Assembly: GCF_002999135.1 (NCBI RefSeq)
Contig: NZ_CP027229.1
Span: 1,384,001-1,448,000, forward strand
Direction of reading: 5' to 3'
DNA length: 64,000 bases
Source of the DNA: Capnocytophaga sp. oral taxon 878
GTDB taxonomy: Bacteria; Bacteroidota; Bacteroidia; Flavobacteriales; Flavobacteriaceae
Each line of letters starts with the position of its first letter. The first letter of the stretch is position 1. The notes beneath the pieces are model-generated. The model saw only the letters and a program-made list of their open reading frames with translations. It made no database searches and was not told where the DNA came from. Position numbers and translations under genes: made by a program. Below are positions 1-64,000 of this stretch, one piece after another.

Positions 1-2
1 AA

Positions 3-497
3 CTTACAAAAGACCCTTATATTTTTGATTTTCTGTCGATAACAGAAAATTACACCGAGAAAGAGCTCCAACAGTATTTAGAGGATAATATGACAAAGTT
101 TCTGTTAGAGTTGGGTAAAGGATTCTGTTTCTATGGAAAACAAGTGCATATAAACGTAGGTGGAGATGATTTTTATATTGATTTACTTTTCTATAATGCT
201 CATTTACATTGTTATGTAGTCGTAGAACTTAAAACTACAAAATTTAAGCCCGAACATATAGGACAACTGAAATTTTACGTTACAGCAGTGAATAAACAAT
301 TGCGTACCGAAGGTGATGCCCCCACTATTGGGCTGTTAATCTGCAAAGACAAAAATAATGTAATAGCTGAATATACTTTAGAAGATATACACAACCCCAT
401 AGGAGTTTCGTCATATAAATTATTTGATGAACTTTCAAAAGATTATCAATCATCTTTACCTAGTATTGAAGAAATTGAAAAACGATTGTTAGATTAG
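3..497 (+). CDS. PDDEXK nuclease domain protein, YhcG/DUF1016 family (C-terminal part, start outside window)
   Basis: The frame is open from the first bases of the window, reading KDPYIFDF before the first internal ATG at 90, so the gene starts upstream and only its C-terminal ~164 residues are seen. This part carries the family's conserved text: LLELGKGF, then VGGDDFYIDLLFYN, then VVVELKTTKFKPEHIGQL, and TIGLLICKDKN. The D of FYIDLLFY and the ELK triad form the PDDEXK nuclease core. Members of this family often sit beside or inside type I restriction-modification loci, and here the gene lies next to a methylase fragment and a recombinase, which fits. The biochemical role of the family is not settled; a nuclease role rests on the fold. 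The gene ends 4 bases before a strong hairpin terminator. Family assignment is very secure. Confidence 0.9.
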   Translation, partial: LTKDPYIFDFLSITENYTEKELQQYLEDNMTKFLLELGKGFCFYGKQVHINVGGDDFYIDLLFYNAHLHCYVVVELKTTKFKPEHIGQLKFYVTAVNKQLRTEGDAPTIGLLICKDKNNVIAEYTLEDIHNPIGVSSYKLFDELSKDYQSSLPSIEEIEKRLLD

Positions 498-500
498 AAT

Positions 501-540
501 AAATAGCGTACAGCTCTCCTTGCTGTACGCTATTTTTTAC
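501..540. terminator. Bidirectional intrinsic terminator
   Basis: A 14-bp perfect stem (501-514 paired with 522-535, core AATAGCGTACAGC) with a 7-base loop is followed by TTTTTT on the plus strand and preceded by A-rich sequence. It sits between the convergent nuclease gene ending at 497 and the methylase fragment ending at 540, so it can stop transcription from both sides. Confidence 0.85.
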
Positions 541-1505
541 TATTCCATAGGTCTTATCATTTTCTCAATATAGGCTATTTCTTCAGGGGTAAGCCCATAT
601 TTTTTATATAGTTTTTCATCTGTCCACTCCTCATCAAAGTTTTGTTGAGGTACAAATTGATAAAACTCTTTGGTTGAGTGTTGGGTATTTTTCTTTAAAG
701 TTAAGCAGAAATGTAGAAATTTAGTCCCTATATATTGCATTACATTCTCACACTGTTTTTTAGTAGCAAAAGGACCTATTACTAAGTAGGTTTCTGTACA
801 GCAAGAATTAGGCTCAGCATAAATAGGATTAACTTTATCAGTCTTGCTGTCGCCACTTCCTACAGCATAAGGAACAATTACTTTATGCTCTTTTATCCAA
901 TGTTGATTTTTTAAAACTCCTTCTTTCTTAATATATCCAACTCCTCCATTCACATAGATTTTAATAGCTCCTTCAAACGGTTCACTTTCTCCTTTAAAAT
1001 AGGTTCTTAATCCAAAAGGTTTTGCTGAACTCATCAATTCACTAAAACTTTTTTCATTAAAAGATTGTATTTTTCTCAGAATAGGAATAGCTTCATTATA
1101 TCTGATAAAAACATCTGCATTATTTTCTTTAAGAGGACGCTTCAAGGCTGACACACAGATTCCATTTTCATAAGTACGAATAAGACAATCTCCTTTATAT
1201 TCCTTATCCCAAAGAAAATAATTAACACCTCCTTTGATTTCTATTGAAGGAAATACCTCTGAAGCATTCGGATAATCGTGTATTACTTTTATTCGTTTAT
1301 CTTTAAGCATTGCTTTGCGAAAATCATCTAACCCTTTGCCACCAGCGAACCACCTACTAGGGGTAATCATACTAATGTATTTAGGATTGAGTTTCATAGC
1401 TTGTTGAATAAACAACTGATAAATAGGCTTTGCACTAGCTTGTGCCCCTCCGTCCATTACCTGATAGGGTGGATTTCCTATAATAGCGTCTATAACAAGT
1501 TTTTC
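540..1505 (-). pseudogene. 5'-truncated Eco57I-type N6-adenine DNA methylase fragment (possible silent cassette)
   Basis: The open frame runs from just after an in-frame stop (1506-1508) and reads EKLVIDAIIGNPPYQVMDGG, so the adenine-methylase catalytic motif NPPY lies about 10 codons inside. The first ATG (1457) comes only after that motif, so it is unlikely to be a real start. The rest (ITPSRWFAGGKG, then the SIEIKGGVNYFLWDKEY stretch and about 190 more residues) matches the region downstream of NPPY in Eco57I-type methylases, including target recognition. The SAM-binding motif I and everything N-terminal are absent, so the fragment cannot methylate DNA as it stands. It abuts a divergently transcribed tyrosine recombinase. 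Truncation right at the conserved catalytic motif, next to a recombinase, is what a silent cassette of a shuffling methylase looks like; simple decay is the alternative. Confidence 0.75.
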
Positions 1506-1510
1506 TTATA

Positions 1511-1552
1511 TTGTAACCACTATAATATAAAATTCAAACAATATGGTTACAA
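1511..1552. repeat. 9-bp inverted repeat spanning the recombinase start codon
   Basis: TTGTAACCA at 1511-1519 is the exact reverse complement of TGGTTACAA at 1544-1552, with a 24-bp AT-rich spacer between. The right arm covers the recombinase ATG (1543-1545) and the left arm lies just before the truncated end of the methylase frame. It could be a recombinase binding site or an operator controlling the divergent pair; the spacer is longer than the 6-8 bp normal for a tyrosine-recombinase core site. Confidence 0.5.
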
Positions 1553-2346
1553 CCTTTGAAACTGCTCTCAAAGAGAGCCAAATGGCAGAAAATACCATCA
1601 CTGCCTATCTATATGCTGTAAACGATTTCTACGGTAAGTACAAATCCCTCAGCAAGAAAAACCTTTTGCTCTACAAAACATACCTTATCGAGCATTTTAA
1701 ACCTAAAACGGTGAACTTGCGCATTCAAGCACTGAATAAGTTTTTGGAACATATCGGTAAGCCTAAACTTCGACTTAAATCAGTAAAGGTGCAGCAACGC
1801 ACCTATTTAGAAAATGTGATCAGTCAGGCAGATTACCTCTTTTTAAAAGAACAACTCCGAAAAGAAGAAAACCCAATGTGGTATTTTGTAGTGCGCTTTT
1901 TGGCAGCTACAGGAGCAAGGGTAAGCGAGCTTATCCAAATAAAAGTAGAACACGTAAAAGTTGGCTATTTCGATCTATACACTAAAGGAGGCAAAGTGCG
2001 CCGCCTATTCATCCCGCTACAGTTACGTGAGGAGACTATAAAATGGCTTACAAAAAAGCAAAAAACTTCAGGCTATCTTTTTGTCAATCGATTAGGAGAA
2101 CGTATCACTACACGTGGCATTGCACAAAAACTCAAACTTTTTGCTGAAAGATATGGTCTCAATCCTAAAGTCGTCTACCCACATTCATTCAGACATAGAT
2201 ATGCTAAAAACTTCTTGGAAGCTTTTAACGACATCTCTCTCCTTGCCGACCTTATGGGGCACGAAAGTATTGAGACTACCCGTATTTATCTAAGGCGAAC
2301 AGCTTCAGAACAGCAAGCTATTGTAGATAGGATTATCACTTGGTAA
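1543..2346 (+). CDS. Tyrosine recombinase (site-specific integrase/invertase)
   Basis: This 267-residue protein has an N-terminal SAM-like DNA-binding domain (about 1-90) and a C-terminal catalytic domain. All catalytic residues of the family are visible: R126 in GARVSEL, K148/K151 in TKGGKVRR, H214 and R217 in HSFRHRYA, H240 in LMGHESIETT, and nucleophile Y249 in RIYLRR. It cleaves and rejoins DNA through a 3'-phosphotyrosyl intermediate. The short length and the motif around NFLEAFNDISLLADLMGHESIETTRIYLRRT resemble, from memory, recombinases encoded within phase-variable type I restriction loci rather than long phage or conjugative-element integrases. It lies back to back with a truncated methylase, so shuffling of methylase specificity segments is the most attractive role. 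This is inference, since no partner site pair is seen in the window. Confidence 0.9.
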   Translation: MVTTFETALKESQMAENTITAYLYAVNDFYGKYKSLSKKNLLLYKTYLIEHFKPKTVNLRIQALNKFLEHIGKPKLRLKSVKVQQRTYLENVISQADYLFLKEQLRKEENPMWYFVVRFLAATGARVSELIQIKVEHVKVGYFDLYTKGGKVRRLFIPLQLREETIKWLTKKQKTSGYLFVNRLGERITTRGIAQKLKLFAERYGLNPKVVYPHSFRHRYAKNFLEAFNDISLLADLMGHESIETTRIYLRRTASEQQAIVDRIITW

Positions 2347-2884
2347 TATTTTTTGTACTTCCTATCTTTTTACATATTAACAGTCATTATGTTAACTAAG
2401 TTTTTACTCTAAGAGTAAAAGTCTAAAATTGTAGGAAGAAAGATATATTATTAAGATTCTTCTATTAGAAGAAAATCTATTTTAGTATATTTTTTAAATT
2501 TACCGGACATTAATAATATTAAGACACCTGAAAAAGACCTAAAATGTATACTAGAATAGGCTCAAAAATTATTTCGTATTAGTTATTCTTATTTTAGTAA
2601 GGGGATGAGATATTAAAAAGTACTACTTATCCTTGTAGTTTCAGGAATTAAGCAGTATTTTTTATGCTTTTTTGATTTTTACTAGACACTATATTAAGTT
2701 CTCATCGTTTTAATACTTATTCTTTGGTTAAGCAGCAAAATATGTCCAATAGTTTTTTTCTGTTATGAAGATATAATAGAATTCTATTTATCCTTTGTTA
2801 AATAGTTAGTTGTGATAGGTTTATCACATTTACCAAAATAGGTATAGCTAAAAATTAAATTTTGGCAGGGTTATAAAAATAAAA
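2347..2884. other. Intergenic region without a recognisable gene
   Basis: About 540 bp of very AT-rich sequence between the recombinase and the adhesin terminator. It contains two small imperfect hairpins (2402-2420, arms TTTTACTCT/AGAGTAAAA; and around 2454-2478), but no convincing open frame, promoter signature or known RNA. It may hold the recombinase's downstream region or a degraded gene. Confidence 0.5.
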
Positions 2885-2914
2885 GAGGCTACCCAGTTGC
2901 AACTGGGTAGCCTC
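2885..2914. terminator. Intrinsic terminator downstream of the giant adhesin
   Basis: A perfect 30-bp palindrome (arms GAGGCTACCCAGTTG and its complement) is flanked by AAAA on the left and TTT on the right. On the minus strand it lies 20 bp past the adhesin stop and is followed by CTTTTATTTTTATAA, so it should end adhesin transcription. Confidence 0.85.
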
Positions 2915-2934
2915 TTTATTAATAAGTTGAAAGA

Positions 2935-5900
2935 CTATTTTTTAAGGTATAACCAACCTGTTTTGGTTTGCTTATTATTAGTTTCGTCATAGTATTCAAT
3001 GACATAATAATAAGTACCTTGAGGAAGTTTATCAGAGGCTTCTATGGTAACACGTCCATCAGAAATACCTTTAAACACTTTGGTTACATTATTATAACCT
3101 TCTACTTTGAAAACTTCAACACCCCAACGGTTGTAAATACGTACAATATTGTTAGGATAGCTTTCAATTCCTGCTATATGGAAATGATTGTTAGCTGGAC
3201 TTCCACTAAGCGATATACCATTGTAGATAATCATTTCCTTAACTACTTGTACTGTTACAGTGGTTGTTGCACAACCGCTAGTATTACAAATTTCATACTC
3301 AAAGGTATCTGTACCTACAAATCCTGTATTAGGTCGATATTCTACTGTATTATCAGCATTAACAACTACATTACCATTAGCTGGAGGGGTTACCACATTA
3401 GGAGTAGTAGCTCCATTAAGTGTATCATTTGCTAAGACAACAATAGTTATCGGTGTATTCATTGCTGTTGTAGCACTATCGGTTACTGCTATTGGCAATG
3501 TTGGAGTAAAGGTTCCTGAGACTGTTACTACCAAGGTTTGAGTTCCTGTACAATTAGTTGGATTCAATATCTCACAGTAACTATAAGTAATAGTATAGTT
3601 CCCTGCTGGGGTATTAGCTGGAATTGTTATCTTACCTGTATCCTTATCTAACGTAGGTACTGTTGTTCCTGTTGGGTTAGTAACTGTCAATGTTACATTT
3701 CCGCCTACTCCTACCGTTGGGGTTACAGTGCTGCCTATCTTATCATTATTTAAGATACTCGGCGTGGTTTGAGTTGATGTACTTGGAGCGGCTGTAATTG
3801 GGTCTGGCGTTACCGTAATCGTTGGTATTCCTACCTTAATCACTGCGGTAGCTGTTCTACAGTTACTACTTGGATTAAGTGACTCACACTCTTTATAAGT
3901 GATACTATAAGTACCTGCTGGGGTACCTGCTGGAATGGTTACCTTACCATCGTTAGGATTCAATTCTGGCACTTTTGCTCCTGTCCTTACTGGAGTAGCT
4001 GGTACTACATTGGTAATAGTTACTGTGCCTCCTACTCCCGCTGTCGGTACATTACCATTCAAACGATCATTAGTCAATACACTAGTTGTAGTTTGTGTTG
4101 TCAATCCATCTGGTATATTGAAGGTATCATTATCTACTGTAAGAGTTACTGCTCCTACTGTTACTACCAACGTTTGAGTTCCTGTACAGTTAGTTGGGTT
4201 CAATACCTCACAGTAACTGTAAGTAATAGTATAGCTTCCTGCTGGGGTATTAGCTGGAATAGTTACTTTTCCTGTATTAGGAGCAAGGGTCGGTTTATTA
4301 CCTGGTCCACTTGGGTTAGTAACTGTCAATGTTACATTACCTCCTACTCCTACCGTTGGGGTTACCGTACTGCCTATCTTATCATTATTTAAGATACTTG
4401 GCGTGGTTTGAGTTGATGTACTTGGAGCGGCTGTAATTGGGTCTGGTGTTACCGTAATCGTTGGTACTCCTACCTTAATCACTGCGGTAGCTGTTCTACA
4501 GTTACTACTTGGATTAAGTGACTCACACTCTTTATAAGTGATAGTATAAGTACCTGCTGGAGTATTAGCTGGGATAGTTACCTTACCATCGTTAGGATTC
4601 AATTCTGGTACTTTTGCTCCTGTCCTTACTGGAGTAGCTGGTACTACATTGGTAATGGTTACTGTGCCTCCTACTCCCGCTGTCGGTACATTACCATTCA
4701 AACGATCATTAGTCAATACACTAGTTGTGGTTTGTGTTGTCAATCCATCTGGTATATTGAAGGTATCATTATCTACTGTAAGAGTTACTGCTCCTACTGT
4801 TACTACCAAGGTTTGAGTTCCTGTACAATTAGTTGGATTCAATACCTCACAGTAACTGTAAGTAATAGTATAACTGCCTGCTGGGGTATTAGCTGGAATT
4901 GTTACCTTACCTGTATCCTTATCTAACGTAGGTACTGTTGTTCCTGTTGGGTTAGTAACTGTCAATGTTACATTTCCGCCTACTCCTACCGTTGGGGTTA
5001 CCGTGCTGCCTATCTTATCATTATTTAAGATACTTGGCGTGGTTTGAGTTGATGTACTTGGAGCGGCTGTAATTGGGTCTGGTGTTACCGTAATCGTTGG
5101 TACTCCTACCTTAATCACTGCGGTAGCTGTTCTACAGTTACTACTTGGATTAAGTGACTCACACTCTTTATAAGTAATCGTATAAGTACCTGCTGGGGTA
5201 CCTGCTGGAATGGTTACCTTACCATCGTTAGGATTCAATTCTGGTACTTTTGCTCCTGTCCTTACTGGAGTAGCTGGTACTACATTGGTAATAGTTACTG
5301 TGCCTCCTACTCCTGCTGTCGGTACATTACCATTCAAACGGTCATTAGTCAATACACTAGTTGTAGTTTGTGTTGTCAAACCATCTGGTATATTAAAGAT
5401 ATCATTATCTACTGTAAGAGTTACTGCTCCTACTGTTACTACCAACGTTTGAGTTCCTGTACAGTTGGTTGGGTTCAATACTTCACAGTAACTGTAAGTA
5501 ATAGTATAACTGCCTGCTGGGGTATTAGCTGGAATAGTTACTTTTCCTGTATTTGGATCAAGGGTCGGTTTATTACCTGGTCCACTTGGGTTAGTAACTG
5601 TCAATGTTACATTTCCGCCTACTCCTACCGTTGGGGTTACAGTGCTGCCTATCTTATCATTATTTAAGATACTCGGCGTGGTTTGAGTTGATGTACTTGG
5701 AGCGGCTGTAATTGGGTCTGGCGTTACCGTAATCGTTGGTATTCCTACCTTAATCACTGCGGTAGCTGTTCTACAGTTACTACTTGGATTAAGTGACTCA
5801 CACTCTTTATAAGTGATACTATAAGTACCTGCTGGGGTACCTGCTGGAATGGTTACCTTACCATCGTTAGGATTCAATTCTGGCACTTTTGCTCCTGTCC

Positions 5901-8900
5901 TTACTGGAGTAGCTGGTACTACATTGGTAATAGTTACTGTGCCTCCTACTCCCGCTGTCGGTACATTACCATTCAAACGATCATTAGTCAATACACTAGT
6001 TGTAGTTTGTGTTGTCAATCCATCTGGTATATTGAAGGTATCATTATCTACTGTAAGAGTTACTGCTCCTACTGTTACTACCAACGTTTGAGTTCCTGTA
6101 CAGTTAGTTGGGTTCAATACCTCACAGTAACTGTAAGTAATAGTATAGCTTCCTGCTGGGGTATTAGCTGGAATAGTTACTTTTCCTGTATTAGGAGCAA
6201 GGGTCGGTTTATTACCTGGTCCACTTGGGTTAGTAACTGTCAATGTTACATTACCTCCTACTCCTACCGTTGGGGTTACCGTACTGCCTATCTTATCATT
6301 ATTTAAGATACTTGGCGTGGTTTGAGTTGATGTACTTGGAGCGGCTGTAATTGGGTCTGGTGTTACCGTAATCGTTGGTACTCCTACCTTAATCACTGCG
6401 GTAGCTGTTCTACAGTTACTACTTGGATTAAGTGACTCACACTCTTTATAAGTGATAGTATAAGTACCTGCTGGAGTATTAGCTGGGATAGTTACCTTAC
6501 CATCGTTAGGATTCAATTCTGGTACTTTTGCTCCTGTCCTTACTGGAGTAGCTGGTACTACATTGGTAATGGTTACTGTGCCTCCTACTCCCGCTGTCGG
6601 TACATTACCATTCAAACGATCATTAGTCAATACACTAGTTGTGGTTTGTGTTGTCAATCCATCTGGTATATTGAAGGTATCATTATCTACTGTAAGAGTT
6701 ACTGCTCCTACTGTTACTACCAAGGTTTGAGTTCCTGTACAATTAGTTGGATTCAATACCTCACAGTAACTGTAAGTAATAGTATAACTGCCTGCTGGGG
6801 TATTAGCTGGAATTGTTACCTTACCTGTATCCTTATCTAACGTAGGTACTGTTGTTCCTGTTGGGTTAGTAACTGTCAATGTTACATTTCCGCCTACTCC
6901 TACCGTTGGGGTTACCGTGCTGCCTATCTTATCATTATTTAAGATACTTGGCGTGGTTTGAGTTGATGTACTTGGAGCGGCTGTAATTGGGTCTGGTGTT
7001 ACCGTAATCGTTGGTACTCCTACCTTAATCACTGCAGTAGCTGTTCTACAATTACTACTTGGATTAAGTGACTCACACTCTTTATAAGTGATAGTATAAG
7101 TACCTGCTGGGGTACCTGCTGGAATGGTTACCTTACCATCGTTAGGATTCAATTCTGGTACTTTTGCTCCTGTCCTTACTGGAGTAGCTGGTACTACATT
7201 GGTAATAGTTACTGTGCCTCCTACTCCTGCTGTCGGTACATTACCATTCAAACGATCATTAGCCAATACACTAGTTGTGGTTTGTGTTGTCAATCCATCT
7301 GGTATATTAAAGATATCATTATCTACTGTAAGAGTTACTGCTCCTACTGTTACTACCAACGTTTGAGTTCCTGTACAGTTAGTTGGGTTCAATACTTCAC
7401 AGTAACTGTAAGTAATAGTATAGCTTCCTGCTGGGGTATTAGCTGGAATAGTTACTTTTCCTGTATTTGGATCAAGGGTCGGTTTATTACCTGGTCCACT
7501 TGGGTTAGTAACTGTCAATGTTACATTTCCGCCTACTCCTACCGTTGGGGTTACAGTGCTGCCTATCTTATCATTATTTAAGATACTCGGCGTGGTTTGA
7601 GTTGATGTACTTGGAGCGGCTGTAATTGGGTCTGGTGTTACCGTAATCGTTGGTACTCCTACCTTAATCACTGCAGTAGCTGTTCTACAATTACTACTTG
7701 GATTAAGTGACTCACACTCTTTATAAGTGATAGTATAAGTACCTGCTGGGGTACCTGCTGGAATGGTTACCTTACCATCGTTAGGATTCAATTCTGGTAC
7801 TTTTGCTCCTGTCCTTACTGGAGTAGCTGGTACTACATTGGTAATAGTTACTGTGCCTCCTACTCCTGCTGTCGGTACATTACCATTCAAACGGTCATTA
7901 GTCAATACACTAGTTGTAGTTTGTGTTGTCAAACCATCTGGTATATTAAAGATATCATTATCTACTGTAAGAGTTACTGCTCCTACTGTTACTACCAACG
8001 TTTGAGTTCCTGTACAGTTGGTTGGGTTCAATACTTCACAGTAACTGTAAGTAATAGTATAACTGCCTGCTGGGGTATTCGCTGGAATAGTTACTTTTCC
8101 TGTATTAGGAGCAAGGGTCGGTTTATTACCTGGTCCACTTGGGTTAGTAACTGTCAATGTTACATTTCCGCCTACTCCTACCGTTGGGGTTACCGTGCTG
8201 CCTATCTTATCATTATTTAAGATACTCGGCGTGGTTTGAGTTGATGTACTTGGAGCGGCTGTAATTGGGTCTGGTGTTACCGTAATCGTTGGTACTCCTA
8301 CCTTAATCACTGCGGTAGCTGTTCTACAGTTACTACTTGGATTAAGTGACTCACACTCTTTATAAGTAATCGTATAAGTACCTGCTGGGGTACCTGCTGG
8401 AATGGTTACCTTACCATCGTTAGGATTCAATTCTGGTACTTTTGCTCCTGTCCTTACTGGAGTAGCTGGTGTAATATTGGTAATACTCACAGTTCCACTA
8501 GGTCCTGCGGTTGGTACATTACCGTTCAAACGGTCATTATTCAACACACTTCCTGTGGTAGTTGCCGTAAGTCCATTACCTACTGTGAATGTATCACTTA
8601 CTACAGTAAGAGAAGTAACACCTAACTTAATAGTTGATGTTTTAGTAAGTACATTGCCAAAGGTATCTTTTGCTACGAAGGTAACGGTAATAACTCCACC
8701 AGATACATTGCAAAGATTAGCAGGTACTATATAATCATTTGTTATAGTTGCTATTGCTCCACAAGCATCGGTAGCAGTAGCTGTATTAAGCCAGTTATTG
8801 ATAGCTGTAGTAGCAGTAGCCGAGTTGCATACTATATTCAGAGCAGCTGGAGCATTGAAAGTAGGAACTGTAGTGTCATTTACTGTTAAGGTTACTGTTA

Positions 8901-11823
8901 CAAGTCCACTAGTACAACCTGTAGAGCTAAGAGCTCGTACATAAGCTGTTTTAGTAGTACGAGTAGCTACATTAGTATTAATACTAGGTGCTGTAGTACT
9001 TGAAACAGTAGCAGTAGAGGTAGCATACCAAAGCAAGGTAGTACCAGTAGGTGCAGTTACATAGTCAGCAAACAACACATTATTGTTAGTTGCTGTTGGA
9101 CAAAGAGTTCGATTGCCTGTAAGAGTAGGTAAAGCCACAGAAGGCAATTTAGTAAGTGTCGCTTCTTGTGAAGTAGCAGTTACAACGATACCTGCTGCAA
9201 ACTGATAACTATACTCTACTCTGTATTTATAGTTAGTTGTTCCAGCAATTGTTAAAGTTGTTGTTCCTCCACTTGGAATAGTCCCTGCAAAAGAAGGTAT
9301 ATCCGTCCAAGTTGTTCCATTGCTACTTTGTTGCCATTTATAATTAATATTACCTGTAGCATCTTTTAATTGAGCTTTAGAAGTAAAAATAGCAGTTGCA
9401 TTATCACAAATAGTTTGGTTTTGTGGTTGTGTTGTAATGCTAATAGTCTCAGCAGGATTAATAGAACTAGGACAAAGTTCTACTAATACTCCTGAAGAAA
9501 CTGTACCTATATCTTTTACTCTCAACTCAGTAAAAGGAGTAGCAGAAGTCACCCTTATTGCTACGTCATTAATATTATCAGCAGAACCAATCCTAGGATT
9601 AGATTTTACTATATTTCCTGTCAAAGAAGCAGGCATTCCTCCTTTACTTTGTATACAATCATATACTTTAGTAAAAGTAGGCGTTCCATTATTAGTAGTA
9701 ATACTTACTTCATCATATTGACCTGCAGGGCTACCCATCACCATTAACCACACTTCTGCACTATTAACAGGCTTACTAAAAGTATATATTACCTCTTTAC
9801 TAAAGGTTACGTTAGTAGAATGTATAATAGTATAATTATGATAAGTAGAACCACTACAATAAGTTAATGGGTCTGTATTTCCATATACCAAATTAGATTT
9901 TGAAGGCTCTGAATAAGTACGAGTTACTACAACATTACCCATTACCGCTGTTGCTCCATTGGGAGAAGCTGTAGAAAACTGGGGAGCAGGCTTAGCAACA
10001 CAAGCTGCTGTAGTAGCTTCTGCTCTTCCTTTTTTATCAGTATAAGTTTTTTGACAAGTACCTTTTTTGACTTTACTTACAGAGAGTTCTAAAGTTTGGT
10101 TTACAGTTCTAGATGGTACATTATATTTGCCTGCAACATCAAGCGTTTGGGTTTGCTCTGCTTCATTCCCAACCTTAAAAGTTACTTGTGCACCTGGTGT
10201 TCCTTCTATCACAAAACTTACAGCTGTATTATCTCCTTGCTTAAACACCAAAGGAGTAGCTGTTACTTGAGTAACTTCAACATCATTTATAGTTAGAGTA
10301 GCTTCATTAGAATAGCGTACAATTTCTGAAGAAAACTCAGTTAAATTCTTATATATATATTTAATTCGTATATTAGCTTGATTATAAGCTAGATTTGCTA
10401 ATTCTGCCTCATTAAAAGAAACTGTACTCCCACTAATTTTATTATCTTCTATTGCAATAGTCTGCCAAGTACCTCCAGTTTTCTTAGCTTGCAATTCATA
10501 TTTAAAAGTACCTCCACTAAAATTTGCAGTAGCTTTAGCTGTATAAGAGGGAGTTGTACCTGCACATACATTATTAGCTGCAGGTTGCATATCTATTGTA
10601 AAAACATCATTTTCAGCAGCTTTAGTAACAGAAGTAGGACAAAGAGCTACTAAGTATCCGTTGCCTGTACTCCCCATATCAGTAAGTGTAATTTTACTAA
10701 AAGGTTTAGTAGAAGTCACTTTTATTCCTACATCAGTAGTAAGTTTTCTATTATTGATACTCCCTACTATATTACCATTAATAGTAGACGCTATAGGATT
10801 ACAGTCATAACTTTTAGTAAGAGTTATATTACCTCCCCCATTTACCTCAAATTTAGCTTTATCAAAAGTATTTATCTGCATATTATCACCAAAAGCAAGT
10901 AAGAAAATCTCAGCACTTTTAATAGGAGTGCTAAACTCATAAACTATTTTCTTACTATCTTTTAGCAAAGGATCTTTACTTGGATAAGTAATATTTGATC
11001 CACAATGAGCCCCAGAAAAAGAAGTTGTTTTATTAATACCTATATCTGCTCTTCGAGTAATAGTCATTCCTGCTAAAGAAACTGTTTGAGTAGGAAAGCT
11101 ACTAAATGGATCTCCTATAGAGGGCGGAGAACAAGTGCTACCAGCAATAGGTGTAGCAATAGAAGCCAAACAAATTTCCACAAAAAAACCATATCCTCCT
11201 GTTTGTCCAGAAGGCTCCAAAAACTCTAAAGTAAGCTCTGTAAAAGGAGATGAAGAAGAAATCCCTACTTTAGCATCTGTAGTTTTTTCATTCTCAGATG
11301 ACACTTCATTACCAGAAATCGTAACTGCTCCTGTTTCACAAGTAGAACGTAAAGCTAAGTTTATATCTCCATTATTTACAGTAATCTTTACAACATCTTT
11401 ATGAGGTGTATGTTGCTTCCAAGTTTCTCGTGTACCATTGAACCCAAAAGCAGCAAAGAAAATCTCTACATCATTAACTGGCTTACTAAACTTATAGGTA
11501 ATCTTATTTACCTTGTTAGAATCCATAAAAGGATATTTCTTACCTCCAAAAGTTGTTTTACGATTTTTACCACAATAGGTCTCCATTGGAGTCGAATCCT
11601 CATCAGAATACATAATCTTATCTCCATGATGCCCTCGTACTTCTAATATACGAGTTACCCTAACGCCTCTAACGTCAGCATACTCCTCTACCCTATTATT
11701 ATCTCCACTAATCCTTGTATAGATCACAGGTTCAGGCATTGTAGCACAGGTTTGAGCTTCTACATACCCAAATGAGAGCAAAAAAAGTACAATCATTAAG
11801 TTAATAACAGCTATTTTTTTCAT
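2935..11823 (-). CDS. Giant SprB-like repetitive surface adhesin with T9SS type B C-terminal signal
   Basis: The start is placed at the internal MKKIAVINLM (11823), which gives a clean signal peptide ending YVEAQ; a longer frame to 11883 adds 20 charged residues before the signal. The ~2962-residue protein has, in order: three diverged copies of a ~180-residue N-terminal module (about residues 26-225, 231-398 and 608-785) separated by Ig-like segments; an Ig-like and a HYR-like region; eight two-part tandem repeats (about 1065-2765) in which halves containing TYTITYKECESLNPSSNC and SYTITYSYCEVLNPTNC alternate; a cadherin/VCBS-like domain (LANDTLNG then GTDTFEYEICN); and a type B C-terminal domain (IVRIYNRWGVEVF...GTYYYVIEYY...KTGWLYLKK). 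Type B domains direct export by the type IX system and usually need a SprF-type partner, and a porP/sprF gene is encoded upstream. SprB, the gliding adhesin, has the same design. A role in gliding or adhesion is inferred. Confidence 0.85.
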   Translation of the reverse strand: MKKIAVINLMIVLFLLSFGYVEAQTCATMPEPVIYTRISGDNNRVEEYADVRGVRVTRILEVRGHHGDKIMYSDEDSTPMETYCGKNRKTTFGGKKYPFMDSNKVNKITYKFSKPVNDVEIFFAAFGFNGTRETWKQHTPHKDVVKITVNNGDINLALRSTCETGAVTISGNEVSSENEKTTDAKVGISSSSPFTELTLEFLEPSGQTGGYGFFVEICLASIATPIAGSTCSPPSIGDPFSSFPTQTVSLAGMTITRRADIGINKTTSFSGAHCGSNITYPSKDPLLKDSKKIVYEFSTPIKSAEIFLLAFGDNMQINTFDKAKFEVNGGGNITLTKSYDCNPIASTINGNIVGSINNRKLTTDVGIKVTSTKPFSKITLTDMGSTGNGYLVALCPTSVTKAAENDVFTIDMQPAANNVCAGTTPSYTAKATANFSGGTFKYELQAKKTGGTWQTIAIEDNKISGSTVSFNEAELANLAYNQANIRIKYIYKNLTEFSSEIVRYSNEATLTINDVEVTQVTATPLVFKQGDNTAVSFVIEGTPGAQVTFKVGNEAEQTQTLDVAGKYNVPSRTVNQTLELSVSKVKKGTCQKTYTDKKGRAEATTAACVAKPAPQFSTASPNGATAVMGNVVVTRTYSEPSKSNLVYGNTDPLTYCSGSTYHNYTIIHSTNVTFSKEVIYTFSKPVNSAEVWLMVMGSPAGQYDEVSITTNNGTPTFTKVYDCIQSKGGMPASLTGNIVKSNPRIGSADNINDVAIRVTSATPFTELRVKDIGTVSSGVLVELCPSSINPAETISITTQPQNQTICDNATAIFTSKAQLKDATGNINYKWQQSSNGTTWTDIPSFAGTIPSGGTTTLTIAGTTNYKYRVEYSYQFAAGIVVTATSQEATLTKLPSVALPTLTGNRTLCPTATNNNVLFADYVTAPTGTTLLWYATSTATVSSTTAPSINTNVATRTTKTAYVRALSSTGCTSGLVTVTLTVNDTTVPTFNAPAALNIVCNSATATTAINNWLNTATATDACGAIATITNDYIVPANLCNVSGGVITVTFVAKDTFGNVLTKTSTIKLGVTSLTVVSDTFTVGNGLTATTTGSVLNNDRLNGNVPTAGPSGTVSITNITPATPVRTGAKVPELNPNDGKVTIPAGTPAGTYTITYKECESLNPSSNCRTATAVIKVGVPTITVTPDPITAAPSTSTQTTPSILNNDKIGSTVTPTVGVGGNVTLTVTNPSGPGNKPTLAPNTGKVTIPANTPAGSYTITYSYCEVLNPTNCTGTQTLVVTVGAVTLTVDNDIFNIPDGLTTQTTTSVLTNDRLNGNVPTAGVGGTVTITNVVPATPVRTGAKVPELNPNDGKVTIPAGTPAGTYTITYKECESLNPSSNCRTATAVIKVGVPTITVTPDPITAAPSTSTQTTPSILNNDKIGSTVTPTVGVGGNVTLTVTNPSGPGNKPTLDPNTGKVTIPANTPAGSYTITYSYCEVLNPTNCTGTQTLVVTVGAVTLTVDNDIFNIPDGLTTQTTTSVLANDRLNGNVPTAGVGGTVTITNVVPATPVRTGAKVPELNPNDGKVTIPAGTPAGTYTITYKECESLNPSSNCRTATAVIKVGVPTITVTPDPITAAPSTSTQTTPSILNNDKIGSTVTPTVGVGGNVTLTVTNPTGTTVPTLDKDTGKVTIPANTPAGSYTITYSYCEVLNPTNCTGTQTLVVTVGAVTLTVDNDTFNIPDGLTTQTTTSVLTNDRLNGNVPTAGVGGTVTITNVVPATPVRTGAKVPELNPNDGKVTIPANTPAGTYTITYKECESLNPSSNCRTATAVIKVGVPTITVTPDPITAAPSTSTQTTPSILNNDKIGSTVTPTVGVGGNVTLTVTNPSGPGNKPTLAPNTGKVTIPANTPAGSYTITYSYCEVLNPTNCTGTQTLVVTVGAVTLTVDNDTFNIPDGLTTQTTTSVLTNDRLNGNVPTAGVGGTVTITNVVPATPVRTGAKVPELNPNDGKVTIPAGTPAGTYSITYKECESLNPSSNCRTATAVIKVGIPTITVTPDPITAAPSTSTQTTPSILNNDKIGSTVTPTVGVGGNVTLTVTNPSGPGNKPTLDPNTGKVTIPANTPAGSYTITYSYCEVLNPTNCTGTQTLVVTVGAVTLTVDNDIFNIPDGLTTQTTTSVLTNDRLNGNVPTAGVGGTVTITNVVPATPVRTGAKVPELNPNDGKVTIPAGTPAGTYTITYKECESLNPSSNCRTATAVIKVGVPTITVTPDPITAAPSTSTQTTPSILNNDKIGSTVTPTVGVGGNVTLTVTNPTGTTVPTLDKDTGKVTIPANTPAGSYTITYSYCEVLNPTNCTGTQTLVVTVGAVTLTVDNDTFNIPDGLTTQTTTSVLTNDRLNGNVPTAGVGGTVTITNVVPATPVRTGAKVPELNPNDGKVTIPANTPAGTYTITYKECESLNPSSNCRTATAVIKVGVPTITVTPDPITAAPSTSTQTTPSILNNDKIGSTVTPTVGVGGNVTLTVTNPSGPGNKPTLAPNTGKVTIPANTPAGSYTITYSYCEVLNPTNCTGTQTLVVTVGAVTLTVDNDTFNIPDGLTTQTTTSVLTNDRLNGNVPTAGVGGTVTITNVVPATPVRTGAKVPELNPNDGKVTIPAGTPAGTYSITYKECESLNPSSNCRTATAVIKVGIPTITVTPDPITAAPSTSTQTTPSILNNDKIGSTVTPTVGVGGNVTLTVTNPTGTTVPTLDKDTGKITIPANTPAGNYTITYSYCEILNPTNCTGTQTLVVTVSGTFTPTLPIAVTDSATTAMNTPITIVVLANDTLNGATTPNVVTPPANGNVVVNADNTVEYRPNTGFVGTDTFEYEICNTSGCATTTVTVQVVKEMIIYNGISLSGSPANNHFHIAGIESYPNNIVRIYNRWGVEVFKVEGYNNVTKVFKGISDGRVTIEASDKLPQGTYYYVIEYYDETNNKQTKTGWLYLKK
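3520..8620 (-). repeat. Eight tandem ~636/639-bp repeats within the adhesin gene, with a 1914-bp higher-order period
   Basis: Landmark sequences recur at 3935, about 4572, 5210, 5849, about 6486, 7124, 7763 and 8402, giving units of 636 or 639 bp (212 or 213 codons). The two lengths reflect a one-residue difference in a loop (PSGPGNKPTL versus PTGTTVPTL). Above this, the block at about 3672-5119 appears identical by eye to 5586-7033, offset by exactly 1914 bp (three units), pointing to a very recent duplication or gene conversion. The outermost N-terminal unit (about 8400-8620) is the most diverged. Confidence 0.9.
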
Positions 11824-11900
11824 TTTTGTTCTTAATTTTCTTATCATCAATCTATTTTTAATAATCCGTGGCATACTCCACACTCTATTATTTTAGGGTA

Positions 11901-11931
11901 CAAAAGTAGTAACTTTTTATTTATCCACCAA
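11901..11931 (-). promoter_or_regulatory. Bacteroidota-type promoter of the adhesin gene
   Basis: On the minus strand TTG (11929-11931), a 20-bp spacer and TACTTTTG (11901-11908) match the TTG-N19/20-TAnnTTTG consensus. Initiation about 7 bp downstream leaves a leader of ~70 nt before the start at 11823. It shows that the adhesin is transcribed separately from the OmpA/PorP genes. Confidence 0.75.
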
Positions 11932-12202
11932 AAACAGTGTAAAAGATTAACAGAAAATTAACGCCGTTTAACCATACATACCGCTGATAATCAACACACT
12001 CGATTACATTACACAACGCAACCTTCCAAGTGTAACCAAGTAACACAATTAACCCTTACACTTCTACAAGTATAAAAATACATAATGTGATAAAAAACTT
12101 AACTAAAGTTACAATAAGTCTACAACATCTAAAAAACAAAAAAACACTTTTCCTGCTAAAGATTCTATAACTCTTCTATCCTCCACCTGAAACTAATAAA
12201 AA

Positions 12203-12240
12203 AAGACTCTACTAAAGTCCTAAAACTTTAGCAAAGTCTT
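12203..12240 (-). terminator. Intrinsic terminator of the PorP/OmpA operon
   Basis: Nested stems AAGACT (12203-12208)/AGTCTT (12235-12240) and CTAAAGT (12212-12218)/ACTTTAG (12225-12231) form a hairpin that is followed on the minus strand by CTTTTTTTATTAG. It lies about 55 bp past the end of the second OmpA-family gene. Confidence 0.8.
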
Positions 12241-12295
12241 TGTTATCTTTATTCCTAACTAGCTCTTTATTAAGAGCACAAAATATACAAAACTC

Positions 12296-14269
12296 TTACA
12301 TCGATATGATAATAAACTCACTCCTACGGTTTGCTTGGTGTTGTTCCTCTGTACAAGGCACATCGTTACCACAATCATTCACCAGCTGAGTCTCTCCATA
12401 TCCTTTACCTGTGATACGGTTTTTCTTAATACCATGCGAAATTATCCATTTCACTGTCGATTTGGCTCGCCTTTGTGAAAGAGCTAAATTATACTTATCC
12501 GATCCTCTACTATCTGTATGCAATCGTACATCTACTTTCATTGTAGGGTGTTCTTTCATTATAGCTACTATCTTTGCTAGCTGTTCAGCAGCATCTTTCC
12601 TGATATTAGCTTTATCGTAATCAAAATAAATATTATCTATCTGTAACACCTTAGACAGATCGTTCCCTATAACAACCTCTACCTTCTTATTCATAGGAAT
12701 AGGGCTTAGCTTTATCTCAGCATTAGTATCCTTACTGCTATTTAAGGCTAAAGATTGTTGGTTAGCACTATAATTATCTTTTTCAGCCTTTAAAAGTAGT
12801 TGCAAATCACCACAATCTGCAGTGTAATTAAAAGTAAAATTACCATTAATGTCAGCCGTAGTCTCTTCTATAAGAGTATTATTATGTGTAAAAAGAGTAA
12901 CTTTAGCTTGCGGTAATAATTCATTGGTAGTCGCATCACGTACTACTCCACTAAGTTTATAACTACAGGTAAAGCGCAAAGGCGTATGTTCATAAAAACT
13001 ATAAATATCATCACTACCACGTCCTTCAGGTCTATTAGATGTAAGATAACCTATACGGGTCTGACTATTAATCACATAACAAAAATCATCTTCAGCACTA
13101 TTTGCAGGTCTTCCTATATTAATAGGTTTGGTAATAGGATCTCCCTTTTCATTCAGTTTAACAGCAAATATATCCAAGCCTCCCAAACCAGGAAAACCGT
13201 CAGAAGAGTAATATAATATATTATCATCTGAAATAAAAGGGAAAGACTCTCGTCCAGGAGTGTTTATCTTATCTCCTAAGTTTTCAGGTTTACCATAGCC
13301 TCCACTTTTTAAGATAGGTGCTCGGTAAATATCCGAAGCCCCAAAAGTACCCTTCATATCTGATGTAAAATAAATATATTTCCCATCAGGACTCAGTGCA
13401 GGGTGAGCCACACTATGAATATTGCTATTGAAAGGCATTTCTTGTACGTCACCCCATTTACCGTGCTTATCTTTAGTAGCTTTAAAAATTTTAAGCAATA
13501 CTGTATGGTCACCATTGGTCTTCACTTCATTATTAATGAAGTTATTACGGGTGAAATACATTGTATTCCCATCCTTGGTAAAAGCTGCTGTCGATTCATT
13601 AAATTTAGTGTTAATCCCATTTAGCTTAGCCTTTCGCGAAGCTTGCAAACTATCAGTATTAGCCTCATAAAGAGTATAGAAGTTATCTCCTGTCCATTCC
13701 GAACGACGTTTCAAAAAACCACTTTTTGTAGTAGCATACACTATATTATCACCATAAAAAGCTGTGCCATATTCCGATTTTCGTGTGTTAATCTTTAACA
13801 GAGTCAACTCCATCCTACCCGAATTGCGTTTAATTTCGGCCTGATAATCACGGTTCTTAAGAAATAATTGTGCACGTACATCATTCTTATCAGCAAGTGT
13901 CACAAACTGATTCATTATTTTATCCGAAGTATCATAATCCCCTGTTGTCTTTAGGGTTTGTGCATATCGATAATAATACTCAGGTTTTATATTGAAAGGC
14001 TTACCTTTAGCATCTTTACCATTAAAAAGTTTAGCATACCACTTATTAGCCAAAGTATAATCAGCATTATAGTAATAAGCATTCCCCAAGTTTTCTAAAA
14101 GTTCTTGTGGTTCTACACCTTTACGGGCTATGCTTTCGTATGCATTTATAGCTTCTACATAATTCAAGTTTTTGTAGTAGCTAGCTGCTTTCTGCAAGGC
14201 TTCTTTTTCATTCTGTGCAAAAGTAACTTGCAATAATAAGATAAAAATTGCTAAAAAAAGTTTTTTCAT
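12296..14269 (-). CDS. PorE-like OmpA-family protein (TPR, beta-propeller, CarboxypepD-reg, OmpA), copy 2
   Basis: This 657-residue protein has a signal peptide ending QVTFAQ. Domain order: TPR-like repeats (about 20-140, including NLGNAYYYNADY), a PD40/WD40-type propeller (about 150-430, with HPALSPDGKYIYFTSDM and FPFISDDNILYYSSDG), a carboxypeptidase-regulatory-like domain (about 440-525) and a C-terminal OmpA peptidoglycan-binding domain (about 540-655, with VRLHTDSRGSDKYNLALSQRR). This four-domain architecture and length are those of PorE, the periplasmic T9SS component that anchors PorP to peptidoglycan. It lies 82 bp downstream of a close paralogue and in the same apparent operon as a PorP/SprF gene. 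It probably tethers a PorP/SprF-type protein to the cell wall. Whether it is a core T9SS part or a cargo-specific copy cannot be told here. Confidence 0.85.
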   Translation of the reverse strand: MKKLFLAIFILLLQVTFAQNEKEALQKAASYYKNLNYVEAINAYESIARKGVEPQELLENLGNAYYYNADYTLANKWYAKLFNGKDAKGKPFNIKPEYYYRYAQTLKTTGDYDTSDKIMNQFVTLADKNDVRAQLFLKNRDYQAEIKRNSGRMELTLLKINTRKSEYGTAFYGDNIVYATTKSGFLKRRSEWTGDNFYTLYEANTDSLQASRKAKLNGINTKFNESTAAFTKDGNTMYFTRNNFINNEVKTNGDHTVLLKIFKATKDKHGKWGDVQEMPFNSNIHSVAHPALSPDGKYIYFTSDMKGTFGASDIYRAPILKSGGYGKPENLGDKINTPGRESFPFISDDNILYYSSDGFPGLGGLDIFAVKLNEKGDPITKPINIGRPANSAEDDFCYVINSQTRIGYLTSNRPEGRGSDDIYSFYEHTPLRFTCSYKLSGVVRDATTNELLPQAKVTLFTHNNTLIEETTADINGNFTFNYTADCGDLQLLLKAEKDNYSANQQSLALNSSKDTNAEIKLSPIPMNKKVEVVIGNDLSKVLQIDNIYFDYDKANIRKDAAEQLAKIVAIMKEHPTMKVDVRLHTDSRGSDKYNLALSQRRAKSTVKWIISHGIKKNRITGKGYGETQLVNDCGNDVPCTEEQHQANRRSEFIIISM

Positions 14270-14351
14270 TGTGCTTTACTTAGAAATTAGGAAATAGAAA
14301 TTCTATTTACAGATTGTCCCCTCTCTTTTGGAAAGGGGGAACAAATATTTT

Positions 14352-16304
14352 TTACATTGAGATTACAATAAACTCACTACGGCGGTTAGCTTGATGCTCT
14401 TCTTCTGTACAAGGTACTCCATTAGAACATCTATTAACTAGTTGCTTCTCACCATAACCTTTAGCTTTTAATCTACTACGGCTGATACCCTGTTTTACTA
14501 TCCATTCTAAAGTCGATTTTGCCCTGCGGTCAGATAGTTTAAGGTTATAAGCATCAGCTCCACGACTATCAGTATGTGAGCGAATATCAATCTTCATCTT
14601 AGGATATTCACGCATTACTTCTACAATCTTAGTAAGTTCTACAGCTGCATCAGGGCGTATATTAGCTTTGTCGTAATCAAACTTAATTTCTTTTATTTCA
14701 AATACTTTAGCTAGGTCTACCCCTTTTTGAATAGCCACTTGTCGTGGGTTCAGCAATAGTTCATAGTACACATCGCCATCCTTCTCTACCGATACATTCA
14801 CTTCAGCAGTTTCATACCTCTGTTTTTCACCTCGTAAATAGTAATAAGCATCATTACAATTCACTTTCTCAAAAGCAAAAGTACCATCAGCTTTACTCTT
14901 TTGGTTACCTACTTCCTTCATTATTTTATTTGAAAGTACTACCTTAGCATCAGTAATAATCTGTTTTGTTTTAGCATCTTTCACTACTCCTTTAAGATTT
15001 TTCTCACAAGAAAAGTATAAGGGTTTATCTTCGTGAAAGCTATAAATATCATCTTTACCTTTACCACCTGCGCGGTTAGAGCTAAGAAAACCTATTTTAC
15101 TATCACTATCAAACACAAAACAGAAGTCATCATCAGCACTATTACCAGGCATGCCTATATTTATAGGTTTAGAAGCTGTACCATCAGTACTAAATTTTAC
15201 AGCAAAAATATCCAAACCTCCCAAACCTGGTATCCCGTCTGATGAGTAATACAAAACATTTTCTTTTGAAAAGAATGGGAATGACTCGCGCCCTGCTGTA
15301 TTAATAACATTACCCAAATTTTCAGGAGTACCATATTGGTTATTCCCCAATATCTCTACACGAAAAATATCCGAATTACCAAAAGTTCCTGGCATATCCG
15401 ATGCAAAATATAAATACTTTTCATCTGGGCTCAATGCAGGGTGTGCCACATTGTATTGGTCACTATTAAAAGGTACTTCCACTACATTGCCCCAATTACC
15501 ATTTTTATCTTTGGTTGCACAAAGTATCTTCAGCAAAATAGTATTCTCAACATCAGTACCCAACCTCCTATTCACATAATTATTACGCGTGAAGTACATT
15601 GTATTACCATCCTTAGTGAATACAGGCGTTGATTCATTAAACTGAGTGTTAATAGTTGAAGAAAATGGCTTACGATTAGTCAATTTCTGCTGATTGTGCT
15701 CAGCTTCATAAAGATCATAAAAACTCTCTCCAGTCCATTGCGAAACTCCACGACGCGCTTTCTTAGCATTCGTAGCAGCAGCAAAAACTATTTTTTTATC
15801 ACCATAAAAAGCCGTCCCATATTCCGAATTTTCAGTATTTATCGAAGCGTTATTAAGCTCAAAACGTCCCGAGTTGTTCTTTATAACCTCCTGATAATCC
15901 TTATTCTCTTCATACAAAGCCGCACGGGTATCCTTTGCATTGGTAAGCTCTACAAACTTAGCCATCATCTTATCAGCTTGTGTGTAATCTCCTACCGATT
16001 TCAGCACTTGTGAGTAGCGATAGTAGTACTCAGGCTTTATATTGTACTTTCCTTCCTCAAAAAGCTTTTCATACCAAGGCTGTGCTTTTTTATATTCTGC
16101 ATTATAATAATAAGCATTCCCCAAGCTCTCCAGCATCTCTTGGTTTACATACCCTTTCTGGGCAATACGCTCATAAATCTTAATAGCGTCAATGTAAGCA
16201 AAGTTTTTGTACATCTCATTTGCCTTTTCTAGCTCACGCTCATTCTGAGCCGAAAGAAATGAGGTTCCCATTAACAAAGCTACACTTAAAGTTAATATTT
16301 TCAT
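14352..16304 (-). CDS. PorE-like OmpA-family protein (TPR, beta-propeller, CarboxypepD-reg, OmpA), copy 1
   Basis: A 650-residue paralogue of the following gene with the same order: signal peptide to FLSAQ, TPR region with LESLGNAYYYNAEYKKAQ, propeller with HPALSPDEKYLYFASDM and FPFFSKENVLYYSSDG, regulatory-like domain from about residue 430, and OmpA domain with IDIRSHTDSRGADAYNLKLS and a C-terminal NRRSEFIVISM. The D and R of the OmpA motif are those that hold diaminopimelate in the family. The two copies are alike throughout, so they arose by tandem duplication. It lies 79 bp after the PorP/SprF gene and shares its promoter. Between the two copies (14316-14341) is a short C-run/G-run imperfect hairpin, which could adjust the level of the downstream gene. 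Confidence 0.85.
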   Translation of the reverse strand: MKILTLSVALLMGTSFLSAQNERELEKANEMYKNFAYIDAIKIYERIAQKGYVNQEMLESLGNAYYYNAEYKKAQPWYEKLFEEGKYNIKPEYYYRYSQVLKSVGDYTQADKMMAKFVELTNAKDTRAALYEENKDYQEVIKNNSGRFELNNASINTENSEYGTAFYGDKKIVFAAATNAKKARRGVSQWTGESFYDLYEAEHNQQKLTNRKPFSSTINTQFNESTPVFTKDGNTMYFTRNNYVNRRLGTDVENTILLKILCATKDKNGNWGNVVEVPFNSDQYNVAHPALSPDEKYLYFASDMPGTFGNSDIFRVEILGNNQYGTPENLGNVINTAGRESFPFFSKENVLYYSSDGIPGLGGLDIFAVKFSTDGTASKPINIGMPGNSADDDFCFVFDSDSKIGFLSSNRAGGKGKDDIYSFHEDKPLYFSCEKNLKGVVKDAKTKQIITDAKVVLSNKIMKEVGNQKSKADGTFAFEKVNCNDAYYYLRGEKQRYETAEVNVSVEKDGDVYYELLLNPRQVAIQKGVDLAKVFEIKEIKFDYDKANIRPDAAVELTKIVEVMREYPKMKIDIRSHTDSRGADAYNLKLSDRRAKSTLEWIVKQGISRSRLKAKGYGEKQLVNRCSNGVPCTEEEHQANRRSEFIVISM

Positions 16305-16383
16305 TGTTTTCTTTTTCCTTAATTCTATTCAGTTTCCCCTCTCCTATTTTAAAAAGAGATTCTTTTATTAACAAATTGATACA

Positions 16384-17298
16384 TTAAAAGAAACGTGGTG
16401 AAACAATCTTCTTGTAAGTCTTCACCAATTCATAACGCAAGAATATCTCGTGCGAACCCGAGTTGTATTTTGATAACTCAGTGGTTTCATAGTCATAACC
16501 ATAACCAGCAAACCAACGATCGTTTATCTGAAAGCCTGCCATTACACTCACCGCTGCCGACCAGCGATAAGCCGCTCCCAACACAAACTTCTCATTGAAC
16601 ATAAAGTTCAAAGAAGCATCTACTTGCAAAGGAGCTCCAAATGCTACTTTTGATAACACCGCTGGCTTAAACTTCACATTATCATTCAAGTCAAAAACAT
16701 AACCTCCTATTAAATACAAGTGCTGACTATTTTTAAGCACTGATACCGAATTGTTTTTATAATGACTTGTCTCCAACATGTTAGGCACCGAAAAACCTAA
16801 GTAATATTTATTGGTGTACCAGTAAACCCCTGCACCTAAGTTAGGAGAGAATACACTTTCTTTACCTATCAAACTCACATCAGTAGCATCCTGCTTGCGT
16901 AGTTCATCATAATCTATTTGGAATATACTACCAGATCCTTGCAATCCAAAAGCCAATTTAGAGTTTTCAAAATTGATAGTGTACGATACATCCACAGCTA
17001 ATTCAGTTTGTGATTGTGGACCTATACTTTCACGAAAAATAGACCCCCCTAAACCTACATTACGCAACGATTGCATAGGCTGGTGGTAACTCACACTACC
17101 ATTAGTAGGCGCTCCCTTTATACCCACCCACTGAGTACGGAAAGTACCAAAAAGGCTACCTACCTCACGTGAGCCCGTATAAGCTGGGTTAAACAACATT
17201 GTATTGTACATATATTGTGTATATTGCGACTCTTGTTGCGCAAATAACACTGTACAAAACAGAGTAGTAATAATTGATAATAATGCTCTTTTAATCAT
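16384..17298 (-). CDS. PorP/SprF-family T9SS outer-membrane protein
   Basis: This 304-residue protein has a signal peptide (ending TVLFAQ) followed by the family hallmark QYTQYMYNTMLFNPAYTGSR. The body is a predicted beta-barrel with the typical SVPNML segment and ends KIVSPRFF. Members either form part of the T9SS trans-envelope complex (PorP) or act as partners for export and surface attachment of one type B cargo (SprF with SprB). The gene is first in a minus-strand operon with two PorE-like genes, directly upstream of a type B adhesin, so a cargo-specific SprF role is likely. It has its own promoter at 17375-17404. Confidence 0.9.
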   Translation of the reverse strand: MIKRALLSIITTLFCTVLFAQQESQYTQYMYNTMLFNPAYTGSREVGSLFGTFRTQWVGIKGAPTNGSVSYHQPMQSLRNVGLGGSIFRESIGPQSQTELAVDVSYTINFENSKLAFGLQGSGSIFQIDYDELRKQDATDVSLIGKESVFSPNLGAGVYWYTNKYYLGFSVPNMLETSHYKNNSVSVLKNSQHLYLIGGYVFDLNDNVKFKPAVLSKVAFGAPLQVDASLNFMFNEKFVLGAAYRWSAAVSVMAGFQINDRWFAGYGYDYETTELSKYNSGSHEIFLRYELVKTYKKIVSPRFF

Positions 17299-17374
17299 AA
17301 CAGAATGTATTTTTATTATATTAGCGATTGATTTTTAGTTATATAAGCTTATTTTACAAGCAATAAATCGGGGG

Positions 17375-17404
17375 CAAAAGTACAACTTTTTTTTGAATAA
17401 CCAA
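17375..17404 (-). promoter_or_regulatory. Promoter of the PorP-PorE-PorE operon
   Basis: TTG (17402-17404), a 19-bp spacer and TACTTTTG (17375-17382) on the minus strand match the Bacteroidota consensus exactly. The leader to the PorP/SprF start codon is about 70 nt. Confidence 0.8.
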
Positions 17405-17622
17405 TATTAAAGGTATTTTTTTTACAGTTGTGAGAAGTCGCCTTTAAGTTGTAAAAACAGCCCAAAACTCTTAAAAAAGAACCGATATTTCCAGCCTGCT
17501 TCACTACCTTAAACTCTTCCTTCTGAAAACAAAAACCTAATCCTTTCTTACCCCTTATTTTTACTTCTCTACTGAAAACCTTCCCTCTCCATTACAACTA
17601 TCCTAAAACCATCTTATAGGTT

Positions 17623-17667
17623 GAACGAACGAATAACGAAGGATAAACGAACTATAAACGAAGGATA
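17623..17667 (+). repeat. 45-bp intergenic element of four 11-bp-phased AACGAA hexamers, copy 1
   Basis: AACGAA occurs four times at exact 11-bp spacing, separated by the pentamers CGAAT, GGATA, CTATA and GGATA. Three further copies lie at 26434-26478, 31376-31420 and 55081-55125. The surrounding 17405-17832 region holds no gene that I can recognise. Confidence 0.85.
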
Positions 17668-17844
17668 GTTAGTAATTCCACACAGCTCAGCACTACACAA
17701 AGAAAAAGCATTATCTCACTAATTTCCAACCCTCTCAAATGCAAAAGAGCCCCCTAAACAGAAGCCATCATTTTTTCAGCTCCTCTTTACACAACACTCC
17801 AAGCATTCACTATTTTATGTCAAAATATTTCCCAAAAAAAATAA

Positions 17845-17896
17845 AGATTGGGTCTTAGGTTTTAGACAGCAATTTCTAAAACCCAAGACCCAATCT
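17845..17896 (-). terminator. Intrinsic terminator of the beta-galactosidase gene
   Basis: A long stem pairs AGATTGGGTCTT (17845-17856) with its exact complement at 17885-17896, with an inner GGTTTTAGA/TCTAAAACC stem. On the minus strand it is followed by CTTTATTTTTTTTGGG. It lies 25 bp past the beta-galactosidase stop. Confidence 0.85.
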
Positions 17897-17921
17897 CTAA
17901 AATCGAAAAATCTAAAACAAC

Positions 17922-21047
<3,126 letters not shown>

Positions 21048-21129
21048 TTAACACTTTTTATACACATTCACGGATTACACAAATTTGTCAGTATCAAATC
21101 AGTGTAACCCGTGATTATGTGTAATTAAA

Positions 21130-22668
21130 CTATTTAACAGAATACTCTTGGTTAAAAAATACTTTTTCAGCCAATGTATCCTCTTTTTCTCGTATTTCTT
21201 TTAAAAGCAAAGCTTCCAACTGTTTGGTAATCTTTTGGTATTCTTTTTTACCATACACATTATTAAGCTCTTTAGGGTCTTTTTCTAAGTCAAAAAGCTC
21301 CCAAGTATTCACTCGTTTGTAGTAACGTATCAACTTGTAACGGTCTGTACGTACTCCAAAGTGTGGTGATACCGCGTGCTCACCATTTTCATAATAGTGA
21401 TAAAAAAGCTGATTGCGAATAGCTTTTGCTTTTTTAGCAAAAAGTGGTAAGAATGATTTCCCTTGTATATCAGCAGGCACTGGTAAGCCAGCCAATTCTA
21501 AGAAAGTAGGAGCCAAATCTATATTAAGCACAAATCCATCATTAGTAGTCCCTTTAGGAAACATCTTAGGATATGACACTATCATTGGCGTACGGAACGA
21601 CTCTTCATACATCCAACGCTTATCAAACCAGCCGTGTTCTCCCATATAGAAACCTTGATCCGACATATAGATTATTATAGTATTATCTTTCAAATTGTGC
21701 TTTTCTAAGTAATCAAGCATACGCCCTATATTCTTATCCATTGATTTTACAGTTGATAAGTAATCGCGCATATAACGTTGAAACTTCCATTTTGCCAACT
21801 CAGCTCCTGTAAGATTAGCATTATAATACTCCTGACGGATAGGATTATAGAAATCATTATAATGTGCCAATTGAGTAGCCGTCATATGGGTAAAGTTAGC
21901 ATCTCTTATCTCATCTTTCTCGCTCTTGAACATTTTAAGATCATAACCCATTACCATATCCTTACCTATAGCCATCTCTTGCAAAGCAGCAGGCTTACGA
22001 GTAGCATAATCATCAAAGAAAGTATCAGGTAGCGGGAAATTAACGTGTTCGTAAGCTCCTAATTCAGGTAAATCAGGCATCCAAGTACGGTGTACTGCTT
22101 TATGCCCTACTACAAGGCAGAAAGGTTTATTAGGATCACGACGGTCCAACCACTTCTCAGCCTCATCTTCAATAATGTTACTTACATAACCTTGCTCACG
22201 CACATATTTTTTACCCTCGATAATAAAATCAGGGTTAAAGTATCTTCCTTGATCTACTAAGATTTTAAAGAAATCAAACCCCTTAGGATCATCTCCCAAG
22301 TGATATTTACCTACCCAAGCCGTTTGGTAACCTCCTTGTTGCAAAAGATTCACAAACTGTTGTTGCGATGAGTTGTAGTGAGAAGTCTCATTGTCCATAA
22401 AACCATTTTTATGGCTGTATTTACCAGTGAGAATACAAGCCCTACTTGGCCCGCAAATAGAGTTAGTTACAAAAGCACGATTAAAACGTACCCCTTCTTT
22501 AGCCAGCCTATCTATAGCCGGTGTTGCATCGGTAGCTCCATTATTATAAGCACCAATAGTTTGATACGAATGGTCGTCCGATACAATAAGAACAATATTA
22601 GGTCTGTTTCGTTGAGCACAACCCATTGTGGCACAAACCAAACCACATAAAAGTAATACTTTTTTCAT
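21130..22668 (-). CDS. Sulfatase, family S1, exported or lipid-anchored
   Basis: The start is set at MKKVLLLCGL (22668) because the promoter -7 element at 22696-22703 lies inside the longer frame that begins at 22725, so the longer form cannot be made from it. The ~512-residue protein has a signal sequence with Cys17 (ATMGC), possibly a lipobox. Metal-binding D31/D32 lie in IVSDDHS. The sulfatase signature ICGPSRACILTG carries C72, the residue oxidised to formylglycine in active enzymes. The C-terminal half has DQGFYMGEHGWFDKRWMYEE, seen in N-acetylglucosamine-6-sulfatase-like S1 enzymes. It hydrolyses sulfate esters on host glycans; the exact substrate is inferred. A Cys-type sulfatase needs a maturase. 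The FGE-like protein nearby lacks the catalytic cysteines, so an anSME elsewhere is expected. Confidence 0.88.
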   Translation of the reverse strand: MKKVLLLCGLVCATMGCAQRNRPNIVLIVSDDHSYQTIGAYNNGATDATPAIDRLAKEGVRFNRAFVTNSICGPSRACILTGKYSHKNGFMDNETSHYNSSQQQFVNLLQQGGYQTAWVGKYHLGDDPKGFDFFKILVDQGRYFNPDFIIEGKKYVREQGYVSNIIEDEAEKWLDRRDPNKPFCLVVGHKAVHRTWMPDLPELGAYEHVNFPLPDTFFDDYATRKPAALQEMAIGKDMVMGYDLKMFKSEKDEIRDANFTHMTATQLAHYNDFYNPIRQEYYNANLTGAELAKWKFQRYMRDYLSTVKSMDKNIGRMLDYLEKHNLKDNTIIIYMSDQGFYMGEHGWFDKRWMYEESFRTPMIVSYPKMFPKGTTNDGFVLNIDLAPTFLELAGLPVPADIQGKSFLPLFAKKAKAIRNQLFYHYYENGEHAVSPHFGVRTDRYKLIRYYKRVNTWELFDLEKDPKELNNVYGKKEYQKITKQLEALLLKEIREKEDTLAEKVFFNQEYSVK

Positions 22669-22695
22669 AAAGCTATGGACGTTAAAAAAACTGCG

Positions 22696-22703
22696 CAAAG
22701 GTA
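22696..22703 (-). promoter_or_regulatory. Promoter -7 element of the sulfatase gene
   Basis: TACCTTTG on the minus strand matches TAnnTTTG. No TTG is found at the usual 19-20 bp upstream, so the -33 element is weak. Its place decides the sulfatase start codon. Confidence 0.6.
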
Positions 22704-22986
22704 CGACAACTTTTTCAATTATCATAATTTTTTCTTAAAAATTTTTTATATTTAACAAACTCACTTCTTAATCTCCTTTATAATACACCCCTGCTTTTCA
22801 AATTGTATTTATATACAACAATCTCCTTCTCCAGCTTGCTCAATACCCTCACCTTCTCTTCATTCTAACTAACGTTCTTTGTTTTACTTCCTCTCAGTAC
22901 TTATAATGATAATAAAATTAAGTTCTTAATTTTCATTTTATCTAAGTCACAAAAATAAACCAGTATTTATTAATTCTACTTCTTTG

Positions 22987-23709
22987 CTATTTTACGTTCT
23001 TTACTGTTCTGAACCCGACATACCAAGAGGCTCTTCCTTCTTTACTACGTTTAAATACATGACGTGATTTATAAGTAAAACGCGACAAATCATCAACTAT
23101 ACCACCTCCTTTCCAAACAATCGAATCTCCTTTTACACTTACACATACTTCACAAGTATTACCACTCATATCATAAATACCCAAAGCATTAGGTTTTTTA
23201 GATCGGACAGGCTGCAATCTTGATATAGGGTCTTTTTCATCACTCCACGCTACTTTCTTTACTGAATTACTACCTGCATATTTATAAGTAGCATTAGTTC
23301 CTTCCCGAAAAGCATATTCCCATTCTGCTTCTGTAGGTAATCTTTTGCCGCTCCACTTACAATAAGCCTGCATATCATCAACAGTAAGATATACCACTGG
23401 GTACAAATACCATTCCTTTTCAGGTATTAGTTTTCCATTAATATCATACTGCCAACATACTTTGGACGTTTTCTGCCCTCCTGTAATAAAAGCATAGCCT
23501 TGTTCTTCTGCAAGGGTTTTATAACCTGTTTGCTTTACAAATTCAGCAAACTGACCAATAGTGACTTCATTTTGATCAATGTAAAAATCGGCTAACTTTA
23601 CCTTTTGGTTTGTACTAGTAACATAATCTCCTCCTTTTACTAAAATCATCTTTTGTGCCAACATAGCTGGAGCTATCATTAGCAAAATAAAGGTTACAAG
23701 GTTTTTCAT
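22987..23709 (-). CDS. Exported FGE-sulfatase-fold protein without catalytic cysteines
   Basis: This 240-residue protein has a signal peptide (ending PAMLAQ) and then the formylglycine-generating-enzyme fold from about residue 20 to the end: FYIDQNEVTIGQFAEFVKQTGY, KWSGKRLPTEAEWEYAFREG, NALGIYDMSGNTCEVCVS and the terminal VGFRTVK. In true FGE two cysteines near the C-terminus bind copper and oxidise the sulfatase cysteine. In the equivalent stretch here (GGGIVDDLSRFTYKSRHVFKRS) there is none, so it should not be an active maturase. It is last in a tight operon with two beta-propeller lipoproteins (1 bp after the preceding gene) and lies about 320 bp upstream of the sulfatase start. The fold is also used for structural or ligand binding, as in GldK/GldJ of the gliding machinery. 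The role is unknown. Confidence 0.8.
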   Translation of the reverse strand: MKNLVTFILLMIAPAMLAQKMILVKGGDYVTSTNQKVKLADFYIDQNEVTIGQFAEFVKQTGYKTLAEEQGYAFITGGQKTSKVCWQYDINGKLIPEKEWYLYPVVYLTVDDMQAYCKWSGKRLPTEAEWEYAFREGTNATYKYAGSNSVKKVAWSDEKDPISRLQPVRSKKPNALGIYDMSGNTCEVCVSVKGDSIVWKGGGIVDDLSRFTYKSRHVFKRSKEGRASWYVGFRTVKNVK

Positions 23710-23710
23710 A

Positions 23711-24829
23711 TCAGTCTTTTATTTCAAATTCTATCATTACAAAAGTATCTTTTTCTTGCAAAAAAGCATAACTTATTAGTGTATCCCCCTCATTAGATAA
23801 CAAAGGGTAGTACTGTACCTCATCAAAATCATTTATAAGCGGAATCGGCGGCGCTATACCCATTTGCTTTTTCGAAAATTGTCTTATTTTACCATCTACT
23901 TTATGATAGAAAACATAGTGGTAATAATCATTTTGGCTATATATCAAAAAGAGATATGATGGGGTATTCAACACATTATTCAAACCGCAATATTGATATT
24001 GTTTTTCCAATGAAACCCCTTTATAAGGCTGCATTCCTTTATCACTTTCTAAGTCCGATAGTACTTTAGTTGCTATCTCCGCATTATCATTCCCGTAATC
24101 AAGAGTATAGAGGGCTTCCAAGCTATTATCTGGGGCAAAGCCATATAGCTTATCAGTACACTTATCATAGTACAAAAAGCTATCTCCATTACCTATCATA
24201 GGATTGATTCTTACAAAACTATTTACCATAGTCTTAAAAGGCATATAGCTCTTCTCTACTTTAAAATCAGCATTTAGCACTAATAAGTTATCCTTTATTT
24301 TCTTATCAACTGTTTCATTCTCGCTGTAATCCGCATATACCGCTGCTTTACCCATAGGGGTTAAGGCTATATGCACACCAAAAAGTTCTGTACTTTCTCC
24401 CCTCTTGAATTCTCCTTTTGGGGTATATACCAGCAGCTTTTTGGGCGATAGAATAAGTATCTCATCACTCGTTTTGTTATAAGTAATATCCAAAATAGTA
24501 ACATACTCTTGTGGTCCTTGTCCCATTGCATCAATAAGCCCTATCTTTTTACCTGTATTACGGTCAAAAACAAATACTATCATCTGTTCACTATCCCAAA
24601 TAATATATTTATCAGGCGTTGTAATAAGTTTGCTTATTTCACCTATAAGGTTCTCTTCATCTGTTTCTAATAGCACTTTTTTCTTCATACTAAGCACCTC
24701 ACTCATAGGCGCTGTATTTTCTATTTGCGTAGGCAAAAGCTTCACTCGTATGCTTCCATCAGTTTCAGATACTTTATGCGTACAACCAAAACACAAACAC
24801 AAAACTGCAAGTAATAATTTATAATTCAT
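23711..24829 (-). CDS. Six-bladed beta-propeller lipoprotein
   Basis: This 372-residue protein has a lipoprotein signal (Cys16 in LCFGCTHK) and a body resembling the 6-bladed beta-propeller (TolB/NHL-like) family common in Bacteroidota. The family stretch is seen as ISKLITTPDKYIIWD, then VFDRNTGKKIGLIDAMGQGPQEY near residues 100-125, with short strand repeats to the end. Such proteins are predicted surface or periplasmic binding proteins; no catalytic residues can be named. It is 16 bp downstream of a related propeller gene and 1 bp upstream of the FGE-fold gene, so all three form one operon. Confidence 0.7.
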   Translation of the reverse strand: MNYKLLLAVLCLCFGCTHKVSETDGSIRVKLLPTQIENTAPMSEVLSMKKKVLLETDEENLIGEISKLITTPDKYIIWDSEQMIVFVFDRNTGKKIGLIDAMGQGPQEYVTILDITYNKTSDEILILSPKKLLVYTPKGEFKRGESTELFGVHIALTPMGKAAVYADYSENETVDKKIKDNLLVLNADFKVEKSYMPFKTMVNSFVRINPMIGNGDSFLYYDKCTDKLYGFAPDNSLEALYTLDYGNDNAEIATKVLSDLESDKGMQPYKGVSLEKQYQYCGLNNVLNTPSYLFLIYSQNDYYHYVFYHKVDGKIRQFSKKQMGIAPPIPLINDFDEVQYYPLLSNEGDTLISYAFLQEKDTFVMIEFEIKD

Positions 24830-24845
24830 AATCCTTTCAATAATC

Positions 24846-26063
24846 TTACCCTTTCAGCTTAAACAGTACCAGCACAGGGTTATCATCTTCTTTTAGTGTT
24901 TTAGCCTTCTCTTTAAGCCCTTTATACAAAGGCGTATCTGGTAATTCAGCTACTACTGCCAAATATTCCTGTGCCGATACAAAACCGTAAAAACTACTAC
25001 CATCATACCCAAATACATTTGTAAATAGATTTAGATAACGCGTTTTTCCCGAACTAAAAATATGCGAAGCCTCTTTCTTCCTATCATAAATTGTCAGGTA
25101 ATTTGCATTTACCTCTCCCCCACTATAATACCCATACAGCAAATACTCAGGGCTTGCTGCCATCTTAATATCTCTAGGGTACTTCACACTTGTCATCAGC
25201 ACTTGGTATGCTGCTATCATATTCTCACTAAAAATCTTAGCAAGATAACTCTCTGGCGGAGTTATAGCCCCATAATCAGGCACATATTTAGCCCTTGCCT
25301 CTAATGCCGATGCATCAATCTCGTAAATAGTATCATTATAATCTCTTTGGTACAAGTAGTTACCTCCTTCAATGGCATAAAAGTTATCACGCCCAAAAAG
25401 TATCTTAGCCTTGCGTTTAGGGTCTTTAGGGTCAAACATTTTTAGCACTTTAAAATCCTTATCTACCAAGCACAAATAATGTTTCAAACTCTCATCCTTT
25501 TCGTTCTTTTTCTCTCCAAGTTTCTCTTGTTCCTCATCCTCACCTACTTCCTTTTCCGTTTCATTTGCCCCCATTTCCGAATACACAAAATATTTATCTT
25601 TCACCCTGCAGATAGCTTCCAACGATATAGGCAGCCTTTTTTCACCCACAAAAGTATTATCTTTAAGCCTTTCTATCCATTTTCTAGCATTCCAATCAAA
25701 AAAGTGAATAGTATCACCACTTATCATAAACTTACTAAGTTCTCTGTACTCACCTGGCCCCTGCCCTTGCTTTCCCATACTATTCAAATACCTCCCATCA
25801 CTCCCAAAATGCTTAATAGTAGTCCCTCCAGCAGCAAGAATATACCAACTACCATCAACTCCTTTATGAAGATTAAAAACCTGACTAATAAGACAACTAT
25901 CAGTAGTTTGCAACGGAACAACTTCTACCGATGCTATAAAATCATCAATCTTTTCAGTAGGCGACTCTTCATATACTTTCACAATCCGCACACCTTCTTC
26001 TTTTTTCAAATTACAAGCTCCCAAAATAAAGCCCATTACCAAAAATAAAACACTTGTTCTCAT
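24846..26063 (-). CDS. Six-bladed beta-propeller lipoprotein, first gene of its operon
   Basis: This 405-residue protein has a lipobox (FILGAC, Cys17) and the same family text as its neighbour: VVPLQTTDSCLISQVFNLHKG, FGSDGRYLNSMGKQGQGPGEYREL and YLYQRDYNDTIYEID. A charged insert (about residues 165-190, EKEVGEDEEQEKLGEKKNEKDE) is unusual and looks like a loop. It lies downstream of a consensus promoter at 26089-26118. It and the next gene are probably diverged duplicates. Function unknown; sugar or polymer binding is possible given the nearby sulfatase and galactosidase. Confidence 0.7.
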   Translation of the reverse strand: MRTSVLFLVMGFILGACNLKKEEGVRIVKVYEESPTEKIDDFIASVEVVPLQTTDSCLISQVFNLHKGVDGSWYILAAGGTTIKHFGSDGRYLNSMGKQGQGPGEYRELSKFMISGDTIHFFDWNARKWIERLKDNTFVGEKRLPISLEAICRVKDKYFVYSEMGANETEKEVGEDEEQEKLGEKKNEKDESLKHYLCLVDKDFKVLKMFDPKDPKRKAKILFGRDNFYAIEGGNYLYQRDYNDTIYEIDASALEARAKYVPDYGAITPPESYLAKIFSENMIAAYQVLMTSVKYPRDIKMAASPEYLLYGYYSGGEVNANYLTIYDRKKEASHIFSSGKTRYLNLFTNVFGYDGSSFYGFVSAQEYLAVVAELPDTPLYKGLKEKAKTLKEDDNPVLVLFKLKG

Positions 26064-26088
26064 TTCTTTTTAGTCTTAAAAATCATCG

Positions 26089-26118
26089 CAAAGTTACGAA
26101 ATCGAAAAATAATAACAA
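26089..26118 (-). promoter_or_regulatory. Promoter of the beta-propeller/FGE-fold operon
   Basis: TTG (26116-26118), a 19-bp spacer and TAACTTTG (26089-26096) on the minus strand match the consensus. The start codon at 26063 is about 26 nt downstream of the element. Confidence 0.78.
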
Positions 26119-26433
26119 AATATTTTAACATTTTTCTACGTCAAACATACTAAAACCTCCCTCCTACCCAAGCCTTTCTCTTCTCTTCCATACTTATCCC
26201 AAACAGCAATAAAATAGTAATCAAACAACAAGTAAAAGATACCTTTCCCCTTTCCTATCTCTCCACTACCCCTCCCCTCCTCGCCTCCTATTTCTCACCT
26301 CCTCCCTAATTGCGAATTCCTCAAAAATCACCCCCACCCTCTCTATCCCCTACCCTTCAACCCATATCCCCTGATAATCAAACCATTCTATTAGTAAGAC
26401 ACCCCCAAGCACCATACAGCTATCCCTTAGAAT

Positions 26434-26478
26434 AAACGAACCAATAACGAAGGATAAACGAACTATAAACGAAGTATA
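26434..26478 (+). repeat. 45-bp element of four 11-bp-phased AACGAA hexamers, copy 2
   Basis: Same layout as the copy at 17623 with three base changes, all outside the four AACGAA hexamers. It lies in the divergent region 26119-26700, between the beta-propeller operon and the Mrr gene. The rest of that region is C-rich on the plus strand and shows no convincing gene; a 69-codon minus frame across it is judged spurious. Confidence 0.8.
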
Positions 26479-26700
26479 AGCATTATTATACTGACTATCA
26501 GCCCTTTCATCCCCGCCCTTTCTTTTGCAAAATTCGCAACAAAAATCCCCAAAAACCACATTTTTCTCATCACTTCACAGCTTTCACTTCATTCTTGTTA
26601 ATCGCTAATAATCAACTACTCTCCCAACCTCTCATATCTTTTCCCCACACCTCACCCTTATTTTTTTCTCCTTTTTTATGCCCAATTCAAAATAATTTCT

Positions 26701-26708
26701 TACATTTG
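26701..26708 (+). promoter_or_regulatory. Promoter -7 element of the Mrr gene
   Basis: TACATTTG matches TAnnTTTG and lies 33 bp before the start codon at 26742. No TTG is found at 19-20 bp, so the -33 element is weak. Confidence 0.55.
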
Positions 26709-26741
26709 TACCCAGAAACTATAACCCACTAACAGCTAAAA

Positions 26742-27656
26742 ATGAACATACCCGACTTCCAAAAACTAATGCACCCCTTCCTCGAGGCCATTCACGACGG
26801 ATGCGTCTACTCTACTGAACAAATAGTCGAAATACTACGTGTTCACTTCCGCCTCACGATGGACGATATGAAAGTTAGAATCCCCAATGGCACACAGTCC
26901 CTCTTCCGCAACCGTATCGATTGGGCTGCCAACCACCTATACCAAGCCGGATTAATAGCCAGCTTCCAAAAAGGATACTACCAAATTACCGAAGCCGGCC
27001 TACAAGTCCTCTCTCAAGAACGATCCAAAACAATGGATATGGCATACCTACGCCGCATCGATCAGTTCCACGCTTGGGAAACAATATTCAATGACGACAT
27101 CAAAACCCTCCCCGAAAACCAAAATATCGAAGTAGAAATACAAAACGAAACCCCCGAAGTCATCATCGGTAAGGCAAGCGTAATACTACACCAATCACTA
27201 AAATTTGAACTATTACAACTAATAAAAAGTAAGCCCATCTCCTTTTTCGAGTATTTTATTGTCGAACTACTCAAGAAGATAGGCTATAAAGGGATTGATT
27301 CTGCCAATTTTGAAGTAATAGGGCAGCAAGAAAAACAAGGAATTGAAGGAATTATGTATCAAGATGAATTACAGATTGATAAAATATATATGCAGGCCAA
27401 AAAATGGGATATACAAGTAACCTCCAAGGACATACGTAATTTCATCGGAGCGCTCAGCCTAAAAGGCACAAAAAAAGGTGTGTTTATAACCACCTCCTCT
27501 TTTTCCGACGAAGCCAAAGCCGAAGCCTCTCTTAACCCCACCCACAAAATCATATTAGTTGACTCCGACAGTCTAATGCAGTTAGCCATCAGCCATAACG
27601 TAGCTATCCAAACCAAACGCACTATCGAAATTAAAAGTATTGATGAAAATTTCTAA
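26742..27656 (+). CDS. Mrr-family restriction endonuclease-like protein
   Basis: This 304-residue protein, the usual length for Mrr, has an N-terminal winged-helix domain (about 5-95: RNRIDWAANHLYQAGLI then YYQITEAGLQVL) and a C-terminal PDDEXK-type Mrr domain (about 165-290). The nuclease core has FFEYFIVELLKKIGYKG, then QGIEG at 200-203, then YMQAKKW with Q218 and K220, and KGVFITTSSFSDEAKAEA. Most members have Asp in the GGIDG motif; here it is Glu202, which may still bind metal but could weaken cleavage. Mrr enzymes cut DNA carrying foreign methylation. The 3' end overlaps the next gene by 14 bp. No methylase is adjacent, as expected for a type IV enzyme. Confidence 0.88.
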   Translation: MNIPDFQKLMHPFLEAIHDGCVYSTEQIVEILRVHFRLTMDDMKVRIPNGTQSLFRNRIDWAANHLYQAGLIASFQKGYYQITEAGLQVLSQERSKTMDMAYLRRIDQFHAWETIFNDDIKTLPENQNIEVEIQNETPEVIIGKASVILHQSLKFELLQLIKSKPISFFEYFIVELLKKIGYKGIDSANFEVIGQQEKQGIEGIMYQDELQIDKIYMQAKKWDIQVTSKDIRNFIGALSLKGTKKGVFITTSSFSDEAKAEASLNPTHKIILVDSDSLMQLAISHNVAIQTKRTIEIKSIDENF

Positions 27657-28437
27657 TCTATTAAGGGTATGGTTATTACTATGTACAGCCCCCCTTACAG
27701 CTCAAATTATCTTTACTGAAAGTTTAGCCCCTGTTATTGACACAAATCGTACATGGCAAGGAAGCATCGCCCCCGAACTGAACTTTAAAACCGAAAAACA
27801 AAACTTCTTTCAAGTAAAAAACAACGCCAATATCAATATATTATTACAAAAAAAGAAAGCCATTACCCTCATTAACCAGTTAGAAATTACCTCTGTAGGT
27901 AACACTATTAATGTGAGTAATGGCTTTTTCCATTTAGAATATCGTTACTTAGTCAAGCCTCGTTGGGAAGTATATCCCTTTGCCGAAGCTGTTTGGGTAC
28001 CCAGTCGTGGCTTGCAACTGCGCATTGCCACCGGACTTCAAGCCCGCTACCGCCTTATTCAGTCTGAACATTTTATACTTACTAGTGGCTTTGGTACCTT
28101 CTTCGAGTATGAACATTGGAATACTGATGGCGTCCCCGATGAAATAGCCTATCCTTATGACACTAAGCACCAACGCACTATCAAAGCTCGTTTAGCTTTA
28201 GGACTAAAAATCCCTCTTACCGAAAAGTGGAATTTCACTACTAGCGGTTATATACATTCTCGCTGGGACAGCAATATAGCCAACCCTCGTTTTGCTTATG
28301 ACATTGAGCTAAAACACCATTTCACCGAGCACTTTGGAATATGGATTTCCTATCAAGCTATACAACACACACTACCTGTATTTCCCATCAAAAAGCTATA
28401 TGTAGTATTTACTGGAGGCGTGTTCTTATCGTGGTAA
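27643..28437 (+). CDS. DUF481-like outer-membrane protein
   Basis: The start is taken at ATG 27643 (MKISNLLRVW), inside the end of the Mrr gene; a TTG one codon earlier is less likely. The 264-residue protein has a signal peptide (ending PLTAQ) and alternating hydrophobic strands throughout, with LEYRYLVKPRWEVYPFAEAVW, LQLRIATGLQARYRL and a C-terminal aromatic strand VFTGGVFLSW, as in beta-barrels of the DUF481 (YdiY-like) type. The overlap suggests translational coupling to the endonuclease, an odd pairing for a nuclease and an envelope protein that is most likely historical. The specific role is unknown. The gene ends 16 bp from a convergent gene. Confidence 0.65.
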   Translation: MKISNLLRVWLLLCTAPLTAQIIFTESLAPVIDTNRTWQGSIAPELNFKTEKQNFFQVKNNANINILLQKKKAITLINQLEITSVGNTINVSNGFFHLEYRYLVKPRWEVYPFAEAVWVPSRGLQLRIATGLQARYRLIQSEHFILTSGFGTFFEYEHWNTDGVPDEIAYPYDTKHQRTIKARLALGLKIPLTEKWNFTTSGYIHSRWDSNIANPRFAYDIELKHHFTEHFGIWISYQAIQHTLPVFPIKKLYVVFTGGVFLSW

Positions 28438-28453
28438 TTCCAGCTCTTTTTAA

Positions 28454-30883
28454 TCATTTTTCTTTCTTCTTACTTTGTACCGCTATAACAGCATCTCCTA
28501 TAGCCCATAGCAGTAACAAGATACCCCCAGCAAGGGTAAGATAACTACCCTTTTGTACTACTTCGGGTTCAAAAGCAAAGCGTATTTGGTGTTGCCCCGC
28601 AGGCACTACCATTGCCCTAAGTGTGTAATTCACACGGTAAATAGGAGCTTCTTTACCATCAATAGTAGCTTTCCAGCCATAAGGGTAATACATTTCAGAA
28701 AAGACTGCCAAGCCTTCATTAGGATTATTACTTTCGTATACTAACACATTAGGTGCATAGCTTTTTAGCTTAATGGTAGCCGTACTATCCACAGTGTATT
28801 GCGTAGGAATAGTCGCCTTTAGGTCTGCATTAGTAGCAAGCGCTTCGGTAGCTGGTTTAAAGCTTGTAAGGGCTTGCATCACTTCATCATCTGTATTCTT
28901 CAAAGTAAGTTTTTGTACAAACCACGCATTGCCCAGTACCTCATCATTTAGCATAGGCTGTACCTGCCTCTGCTGGTTACGCATTAGTATATATTTTACG
29001 TTCAGCATATTAAGCACCTCACGATTGCCCTGCGCTATTTGGTAATCATACAGCTCTTGCAAGCGCAAAGGTTTAGCGGCATGATACCCACCTATAGAGT
29101 GGTGAAAATATGAGGTACGTGCACCATTTACTCCTACTTCGGGTTCATACACACGGTAGTAACCTTTATCTTGTAGTATTTGTGCATCGGCAGGAGTGGC
29201 CTCAAAAGGATTGTTAAGCTGATATTTATCTACAAAACTATCTTTGTTTACATATCGTTTGGCTACACCTCCCAAATCAATAAAAAGAAGTACTAATACC
29301 CCTAATTGTAATCCCCATTGAGGGATTTTTTTGTACTGATACAAGCCTAAAGCTACCGCTGTAAGCAATATAAATACTGCCGAACGCAACACATCGGAGG
29401 TGTAGAGACTGCGGCGGTCATCTATTATCTTTTGCATAATATCGGCATCAAAATACTGCGCATAAGCAGCATCACTTGCTCCTGTAAAACTGAAGAAGTT
29501 CTTGATAAGAAGTAAGAAAGCCATTAAGCCTAAGCTAATGTATATACTGTACAGCAAGGGCTTTTTGCGTTCCTGCTCAGGTGTATTTATAAACTGATGT
29601 AAGCCTATAATTGCCAATACTGGTACACAAAGCTCCAACAGCACTTGTACAGAGGATACTGCGCGGAACTTGTTGTACAAGGGGAAGTAATCAATCATAA
29701 AATCGGTAAGGAAGCCGAAGTTCTTCCCCCAAGAAAGGAGTAATGCCATTACCGAGCCCCCTATCAGCCACCATTTGAGTCGGCCTTTTATTACAAAAAT
29801 AGCCAATACAAACAAGAAGAACACTACGGCGCCTATGTAGGCAGGGGCAGCTACTATAGGCTGATCGCCCCAGTAAGTGGGTAGGTCTTTAAATACGGCA
29901 TCAATACGATCGGGGGAGATGCCTTGCGGTACGAGGGTTTGCATCGCATATTGGTAAGTTTGGCTATCTCTGCCAAGAGCCTCGTGGTTAGAGCCTCCGT
30001 AAAGGCGTGGTACTATGAGGTTTAGTGATTCGGCTTTGCCATAACTGTATTCGGTAATATAGTCTTTGCTAAGTCCATTAATATGAGGTTTTGCTGTGCC
30101 ATCGGGAGCTATTGTAAGTGTTGATTTGCCGCGGGTACTCCACTGGGCATATTCATTGGTAGATAGCAGCAGCGAGGCGTTGCAAAGGACACTTACCAGC
30201 AGGGCTACTACTAAGGCAGCTGCTGTTTTGCCCAAATGTATCCATTGTTTTTCTTTGATAATGAAGTATAGAAATCCTATACCTAATGGCAAGATGAGTA
30301 GCAGGAGGTAGTAGGTCATTTGGAAGTGGTTGGCACAGAGTTCCAATGCTAAGGCGACTGCTGTGAGGAGCCCTCCCCAGAGGTATTTGCGTTGGAATAC
30401 GAGTAGTATGCCTGCCAGCACTGGTGCGAAGTAGGCTATGGCGTGGGCTTTGGCGTTATGCCCTGCGCCTAAAATAATAATGAGGTAGGTAGAGAGCCCA
30501 AAGGCAATAGCGCCAAGTAAGGCATTGCGGTAGTTCACTTTCAGCACTAATAGGAGGATGTAAAAGCCTATAAAGTAAAGAAAGAGATAATCGGCTGGGC
30601 GTGGTAAGAAGCGTAACGTTCTGTCGAGTTGTTTTACAAAATCATTGGGATATTGAGCCCCGAGCTGATAGGTGGGCATACCGCCAAAGGCACTGTTAGT
30701 CCAATAACTTTCGGTGCCGGCAGCCCTATAGTCATTACGTTCTTTAGCCATACCGGTGTACTGGGCTATATCACTTTGGAAGATGCCTTTGCCTTGCAAT
30801 ACGGGATAAAAAAAGGCTACTGCTATAAGGGCGAAGAGTCCTATTATTACAATATGGGGGAGTAGGGTATTAAATTTCTTCAT
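28454..30883 (-). CDS. YfhO-family polytopic membrane protein
   Basis: The start is placed at MKKFNTLLPH (30883); the frame from 30898 adds five residues. The ~809-residue protein has an N-terminal membrane segment followed by the family stretch FFYPVLQGKGIFQSDIAQYTGMAKERND, about a dozen further membrane helices up to residue ~540, and a C-terminal extracytoplasmic domain ending in a last helix (GILLLLWAIGDAVIAV). YfhO proteins resemble GT-C glycosyltransferases and are linked to glycosylation of surface polymers in Gram-positives; in Bacteroidota the role is unproven. The start overlaps the stop of the DUF4834 gene by 14 bp, so the two are coupled. Confidence 0.82.
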   Translation of the reverse strand: MKKFNTLLPHIVIIGLFALIAVAFFYPVLQGKGIFQSDIAQYTGMAKERNDYRAAGTESYWTNSAFGGMPTYQLGAQYPNDFVKQLDRTLRFLPRPADYLFLYFIGFYILLLVLKVNYRNALLGAIAFGLSTYLIIILGAGHNAKAHAIAYFAPVLAGILLVFQRKYLWGGLLTAVALALELCANHFQMTYYLLLLILPLGIGFLYFIIKEKQWIHLGKTAAALVVALLVSVLCNASLLLSTNEYAQWSTRGKSTLTIAPDGTAKPHINGLSKDYITEYSYGKAESLNLIVPRLYGGSNHEALGRDSQTYQYAMQTLVPQGISPDRIDAVFKDLPTYWGDQPIVAAPAYIGAVVFFLFVLAIFVIKGRLKWWLIGGSVMALLLSWGKNFGFLTDFMIDYFPLYNKFRAVSSVQVLLELCVPVLAIIGLHQFINTPEQERKKPLLYSIYISLGLMAFLLLIKNFFSFTGASDAAYAQYFDADIMQKIIDDRRSLYTSDVLRSAVFILLTAVALGLYQYKKIPQWGLQLGVLVLLFIDLGGVAKRYVNKDSFVDKYQLNNPFEATPADAQILQDKGYYRVYEPEVGVNGARTSYFHHSIGGYHAAKPLRLQELYDYQIAQGNREVLNMLNVKYILMRNQQRQVQPMLNDEVLGNAWFVQKLTLKNTDDEVMQALTSFKPATEALATNADLKATIPTQYTVDSTATIKLKSYAPNVLVYESNNPNEGLAVFSEMYYPYGWKATIDGKEAPIYRVNYTLRAMVVPAGQHQIRFAFEPEVVQKGSYLTLAGGILLLLWAIGDAVIAVQSKKKEK

Positions 30884-31181
30884 AATCAATATATTCACCT
30901 ACCTGCTTGGTAGTTTTAGGGTTTTTAGGGGTAGTATTATTGGTATTTTTGTGTGATTGGCTGTTGTTTTGTTGGCCGTAAGTATTCTGCCCATAAGGGT
31001 TTTGGGAGTACTGTTCTTGAGTTTGTTGGAATTGATTTTGCATCTTCTGCCCTACCCTTTTGAGGAAGAAACGCAACATATAAGGGGCTGCCCAGCGAAG
31101 TAAAATTCGCAAGCCCCATATTATTAATAGTATGATTAATAAGGTTTTAACAAACCCTGAGAATGATGCTTCTGCTAACAT
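30870..31181 (-). CDS. DUF4834-family small membrane protein
   Basis: The start is taken at MLAEASFSGF (31181) because the promoter at 31200-31229 would leave almost no leader for the longer frame starting at 31202. The ~103-residue protein has one N-terminal membrane helix (TLLIILLIIWGLRILL), a short basic stretch (RFFLKRVGQKMQ), a Q/N-rich low-complexity linker (QYSQNPYGQNTYGQQNNSQ) and a conserved acidic tail GEYIDYEEI. This is the layout of DUF4834 proteins of Bacteroidota, which are typically encoded directly upstream of yfhO. Function unknown. Confidence 0.75.
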   Translation of the reverse strand: MLAEASFSGFVKTLLIILLIIWGLRILLRWAAPYMLRFFLKRVGQKMQNQFQQTQEQYSQNPYGQNTYGQQNNSQSHKNTNNTTPKNPKTTKQVGEYIDYEEI

Positions 31182-31199
31182 ATATATAATTATTTTTGG

Positions 31200-31229
31200 C
31201 AAAGATACGAAATAATTTGCAATCTACAA
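31200..31229 (-). promoter_or_regulatory. Promoter of the DUF4834-yfhO operon
   Basis: TTG (31227-31229), a 19-bp spacer and TATCTTTG (31200-31207) on the minus strand. It supports the short start at 31181. Confidence 0.78.
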
Positions 31230-31375
31230 GATTTGGGGTAGGTAAGAGATAAGAAGTGATGAGGAAAATGTGTGGCTGAGGGGGGGGCTTTATAAAAAGA
31301 AGATTTTGAGCGTGAAATGAGTGAGAGTAGGTGAAGCAAGAGATGGACTGCTACTGGATTGAGATAGGGAGGGAC

Positions 31376-31420
31376 TATCCTTCGTTTATAGTTCGTTTAT
31401 CCTTCGTTATTCGTTCGTTC
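31376..31420 (-). repeat. 45-bp element of four 11-bp-phased AACGAA hexamers, copy 3 (inverted)
   Basis: The minus strand matches the copy at 17623 over all 45 positions. It lies in the divergent region between the DUF4834 operon and susC. That region (31230-31587) also has a run of eight G at 31280-31287 and no gene. Confidence 0.85.
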
Positions 31421-31587
31421 ACGCTCTAAGCTCTTTTTGGCGAAATTGGAATGAACTTTTTTCATTATTTTTTTGTTTTTATTTCTTATCGGTCAGCTTT
31501 TTGGATACAAAAATCTTTAAAATTCCTTACAAAATAAGGGTTATAAAAATTTTAACACAACAAACCTTAAAAAAAAGGCAAAAATGT

Positions 31588-31618
31588 TTGGTTGTTGTTT
31601 TTTTTATATATAAATTTG
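31588..31618 (+). promoter_or_regulatory. Promoter of the susC-susD operon
   Basis: TTG (31588-31590), a 20-bp spacer and TAAATTTG (31611-31618) match the consensus. The start codon is at 31652. No anti-sigma/ECF pair or hybrid two-component regulator is encoded nearby. Confidence 0.75.
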
Positions 31619-31651
31619 CGGCGATAAACTAAACAATAAAAAGTTTTAAGT

Positions 31652-34600
31652 ATGAAAAGAAAAGTCTTGACCTTGCTTATGGCTTTATGGGGATGCCTCC
31701 CCTTGCTATGGGCGCAGAACAAACAAATCAGCGGTACCGTTACCGATGAAAGCGGCACTCCTATCGCGAGTGTAAGCGTACAAGTTAAAGGTACTACCCG
31801 TGGGGTAGCTACCGATCTTGATGGGAAATACACCATTGATGCTGAACAGAACAACACCTTAATTTTCAGCTCTGTAGGTTACATTACTCAAGAGAAAAAC
31901 GTAAATGGGGGGGGTAAATCCCTGATTATCAATGTATTACTAAAAGAAGATACTCAGCAACTTAGTGAGGTGGTAGTAGTGGGCTACGGTGTACAGAAAA
32001 AAGAAAACCTTACAGGTGCTGTAGCTGCTGTGACTTCGGAAATGCTTACTAAGCGCCCTGTAGCCAACACAACCACTATGCTACAAGGGCAAGTACCTGG
32101 CTTGCGTATCGTGCAAGGTACGGGGCAGCCTGGAGCTGAATCGGCTTCTATGAGGGTGCGTGGACAAGGTACTTACAGCTCGGCAGGTTCTGACCCGTTA
32201 GTACTTATTGATGGGGTTCCTGGGTCTATTAATAATATCAACCCTAATGATATTGAAAATGTTTCGGTACTTAAGGACGCTGCCTCTGCATCTATTTACG
32301 GAGCTCGCGCTGCCAATGGTGTTATCCTTGTAACTACCAAACTTGGTAGTGATGGTCACTTCAAAATAGCTTATCAAAATAACTTCGGTATGCATACCCC
32401 TACCCGTATGCTTGATTTGGTAACCAATTCAGCCGAGTATATGCGCCTCTTTAATGAAGCTAAAGCTAATTCTGGTATTACTACAGGGCTTTATACTCAA
32501 CAAATGATTAATGCGTATGAAAATGCCACTGACCGCACTCAATATCCTAATTTTGACTGGGTTGATTATATGTTCAATCCTGCCTTTGTACAAAATCATA
32601 ATCTTACCCTTAGTGGAGGAGCTAAAGGCACTAACTATAACATTGCTTTAGGATATGTAGATCAGCCTGGGGTATTGCGTGGATTTAAGTACGACCGCCT
32701 CAATTTCCGCAGTAATGTAAAATCGGAAATCAAACCTTGGGCTACCGTTGGGGTTAACGTGGCTCTTGATAGAGGTAAAACAGAACAACCCCGACAAGGA
32801 CACGTAGATACCTTCTTATCCACCATAGCACAAGCACCTACCTATAGGCCTTTTACTGCTGATGGCAAATATGTATCTAAAGCCTATGATTTTGAGGAAG
32901 CTAATAAAAATATGCCTGCTATTATTGATAGTGGTGCTCTTCGCAAAATAACAGAATATAACCTATCAGGACAATTATGGGACGATATTACTCTTCTAAA
33001 AGGCTTAAATTGGTATTCAAAATTAGCCGTTACCTATTCTGATAGTTCTTATAAAGATTGGCGACCTGTAGCTCCGGTATATAACTATCATACAGGTCTA
33101 AGAACAGGTGACCTTGATGTAGGAGGGCGAGGCTTAGTATCTAACAATGCTAAAAACTTCTATACTAACTTCTTCAGTTATTTAAAATATGAAAAAACTT
33201 TTGGTCAGCACACCATAGGTCTACAAGCTGGGTACAGCCAAGAGTATAACAACTACCAAACCCTACAAGGTTATCGTCGTAACTACAATGCCAACAACCT
33301 CCATGAACTAAATGCTGGTACTGCTTCTGACCAAACCAACTCAGGTAACACAGTTGAGTGGGCTTTACAATCTTTCTTCGGTAGGTTCAATTACAATTAT
33401 AAAGAACGTTATTTGCTTGAAGCCAATGTTCGTTATGATGGTACTTCACGCATATCCAAAGATAATCGTTGGGGTTGGTTCCCTTCTTTCTCGGCAGGTT
33501 GGCGTGTGAGTGAGGAAAGTTTTATTAAAGATGCCGAATCTATGAATTGGCTTAATAACTTTAAATTACGTGGTTCTTATGGGTTGTTAGGTAACCAAAA
33601 TATTGGTAACTATCCTTACCAATCATTGTTAAGCTATACTGGTGCTTATCCGTTTGATAACATCACCCTTTTCCCTGGAGCTGCCCAAACAGAGTATGCT
33701 AATGCTGATATTAAGTGGGAATCAACTTCTGTAGCCGATATAGGGGTTGATATCAACCTATTTAACCGCATTACCATAGTGTATGACTGGTACAAAAAAC
33801 ACACCTTTGATATCTTGCGAAACTCTCAAGTAACAGGTGCTTTGGGCTTAAGTGCTCCTACTGTGAATAGTGGCGAAATGGAAAACTATGGGCATGAACT
33901 ATCAGTACAATACAACCATACTCTCACTAGCGGTAAGCTAGAAGGTTTAAGTTATGGTGCAGGTTTCTTTATCGATATATCACGTAACAAACTTGTGAAT
34001 TTTGGAGCTCGCGAAATTGATGGATTTAATGTACGCGAAAACGGATTGCCCTACAACTCTTTCTATATGCTTAAAATGATAGGAGTATTCCAAAACCAAA
34101 CTGAAATTGATAACTCTCCTAAACAGTTTAATGACCCCGTACGCCCTGGTGACTTTAAGTATGAAGACATAAATCACGATGGTAAAATCGATAATAATGA
34201 CCGTACAGTGGTAGATGGAAGATTCCCTAAATATGACTATTCATTTAATGCTCATTTAGAATACAAAGGCATTGACTTTTCAGTACTATTCCAAGGGGTA
34301 GAAGGTCGTAAAATTTATACTACTGGTTGGGGATTAGATCCTTTCCGCCAAGGTACTGCTCCTACTCGTGATTTTGTAAATAACCGCTGGACAGGAGAAG
34401 GTTCTACCAATAGCTACCCTCGTATGTACTTTAACCAAGTAGGCGATAGTCATAACCGCCGTAATAACACTTGGTACTTACAAGATGCTTCATATTTACG
34501 CCTTAAAAACATTACATTAGGATACTCTTTCTCTGATGATGTAATTTCAAAAATTGGACTTACCAAATTGCGTGTTTACTTCTCTGGCGATAACCTTTGG

Positions 34601-34708
34601 ACAATTACTAACTACAAAGGGCTAGACCCCGAACGCGCTGGCGATGGTCTTTTCGTACAATACCCACAAAACAAAATTGTTTCTATGGGTCTAAATGTTG
34701 AATTTTAA
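31652..34708 (+). CDS. SusC/RagA-family TonB-dependent outer-membrane transporter
   Basis: This 1018-residue protein has a signal peptide (ending PLLWAQ), a carboxypeptidase-regulatory-like domain (about 23-100, ISGTVTDESGTPIASVSVQVKG), a TonB-box-like segment (EVVVVGYGVQKKENLTGAV), a plug with NPNDIENVSVLKDAASASIYGARAANGVILVTTK, and a 22-strand barrel ending KIVSMGLNVEF. It imports oligosaccharides with the SusD lipoprotein encoded next. Eight consecutive G (31907-31914) encode Gly-Gly-Gly near residue 87, so slippage there would destroy the protein. It is the first gene of a polysaccharide-utilisation locus with GH110 and GH20 enzymes, so the substrate is probably a galactose- and hexosamine-containing host glycan. 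Confidence 0.95.
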   Translation: MKRKVLTLLMALWGCLPLLWAQNKQISGTVTDESGTPIASVSVQVKGTTRGVATDLDGKYTIDAEQNNTLIFSSVGYITQEKNVNGGGKSLIINVLLKEDTQQLSEVVVVGYGVQKKENLTGAVAAVTSEMLTKRPVANTTTMLQGQVPGLRIVQGTGQPGAESASMRVRGQGTYSSAGSDPLVLIDGVPGSINNINPNDIENVSVLKDAASASIYGARAANGVILVTTKLGSDGHFKIAYQNNFGMHTPTRMLDLVTNSAEYMRLFNEAKANSGITTGLYTQQMINAYENATDRTQYPNFDWVDYMFNPAFVQNHNLTLSGGAKGTNYNIALGYVDQPGVLRGFKYDRLNFRSNVKSEIKPWATVGVNVALDRGKTEQPRQGHVDTFLSTIAQAPTYRPFTADGKYVSKAYDFEEANKNMPAIIDSGALRKITEYNLSGQLWDDITLLKGLNWYSKLAVTYSDSSYKDWRPVAPVYNYHTGLRTGDLDVGGRGLVSNNAKNFYTNFFSYLKYEKTFGQHTIGLQAGYSQEYNNYQTLQGYRRNYNANNLHELNAGTASDQTNSGNTVEWALQSFFGRFNYNYKERYLLEANVRYDGTSRISKDNRWGWFPSFSAGWRVSEESFIKDAESMNWLNNFKLRGSYGLLGNQNIGNYPYQSLLSYTGAYPFDNITLFPGAAQTEYANADIKWESTSVADIGVDINLFNRITIVYDWYKKHTFDILRNSQVTGALGLSAPTVNSGEMENYGHELSVQYNHTLTSGKLEGLSYGAGFFIDISRNKLVNFGAREIDGFNVRENGLPYNSFYMLKMIGVFQNQTEIDNSPKQFNDPVRPGDFKYEDINHDGKIDNNDRTVVDGRFPKYDYSFNAHLEYKGIDFSVLFQGVEGRKIYTTGWGLDPFRQGTAPTRDFVNNRWTGEGSTNSYPRMYFNQVGDSHNRRNNTWYLQDASYLRLKNITLGYSFSDDVISKIGLTKLRVYFSGDNLWTITNYKGLDPERAGDGLFVQYPQNKIVSMGLNVEF
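31907..31914 (+). repeat. G8 homopolymer inside susC
   Basis: Eight consecutive G fall in the codons AAT GGG GGG GGT AAA, in frame here. In a low-GC genome this is a plausible slipped-strand contingency site. Confidence 0.6.
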
Positions 34709-34720
34709 ACTTGATAACAA

Positions 34721-36256
34721 ATGAAAAAGATATTTATATATGCAGCCGCATTATCATTGCTTACGGCGTGCAATAAAGATTTTTTGGATCTTAATCCTAA
34801 TGACCGCCCCTCATCTGGTACATTTTGGAAAACAGAAAGTGATTACAAAATGGCTCTTACTGCCTGCTATGGTACAATGCAGCACCCTCACTTCGCACAA
34901 GGATTACCTACTTGGGATAACCTTACCGATAACTCTTACGGACAACATAATGAAGGGCAATATGGTTTAACCATTGGCCTCTCTCAAGGTAATATTGATG
35001 CTAGCTCTGGAGGTTTTATAAGCAATGTATATTTAGACGGACTCAAAGCTGTTGTACGTGCTAATATTTTCTTGAAAAATTTAGAAAGCTTTTCGGGCAT
35101 TGATGCTGCTACTAAAAAAGTAAATCAAGCTGAAGCCCGTATGATACGTGCCTTCTTTTACACATACCTTTATCGTTGTTATGGTGATGTGCCTATCATA
35201 AAAGAAGTCTTAGATTTAGACTCTCAATACAAAGCCAAAAGCCCTGCTGCTGATGTTTATAATTTTATAATGGAAGACTTAGACTTTGCTATTGCCAACT
35301 TACCTTCTCAGTCTTACTCTGTTGAAAAAGGACGTTGGACAAGTAATGCTGCTAAAGCCTTCAAAGCCCGCTTAATATTGTACACTGCTTATGATGAAAG
35401 TGGTAATGCTATTGCTTCTAAAATGCAAGAAGCAAAAACAGTGTTAGCTTCCATCTCAGGCTATTCATTAGCTACTGATTTCTCTGATAATTTCTTTGAT
35501 TTAAAACAAGAAACTTGTCCTGAGATAATGATGTCTGTTAAATACCTTGCTCCTAATAACTATACCTATGCTGATTTGTGGTACGGAGGCTGGTTAGTAG
35601 TATCTCCTTTAGCTAACTTTGTAAATGAGTTTGAAAATGCTGATGGTACTACAGCTGCAGCTGTTACTCAAACTAATGGTAAGGTAGATATTGAAGCTTT
35701 TACGAATGCCTCTTTAGCAACGCGTGACCCACGTATGGCTAAAACTATCTTCGTAGATAAATACCCTCATCGTGGTACTTACATCACTCCTAATAACGCA
35801 CGCCCTACCGGTATAGGTTTAGCCAAATTCTTATCGCCTAACTTAGAAGCTCCTTATGAGTATGCAACTCAAAGCCAGCAAGATTGGGTAATAATGCGTT
35901 ACGCTGATGTATTACTTATGCTAGCAGAAGCCGAAAATGAAATTTCAGGAGCTACTATAGCGGTATATGGTTATGTAAACCAAGTACGAGCAAGAGCTGG
36001 AATGCCTGCTTTACCTACGGGTCTTACAAAAGATGAAATGAGAACTCGCATCCGCCACGAACGTCGTGTAGAACTCGCTTTTGAAGGAGAACGCTACTTT
36101 GACCTTAAACGTTGGAAAATAGCAGAACAAGTAATTAATGCTGTAACTGATGGAATAGTAAGACGCAAGTTTGAAGCTAAACACTATCTATGGCCCCTAC
36201 CTCAATCTGAAATAGATAAAAACAAGGGCACTTTAGTACAAAATCCTAATTATTAG
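34721..36256 (+). CDS. SusD/RagB-family glycan-binding lipoprotein
   Basis: This 511-residue protein has a lipobox (LLTAC, Cys17) followed by the family start NKDFLDLNPNDRPSSGTFWKTESDY. SusD TPR helices are visible in EARMIRAFFYTYLYRCYGDVPII and VIMRYADVLLMLAEAENEI, and the C-terminus has the usual RHERRVELAFEGERYFDLKRW followed by YLWPLPQSEIDKN. It caps the SusC barrel and delivers sugar to it at the outer surface. It starts 12 bp after susC in the same operon, which ends at the terminator at 36270-36318. Confidence 0.95.
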   Translation: MKKIFIYAAALSLLTACNKDFLDLNPNDRPSSGTFWKTESDYKMALTACYGTMQHPHFAQGLPTWDNLTDNSYGQHNEGQYGLTIGLSQGNIDASSGGFISNVYLDGLKAVVRANIFLKNLESFSGIDAATKKVNQAEARMIRAFFYTYLYRCYGDVPIIKEVLDLDSQYKAKSPAADVYNFIMEDLDFAIANLPSQSYSVEKGRWTSNAAKAFKARLILYTAYDESGNAIASKMQEAKTVLASISGYSLATDFSDNFFDLKQETCPEIMMSVKYLAPNNYTYADLWYGGWLVVSPLANFVNEFENADGTTAAAVTQTNGKVDIEAFTNASLATRDPRMAKTIFVDKYPHRGTYITPNNARPTGIGLAKFLSPNLEAPYEYATQSQQDWVIMRYADVLLMLAEAENEISGATIAVYGYVNQVRARAGMPALPTGLTKDEMRTRIRHERRVELAFEGERYFDLKRWKIAEQVINAVTDGIVRRKFEAKHYLWPLPQSEIDKNKGTLVQNPNY

Positions 36257-36269
36257 AGTTAAAAGTTTT

Positions 36270-36318
36270 AGGTGCCAGACAAGTATGGTAAGCATACAAG
36301 TTTGGCACCTATTTTTTT
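36270..36318 (+). terminator. Intrinsic terminator after susD
   Basis: AGGTGCCA (36270-36277) pairs with TGGCACCT (36303-36310), with an inner GTATG/CATAC stem, followed by seven T. It separates susCD from the hydrolase genes, which have their own promoter. Confidence 0.85.
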
Positions 36319-36351
36319 ATAAAACATTCTCTAAAAAAGTAGCAGTAATAT

Positions 36352-36381
36352 TTGTTTTATATTTTTAATATACTAATTTTG
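36352..36381 (+). promoter_or_regulatory. Promoter of the GH110-GH20 operon
   Basis: TTG (36352-36354), a 19-bp spacer and TAATTTTG (36374-36381). The first start codon is 55 bp downstream at 36437. Confidence 0.78.
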
Positions 36382-36436
36382 CAGCGCTAAACTTAAAAAC
36401 GATATGAGACAATAAACAAATAAACCATATAAAACT

Positions 36437-38128
36437 ATGAAAAAAATGAAATCTGCCCTTTTAGTATTCGGACTGCTTCTTGCTGCCTGTCGTACTACGG
36501 TAACTACACCTGCCGAAATGGAAATTGCCAGTAATAAGCAATTCACTTTAAAAAAAGATACTTATCATTTTCACCTAAACCAAACTACCGAAAAAGAACT
36601 CTACATCTCTAACCATGACCAAACTAACCCTAAAAAAGTAGCCTTCTACCTTGAAAATCTACATGATGTAGTTATCGATGGTAATGGAAGTGAACTCCTC
36701 TTTCACGGTACTATACTACCAATTGTAGTGAAAAACTGCACTAATATCACTCTTAAAAACTTTTCAATAGACTTTGCCATACCTCATCTTAGGCAGTTGC
36801 ACATTACCGAGGTAGATAGTATCAATAATAAGGTTAAGGCACGTATTTACCCCGAAGGTAATTACAAAATTAAAGACAATAAACTTATCTTCACAGGTGA
36901 AGATTATGAAGAAACTCCTTTTGGAGGTATGATTTTCAGTCCTAACAAACGTTTGGCTTATAACCGTGCTGACCTCAGATTTAATCCTACTAACATTACC
37001 GAAACAGCGCCTAATGAGTTCCTGATAGAGGGAATGGGAGCAAAAAATCCTTACCTACAAAAAAATGAGCGTTTTATATTGCGTACATATACACGTCCTA
37101 CTCCTGCTATTTTTGTAACCAAAAGCAAGAACGTGAAGTTAGAGAATATCACTGTACATAATGCTCACGGAATGGGGCTTTTAGCTCAACTTACGGAAAA
37201 TATTAGCTTAAACCACTTTAAAGTAGCCCTAAAGGAAGGGTCTGAACGCTATTATACAACTCAAGCCGATGCTACCCACTTTTCAGGCTGTAAAGGTTTA
37301 ATTCGTTCCGAAAATGGTTTGTATGAAGGTATGGCTGATGATGCCATAAATGTACATGGCACTTACCTAAAAATAATAGCTCGCCAAGGCGATCGCACTA
37401 TAAGAGGGCAGTATATGCACCACCAATCGTGGGGATTCCTTTGGGGTAATGTAGGTGATGAGGTACAATTTATTGCCTCTAAAACAATGGATGTAATAGG
37501 CAATAAAACTTACCGCATACAAACTATTAAGGCTGTAGATAAACCTACTGAGGTAGGTGCTAAAATTTTTGAAATTACCTTTAACGAGCCTCTACCTGCT
37601 GAGGTAAATCCTGATACCCCTTGTGGAGTTGAAAATCTTACTTGGACACCTGAGGTAATTTTCAAAAATAATATAGTACGTAATAACCGTGCTCGTGGTG
37701 CTCTATTCAGCACTCCTAAGAAAGTTATTTGTAGCCATAATGTATTCGATCATACTCACGGCACTGCTATCTTGCTTTGTGGCGATTGTAACGGTTGGTA
37801 TGAAACAGGAGCTTGCCATAATGTAGTAATTAAAAATAACCGTTTTATCAATGCTCTTACTGCCAACTATCAGTTTACAAATGCTATTATCTCTATTTAC
37901 CCTGAAATTCCAAACTTGGAAGAACAACAAAAATACTTTCACTCTAACATTCTTATAGAGAATAACGTATTTGAAACCTTTGACGAACCTATTTTATACG
38001 CCAAATCAGTAGATAATCTTATTTATCGCAATAATAAGATTATTAAAAATAAGGAATTCAAACCTTTTCACTGGAACAAAGAACGTTTTAAATTAGAACG
38101 TACCAAAAACGTAAAGATTAGTGAATAA
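36437..38128 (+). CDS. GH110 alpha-1,3-galactosidase lipoprotein
   Basis: This 563-residue protein has a lipobox (LLAAC, Cys18) and a right-handed parallel beta-helix built of short N-rich turns (VVIDGNGSELLFHG, CTNITLKNFSIDF, SKNVKLENITVHNAHGMGLL). The GH110 signature is present: ADATHFSGCKG at 277-287 and EGMADDAINVHGTYL at 298-311, with adjacent D301 and D302 as likely catalytic acids. GH110 enzymes are inverting alpha-galactosidases that remove terminal alpha-1,3-galactose, as from blood-group B antigen or linear alpha-Gal epitopes. The lipid anchor suggests surface display. It is followed by a GH20 hexosaminidase and preceded by susCD, so alpha-galactosylated host glycans are the expected substrate. 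Whether branched group B or linear structures are preferred cannot be read from the sequence. Confidence 0.85.
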   Translation: MKKMKSALLVFGLLLAACRTTVTTPAEMEIASNKQFTLKKDTYHFHLNQTTEKELYISNHDQTNPKKVAFYLENLHDVVIDGNGSELLFHGTILPIVVKNCTNITLKNFSIDFAIPHLRQLHITEVDSINNKVKARIYPEGNYKIKDNKLIFTGEDYEETPFGGMIFSPNKRLAYNRADLRFNPTNITETAPNEFLIEGMGAKNPYLQKNERFILRTYTRPTPAIFVTKSKNVKLENITVHNAHGMGLLAQLTENISLNHFKVALKEGSERYYTTQADATHFSGCKGLIRSENGLYEGMADDAINVHGTYLKIIARQGDRTIRGQYMHHQSWGFLWGNVGDEVQFIASKTMDVIGNKTYRIQTIKAVDKPTEVGAKIFEITFNEPLPAEVNPDTPCGVENLTWTPEVIFKNNIVRNNRARGALFSTPKKVICSHNVFDHTHGTAILLCGDCNGWYETGACHNVVIKNNRFINALTANYQFTNAIISIYPEIPNLEEQQKYFHSNILIENNVFETFDEPILYAKSVDNLIYRNNKIIKNKEFKPFHWNKERFKLERTKNVKISE

Positions 38129-38213
38129 TTAATCAAGAAAAATGAACCTTTTCTGTGTAATTAAAAGGTTCTACTTACTATTTTTAACATTACCTTTTAA
38201 TATTATTTTTATA

Positions 38214-39677
38214 ATGAAAAAACTGTATTACATTTTATTATTTATAACCTTGCCTCTTTCAGCGCAAATTAAAATTATTCCGCAACCAAATGAAGTAACT
38301 TATCACAAAGGTAGCTGCCAGCTCAGCACCCAAATTACTTATAAACAGGATAATCTTATCACAAACCCAGAGGGCTATCAGTTAGTGATAAAACCTAAAA
38401 ACATAACAATAAAATATGCTACTGATGCAGGTAAGTTCTATGCTGAACAAAGCTTAAAACAGCTAAAAGCTCAAGTAAAATTGGAAGGCAAAAACGCCTT
38501 CCCTTGTCTTACTATTACCGATGCACCTCGCTTTGCTTACCGTGCCTTAATGATTGACCCAGCTCGTCATTATTGGAAAATTTCGGAAATGAAGCAATAT
38601 ATTGATGTAATGGCACAATATAAGTTCAACTACTTACATTTACACCTCACTGATGACCAAGGATGGCGTATAGAGATAAAAAAATATCCCAAACTAACCG
38701 AAATAGGGTCTAAACGTACCGATTTTGAAGGTTCTAAACGCAATAACGATGGTTTTTATACCCAAGCAGAAATGAAAGAGCTTGTACAATATGCCCTAGA
38801 GCGCAATGTCCAGTTAGTACCAGAGTTTGATGTACCTGGTCATAGTGATGCCGCAGTAGCTGCTTATCCTTTCCTTAGCTGTAATGATACTATTATAGGG
38901 GTACGGACTACAGCAGGGGTTTCTAAAAATTTACTTTGCTTTGCTAAGCCCGAAGTATATACCTTTATGGATGATGTGATTACTGAGCTTTCGGAAGTTT
39001 TCCCTTGTAAATATTTCCATATAGGGGGTGATGAGGCCCCTACAGATAAGTGGATGGAACACCCCGAAGCTAAACGCTTATTACAAGCTAACCCCAGCTT
39101 AAAGGCTCAAGACTTAATGAGTGAGTTTTTTCATAAAGTAAATTCTTCTTTAATTAAGAACGGAAAGCAACCTCTTATTTGGATGGAGTTGGATATCCCT
39201 AACTATCCACAAGGCAGTATAATGTACCTTTGGCGTTATCGCACTACCCCTCAAGTTTTAGAAAGAGCTAAGAAAGATGGCTTTAAGGTGATAACTTCTC
39301 CTGGTGAATATGCCTATTTTGATTACCCTCAAGCCAAAGATGACCTGCCTAATGTAGGCTGGATGCCTACCCTAACCTTACAACGGGTATATGAGTTTAA
39401 TCCTGCTTTTAACCTCACTACCGAAGAAGAAAAGGAATATATTTTTGGAGTAGAAGCTACTTTATGGGGTGAAAGTGTTAAAGATCTTTTCAGAGCTTTT
39501 TATATGACGTATCCTCGTGCCTTAGCTCTTTCCGAAGCTGGATGGACACAGATGCCTCAGCGCAATTGGCAAGCATTTATTGAAAAGTTAGACTTTCATT
39601 TGCAATATCTGCTTAAGCAAGGAGTAAATTACCGTCCTCCTGTTGAGTTATCTCAGTTAACAAATAGTAAGCAATAA
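38214..39677 (+). CDS. GH20 beta-N-acetylhexosaminidase, exported
   Basis: The start is set at ATG 38214 (MKKLYYILLF), which opens a clean signal peptide ending LPLSAQ; an in-frame ATG at 38142 would put 24 hydrophobic residues before it. The ~487-residue protein has a GH20b N-terminal domain (about 18-100) and a TIM barrel from RFAYRALMIDPARHYW onward. The catalytic D273-E274 pair is in HIGGDEAP, where Asp orients the substrate's acetamido group and Glu is the acid. It removes terminal beta-linked GlcNAc or GalNAc. It is encoded 85 bp after the GH110 gene in the same apparent operon and ends at a terminator, giving an exo-acting pair for host glycan trimming. Confidence 0.93.
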   Translation: MKKLYYILLFITLPLSAQIKIIPQPNEVTYHKGSCQLSTQITYKQDNLITNPEGYQLVIKPKNITIKYATDAGKFYAEQSLKQLKAQVKLEGKNAFPCLTITDAPRFAYRALMIDPARHYWKISEMKQYIDVMAQYKFNYLHLHLTDDQGWRIEIKKYPKLTEIGSKRTDFEGSKRNNDGFYTQAEMKELVQYALERNVQLVPEFDVPGHSDAAVAAYPFLSCNDTIIGVRTTAGVSKNLLCFAKPEVYTFMDDVITELSEVFPCKYFHIGGDEAPTDKWMEHPEAKRLLQANPSLKAQDLMSEFFHKVNSSLIKNGKQPLIWMELDIPNYPQGSIMYLWRYRTTPQVLERAKKDGFKVITSPGEYAYFDYPQAKDDLPNVGWMPTLTLQRVYEFNPAFNLTTEEEKEYIFGVEATLWGESVKDLFRAFYMTYPRALALSEAGWTQMPQRNWQAFIEKLDFHLQYLLKQGVNYRPPVELSQLTNSKQ

Positions 39678-39689
39678 ATTGTAATAAAA

Positions 39690-39724
39690 AACACTGCATA
39701 ACAAAATGTTATCAGTGTTTTTTT
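39690..39724 (+). terminator. Intrinsic terminator after the GH20 gene
   Basis: AACACTG (39690-39696) pairs with CAGTGTT (39713-39719), with an inner ATAAC/GTTAT stem, and runs into TTTTTTT. Confidence 0.8.
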
Positions 39725-39759
39725 ATCTTGTTTTTAATAGCAATTTGGCAAATTATTTG

Positions 39760-39767
39760 TACTTTTG
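39760..39767 (+). promoter_or_regulatory. Promoter -7 element of the OstA-like gene
   Basis: TACTTTTG lies 24 bp before the start codon at 39792. TTG occurs at 12 bp rather than the usual 19-20 bp upstream, so the -33 element is uncertain. Confidence 0.6.
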
Positions 39768-39791
39768 CGCTCTAGAATGAAAAATAGCTGA

Positions 39792-41468
39792 ATGAAAAAC
39801 CTCTATATTTACATAATAACAGCTTGTTTGCTAAGCTTTTGTGACATTACAGTAGCACAAAATGACAATACCAAAACCCGCCGTATCGAGATCGTATATG
39901 GAGGTGAGTTTACCATTGATAATGTCAAGTATCCAGGAGCTACTATTTTTAAGTCGGACGGACAAAGGGTTCAGTTCCGTCATCAAGGGCTTGATGTGTG
40001 GTGTGATTTAGCTGTCCTTTACGAAGAACGTAATGAGGTTATAGCCCGCGGCAATGTTGTGTTACAACAAGGGGATACTCTCCAGATGAATAGCCAATAT
40101 GTATCGTACAAAGGTGATACTAAAATGGCTGTAGCTCGTCAAGATGTAATGCTGCGCAATGGTAATATGACACTTGAAACTCAAGAACTCTTTTTTGACC
40201 GCAATACTCAAGAGGCTTATTACAACAATTTTGGAAAAATCACTGACCCTGATAATGAACTTACAAGCAAAACAGGCAGATATTATGCGACCCTAAAGAA
40301 AAACCAGTTTACGAATTCAGTAAAGATTGTAAATAAAGAATTTACTGTACATTCACAGGTTTTGGATTATTATCACACATCGGGTAATGCCTATTTTTAT
40401 GGTAAAACCACTATTGTAGGAGCTGATTATAAGCTCTATTGTGAGCGCGGTTATTATGATACAAGGCATCAACAAGGCTATTTTATGAAAGAGGCAAAAA
40501 TAGAATATGACCTAAAAACTCTTACAGGAGATAGCTTATATTTTGATAGAGGAAGACAATTTGCTTCTGGTTCTAACAATATTTTTATTGCCGATACTAT
40601 AAATAAAACTTTTGTAAAAGGGCATTATGGTGAGATTCACAAGACAAAAGACTCAATGTTTATTACCAAAAAAGCTCTTATTATTAGTTTAGTTGAAAAA
40701 GATTCTATTTATATGCATGGTAAGCGCATACTAGTAACCGGTAAACCTAGTCATCGTATTATCCGTGCCTACCCGGATGCACGTATATATAAAAGTGATA
40801 TGCAAGCTAAGTGTGACTCTATTCACTCCAGTGAAGAAATAGGACTTACTCAATTAGTAGGTAAACCAGTAGCATGGACGGGTAATAGCCAAATGACTGG
40901 CGACAATATACATCTAATAGCAAATGTAAAAACTGAGCAGTTGGACTCATTAAAAGTTTTTCTAAATGCCTTAGTAGTAGAAAAAGACACCCTTAGCGAT
41001 GGCTACAACCAAGTAAAAGGAAAGTACCTTTATGGCAAGTTCAAAGATAATAATTTGCGGCAAATTGACTTTATGCAGAATACCGAATCTATATATTATG
41101 TTTATAATGATACTAAAGAGTTAATAGGTATTAACAAACTTACTTGTAGCCGAATTAAGATTTACTTAGATAAGAACCAACAAATACAACAAACGGTATT
41201 CATTACACAACCTTCGGGCAATTTGTATCCGGACGACAAGCTCCCTGCTTCTGATCGTAAGTTCCGTGAATTTGTTTGGCGAGGAGATGAACGCATCCCT
41301 AACAAAGATGCTATTTTTAGTAAAGAGGAAAAAGAACTTAAACCCAAGGAAATCAAAGGAATGAAAAGTCCAGAAGAGATTGATGCTGATGAACATGTTT
41401 TAGCTCATCCTACTGAAAATACTACCCAAATGCCTCTTATTGAACCAACAAAAAACAAAAGAAAATAA
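39792..41468 (+). CDS. OstA/LptA-like lipopolysaccharide-transport domain protein
   Basis: This 558-residue protein has a signal peptide (ending DITVAQ) and repeated short beta-strands of the OstA/LptA jelly-roll type: RIEIVYGGEF, VIARGNVVLQQGDTLQMNSQYVSYKG, VMLRNGNMTLETQELFFDRNTQEAYYNNFG, and further copies to about residue 440. The C-terminal 60 residues are charged (EEKELKPKEIKG). Bacteroidota encode such long OstA-like proteins as probable periplasmic bridge components for lipopolysaccharide export. The neighbours downstream (OmpA lipoprotein, GlmM) are also envelope genes. The role is inferred from the domain. Confidence 0.8.
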   Translation: MKNLYIYIITACLLSFCDITVAQNDNTKTRRIEIVYGGEFTIDNVKYPGATIFKSDGQRVQFRHQGLDVWCDLAVLYEERNEVIARGNVVLQQGDTLQMNSQYVSYKGDTKMAVARQDVMLRNGNMTLETQELFFDRNTQEAYYNNFGKITDPDNELTSKTGRYYATLKKNQFTNSVKIVNKEFTVHSQVLDYYHTSGNAYFYGKTTIVGADYKLYCERGYYDTRHQQGYFMKEAKIEYDLKTLTGDSLYFDRGRQFASGSNNIFIADTINKTFVKGHYGEIHKTKDSMFITKKALIISLVEKDSIYMHGKRILVTGKPSHRIIRAYPDARIYKSDMQAKCDSIHSSEEIGLTQLVGKPVAWTGNSQMTGDNIHLIANVKTEQLDSLKVFLNALVVEKDTLSDGYNQVKGKYLYGKFKDNNLRQIDFMQNTESIYYVYNDTKELIGINKLTCSRIKIYLDKNQQIQQTVFITQPSGNLYPDDKLPASDRKFREFVWRGDERIPNKDAIFSKEEKELKPKEIKGMKSPEEIDADEHVLAHPTENTTQMPLIEPTKNKRK

Positions 41469-41483
41469 AAATTGGCATTTTTA

Positions 41484-41514
41484 TTGCACAATATTACAGA
41501 AAGAATTACTTTTG
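41484..41514 (+). promoter_or_regulatory. Promoter of the OmpA-lipoprotein gene
   Basis: TTG (41484-41486), a 20-bp spacer and TACTTTTG (41507-41514), 32 bp before the start codon. Confidence 0.78.
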
Positions 41515-41545
41515 CAATCTCATTAATTATAAATATTTAAACGAT

Positions 41546-42418
41546 ATGAAGAAAATTATCATTGCAATCTCAGTATTAGGATTGCTTACTACATCGTGCG
41601 TATCGAAAAAGAAGTATGCTGAATTGGAAGCACGAAACAAACAAACAGAGGACTTATTGAATAGTGCTACTGTAAAATTAAATATGTGTTTGGATGAAAA
41701 ACAAAAACTTTCTTACAAAGCAGAGAGTTTAAAAAATCAAAATGATTTGTTACAACAAAACAACCAACAGCTCATCCAAAATATGGGAAATCTTACTACC
41801 CTTACCCAAAAAGGAGCTGAAAATCTTGAAAAATCATTAGAAAGTTTGCGTGAGAAAGATCTTACTATTAAAAACTTACGTGATGCTGTTACCCGTCGTG
41901 ACTCAGTGAACCTTGCTTTAGTACAAAGCCTAAAAGGAGTTTTGGGTAATCTAGATGACCAAGATGTAGACATCAAGGTAGAAAAAGGAGTTGTATTTAT
42001 CAATATTTCTGATAAAATGCTCTTCAGTAGTGGCAGCTATACCATCTCTAAAAACGCTAAAAGTGTGCTTGAAAAAGTAGCTAAAGTAGTAAAAAACAAA
42101 CCTGATTTTGAGTTTATGGTAGAAGGACATACCGACAATGTAAATATCAAAACAGCTTGTATTCGTGATAACTGGGATTTGAGTGTAATGCGTGCTACCG
42201 AAATTGTACGTGTATTACAAAATGATTTTGGTATATCTCCTGAACGTATGACTGCTGCTGGTCGTAGTTATTATGTGCCTTTGGCAAGTAATGGTGATGC
42301 TACTGGTCGCGCTCAAAACCGTCGTACTCGTATTGTAGTTCTACCTAAACTTGATCAGTTTTATACTATGATTGAAGAAGGTATGAAAGATCCCGCTATT
42401 GGTGGTAAAGGTAAGTAA
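41546..42418 (+). CDS. OmpA-family peptidoglycan-binding lipoprotein with coiled coil
   Basis: This 290-residue protein has a lipobox (LLTTSC, Cys18), a long coiled coil (about 22-130, rich in K, E, L, N and Q) and an OmpA domain (about 145-275) with FSSGSYTISKNAKSVLEKVA, VEGHTDNVNI and RAQNRRTRIVVLPK. The Asp of the HTDN motif and the Arg of RAQNRRTR are the usual diaminopimelate contacts. It probably links the outer membrane to peptidoglycan. It has its own promoter and a strong terminator, so it is transcribed alone. Confidence 0.88.
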   Translation: MKKIIIAISVLGLLTTSCVSKKKYAELEARNKQTEDLLNSATVKLNMCLDEKQKLSYKAESLKNQNDLLQQNNQQLIQNMGNLTTLTQKGAENLEKSLESLREKDLTIKNLRDAVTRRDSVNLALVQSLKGVLGNLDDQDVDIKVEKGVVFINISDKMLFSSGSYTISKNAKSVLEKVAKVVKNKPDFEFMVEGHTDNVNIKTACIRDNWDLSVMRATEIVRVLQNDFGISPERMTAAGRSYYVPLASNGDATGRAQNRRTRIVVLPKLDQFYTMIEEGMKDPAIGGKGK

Positions 42419-42444
42419 ACTAAACATAACAGATTAAGAAAAAA

Positions 42445-42486
42445 GAAACTGTTTTGAAATAATTTCAAAACAGTTTCTTTTTTCTT
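42445..42486 (+). terminator. Intrinsic terminator after the OmpA lipoprotein gene
   Basis: A 16-bp perfect stem (42445-42460 with 42462-42477) has a one-base formal loop and a following T run; A-rich sequence precedes it. Confidence 0.87.
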
Positions 42487-42504
42487 AAAAATGCTCATCA
42501 TTCA

Positions 42505-42534
42505 TTGTTCATTGAGAAAAGTTTTGTACCTTTG
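42505..42534 (+). promoter_or_regulatory. Promoter of glmM
   Basis: TTG (42505-42507), a 19-bp spacer and TACCTTTG (42527-42534), 45 bp before the start codon. Confidence 0.78.
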
Positions 42535-42578
42535 CCTCATCAAATCAAAATTGTTAAACTATTAATTGCTGATAAAAT

Positions 42579-43967
42579 ATGGCACTTATAAAATCTATTT
42601 CAGGATTTAGAGGTACTATTGGGGGGGTACCTGAAGATAATTTAACCCCTATTGACACCGTAAAATTTGCAGCTGCTTATGGTACTTGGCTCAAAACCAA
42701 TGTACATAAAGATCGTATTAAAGTAGTAGTAGGGCGCGATGCACGTATTTCAGGCGAAATGGTGCAAAACCTTGTACAATACACCCTTGTAGGTTTAGGT
42801 ATTGATGTAGTTGATTTAGGGCTTAGTACTACCCCTACAGTAGAGGTAGCTGTAACTATGGAACAAGCCGATGGAGGAATTATCCTTACTGCCAGCCATA
42901 ACCCCAAACAGTGGAATGCTTTAAAATTACTTAATAACAAGGGTGAGTTTCTTAATGCCCAAGATGGAGAGGAAGTGCTGCGGTTGGCTGCTAGCAATGA
43001 GGTTACTTTTGCTGAAGTAGATAAATTAGGGGATATTACTCATAACAATATTTACATACAACGCCATATTGATGCTGTTCTATCTCTATTGCCCTTAGCA
43101 ACTATTGAAGCTATACGCAAACGGAAGTTCAAAGTTGCTGTTGATGCTGTAAACTCTACTGGAGGAATTGCTATTCCTCTTTTATTAGAACGTTTAGGGG
43201 CTGATATAGTAACTCTTTACTGTGAACCTAATGGCCATTTTCCTCATAACCCCGAACCACTAAAAGAACACTTAGCTGACATCTGTGCTAAAGTAGTAGA
43301 AACCCAAGCTGACTTGGGTATAGTGGTAGACCCTGATGTAGACCGTCTAGCCCTAATAACTGAAAAAGGTGAAATGTTTGGAGAAGAGTATACCTTAGTA
43401 GCTTGTGCCGACTATATACTTAGCAAGCAGAAAGGTAATGTAGTATCCAACTTATCCTCTTCACGTGCTTTACGTGATATAGCTGAAAAACATGGAGTAC
43501 AGTATAGTGCAGCTGCTGTAGGTGAAGTGAATGTAGTTACTAAAATGAAAGAGGTAAATGCGGTAATAGGAGGTGAAGGAAATGGAGGGGTAATATTCCC
43601 AGAACTGCACTATGGCCGTGATGCCCTTGTAGGGGTAGCTCTTTTCCTTTCATTATTGGTAGAAAAAGGAATTGCAGTAAGCGCTTTACGTAAAAGTTAC
43701 CCTGCTTACTTTATGAGTAAAAACAAAATACTGCTAAGTAGTGGTCTCAACCCTGACAAAGTGCTTGCTGCAATGAAAGAAAAATATACTAATGAACAAA
43801 TAAGTACTATTGATGGGTTAAAAATTGACTTCCCACAAAGCTGGGTACACTTACGTAAATCTAATACTGAGCCTATTATCCGGATCTATACTGAAGCTAA
43901 AAGCCAAGTTGCTGCTGATGAATTAGCAGAAAAGTTTTTAGAAGAAATAAAGCAATTAGCAAATTAG
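42579..43967 (+). CDS. glmM: Phosphoglucosamine mutase
   Basis: This 462-residue protein has the four alpha-D-phosphohexomutase domains. It opens with SISGFRGTIGG, as in Bacteroidota GlmM. The phosphoserine is S106 in ILTASHNPK, the magnesium loop is DPDVDR (about residue 250), the sugar-binding loop is GGEGNGGVIFPELHYGRDA, and the phosphate-binding loop is LRKSNTEPIIRIYTEA. It converts glucosamine-6-phosphate to glucosamine-1-phosphate in the cytoplasm for UDP-GlcNAc, hence peptidoglycan and lipid A. Phosphomannomutase activity cannot be excluded, but the GlmM reading is better supported by the opening motif. A G7 run at 42621-42627 lies in the fifth-to-seventeenth-codon region and is in frame. 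Confidence 0.88.
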   Translation: MALIKSISGFRGTIGGVPEDNLTPIDTVKFAAAYGTWLKTNVHKDRIKVVVGRDARISGEMVQNLVQYTLVGLGIDVVDLGLSTTPTVEVAVTMEQADGGIILTASHNPKQWNALKLLNNKGEFLNAQDGEEVLRLAASNEVTFAEVDKLGDITHNNIYIQRHIDAVLSLLPLATIEAIRKRKFKVAVDAVNSTGGIAIPLLLERLGADIVTLYCEPNGHFPHNPEPLKEHLADICAKVVETQADLGIVVDPDVDRLALITEKGEMFGEEYTLVACADYILSKQKGNVVSNLSSSRALRDIAEKHGVQYSAAAVGEVNVVTKMKEVNAVIGGEGNGGVIFPELHYGRDALVGVALFLSLLVEKGIAVSALRKSYPAYFMSKNKILLSSGLNPDKVLAAMKEKYTNEQISTIDGLKIDFPQSWVHLRKSNTEPIIRIYTEAKSQVAADELAEKFLEEIKQLAN

Positions 43968-43979
43968 CTAATATTCATT

Positions 43980-44020
43980 GAACTTTGTCAAGGTTAAAAT
44001 ACTTTGGCAAAGTTCTTTTT
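43980..44020 (+). terminator. Intrinsic terminator after glmM
   Basis: GAACTTTG (43980-43987) pairs with CAAAGTTC (44008-44015), followed by TTTTT. Confidence 0.8.
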
Positions 44021-44046
44021 ATAACTAATAAATACATAATATTACA

Positions 44047-45876
44047 ATGAAACAATTTCTAATACTATTGTTCCTTGCAATAGGGAACCTTTGGGCACAA
44101 GAATTTGAAGTAACAGGCATCGTAACTCAAGCTTCTGATAAGACCCCTTTATTATATGCTTCAGTAGTAATTAAAGGTACTATTGAAGGAGTAGTAACCG
44201 ATATGGAGGGTAAGTACACTATTAAAGTAAAAAAAGGTGATATTTTGCAGTTCTCTTTTATAGGTTTTAAAACAAAAGAAGTAAAGATCACAAGCCAGAA
44301 AGTGATTGATATTGCTTTAGATGAAGATGATAGATCTCTAGATGAAGTAGTAGTAACAGGTTATAATATTCAAAGAAAAGAAGCATACACAGCATCTATA
44401 CCAGTAGTAGGTTTAGGCAGACATAAAAGAGGAGCTTCTAAGTTAAGAAAAAGCAAAAAAATACTTACTGAAACTTATAAGGCTATTGATGAGAATAACT
44501 TTAAAAGTACTACTACCGACCCTGTAACTACCTTTGCTGCGGATGTAGACAATGCTTCGTATAGCAATGTACGCCGTATGATTGAAGATGGTGATAAACC
44601 GGAAAAAGATGCTGTACGTATTGAAGAACTTATCAACTATTTTGACTATAGCTATAATCCGCCTGCTAAAGATAGTACAAATCCCCTTAAAGCTACTACT
44701 ACCTTAAGTACTTGTCCGTGGAATAACCAAAATTACCTATTACGCATAGGTTTACAGGCCAAAACTATTGATTTGAGAAAAGCACCTGCTTCTAATATTG
44801 TTTTCCTTATTGATACATCAGGCTCAATGGATGAACCAGACAAGATGCCTTTGTTAAAAGAATCTTTCAAATTATTGTTAGAGAGTTTACGCCCTGAAGA
44901 TAAAGTAGCTATAGTAGTATATGCTAGTGAAACGGGGATAGTTTTACCTTCTACTTCGGCAAAAGAAAAAGAAAAAATACTTAAAGTAATTAATAGTTTG
45001 GAAGCTCAAGGTTCAACTGCTGGTGGTGAAGGTATTCAAGAAGCTTATCGTATAGCTCGTGAAAACTACATCCCTAATGGTAATAACCGTATCATTTTAG
45101 CTACTGATGGTGATTTCAATGTAGGAGTACGCTCTGAAGGCGAATTGGAACGCCTTGTTACTAAAGAACGAAAAAGTGGTGTATACATTTCTGTTCTAGG
45201 TTTTGGAATGGGTAATTACCGTGATGATATGCTTGAAACTATCGCCAATAAAGGTAATGGTAACTATGCTTATATTGACAACCTAAAAGAAGCTAAAAAA
45301 GTATTAGTAAAAGAATTTGGTGGCACCCTTTATACTGTAGCTAAAGATGTTAAATTACAATTAGAGTTTAATCCTCAGTATGTAAAAGAATACCGACAAA
45401 TAGGTTATGAAAATCGTGCTTTAGAGAATGAAGATTTTAAAGATGATGGAAAAGATGCAGGAGAAATAGGAGCAGGACATACAGTAACTGTACTGTATGA
45501 ACTAGTCCCTGCACAAGGAAATAAAACAAATGAATTACGCTACCAAAAACAAGACACTCAAAGCCATAATGGTGAATTAGGATTTCTTAAAATACGCTAT
45601 AAATCGCCTTTTGTAAAACGTGCTAAGAGTATAGAACTAACAGAGCCTATTCCTTTTATCCTTACTGAGCTAAATAAAACAGATAATGATTACCGCTTTG
45701 CAGCAGCAGTAGCTCAGTTTGGAATGCTATTACGTAATTCAAAACACAAAGGAACAGCTACTTATGGAAAAGTAATAGAACTTGCCAATACAGCTTTGGG
45801 TAAAGATGAAAACGGTTATCGCAAAGAATTTGTAGAATTAGTAGAAGAAGCAGAAGATGTAATGAATGATAATTAA
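44047..45876 (+). CDS. von Willebrand factor A protein with N-terminal CarboxypepD-reg and TonB-box-like segment
   Basis: This 609-residue protein has a signal peptide (ending NLWAQ), then a carboxypeptidase-regulatory-like domain (about 20-95, VTGIVTQASDKTPLLYASVVIKG) and a SusC-type TonB-box-like stretch LDEVVVTGYNIQRKEAYTA (98-116). After a basic linker comes the YfbK-type module: TFAADVDNASYSNVRRMIEDGDKP, a vWA domain with an intact MIDAS motif DTSGSMD (256-262), and a C-terminal DUF3520-like region to the end. vWA domains bind ligands through the metal site. The N-terminal part is what one expects in front of a SusC plug, yet no barrel follows. It is first in an apparent operon with HAD, TonB-receptor and DUF4249 genes (gaps of 35 and 20 bp). 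Confidence 0.85.
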   Translation: MKQFLILLFLAIGNLWAQEFEVTGIVTQASDKTPLLYASVVIKGTIEGVVTDMEGKYTIKVKKGDILQFSFIGFKTKEVKITSQKVIDIALDEDDRSLDEVVVTGYNIQRKEAYTASIPVVGLGRHKRGASKLRKSKKILTETYKAIDENNFKSTTTDPVTTFAADVDNASYSNVRRMIEDGDKPEKDAVRIEELINYFDYSYNPPAKDSTNPLKATTTLSTCPWNNQNYLLRIGLQAKTIDLRKAPASNIVFLIDTSGSMDEPDKMPLLKESFKLLLESLRPEDKVAIVVYASETGIVLPSTSAKEKEKILKVINSLEAQGSTAGGEGIQEAYRIARENYIPNGNNRIILATDGDFNVGVRSEGELERLVTKERKSGVYISVLGFGMGNYRDDMLETIANKGNGNYAYIDNLKEAKKVLVKEFGGTLYTVAKDVKLQLEFNPQYVKEYRQIGYENRALENEDFKDDGKDAGEIGAGHTVTVLYELVPAQGNKTNELRYQKQDTQSHNGELGFLKIRYKSPFVKRAKSIELTEPIPFILTELNKTDNDYRFAAAVAQFGMLLRNSKHKGTATYGKVIELANTALGKDENGYRKEFVELVEEAEDVMNDN

Positions 45877-45911
45877 AATAACACTTTTATAGAAACTTGT
45901 AATAGAAAAAT

Positions 45912-46703
45912 ATGATTAAACTAATTGTATCAGATATTGATGGTACTATGGTAAATAACCAAAAAGAGGTACCTAATAGCTTTTGGAATGTTTTTGAAAT
46001 GATGCATTCCAAAAGCATTCTTTTTTGTGCTGCTAGTGGGCGACAAGTACAGAGCTTACAACAGCTTTTTGCTCCTATCAAAGACTTGATTGCTTATGCT
46101 CCTGACAATGGAGCATCACTTATTTATGAAGGTAAAACACTTTTTGAGTGCCCAATTTCTTTTGCCTCTTTCTTGCCTATATTACGCACTTGTGAACAGA
46201 TAGAACATATAGGTGTTGCCCTTTGCGGTAAAAATAGCGCCTATATAAAAACTGATAACAATTGGATTTTTGAAGAAATAGCACGCCATTACCCTGCTCA
46301 TACAAAAGTAGAGAACTTTTCAGCTATAGATGATGATATTTTTAAGATTACAATATGTGATAAAGGTATTTCTCGGTTAAACTCTTATAAATATTTACAA
46401 CAGTACAACAGAGAGTTTAATGTAGTAGTTTCGGGAGAAATATGGCTAGATATAACTCGTAAAGATGTAAATAAAGGTAATGCTATTAACCACCTCCAAA
46501 AACAATTGAGTATAACTCCTGATGAAACAGTAGTATTTGGTGATCATTTAAATGATGTTGAACTTATACAATGCGCTACCCATAGTTATGCAATGAAAAA
46601 CGCTCAAGAAGAGCTTAAAAAACTTGCTAATAACATAACTGAATACGATAACAATAATGCAGGTGTAGTACGTGAAATAGAAAAAATACTTCAAAACTTA
46701 TAA
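45912..46703 (+). CDS. HAD-superfamily Cof-type phosphatase
   Basis: This 263-residue protein has all HAD motifs: motif I VSDIDGTMV with nucleophile D8 and D10, motif II AASGR near residue 37, the lysine in the RKDVNKGNAI stretch near residue 194, and motif IV VFGDHLNDVEL near 212. The C2B cap lies between, as in Cof/YidA phosphatases that act on sugar phosphates or flavin-related phosphates in the cytoplasm. The substrate cannot be told. It lies 35 bp after the vWA gene and 20 bp before the TonB receptor. A perfect 12-bp inverted repeat (45979-45990 and 46004-46015) near the start of the gene is followed by ATTCTTTTTTG and resembles a terminator. Confidence 0.85.
   Translation: MIKLIVSDIDGTMVNNQKEVPNSFWNVFEMMHSKSILFCAASGRQVQSLQQLFAPIKDLIAYAPDNGASLIYEGKTLFECPISFASFLPILRTCEQIEHIGVALCGKNSAYIKTDNNWIFEEIARHYPAHTKVENFSAIDDDIFKITICDKGISRLNSYKYLQQYNREFNVVVSGEIWLDITRKDVNKGNAINHLQKQLSITPDETVVFGDHLNDVELIQCATHSYAMKNAQEELKKLANNITEYDNNNAGVVREIEKILQNL
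45979..46028 (+). promoter_or_regulatory. Intragenic terminator-like hairpin in the HAD gene
   Basis: GCTTTTGGAATG (45979-45990) and its exact reverse complement (46004-46015) flank a 13-base loop; ATTCTTTTTTG follows. It lies about 70 nt into the coding sequence and could attenuate transcription of the downstream receptor genes when translation is poor. Confidence 0.4.
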
Positions 46704-46723
46704 TTTTTTATATAGAATCAAGA

Positions 46724-49090
46724 ATGAGAAATTTATTGTTATTGATTTTCTTAGTGAGCACTATTTTTGTGTCTGCTCAACATAAATATACTCTTAGTGG
46801 CTCTATTTCTGATGCTTCAAATGGTGAAAAACTATTAGGGGTAAACTTTGTTATAAAAGAGCTTCATACAGGTACTTCTACTAATGAGTATGGTTTCTAT
46901 TCCATTACACTTCCCGAAGGTAAATATACCCTATCTATAGAGTACATAGGTTATGGTACACGTGAAGAAACTGTAGTACTTAATAAAAATATCCGTAAAG
47001 ATTACAAGTTAAAACCTGAAACTATTGAGCTTTCGGGCATAGAACTTACAGCAAATGCTGTTCCTAAAGCAGCCGTACGTAAGCCTGAAATGAGTGTAGC
47101 TTCTGTACCTATTACTACAGTAAAGAAATTACCAGTGCTGGTAGGTGAGGTAGATATTATAAAAACTTTAATGCAAATGCCAGGGGTAAGCAATGCAGGA
47201 GAAGCTTCATCTGGATTTAATGTGCGTGGGGGTGCTGCCGACCAAAACTTAGTCCTTCTTGATGAAGCGACTATCTTCAATGCTTCACATCTTTTTGGTT
47301 TTCTTAGTGTATTTAATGCTGATGCAGTACGCGATATGAAACTTTACAAAGGAGGTATACCTGCACGTTATGGTGGACGGATAGCCTCTGTATTAGATAT
47401 ATACCAAAAAGAAGGGAATAAGAACAGTTTTGCTGCTACTGGGGGGATAGGAGTTCTTTCTTCTAGATTACTTGCTGAGGGGCCTATAATTAAAGATAAG
47501 GCTTCTTTTTTGGTAGGTGGGCGTGCCTCGTACGCACACCTTTTTTTGAAACTTACCAATAACCAGAATAGTGCTTATTTTTACGACCTTAATACTAAAC
47601 TATCATATCAGTTGAACCAAAATAATGCTCTCTACCTATCAGGATATTTTGGGCGTGACTTCTTTAAATTAAGTAATAACCTCCTGAACGCTTATGGTAA
47701 TGCACTTCTGAACCTGCGTTGGAATCACCTTTTTAATGATAAACTCTTCTCTAACCTTTCTGCTATATATAGTAATTACGATTATCGTTTTGACTTTAAT
47801 CTTCTTGATATGGAATGGACTTCGGGAATTGAGAACTTTAACCTGAAATACGATTTTAAGAACTACCTTTCTGAGCGTTTTAAACTATCTTATGGATTAC
47901 AGGGCTTATATTATGTATTTAAACCTGGTAAGATTGTGCCAACCTCCTCTACTTCTACTATTAAAGAGAAAATTCTTGATAACAAATATGCTGCTGAAAC
48001 TGCTTTCTATGCAGATGCAGAACACAAACTTACTGATGCCCTTACACTTTCATACGGCCTTAGACTTAGCTCTTTTTACCACTTAGGAAAGCGCAAAGTA
48101 AATGTGTATAGAAATAATAGTCCTATAGAGTTCAATGTGAATAGACAGATATATTATAAAGGCACGCCTATAGGAACTAAGTACTATGATAGTGGTAAAA
48201 TTATTGATTTATACTCTAACTTTGAACCTCGTTTTACAATGAGCTACGCCTTTAATGACCATCAGTCGGTAAAGGCAAGTTATGCCCGTACTGCCCAATA
48301 TGTACACCTTATATCTAACACTTCATCACCAACACCCCTGAATGTATGGGCTCCTACTGATGAGTTTATTAAACCACAATTAGCAGACCAAGTGGCTGTA
48401 GGCTATGCTTCAAATTTTAGCAATGATAAATATACTATTGAGATAGAGTCCTATTACAAAAAAGTAAGAAACCGCTTAGATTACATTGATGGAGCAAACC
48501 TTATTGCTAATGAAGCTATAGAACAGGTACTATTATCGGGAGAGAATAGGGCTTATGGCTTAGAAATTTTATTACGCAAAAATACAGGTAAGCTAACGGG
48601 ATGGATTGCCTATACCCTTTCTAAATCGGAAATGCAAACCAAAGGACGTACTGCTGAAGAGAAAGGTATTAACTACGGCGATTGGTATAACGCTTCTTAT
48701 GATAAACCTCACGACCTATCGATTACTGCTACTTATGAACTTTCGCCTAAATGGACATTTGGGGCTATATTCAATTTGCAATCGGGATTACCAACAAATT
48801 ACCCTATAGGTAACTATAACTATTTAGGACTTTCGATCCCTAATTACAGCAAACGCAATGAATACCGATTACCTACTTATCACCGCTTAGACCTATCGGC
48901 TACTTATACTCCTAAACCTGATAATAAGGGCTGGAAAAGTGAATGGGTATTTGGCATATACAACGTGTATAACCGCAAGAATGCTGTGAGCATCTCTTTC
49001 CAAGAGAATGAAGATACTCACCAAAATGAAGCTATAAAATTCTCTGTTTTTGGTTTTATACCCAGTGTAACATACAATTTCAAATTCTAA
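46724..49090 (+). CDS. TonB-dependent receptor with CarboxypepD-reg domain
   Basis: This 788-residue protein has a signal peptide (ending IFVSAQ), a regulatory-like domain (about 22-105, LSGSISDASNGEKLLGVNFVI), a plug with GFNVRGGAADQNLVLLDEATIFNASHLFGF and KGGIPARYGGRIASVLDI, and a barrel ending FIPSVTYNFKF. It lacks the SusC signature. Its partner is the DUF4249 lipoprotein encoded 22 bp downstream, the usual arrangement in Bacteroidota for this receptor type. The substrate is unknown. As the DUF4249 gene is frameshifted here, the receptor may be working without its lipoprotein in this clone. Confidence 0.9.
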   Translation: MRNLLLLIFLVSTIFVSAQHKYTLSGSISDASNGEKLLGVNFVIKELHTGTSTNEYGFYSITLPEGKYTLSIEYIGYGTREETVVLNKNIRKDYKLKPETIELSGIELTANAVPKAAVRKPEMSVASVPITTVKKLPVLVGEVDIIKTLMQMPGVSNAGEASSGFNVRGGAADQNLVLLDEATIFNASHLFGFLSVFNADAVRDMKLYKGGIPARYGGRIASVLDIYQKEGNKNSFAATGGIGVLSSRLLAEGPIIKDKASFLVGGRASYAHLFLKLTNNQNSAYFYDLNTKLSYQLNQNNALYLSGYFGRDFFKLSNNLLNAYGNALLNLRWNHLFNDKLFSNLSAIYSNYDYRFDFNLLDMEWTSGIENFNLKYDFKNYLSERFKLSYGLQGLYYVFKPGKIVPTSSTSTIKEKILDNKYAAETAFYADAEHKLTDALTLSYGLRLSSFYHLGKRKVNVYRNNSPIEFNVNRQIYYKGTPIGTKYYDSGKIIDLYSNFEPRFTMSYAFNDHQSVKASYARTAQYVHLISNTSSPTPLNVWAPTDEFIKPQLADQVAVGYASNFSNDKYTIEIESYYKKVRNRLDYIDGANLIANEAIEQVLLSGENRAYGLEILLRKNTGKLTGWIAYTLSKSEMQTKGRTAEEKGINYGDWYNASYDKPHDLSITATYELSPKWTFGAIFNLQSGLPTNYPIGNYNYLGLSIPNYSKRNEYRLPTYHRLDLSATYTPKPDNKGWKSEWVFGIYNVYNRKNAVSISFQENEDTHQNEAIKFSVFGFIPSVTYNFKF

Positions 49091-49112
49091 CTCCTTAAAA
49101 AAGATAATTAAG

Positions 49113-49975
49113 ATGAAATATTTTTATATCCTCCTTAGCCTATGCTTACTTACCTCATGCCAAGAGGTTATAGACCTAAAATTAGACACTGCCCCCAGCA
49201 GTTAGTAATTGAAGCCTCACTAGACTGGAAAAAGGGTACTACAAAAGCTTTCCCTATAGTGGATATTAGCTATACCAAACCTTACTTTGGCAATACCCCT
49301 TCGGCTGCTATTACTGATGCTGTGGTAATGCTAAAAACTACTTCTGAAACTTACACACTAACCCTTTGGGATGGTACTACTACCCTTACTGCAGAACACC
49401 TAACAACCCTTAATGGTGGTAGCCGCTATGTATATACCGCTGGAATAACCCCTGAGCTAGGTAAAATCTATCGGTTGGAAGTAAAGCTAAATGGTGAGAC
49501 CTATACCTCAGAAACTAAAATGCTTGAAGCCCCTGTGATACAGCCACGAAGTATTATGCAAAATGAAAAAGGTGGTATTTTTGGTAATCAAAAAGAAGTA
49601 AGGTTTTATTTTGATGGCATTGAGGATGGTACTGCTAATGCTTTTTTGGGGAGGTTGGATATTACTGACCAAAAAAAGCCTATCTACTTTACCCTAGATG
49701 ATAACTATATAGCTAACCATAAATTCTTCTATATAGTATCTAACTTATCTGAACCTCTTAAAACGGGTAATGTGATTAAAAGTACCCTCTATCGTATTTC
49801 GCCACAATACAAAGAGTTTGTGCAAATGCTATTGCAAATTTCAAGAGGGCAAGGGCCTTATGTTATACCTACCCAGCCTGTAGGTAATATTGTAAATAAA
49901 CAAAACCCAAAACGTAACCCCTTAGGAGGTTTTAGAGTATCTCAATACTCGACTAATGAATATACAGTTAAATAA
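49113..49975 (+). pseudogene. DUF4249 lipoprotein gene with a one-base frameshift
   Basis: From ATG 49113 the frame reads a lipoprotein start (MKYFYILLSLCLLTSC, Cys16) and then QEVIDLKLDTAPSS before a stop (TAG near 49203). The adjacent frame, open from 49142, continues with QQLVIEASLDWKKG and about 255 more DUF4249-like residues to 49975. Adding one C to the run of five at 49192-49196 restores DTAPQQLVIEASL, the conserved join for this family. The lipobox and body are therefore in different frames, and neither frame alone gives an exported protein: the downstream ORF's own ATG gives MLTYLMPRGYRP, with no signal. It could be a true mutation, phase variation by slippage in the C run, or a sequencing error. 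Confidence 0.85.
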
Positions 49976-50000
49976 TTAACGGCAAATAATCCATAAAAAA

Positions 50001-50028
50001 GAGCGAGGCTCATAAATGAGCCTCGCTC
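50001..50028. terminator. Bidirectional intrinsic terminator
   Basis: GAGCGAGGCTCA (50001-50012) pairs with its exact complement (50017-50028) across TAAA, with A6 before and T6 after. It serves the DUF4249 gene and the convergent PorP/SprF gene. Confidence 0.92.
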
Positions 50029-50045
50029 TTTTTTATTGACAGCTT

Positions 50046-50954
50046 TTACCATTTTACTCTTATTAAAAACTCACGTGAACTTTTGCTAGGCAAATATAAA
50101 CTTCGGGCGAAATAAGTTTCATACCCATAGCCTACGGAAAGGTAATACTTATAAATATTAAACAATAGGTACCCACTGAACGCTTTGGCAGTACTATAAG
50201 TAACTCCTAACTGAGTGTGAGTTAAATAAATAGTGGAAAGTGAAATGCGAGCTGTAGGTTTTTCGGCTTGAGCTACTCGGACTTGGATATGAGGCATTAT
50301 GGTTATATAAGGATTAAGATACCAATAATAGCCCGCATCGGTGTATAAAAGTATGCGATTGGAAACTGAAGTTACTAGTTCGTTATTTACTTGAGTTTTG
50401 CTAGAAGCTAACATATTAGGCACTGAAAATCCTACATAAAAATGAGGATGGTTATAGAATACCCCTGCACCAAAATTAAACTGAAATTTGCCGCTTATAT
50501 GCTGTAAATAGGGATCAAACTGGACATTGCTGTGCCCCATATTGTACAAGTGATTATAAGTAACTATTTTATCGATATCTACATTAAAGAAATCGCCGCC
50601 AAACTTAATACCACCTACAATATTTGAAGTTTCGGTTATGGGTATGCGATATGCAAAATCGGCAAAAATGGCCGTTTGGCGTTGAACAAACACCCTATCG
50701 GCAACTACTGAAAGCCCCACCCCAACACTATTATTAATACGATGTGTAGTGAAGAAAGATTGGGTAACAGGAGCATCGGTACCACTCCACTGACTACGTA
50801 TATTGGCTGAAATGGTATGAGATTTTTCATTACCTACCGTAGCTGGATTCACTAAATTGAGATGCTGGTTATAGAAAATGTAAGTAGGCTGGATGGTTTG
50901 AGATTGTAATGCTGCTGTACTTAAGAGCAAAATACCTATAAGTAATTTTTCCAT
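50046..50954 (-). CDS. PorP/SprF-family protein, probable partner of the adjacent type B protease
   Basis: This 302-residue protein has a signal peptide (ending ALQSQ) and the family opening YIFYNQHLNLVNPATVGNEK, the QWSGTDAP element and the SVPNML segment at about 170-180. It is more diverged than the PorP/SprF protein at 16384. It starts 27 bp after the end of the type B metalloprotease gene in the same operon. In flavobacteria, type B cargo usually needs a co-encoded SprF-like protein for export, so this is most likely the protease's dedicated partner. Confidence 0.87.
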   Translation of the reverse strand: MEKLLIGILLLSTAALQSQTIQPTYIFYNQHLNLVNPATVGNEKSHTISANIRSQWSGTDAPVTQSFFTTHRINNSVGVGLSVVADRVFVQRQTAIFADFAYRIPITETSNIVGGIKFGGDFFNVDIDKIVTYNHLYNMGHSNVQFDPYLQHISGKFQFNFGAGVFYNHPHFYVGFSVPNMLASSKTQVNNELVTSVSNRILLYTDAGYYWYLNPYITIMPHIQVRVAQAEKPTARISLSTIYLTHTQLGVTYSTAKAFSGYLLFNIYKYYLSVGYGYETYFARSLYLPSKSSREFLIRVKW

Positions 50955-50981
50955 TTCTTCAGAGAATTAAAAAGGTTGCTG

Positions 50982-53276
50982 CTAATAATTAATATACACC
51001 CAAGAGCGCTGCTTATTGGCTTCGGAGCCATCTTTGCTAAAAATAGCCATATAAGAACCTCGTGCTACGCGTTTGCCATTACTCATAGTGCCATCCCATT
51101 GGTTTTTATAGCCTTCGGCTTCATACACTAATTGCCCTAAAGAGTTATACACTTGTAGGGTATTGTTAGGAAAATCTTCGGAACGAGCAATTACATAAGT
51201 ATCATTAATGCCATCATTATTAGGGGTAAAGGCATTGGACATTAAAATAGGTCCATCGGGGAGAGTGTGAGGAAGGAAACCCTCACTTCGCTGACTTACT
51301 ACAATATTAGCTGCATTTACAGCCAGAAAGATATTGCCGCTTGCCTTTATCATATACCTGCCTTGCTTGGTAATGAGGTGAGAGGGAACTGTGAGGGTAG
51401 CAATACCACTATTGGGCACTCCTTCGGCAAGGGTATGGGAGAAAGTTTGTCCGCCATTGGTAGAGAAGAGAATATCTACTTTTTCGGCACTTATAGGAGC
51501 GAGATTGGTATTGGCTACTTCCCAAGTGAGGGTAACTGTATTGCCTACAACCCAGTTGGATATATGAGCGTGAGAAGTAACCACAAAAGGCCCTGCATTA
51601 CTATCGACTGTTACGGTGATAGTTTTGTAGGCTGTATTACCTGTTTGGTTGGCAAGAAAAGCCCTATCGGTTACGACAAGACTCCAGTGCATAGTGCGCC
51701 CCACAGTAGGCACCGTTTCCCAGTTGGTAGTATCGGTAAGGTTACCAGATACAATACGCGAAAGCTGAGGTATGTACCTTACTGGACTATCGGAAGGAGG
51801 AAGAGAGCGAGCTATAGCCCCTGTAGTATTGGCACCTGAAAAGCGATAGGCAGGAATCCAAGCAGAGGTGTAAGAACTATAAGCAGTACTATAATCATCG
51901 GCTTGCTCCCAAGTGTAGAGGAGGTTATCGGTAGTATCGGTAGCTGAGCCTGACAACACAAAAGCAGTGCCTTGGGGAATGGTATAATCATTAAAATGAG
52001 CCTCATTAAAAGTAGGGGCTGCATTGGTGTGAGTAGTAACAATTACCCCAGAGGTGAGAGAGCTTAATACATTGGTAATTTGGTAAACAGAACAGTGATG
52101 AAAATAAGGATCAGACCTTAATTGGACATTATTAGTACCTGCAATACCTGCATAGCCCATAATGGTAGAAGCGCTACCAGGCTCGACTTGAGAGTGGTTA
52201 TTACTATCTTTTTCGGAGAGGTAAGAGAATGTGTGTGTAGCCCCTAATTGGTGTCCTATTTCGTGAGCTACAATATCTATATCAAAAATATCTCTATCGC
52301 CTGAGAATGCATACATAGAATAGGCACGAGCCTTCCAATCGGTCATTAAAATGGCTTTTACAGCAGCTGCATTCCCATTGTTATCGCCTTTGTGGAATAG
52401 GTGTCCTATATCATAATTGGCAGTGCTTATGGAACTATCGAAGAGGTCTTGTAGTTTTTGGGAGTTGGCAGGTGTATCCCACGCTGAGCCAAACTTAAAA
52501 TCCTTAGTAGGATCGGTAGAGAGGTTATCATAAATCATTTCGGTACTGGTTACTAATTGCAGTTTTACAGACATCTGAGTGCCATAGACAGTATTGATAC
52601 GGCTCACGGTTTTTACTACTTCGGCATAGGCTTGGCTTTTGGTACCGCCGGCAGCCTTGGTAAAGGCAGCTGTACAAGCTATGGCAAGGCGTATGGTATA
52701 CATCTTATTTTCGGTTTGGTAGGTAGCGCGTGCGTGAAGGCTGTGGTGAGCCACCCCATTGGTAGTATGACTTTCGGCTAAAACAGGAGTACACCAAGGT
52801 GTGTTACAAGGAGTTATAGAGCCTTGACTATCTTGGCGGTAATAGACTTTATAGAACTCGCCGTTTTGGTCTTCGGCATCGATGAAGGCATAGGTACCCC
52901 CTTGAGTGATTGTACCACTTAGACCGAAGGGAGTCCATACAAGGCTGATATGCTTGTGAGGATTATCAAGAGCCTGCCCAACAAAGGTTTGTATGGTAGG
53001 GTTTTGGTGTGCTATATTGGCAGATAATATCTGGGTAGGCGTAAGGTGATAACTTACCAAAACACCTTCGGCATCGGGGATTTGGACAATGGAACTGCTG
53101 ACAGCCTTATCAAAAGCCTGCTTATCTAACCTAAAATAGAGATGAGAAGGCTTTTTGCTATGGGTTATGGCAGCAGCCCTGCGTACACTGTTGGTGCTTT
53201 TTTTCCAGTATGATTGTGCTGAAATGCTACTGGTAATAAGGCACCATAACAATACAACGAAAAAGTTATATTTCAT
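50982..53276 (-). CDS. T9SS type B-secreted reprolysin-like zinc metalloprotease
   Basis: This 764-residue protein has a signal peptide (ending SSISAQ), a propeptide (about 21-185), and a reprolysin-type catalytic domain (about 185-420) with the zinc site HEIGHQLGATH (H338, E339, H342, H348) and a Met-turn TIMGYAG (M373). Ig-like domains follow (about 425-660). The C-terminal type B sorting domain begins MSNAFTPNNDGINDTY and ends SWVYINY. It is expected to be exported across the outer membrane by the type IX system and to cleave host proteins; the target is unknown. The PorP/SprF gene 27 bp downstream is its probable export partner. No clear consensus promoter is seen in the 110 bp upstream. 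Confidence 0.9.
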   Translation of the reverse strand: MKYNFFVVLLWCLITSSISAQSYWKKSTNSVRRAAAITHSKKPSHLYFRLDKQAFDKAVSSSIVQIPDAEGVLVSYHLTPTQILSANIAHQNPTIQTFVGQALDNPHKHISLVWTPFGLSGTITQGGTYAFIDAEDQNGEFYKVYYRQDSQGSITPCNTPWCTPVLAESHTTNGVAHHSLHARATYQTENKMYTIRLAIACTAAFTKAAGGTKSQAYAEVVKTVSRINTVYGTQMSVKLQLVTSTEMIYDNLSTDPTKDFKFGSAWDTPANSQKLQDLFDSSISTANYDIGHLFHKGDNNGNAAAVKAILMTDWKARAYSMYAFSGDRDIFDIDIVAHEIGHQLGATHTFSYLSEKDSNNHSQVEPGSASTIMGYAGIAGTNNVQLRSDPYFHHCSVYQITNVLSSLTSGVIVTTHTNAAPTFNEAHFNDYTIPQGTAFVLSGSATDTTDNLLYTWEQADDYSTAYSSYTSAWIPAYRFSGANTTGAIARSLPPSDSPVRYIPQLSRIVSGNLTDTTNWETVPTVGRTMHWSLVVTDRAFLANQTGNTAYKTITVTVDSNAGPFVVTSHAHISNWVVGNTVTLTWEVANTNLAPISAEKVDILFSTNGGQTFSHTLAEGVPNSGIATLTVPSHLITKQGRYMIKASGNIFLAVNAANIVVSQRSEGFLPHTLPDGPILMSNAFTPNNDGINDTYVIARSEDFPNNTLQVYNSLGQLVYEAEGYKNQWDGTMSNGKRVARGSYMAIFSKDGSEANKQRSWVYINY

Positions 53277-53389
53277 ATTTAAGCCTTTTTTAAACTAATA
53301 GAGTATTAAATTCAGGGGTAAAAATACTAAATATTTTTGGTTGAAAGCCATCCCCCCTCCTTATTTAACTGCCTGAGGCACTAAGCAGA

Positions 53390-54004
53390 CTAAAAAGAAA
53401 AGTGTGGAGAGCTAAGGACAGCGGCTGTACTTACGGTAAGTTCGCCTATATCAAGCATAGCGTTGATGAAGCCTATTTGCTGAAAAGAAGGGATATCACG
53501 ATATGATATGGGAGCCTCCTTTATCTTACCCTCATTGAGCAATCGTTGGCGGCAAGTGCCATTAAGGAGGAAGGTAGAAGGCGTGACCCATTGGTGTCCG
53601 TCGTAAAAAATAATGTTGGCATAGCTGCTATCGGTTACTTTGCCGTTTTTGATAAAAATGACCTCATCGGTAGCAGATGCTTCTTTTAAAGCGTTGAGAA
53701 AACCACGCTCGGAGAATTTGTACTTATAATCAAAATCTTCGGCATCTACGCACTTAAGAGAGTGGATAGGCTTTAGCTGATAGGGAAGCACCTCGATGGT
53801 GTGGCTATCATTACTATATACGATGCGGATTTTGTGCTTCCCTTGTGGAGGCAAAGAATCCTTTGGGATAATTTCGGACAGAGAAAGAGCCTTTTTATCA
53901 GGAAAAAAGTGAGCAAAAGTAGTGCAAACGCGCTCTTGATGGTATTGTAAATGGAAAATATTGCCCTCAAGGAGCTTTATTGTTTCGATAAACTCGTGTT
54001 TCAT
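53390..54004 (-). CDS. pabC: Aminodeoxychorismate lyase-like aminotransferase class IV protein
   Basis: This 204-residue protein matches class IV PLP enzymes: an R-containing N-terminal domain (HKIRIVYSNDSHTIEV), a likely PLP lysine in DYKYKFSER, and the family segment DEVIFIKNGKVTDSSYANIIFYDGHQWVTPSTFLLNGTCRQRLL. It is somewhat shorter than typical PabC (about 270), with a reduced N-terminal domain, as seen in Bacteroidota. It would convert aminodeoxychorismate to p-aminobenzoate and pyruvate for folate. Its ATG shares one base with the stop of pabB (TAATG), so translation is coupled. Confidence 0.82.
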   Translation of the reverse strand: MKHEFIETIKLLEGNIFHLQYHQERVCTTFAHFFPDKKALSLSEIIPKDSLPPQGKHKIRIVYSNDSHTIEVLPYQLKPIHSLKCVDAEDFDYKYKFSERGFLNALKEASATDEVIFIKNGKVTDSSYANIIFYDGHQWVTPSTFLLNGTCRQRLLNEGKIKEAPISYRDIPSFQQIGFINAMLDIGELTVSTAAVLSSPHFSF

Positions 54005-54951
54005 TAAATAGGGATGTATATTTTCTCAATAATTTCATTATATTCATTAAGCGGTTGGCTTTGAGCCGTAATGCCTGCTCCACTTTTGTAGAAAAACTTA
54101 TCGCCAATACGCTCGATAAAGCGGATAAGCACGCAGCTATCGACTGTAGCGCCATCAAAAACACCTGCGATGCCGGTGTAGAAATTGCGCTGATAATTTT
54201 CGGCTTCGGCAATTACTTCTAACGATTTTTCTTTAGGAGCGCCCGATATAGAGCCCGCAGGTAGGAGCGCTGCCAACAAATCGCCTAATTGTTCTTGCCA
54301 ATTGGCGGGGAGATTACCTACAATTTCGGAGCTAGTTTGGAGGAGATCACCAGAGGATTTTTTGATGACATCGACGTATCTGAAGCGAGAAGTATGGACG
54401 TTGGTAGCTACTTTTTGCAAATCGGTAGAGAGAAGATTTACGACCTTGTGATGCTCATCGATTTCTTTTTCGTTATTCAATAAAGTAGCCTCGGCATTGG
54501 GGATAGCGGCGCTGATAGTACCCTTCATAGGGTAGGTTTTGATTAGGTTATCTTCTATTTTGACAAATATTTCGGGGGAGAAGCACACCCAATCATTTTT
54601 ATATAAGATTTTGTATTTGGCAGAAGCATTTTGATAGACTTCGGGCAAAGAAACGGCAGATATTGGGGTAGCTAAAGTAAGGTTTACCAGCTCGGTATCG
54701 CCATTTTTTAGGTGAGAGAGGACAGAATTGAAAGGTTTTTCAAACTCGGGATAAGGAATGGGGTACTTTTGGATAGGGATGGGTGTTGCTTTTGGATTTT
54801 TTTCGGACGAAAAGGAGAATTTTATATCGTCGGGGAGCTGAGAAAGAGGGAAAACGCTTCCTTTTTCTCCTTTATAATCGATAATAAATAGGCAAGGAGT
54901 GCGTTGTTGTCCGAAATTATTTAAGATATTTTTCCAATGAGTAGTGTTCAT
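54004..54951 (-). CDS. pabB: p-Aminobenzoate synthase component I
   Basis: The start is taken at MNTTHWKNIL (54951); the longer frame from 55002 would begin at or before the transcription start implied by the -7 element at 55000-55007. The ~315-residue protein is a chorismate-binding enzyme: KTYPMKGTI, EIDEHHKVVNLLSTDLQKVA, PAGSISGAPK (PIPGxPK-like site), and FYTGIAGVFDG followed by FYKSGAGITAQSQP. It is short compared with TrpE/PabB (about 450), lacking most of the N-terminal lobe, as usual for this Bacteroidota type. It makes aminodeoxychorismate from chorismate; the glutamine amidotransferase PabA is not encoded here. Confidence 0.87.
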   Translation of the reverse strand: MNTTHWKNILNNFGQQRTPCLFIIDYKGEKGSVFPLSQLPDDIKFSFSSEKNPKATPIPIQKYPIPYPEFEKPFNSVLSHLKNGDTELVNLTLATPISAVSLPEVYQNASAKYKILYKNDWVCFSPEIFVKIEDNLIKTYPMKGTISAAIPNAEATLLNNEKEIDEHHKVVNLLSTDLQKVATNVHTSRFRYVDVIKKSSGDLLQTSSEIVGNLPANWQEQLGDLLAALLPAGSISGAPKEKSLEVIAEAENYQRNFYTGIAGVFDGATVDSCVLIRFIERIGDKFFYKSGAGITAQSQPLNEYNEIIEKIYIPI

Positions 54952-54999
54952 TACTATTTTTGTTTTTAGGTGAAATAAAGGGTTAAAATTTTCAGGGGG

Positions 55000-55007
55000 C
55001 AAAAGTA
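55000..55007 (-). promoter_or_regulatory. Promoter -7 element of pabB-pabC
   Basis: TACTTTTG on the minus strand. No TTG lies at 19-20 bp upstream. It decides the pabB start, as the longer frame would begin inside the element. Confidence 0.65.
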
Positions 55008-55080
55008 GTAAAAAAAATTAATTTTTTGAGGTTGGGAAGGTGTTTAGTAAAAATTGAGAGGGGTGTGGCAGTTGGGCAAG

Positions 55081-55125
55081 TATCCTTCGTTTATAGTTCG
55101 TTTATCCTTCGTTATTCGTTCGTTC
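55081..55125 (-). repeat. 45-bp element of four 11-bp-phased AACGAA hexamers, copy 4 (inverted)
   Basis: The minus strand matches the copy at 17623 over all 45 positions. It lies between the divergent pabB and lepA promoters. Confidence 0.85.
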
Positions 55126-55220
55126 ATCATAGGCTCGGGTTAAAGACCTCCTTGGGATAGAGTATATGGAAGGCAGAGAAAGGCTGGTAGGATTGGGGGC
55201 TGAGGTGTAATGATTAAAGT

Positions 55221-55251
55221 TTGCTAATTTGCTAATTATTTATTACTTTTG
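55221..55251 (+). promoter_or_regulatory. Promoter of lepA
   Basis: TTG (55221-55223), a 20-bp spacer and TACTTTTG (55244-55251), 47 bp before the start codon. Confidence 0.78.
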
Positions 55252-55297
55252 CGCCCTTAAACTACTCTAACACCTAACATTAAACGTAAAACACCCG

Positions 55298-57094
55298 ATG
55301 AAAAACATTCGTAATTTCTGCATTATTGCACATATTGACCATGGCAAGAGTACCCTTGCTGACCGCCTACTTGACTTTACCCAGACAGTAACCGAACGCG
55401 AAAAACAAGACCAATTGCTGGACAATATGGACTTGGAGCGCGAGCGCGGTATCACGATTAAAAGCCACGCCATACAGATGGAATATGTGTACAAGGGCGA
55501 AACTTATATACTTAACCTTATAGATACTCCTGGCCACGTGGATTTCTCATACGAGGTATCACGCTCGATAGCTGCTTGTGAGGGGGCGCTACTGATAGTG
55601 GACGCAGCACAAAGCATTCAGGCACAGACGATTTCTAACCTGTATTTGGCATTGGAGAATGACCTTGAAATTATACCTGTACTTAACAAAATAGACCTGC
55701 CCAGCGCTAACCCTGAGGAGGTGAAAGACGATATAGTAGACCTACTAGGCTGCTCGCCCGATGATATTATCCCTGCCAGCGGCAAGACAGGCTTGGGAGT
55801 GGAGGCGATTTTGGAGGCGATTATAGAACGTATTCCGGCACCTAAGGGCGACCCTAAAGCACCTTTGCAAGCACTGATATTTGACTCGGTATATAACTCA
55901 TTCCGCGGTGTAGAGACTTACTTCCGTGTGATGAATGGAGAGATACGCAAGGGGCAGAAAATCAAGTTTATGTCCAACGGCAAGACTTACGATGCCGATG
56001 AGGTGGGTACCCTTAAACTGAACCAAGTGCCTAAACAAGTGATAGGCACCGGTGATGTGGGATACCTTATCACCGGTATTAAAGATGCGCGCGAGGTGAA
56101 AGTGGGCGATACAATTACCTCGGCAGTAGACGGCTGCACAGAAGCTATTGACGGTTTTGAGAACGTAAAACCGATGGTATTTGCGGGTATCTATCCGGTA
56201 GATACAGAAGATTATGAAGAGCTAAGAGCCTCGATGGAAAAACTACAGCTAAATGATGCTTCATTGGTGTTTACCCCAGAGAGTTCGGCAGCTTTGGGCT
56301 TTGGGTTCCGTTGCGGTTTCTTGGGGATGCTACACTTAGAGATTATACAAGAGCGCTTGGAACGCGAGTTCGGTATGACTGTAATTACTACCGTACCTAA
56401 CGTAAGTTATCATGCATACACAAAGAAAGAACCTGAAAAGGAGATTATTGTAAACAACCCATCAGACTTGCCAGACCCTTCAAAATTAGACCGCGTAGAA
56501 GAGCCTTACATCAAGGCGAGTATCATTACCAAATCGGACTTTGTAGGGCAAGTAATGTCGCTCTGTATAGAAAAACGCGGACAGATAACCAATCAGCACT
56601 ACCTCACCCCTGAGCGCGTAGAGTTGAACTTTGATATGCCTTTGGCCGAGATAGTGTTTGACTTCTACGACCGCCTCAAAACGGTGAGCAAGGGGTACGC
56701 TTCATTCGACTACTCCCCTATCGGGATGCGCGCTTCTAACCTTGTGAAGGTGGATATTCTTATCAACTCGCAGTCGGTAGATGCCCTTTCGGCTCTTATC
56801 CACGCTGATAATGCTTATAACATAGGTAAGAAGATGTGCGAGAAGCTCCGCGAGCTCATACCGCGTCAGCAGTTTGACATACCTATACAGGCGGCTATTG
56901 GGGCTAAAATCATCTCGCGCGAGACTATTAAAGCCCTTCGCAAAGACGTTACCGCCAAGTGTTATGGAGGGGATATCTCGCGTAAGCGTAAGCTCTTGGA
57001 GAAACAGAAAGCTGGTAAGAAACGTATGCGCCAAGTAGGGAATGTCGAAATCCCACAAAGCGCCTTTATGGCAGTGTTGAAGCTGAATGATTAG
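55298..57094 (+). CDS. lepA: Elongation factor 4 (LepA)
   Basis: This 598-residue protein has the full length and order of LepA: GTPase domain with [28 protein letters not shown] and NKIDLPSA; a domain II (about 190-280); domains III and V; and the LepA-specific C-terminal domain (about 490-595, [33 protein letters not shown], with [28 protein letters not shown]). It is a ribosome-bound GTPase that acts on stalled or mistranslocated ribosomes. Its base composition is clearly richer in GC than the next two genes. Confidence 0.97.
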
Positions 57095-57173
57095 TGCGAG
57101 CCGCATGGGCGAACAGTTATTTTGGTCATTAGATATCTTAGAAATTTTGTAGATTTTCTTTAATACATAAAAT

Positions 57174-58397
57174 ATGGACACACAAAATATAAAAGACGAA
57201 GAGAATATAATATACATAGAAAGTGTAAGTGATTTTTTAAACGAGATAAAGGGCATAAAGAATAAATCCGGATATACTTTATTCTATAGAGGACATTCTG
57301 ACAAAAATTATGAGTTAAAACCCTCTATTTATAGAGATAAAAGATTTATAAAGAATGAAGATAAAATCTATAGAGAAACAATTGCTAAAGTACCTTATGA
57401 GTTTAATGGAAAAAGCACTATAGAGTCATTAGCATTAATGCAACATTATGGAGTACCTACACGAATATTAGACTTAACAACAAATGCTTTAGTAGCTTTA
57501 TATTTTGCATGTAAAGAAGTTGAGGAAATTGAAAAAGTTATAAATGAAAAGGGAGAGACTAGCTATAAAAAAAAGGATATGGATGGAGAAGTTATAGTTT
57601 TTAATATTCCTAACGAAAGTGTTTGTTATTCTGATAGTGATAAAGTTACTATCTTAGCTAATCTATCAAAATATGATAGAAATTTTTCCTATAAAAAGGA
57701 TGATTTTTATGAAAGTAAAATAAAAGAAATATACAATAAACGAATTCAGATAAAATTAAAAGAGTTAGATAAAAAAAAATCAGATAATTTATTTAATTAT
57801 ACTCTTCCTCGAAGAGAAAAACTAAAAAAATATATTTATATAAAAAATATAGATCAAAAAATTGAAAAAATAATTCAAGAAATAATTCAAGAAATAACAT
57901 CAGAATATAAAGTAAATATAGATGATGAGATAAAAAAACTTTTAAAATCTCAATTGCTTTATATATTTCAGGAAAATATAAAAGAAGAACAGCAAGAAGT
58001 TATTAAATTTTTAAATATAAATTATTTAAAAAAATTATTACATTATATTAGAGAAGATAAATCCTATTTTAAACCAATTATAAACCCTAATGATATAGCT
58101 AAAATTCTTGCTGTGAAGCCAAAATTAGATAATCCACGTATTGTGAGGCAACAAGGTGCATTTTTAATTTTTGGAGTAGAGCCTTCTTTTGATCATAATA
58201 CTACTAAGCCAATGCCTGAAATAAAAAGGGAATGGATTATTAAAGGAAATAATAACAATAAAATAATAATAAAAAGCTCAAAAAAAGAATCAATTTTAAA
58301 AGAACTAGATAAGTTAGGAATAAACAAAAGCACTTTATTCCCTGAAATAGATAAAGTTGCTGACTATATCAAAGAAAAATATACTACTGAAAATTAA
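57174..58397 (+). CDS. FRG-domain protein
   Basis: This 407-residue protein has the FRG domain in its N-terminal half: TLFYRGHSDKNYELKPSIYR (about 35-54, with R39-G40-H41), then SLALMQHYGVPTRILDLTTNALVALYFACK (about 85-114). The third FRG element NPRIVRQQGAFLIFG lies near residue 320, so the domain is split by a long charged Lys/Glu/Ile-rich insert (about 120-300) that looks coiled-coil. The FRG domain is found in many phage-defence and accessory islands, but its activity is not established. The gene is far more AT-rich than lepA, with long A and T runs, which suggests recent acquisition. No consensus promoter is seen in the 79-bp gap after lepA. Confidence 0.8.
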   Translation: MDTQNIKDEENIIYIESVSDFLNEIKGIKNKSGYTLFYRGHSDKNYELKPSIYRDKRFIKNEDKIYRETIAKVPYEFNGKSTIESLALMQHYGVPTRILDLTTNALVALYFACKEVEEIEKVINEKGETSYKKKDMDGEVIVFNIPNESVCYSDSDKVTILANLSKYDRNFSYKKDDFYESKIKEIYNKRIQIKLKELDKKKSDNLFNYTLPRREKLKKYIYIKNIDQKIEKIIQEIIQEITSEYKVNIDDEIKKLLKSQLLYIFQENIKEEQQEVIKFLNINYLKKLLHYIREDKSYFKPIINPNDIAKILAVKPKLDNPRIVRQQGAFLIFGVEPSFDHNTTKPMPEIKREWIIKGNNNNKIIIKSSKKESILKELDKLGINKSTLFPEIDKVADYIKEKYTTEN

Positions 58398-58590
58398 TGT
58401 CCTTTGTTATGACAATAAACTATTTATAAAAAAACTCTCAGTAGATTACAGTGGAAAGCTATTGGATCTCGATCCTTATATTACACACCGCTAAATGCTT
58501 TTTTGATAGCTTGAAGATAGAAATATAGAGAAAAACATTATATTTTTAGGAGAGTAATTACAAATTTGCACAAAAAACAACAATATACCT

Positions 58591-59199
58591 ATGGATTTTT
58601 TAACTGCAAAGCCTTTATCAGATACTATTTATGACACCCTTTTTAAGGCTGAAAAGGAGCTTATTATTATATCGCCTTATATTCAGATAAGTGGTTATTT
58701 GAGAGAAAATGTGTTTAAACAGCATTTAAACAACCCTAAACTGCATATTATTATAGCTTTTGATAAGTATAAAGATGATAATACTTTTGGCTTTAGAGGC
58801 AGTGGGCTGGAGTATTTTTTGAATTTTCCCAACCTTACTTTGGTTTATATTCCTCAGCTTAATACCAAGTATTACGCCAATGAGCGACAATTGGTTACAA
58901 CTTCGATGAGTTTGCTTAGCTACCCCTTAATAAATAGTATTGATTTTGGTGTTTTTGCGGAGAAAAGTTTTAATATTATGGGCAAAAACAACTTTTATGA
59001 AACATCTAAAAATACTGTAATGAGTGTAATTGATAGTGGTTATACTGTTTTTGCAAAGCGCCCCCTCTACAGCAAGAAACTTTTAGGACTTAGTAAGACA
59101 TATACAGGTTCTGCCGTACATCTAAATTTATTGGATGATGTAATAGCTAATAGAAGTATTGAAGCTGTGAGATATTCTTCATTAATATCTGAAATTTAG
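58591..59199 (+). CDS. Degenerate phospholipase D-like domain protein
   Basis: This 202-residue protein has the start of a PLD-like domain: LIIISPYIQISGYLRENVF, then LHIIIAFDKYKD, and a second-half stretch VYIPQLNTKYYANERQLVTTSMSLLSYPLINSIDFGVF. In active PLD-type enzymes that stretch is HxK(x4)D...N with E; here the catalytic His is Asn (NTK) and the motif Asp is absent, so hydrolase activity is unlikely. A nucleic-acid or lipid-binding role is possible. The 193-bp gap before it has only a near-miss -7 element (ACAAATTTG). It shares the AT-rich composition of the preceding FRG gene and may be part of the same insert. Confidence 0.6.
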   Translation: MDFLTAKPLSDTIYDTLFKAEKELIIISPYIQISGYLRENVFKQHLNNPKLHIIIAFDKYKDDNTFGFRGSGLEYFLNFPNLTLVYIPQLNTKYYANERQLVTTSMSLLSYPLINSIDFGVFAEKSFNIMGKNNFYETSKNTVMSVIDSGYTVFAKRPLYSKKLLGLSKTYTGSAVHLNLLDDVIANRSIEAVRYSSLISEI

Positions 59200-59216
59200 A
59201 GGTAGTGTTTTTTTGT

Positions 59217-59247
59217 TTGCCTAATTAGGAAAAATAACCTACCTTTG
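59217..59247 (+). promoter_or_regulatory. Promoter of the outer-membrane protein gene cluster
   Basis: TTG (59217-59219), a 20-bp spacer and TACCTTTG (59240-59247), only 4 bp before the start codon at 59252. The short distance suggests an almost leaderless mRNA. Confidence 0.65.
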
Positions 59248-59251
59248 CCCT

Positions 59252-59911
59252 ATGAAAACACAGAAAACATATATCACCTTTCTTCTCTTTTTCCTTGTTG
59301 GCTCTAGCTTTGCACAAGTAACTGTAGGGGTAAAAATAAACAACCCTTTGTTTTACGGCAGTAATGCTGGTAAGTTTAAAGCACTCAACGGTAAGGAATT
59401 AACACACTGGGGTAACTGGGGAATCCTAAATGCAGGGGCTTTTGTACATCTACCTATAAAAAAGCATTGGGCATTACACAGTGAATTACTTTACAAGAAT
59501 GAAAGTGCTCATTATTACTACACAGCAACACAATCACAAGGAGAGGCTTCTTATTTTGCTTATGACTATATTGATATGCCTGTATTACTTCAGTTTGAAG
59601 GCAAACGTATGTTTAGAGGCTTCTTACAATTAGGACTTTCTCCCAAATTTCTGCTTTCGGCCTCATTTAATCGGGAAGATTTTGAGGCTATTAATGTATA
59701 CAATAGTTTTAATAAAGTAGTATTTGCAGCCCATATAGGTGGTGGGGTACTATGGGATATTAAGCGAGTGATGCTAATGGTAGATATGCGGATTTCGCCT
59801 AATCTGACTGCTATTGCGGGCAAAGTACGGGATGTTGATTTTAGTACCGCTAGAAGTACCTCTATAACTCTTGTTTCAGTTTCAGTAGGCTACAAACTGA
59901 CTAAAAAGTGA
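59252..59911 (+). CDS. Outer-membrane beta-barrel protein
   Basis: This 219-residue protein has a signal peptide (ending GSSFAQ) and a body of amphipathic strands of the OMP_b-brl type: HWALHSELLYKNESAHYYY, YIDMPVLLQFEGK, GFLQLGLSPKFLLSA, and a closing aromatic strand TLVSVSVGYKLTKK. This is the small porin-like (PorT-related) family of Bacteroidota. It is first in a run of six same-strand genes with overlapping or near-touching ends. Confidence 0.8.
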   Translation: MKTQKTYITFLLFFLVGSSFAQVTVGVKINNPLFYGSNAGKFKALNGKELTHWGNWGILNAGAFVHLPIKKHWALHSELLYKNESAHYYYTATQSQGEASYFAYDYIDMPVLLQFEGKRMFRGFLQLGLSPKFLLSASFNREDFEAINVYNSFNKVVFAAHIGGGVLWDIKRVMLMVDMRISPNLTAIAGKVRDVDFSTARSTSITLVSVSVGYKLTKK

Positions 59912-59916
59912 AAGAT

Positions 59917-60309
59917 ATGAAACAAAAACTTCGGAAGTTAGTTCATAACAATAAAGAATATTTGTATCGGGTAAATACGATTTATAATACTAAGGGAGAT
60001 AATACTTCACTACTTTCGGTGCGTATTTTCCTAAATGGGGAGAAAAATACACCTTTGTGCATTGATTTTATTACGATTGAAGATGAGTTTATGGGGCAAC
60101 CCCTCAATGGGAATATCAAATTGCTTAATAAAACTACACAATATGAAGAAAATATAAATCTAAATGAGCCTAAATATATACCCAAACTTATTGACTGGGG
60201 TACAGCACAAGGGTGGAATGGCAGTAATAAAATAGCTCCCCTCAATGGGTTACTCTTTTTGCAGTTATTGGGTTATGATACTACTCCTTTACAAATAAAA
60301 GAAAAATGA
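59917..60309 (+). CDS. Unrecognised small cytoplasmic protein
   Basis: I do not recognise this gene. The start is taken at ATG 59917 (MKQKLRKLVHNNKEYLYRV); a GTG at 59908 would overlap the previous stop. The ~130-residue product has no signal or membrane segment. It looks alpha/beta, with a possible beta-sheet (RIFLNGEKNTPLCIDFITIEDEF) and a C-terminal helix. Its last base pairs overlap the next start (ATGA), so it is translationally coupled to the following gene. Confidence 0.55.
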   Translation: MKQKLRKLVHNNKEYLYRVNTIYNTKGDNTSLLSVRIFLNGEKNTPLCIDFITIEDEFMGQPLNGNIKLLNKTTQYEENINLNEPKYIPKLIDWGTAQGWNGSNKIAPLNGLLFLQLLGYDTTPLQIKEK

Positions 60310-60830
60310 TACAAAGAGCCTTTCCCTCTTACCTACAGAAAGATACTACTAAAATTATAGATTTTCTACAGCAAAATGACCCTAAGGACTTCAAAACTAT
60401 AGGAGCGGAAACTGTTTGCCTCAATGGAGAATTTTTGGAGTTACCTCAAAGAGTCTATTTTGGAGAATTCAACACCCAAAGTCTGACTTTAGTACAAGAG
60501 CAAATGCTTAATTGCTTGTATTTGTGTCATTGCAACGGTCATTTAAGAGAGTATTATCTAAGAGAATTATTAGCAGTAAAAGAGGATTTTGCTTTGCCTT
60601 TTATAGCTAAACTCTTTGGGGATTATGTCATAGAAATATTAGAAGTGCTTCAACGCGAACTTCCTAATGATACTCGTGATAAATTAAGGGACTTTTTTCA
60701 AGCAAATCCTCTGTACAAAAGGCGTATAGAGAGCCGTATCGCTAGTTATTGGGATCTTTTCTATCAAAATACTTATCCTGATTTAAAAAAATATGTAGGC
60801 TACCAATTATTTCAAACCATCGTAAAATAA
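60306..60830 (+). CDS. Unrecognised protein, helical C-terminal half
   Basis: I do not recognise this gene. It starts inside the ATGA overlap with the preceding gene and ends 5 bp before the next. The 174-residue product is soluble, with leucine-rich helices (EQMLNCLYLCHCNGHLREYYLRELLAVKE, YVIEILEVLQREL) that could form a HEAT-like or helical-bundle fold. No known motif is seen. It is likely cotranscribed with its neighbours. Confidence 0.6.
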   Translation: MIQRAFPSYLQKDTTKIIDFLQQNDPKDFKTIGAETVCLNGEFLELPQRVYFGEFNTQSLTLVQEQMLNCLYLCHCNGHLREYYLRELLAVKEDFALPFIAKLFGDYVIEILEVLQRELPNDTRDKLRDFFQANPLYKRRIESRIASYWDLFYQNTYPDLKKYVGYQLFQTIVK

Positions 60831-60835
60831 AAGAA

Positions 60836-61954
60836 ATGACGCAATTCATTACTCAAAAAGACCAAATCATTGCGCAAATGCGTGCAGAACTATTGGCTAC
60901 CGCAACAGAAGACCGCTACTATACAGAAGAAAATATAACTGACTGTAAAGCTCATTTGGAGGCATTCCTTGCTAAATTAGAAAAAGCTGACCAAGCTACT
61001 GATAAACAGACTTACCTCGCAGAAGCTATACAGACCCTCTGTGAGCAACTCTCTACCTTTAATAACCCTGAAGAGGAAGAAATGCGTGAGTATCTTTGGG
61101 GATTTTTGTATCTTGGCTATACCAAAGAGCTTACTGATTTTATTCGTGAAGCAGCTTTGGTGTATGGGTTTAAGCCTATTCCTACAGTAATAGACTTGTA
61201 CTATTGCAGAGTGGAAATAGGTGGTTTTGATTGTTTTTCAGTAGTATTAGGAGGTATAGAAGAGGAAAATTTTGTGAGTTTGGAATACGATCCTAATACA
61301 CATCAATTCTATTATGATGAAAATCCTTATGGAGACCCTTTTCCTCTACCTCTTTACAATGTACAAGTAAAGCCTGACTATAGTGAATTATCTTTTGAAG
61401 TGCTTTCAAGGGATAAACTTCAACACTTCTGCTTCTTGGCGCAATACCCATCGGATAAGGTGTGGATTAAAGCTATTTACGATTTGCATACCCAAAAAAT
61501 CGTCTTAAATAGGCGAGAAAAGCACTGGAGTACGATTACATTGGGAACAGAAAAAGGCAAAATCATTGAACTAAGAACTACTCAATATGACAATGAAGGA
61601 GATATAATTCCCTCTGCTGAAGATGGTGGTGGCTTTAGTGTTTTTACTATGGGAATCAATGAAGAGAATAAACTACAAAGTCGTAATGAAATTGCCGATA
61701 CAAAGATTTTGTTTGAAAAGACATTCTTTAGAGATGCTCGCGAAGAAGAATGGCGACTCTATGAACTACAACATATTGCTATACAAAAAGGAGTAGTAAC
61801 CATTACTTCTACGGATGTAGTTAGAACACGTGACGAAAATTGGCAACTAATAACAGGGACTATAGCCTCTATAAGTCTCAGTTATGAACTGAAAAACAGT
61901 GATTTTGTATTGAATTTTATACAAGAAGTGATAAACAATTTAAAAGAACAATGA
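60836..61954 (+). CDS. Unrecognised protein with helical N-terminus and beta-rich C-terminus
   Basis: I do not recognise this gene. The 372-residue product is soluble and has a helical N-terminal part (about 1-120) and a beta-strand-rich remainder with an acidic, aromatic pattern (YDPNTHQFYYDENPYGDPFPLPLYN). No catalytic motif can be named. It starts 5 bp after the preceding gene and its stop overlaps the transporter start (ATGA). The three unknown genes between the barrel protein and the transporter form one translational unit. Confidence 0.6.
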   Translation: MTQFITQKDQIIAQMRAELLATATEDRYYTEENITDCKAHLEAFLAKLEKADQATDKQTYLAEAIQTLCEQLSTFNNPEEEEMREYLWGFLYLGYTKELTDFIREAALVYGFKPIPTVIDLYYCRVEIGGFDCFSVVLGGIEEENFVSLEYDPNTHQFYYDENPYGDPFPLPLYNVQVKPDYSELSFEVLSRDKLQHFCFLAQYPSDKVWIKAIYDLHTQKIVLNRREKHWSTITLGTEKGKIIELRTTQYDNEGDIIPSAEDGGGFSVFTMGINEENKLQSRNEIADTKILFEKTFFRDAREEEWRLYELQHIAIQKGVVTITSTDVVRTRDENWQLITGTIASISLSYELKNSDFVLNFIQEVINNLKEQ

Positions 61955-63429
61955 AAAAACTTAAATTTCCAACACCTTATACAGTTTTAATGCTGGTAAT
62001 AATATTAGCAGCGAGCCTTACATTCTTACTACCTTCGGGCTCATATAGCAGCTTGGAATATAACAAGGCACAAGATAGCTTTGTAATACGTACAGCAGAC
62101 AGTGTTTATACCTTACCTGCTACACAACAGCAACTAAATGAACTAGGTATCCAGATACAACTAAGTAAATTTAAAGAAGAAAAAATTAAGAAACCCGTTT
62201 CTATCCCTCATACATACGTGCAGAGTAAACCTCGCCCTCAGGGAGCTGAGGCAGTGCTTTATGCTCCTATTAAAGGGATTTATGATAGTATAGAAGTAAT
62301 TCTGTTTGTATTGGTATTAGGTGGCTTTATAGGAGTGTTCAATAGTTCAGGAGCATTGAATATGGGTGTAGGTTATTTGGCTCATAAACTGAAAGGACGT
62401 GAAGGTATCTTAATCATTTTACTCACTACTCTTTTATCTTTGGGAGGCACCTCTTTTGGGCTGGCTGAAGAAACCTTTGCTTTCTACCCTATGTTAGTGC
62501 CTATTTTTTTAGCAGCAGGGTATGACTTGATAGTCCCCTTGGCGGTGATTTATATAGGTTCAAATGTAGGTTCAATGGCATCTACCACTAATCCGTTTGC
62601 TGTAATTATAGCCTCTGATGCTGCGGGGGTAGATTGGACTTCGGGAATAAGTATACGGTTTATAGCTTTGATTTCTTGTGTGATTATTAGTATTCTCTAC
62701 ATTATTCGGTATGCAGAAAAGGTACGCAAGCACCCTGAAAAATCAATAGTTTATGGTGTAGCTTTACCTGAAATATATGCAATATCTGCTCCTGAAAAAA
62801 CAACTTCATTAAAACTTTCTACTAAAATAGAGCTTTTAGTATTTGCTCTTTCATTTGTAGTGATGATTATAGGTGTATCTAAATGGGAATGGTGGTTTCA
62901 GCAAATGACAGTTTTATTTCTTGTAGCTGCCATTGTTATAGCTTTCTTACAACGTAGTGGTGAGCAACAATTTATCAATAGGTTTATGACTGGAGCTAGT
63001 GAACTATTAAGTGTAGCTTTCATTATAGGTATAGCTAGGGGGGTATCATTCATATTGAATGATGGACAAATATCGGGTACTATTTTACACTATGCTACTG
63101 ACCTTGTACAAGGTATGTCGCCTATGCTATTTTTGCCAATGCTGATGTTAGTATTTGGTGTATTAAGTCTTTTTATAGCTTCTTCATCAGGGATGGCAGT
63201 CCTTACAATGCCTATTATAGGCTCTTTGGCATCGGTAGTAGGGGTAGAAGGACATAGTGTTGTGAGTGCTTACCTATTTGGTATGGGTATTATGTCGCTT
63301 ATTACTCCTACAGGACTTATATTACCTTCGCTGGCCATGGTGAATGTTAATTATAAACAATGGCTACAATTCTGTATGCCACTAGTTGTTATCTTTGTGG
63401 TAGTACTTACTATTTTATTATGGATTTAA
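61951..63429 (+). CDS. YfcC-family (C4-dicarboxylate carrier type) transporter
   Basis: This 492-residue protein has about 12 membrane helices and the YfcC/DcuC family text: FPTPYTVLMLVIILAASLTFLLPSGSY at the start, GAEAVLYAPIKGIYDSIEVILFVLVLGGFIGVFNSSGALNMGVGYL, SLGGTSFGLAEETFAFYPMLVPIFLAAGYD, and SMASTTNPFAVIIASDAAGVDW. Members are predicted to carry dicarboxylates or basic amino acids in anaerobes; the substrate is not known. The start overlaps the preceding gene by four bases (ATGA). Confidence 0.85.
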   Translation: MKKLKFPTPYTVLMLVIILAASLTFLLPSGSYSSLEYNKAQDSFVIRTADSVYTLPATQQQLNELGIQIQLSKFKEEKIKKPVSIPHTYVQSKPRPQGAEAVLYAPIKGIYDSIEVILFVLVLGGFIGVFNSSGALNMGVGYLAHKLKGREGILIILLTTLLSLGGTSFGLAEETFAFYPMLVPIFLAAGYDLIVPLAVIYIGSNVGSMASTTNPFAVIIASDAAGVDWTSGISIRFIALISCVIISILYIIRYAEKVRKHPEKSIVYGVALPEIYAISAPEKTTSLKLSTKIELLVFALSFVVMIIGVSKWEWWFQQMTVLFLVAAIVIAFLQRSGEQQFINRFMTGASELLSVAFIIGIARGVSFILNDGQISGTILHYATDLVQGMSPMLFLPMLMLVFGVLSLFIASSSGMAVLTMPIIGSLASVVGVEGHSVVSAYLFGMGIMSLITPTGLILPSLAMVNVNYKQWLQFCMPLVVIFVVVLTILLWI

Positions 63430-63439
63430 AATTTTAACT

Positions 63440-64000
63440 ATGAATATTACTTTTATCATTATTCTTATTGTTACAGTTGCAATAAGTTATTACGGATTTA
63501 CTAACGCAACTTTTTTTAATCGCTACAAATTCAATGTAGGAGCGGTACAGAAAGGTGATTATGTGCGTTTGCTATCGTCAGGGTTTCTTCATGGTGATTG
63601 GCAACACCTTATTTTTAATATGATTTCACTCTATTTTTTTCAAAGTGTGATTATTGATTCTATGGGTAGCCTAATGTTTTTATTTATCTATTTTGGCTCA
63701 ATGCTACTGGGGAGTATTTTCACTTTGCGCATTTACAAATATCAACCCTTTTACTCTGCTATAGGAGCTTCGGGAGCTGTATCGGGGATTATCTTTGCAG
63801 CTATAGCTCTTGATCCTACTGGATTAACCATAAACTTCTTGCCTGGCTGGCTCTTTGGAGCATTATACTTTGGGTATTCTGTTTTTATGATGTTTAACCC
63901 ACAACAAGGAGACAACTTAGGGCACGCTGCTCATTTAGGTGGAGCTCTTTTTGGATTGGCTATAGTGGTAGTTTACGCCCCTGAGATAGTGATACACAAC
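63440..64000 (+). CDS. Rhomboid-family intramembrane serine protease (3' end beyond window)
   Basis: The frame opens at ATG 63440, 10 bp after the transporter stop, and runs to the window end (187 codons). It has an N-terminal helix, then the rhomboid loop LSSGFLHGDWQHLIFNM, the catalytic serine S111 in AIGASGAVSG, and the catalytic histidine H165 in NLGHAAHLGGALFG, so both members of the Ser-His dyad are present. It cleaves membrane proteins within the bilayer. Only the last helices or tail can be missing. Confidence 0.9.
   Translation, partial: MNITFIIILIVTVAISYYGFTNATFFNRYKFNVGAVQKGDYVRLLSSGFLHGDWQHLIFNMISLYFFQSVIIDSMGSLMFLFIYFGSMLLGSIFTLRIYKYQPFYSAIGASGAVSGIIFAAIALDPTGLTINFLPGWLFGALYFGYSVFMMFNPQQGDNLGHAAHLGGALFGLAIVVVYAPEIVIHN

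Follow-up and report, generated by a model that had tools for sequence, protein, structure and literature searches.

Type ISP restriction enzymes, such as LlaGI and LlaBIII, join helicase and methylase in one polypeptide with an Mrr-like N-terminal nuclease, and in the invertible PglX loci of BREX systems the specificity of a methylase is swapped by inversion beside a recombinase. Another group of switches comprises the Type I hsdS invertons, e.g., the pneumococcal SpnIII/cod locus (PMC7394358, PMC4948785). In Prevotella intermedia 17, the gene of the Type IIG enzyme Pin17FIII (22231-25584) is directly followed by a gene on the opposite strand, Pin17FORF9595 (25608-26525, 305 codons by count). 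Three related motifs were seen in this strain, of which one was assigned and two were left without a gene, and when the opposite-strand gene was expressed together with Pin17FIII, only the GGYGAB motif of Pin17FIII was methylated; the explanation proposed, in the passages of that report considered here, is an interaction with a helicase rather than inversion (PMC5608340).

We analyzed a stretch of 64,000 nucleotides of Capnocytophaga sp. oral taxon 878 (contig NZ_CP027229.1, positions 1,384,001-1,448,000; G000:C1:1384001-1448000), hereafter the window. A locus spanning its left border is very probably a reversible specificity switch, operating through recombinase-driven inversion of a silent and an expressed half of a helicase-methylase enzyme.

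Layout of the locus and its inverted repeat

The locus is numbered here by L003 (C1:1366001-1386000), where the L003 position minus 18000 gives the window position. The gene order in L003 is a 331-aa companion (-), the enzyme (+), the DUF1016 gene (+), the silent half (-) and the recombinase (+). The features are as follows, in window coordinates unless L003 is indicated:

L003 12410-13405, minus strand: 331-aa companion gene
L003 13438-17358, plus strand: 1306-aa enzyme (stop codon included in the coordinates), just left of the window
L003 17398-17428: Bacteroidetes-type promoter match of the DUF1016 gene, just outside the window
L003 17457-18497, plus strand: complete DUF1016/YhcG PDDEXK gene, 346 aa, inside the putative invertible segment
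3-497, plus strand: last 164 aa of the DUF1016/YhcG gene, the only part within the window
501-535 (L003 18501-18535), plus strand: terminator-like hairpin in the interval between the DUF1016 gene and the silent half
540-1505 (L003 18540-19505), minus strand: silent C-terminal half, with methylase motif IV (NPPYQ) and target-recognition region
1468-1493, minus strand: right repeat arm, identical over 26 bp to the inverted copy at L003 16378-16403 (plus strand) in the expressed gene
1506-1508, minus strand: in-frame TAA bounding the silent half on its 5' side
1509-1542, plus strand: recombinase leader, similar to leaders at the recombinases of genomes G001, G009 and G011
1543-2346 (L003 19543 onwards), plus strand: 267-aa tyrosine recombinase, XerA-like and with its active-site residues

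A preliminary description of this DNA had reported a methylase fragment that opens behind an in-frame stop at 1506-1508, reaches NPPYQ about 10 codons later and lacks both the N-terminal part of the methylase and any plausible start. Our analysis agrees in each respect: the stop is a TAA, the frame behind it runs for 321 codons without an internal stop (540-1505, minus strand), NPPY begins at residue 11 (codons 1464-1475), no start codon lies ahead of the motif, and the Pfam Eco57I match starts only at profile position 76 of 171. The YhcG/DUF1016 nuclease on the other side of the fragment was likewise found as described, its gene being complete (346 aa, 164 aa of them in the window), and so was the complete tyrosine recombinase, with R126, H214, R217, H240 and Y249 all present; its best NCBIfam model is XerA_Arch, which scores below the curated cut-off. 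The recombinase indeed adjoins the fragment on the opposite strand, but the gap between them is 34 bp (1509-1542) rather than 35 bp.

At E 0.001, the sole relative of the fragment in the 2.99-Mb genome is the adjoining full-length gene, which lies 1.2 kb away in inverted orientation, just outside the window; no third copy was found in the genome at this threshold. This gene is what the preliminary description proposed to look for, namely a full-length homologue with DNA in common with the fragment around NPPYQ: the two copies are joined by an inverted repeat that is perfect over 26 bp, matches at 45 of 47 bp overall and covers the codons of IDAIIGNPP. Homology of the two halves ends sharply on the 5' side, and as wholes the halves are 46% identical in protein. 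A full-length homologue of the predicted Eco57I type exists, but it is a helicase-methylase fusion, not a plain Eco57I methylase. We count the inverted full-length partner and the perfect 26-bp repeat as evidence for the switch.

The expressed partner (1306 aa for the gene as given; 1319 aa in the ORF list, where it begins at TTG) consists of a ResIII helicase, an Eco57I-type methylase and a variable C-terminal half; in the 1319-aa ORF, PF04851 spans residues 159-326 and PF07669 residues 927-1074. The methylase is of the N6-adenine type, and the N-terminal domain, which gave a weak T5orf172/GIY-YIG-like match, is possibly a GIY-YIG-like nuclease domain. The PADLOC model REase_MTase_IIG matches the enzyme in 3 stretches, the best of which covers only 989-1318. 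Neither the enzyme (E 0.01) nor the companion (E 1) was matched in sequence searches of solved structures, and neither structural model had a Foldseek match at 0.001.

Under the switch reading, the expressed gene would yield one polypeptide with a possible nuclease, the ResIII helicase, the methylase and the target-recognition half. The recombinase encoded beside the silent half would recombine the two repeat copies in the IIGNPPYQ codons and invert a 3116-bp segment, arms included; the silent half would then join the helicase part in frame, the former active half would fall silent, and the cell would methylate and cut DNA at another recognition sequence. Three points here are our inference: the recombinase as the agent, switching inside a population, and differing targets of the two halves. 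The shuffling locus envisaged in the preliminary description is supported as far as recombinase-linked cassette exchange is concerned, but is best read as a single reversible 3.1-kb inversion carrying DUF1016 rather than as a general shuffle.

The DUF1016 gene is taken as a passenger of the invertible segment because it has its own promoter match and a terminator-like site; its orientation-dependent expression, considered because the gene flips with the segment, was set aside for the same reasons. Matches to TTTG-N19-TANNTTTG, the Bacteroidetes-type promoter consensus, number 3 in L003 versus 0.6 expected and 9 in the window versus 1.5, and terminator-like sites in the scanned stretch number 3 versus 1.9 expected by chance.

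Directly adjoining the recombinase is the gene of a 2982-aa repetitive protein (window 2935-11883, minus strand), in which a 324-bp unit is repeated in tandem about 15 times (3582-8415). Upstream of the locus, two stretches (L003 9264-9563 and 11271-11570) are 87% identical to each other, the former with a transposase zinc-ribbon match of the IS1595 type, and look like remnants of an insertion element.

The flipped state in Capnocytophaga bilenii and the silent half

The fragment was matched in 3 of 20 genomes of the genus, the source included; one of the matching genomes (G002) carries a 501-aa methylase of another layout. In Capnocytophaga bilenii (G001), the silent half of the source is fused in frame within a 1297-aa enzyme, the two copies of the half being 98% identical in amino acids. 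At the DNA level, the helicase side (90%) and the recombinase side (83%) of the two loci are collinear, and the cassette together with DUF1016 is inverted (96.7%), with the breaks falling at the repeat. The half expressed in the source is replaced in C. bilenii (44% amino acid identity over 300 codons), a replacement which spares the last ~140 bases. The alternative junction that the preliminary description proposed to look for is carried by C. bilenii, with the same cassette expressed, as judged from assemblies of the related species. Both orientations exist in nature, in related species rather than in one strain, and this flipped state was observed directly, as were the repeat, both halves and the recombinase with its active-site residues. 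A segment inverted between the same flanks with breaks at the repeat counts in favour of the switch; knowledge of the two states from assemblies of different species counts against it. The partner, the repeat and the expression of the same cassette in a related species together support the earlier reading of the fragment as a silent cassette.

A fragment that has no start before the motif and is devoid of the first part of the methylase domain could also be a decaying pseudogene left by duplication. However, its 321 codons are open throughout, and near-identical halves occupy the expressed position in the homologues P0013 (99.4%) and P0033 (99.7%). Moreover, comparison with the expressed half of C. 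bilenii gave dN 0.0105 and dS 0.134 (dN/dS 0.078), which, judging from these rates, shows that the silent copy is under purifying selection and not in decay. On these three grounds, the decay reading appears extremely improbable and was dropped. It is also highly unlikely that a 305-aa part is made alone from an internal ATG and lends its recognition region to an enzyme in trans: although predicted 305-aa proteins of the same kind are present in the database (P0122-P0124, P0128), such a product would begin after NPPY, and the similarly placed opposite-strand gene of P. intermedia 17, when alone, yielded no methylated motif according to the passages considered (PMC5608340).

The single arrangement seen in each assembly would fit an old inversion that is now locked, with the locus flipped in evolution and the recombinase inactive here. 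We consider this unlikely, given that the recombinase has its active-site residues and that its gene, with dN/dS 0.050, is by this measure under purifying selection; that the silent half is open and similarly constrained (dN/dS 0.078); and that the repeat is free of mismatches, its arms matching each other within a genome even at positions where relatives differ. Specifically, both arms carry GACGCT in the source and both GACACT in C. bilenii, and the same agreement within genomes, with related genomes differing, was found for GATGCC/GACGCC. For the reversible switch, we count this agreement of the arms along with the drop of identity at NPPY and the related recombinases at hsdS loci (see below). 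In an alignment of 12 relatives, residues 981-990 have an identity of 0.97 and residues 1001-1010 one of only 0.41, the drop lying around the NPPY of the enzyme at residue 987. Counted against the switch is the codon identity, which in the first 17 residues is not significantly higher than in the rest (13/17 versus 71/126; p 0.19), the first 8 codons all being identical in this comparison. In a sample of 397 genomes of the family, which did not include C. bilenii, the 17-base repeat core was present in 4 genomes and occurred on both strands only in the source genome.

Recombinases and recognition halves among relatives

Genome contigs were scanned for relatives; of the 178 detected, we kept the best 80 and added the source locus. 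A readable NPPY site is present in 80 of the resulting 81 loci (all but L073), and recombinases, sought by similarity to that of the source (>100 bits), were found in six: L003, L017 (C. bilenii), L023, L027, L033 and L065. The core ATTATAGGAAATCC is present in the expressed gene of 5 of these 6 loci versus 0 of the 74 others (Fisher 2.5e-7, a value overstated by kinship and cut contigs). Indeed, L023 and L027 are 98% identical in DNA and hence not independent; the 74 recombinase-free loci include contigs ending soon after the enzyme gene; L026, where the contig breaks off within an inverted half and the site is one base off the core, is counted among the 74; and at least 4 kb of downstream sequence is available for 53 of 80 loci, 5 of which have the recombinase. 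The cut contigs, the similarity-based recombinase search and the kinship that together inflate this statistic are counted against the switch.

Bacteroides graminisolvens (L033) and Prevotella corporis (L065) each carry two extra halves, i.e., three cassettes; two of the three halves correspond between these species at 82%, inverted, and the third differs (46%). Two repeats are present in each locus, the inner one measuring 28 or 33 nt and the outer one 160 nt at 73-76%. This second natural inversion, together with the tie of the core to the recombinase, is counted for the switch. Counted against it is that the expressed gene of L033 is devoid of the core and that the flip spans the outer repeat, so that this flip may have proceeded without the core. 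Two extra halves are also present in L066, from a contig labelled Akkermansia, on the same strand (14194-15258 and 18345-19466) and with an ATG just before the motif; no recombinase was matched in this locus.

The recognition halves, as compared here, are a mosaic pool. Of 120 listed homologues, 32 combine a complete half with a front part of 84% identity or more, and the recognition halves of these 32 enzymes fall into 10 types at 80%; P0002 carries the active half of the source (98.8%). Such mosaicism, as well as the replacement of one half in each species pair (G000/G001 and L033/L065), would be consistent with the silent half donating sequence through gene conversion or homologous (RecA) recombination, with the recombinase incidental. 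This reading is distinctly unlikely in view of the short perfect stretch of 26 bp, the tie of the core to the recombinase and the presence of the same recombinase lineage beside hsdS inversion loci; a RecA-type route may, nevertheless, exchange halves between species. Relatives were also found in 87 plasmid records, all at <60% identity, with 42 covering at least 80%.

The 331-aa companion is a conserved, methylase-like protein without NPPY, present in 2 of the 20 genomes of the genus. Its gene lies upstream of the enzyme gene and on the same strand in 76 of the 80 surveyed loci, the exceptions being L017 (C. bilenii), where it is divergent, as it is in the source locus, and three loci where it is cut or absent. 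No inverted repeat of at least 20 nt joining it to the enzyme gene was found. With the strand nearly constant and no such repeat, the companion was dropped as a candidate for a further switchable half.

At E 1e-30, the recombinase was detected in 8 of the 20 genomes of the genus. In G002, G007, G008, G009 and G013 (L112-L116), a Type I-like arrangement with inverted repeats lies beside a recombinase 61-90% identical to that of the source. Methylase_S was confirmed in 4 of these 5 loci, the exception being G007, whose single scanned ORF was unmatched. The two loci scanned for HsdM, those of G009 and G002, both contain its domains. Thus, predicted hsdS inversion loci flanked by related recombinases are present in four other Capnocytophaga genomes and probably in a fifth. 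The G009 recombinase is 90% identical to that of the source and 93% to that of C. bilenii; that of G011 (98% identical) is located at a contig start, with upstream bases resembling those of G009. The hsdS repeat of G009, TTCCTATTATGAGAAGTT, matches CTATTATAGGAAAT of the source at 11 of 14 positions in the same orientation, which occurs in shuffles at a frequency of 0.0014 (0.0066 for either orientation). The recombinase-side arm in G009 is the best match to the source site in 19 kb (23/28; next, 18), and the second hsdS arm shares the core only. In G002, G007, G008, G013 and the contig end of G011, the best matches to the 28-mer site (17-19) are no better than expected by chance, the highest value in 60 shuffles being 20.

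These findings are suggestive of one recombinase lineage serving both hsdS and fused-enzyme loci. We would put at about even the chances that this Capnocytophaga lineage is a portable specificity-switching module, acting by inversion on Type I hsdS cassettes in some species and on C-terminal halves of fused helicase-methylases in others, its short site being fitted into unrelated coding DNA, IIGNPPYQ of the methylase and SYYEKF of HsdS. If so, the inner and outer repeats in B. graminisolvens and P. corporis would allow three specificities.

Comparison with known systems

Among the matches listed from the open-access literature (titles, abstract starts and passages), none describes inversion in this type of enzyme. 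The arrangement of Pin17FIII, an enzyme gene followed by an opposite-strand gene, is alike by description rather than by sequence (PMC5608340). By analogy, Pin17FIII and Pin17FORF9595 may form a similar switch that has so far escaped notice, and methylation motifs left unassigned, as in P. intermedia 17, may be due to invertible halves.

With the BREX PglX loci, the locus would share the swap of specificity by inversion beside a recombinase; BREX models are absent from the PADLOC matches listed for five locus proteins (for DUF1016, the best 25 of 34). Like the Type ISP enzymes, the expressed partner combines helicase and Eco57I-type methylase in one polypeptide (PF04851, PF07669). However, its N-terminal domain looks, from a weak match, T5orf172/GIY-YIG-like rather than Mrr-like, and the locus has a conserved companion methylase-like gene and a putatively invertible specificity. 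The hsdS invertons resemble it in the inverted silent specificity cassette, the inverted repeats in coding DNA and the recombinase encoded at the locus. Unlike in hsdS invertons, the locus proteins scanned here are devoid of Methylase_S (PF01420), the unit to be swapped is the C-terminal half of the methylase itself, motif IV included, the helicase belongs to the same polypeptide, and catalytic codons fall within the repeat. The locus would thus function in the manner of an hsdS inverton without belonging to that class.

If the switch reading is true, sister cells would mark and cut DNA at different sequences: with helicase, methylase, recognition and probably nuclease held together, a single flip would alter methylation and cutting together. 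This could also explain why some methylome motifs have no gene assigned to them, and short 'Eco57I methylase' fragments could be parts of switches rather than debris. Inversion-type specificity switching, a kind already known and documented for Type I hsdS, would here take place inside a single-polypeptide, Type ISP-like enzyme, and it is this combination that appears to be new.
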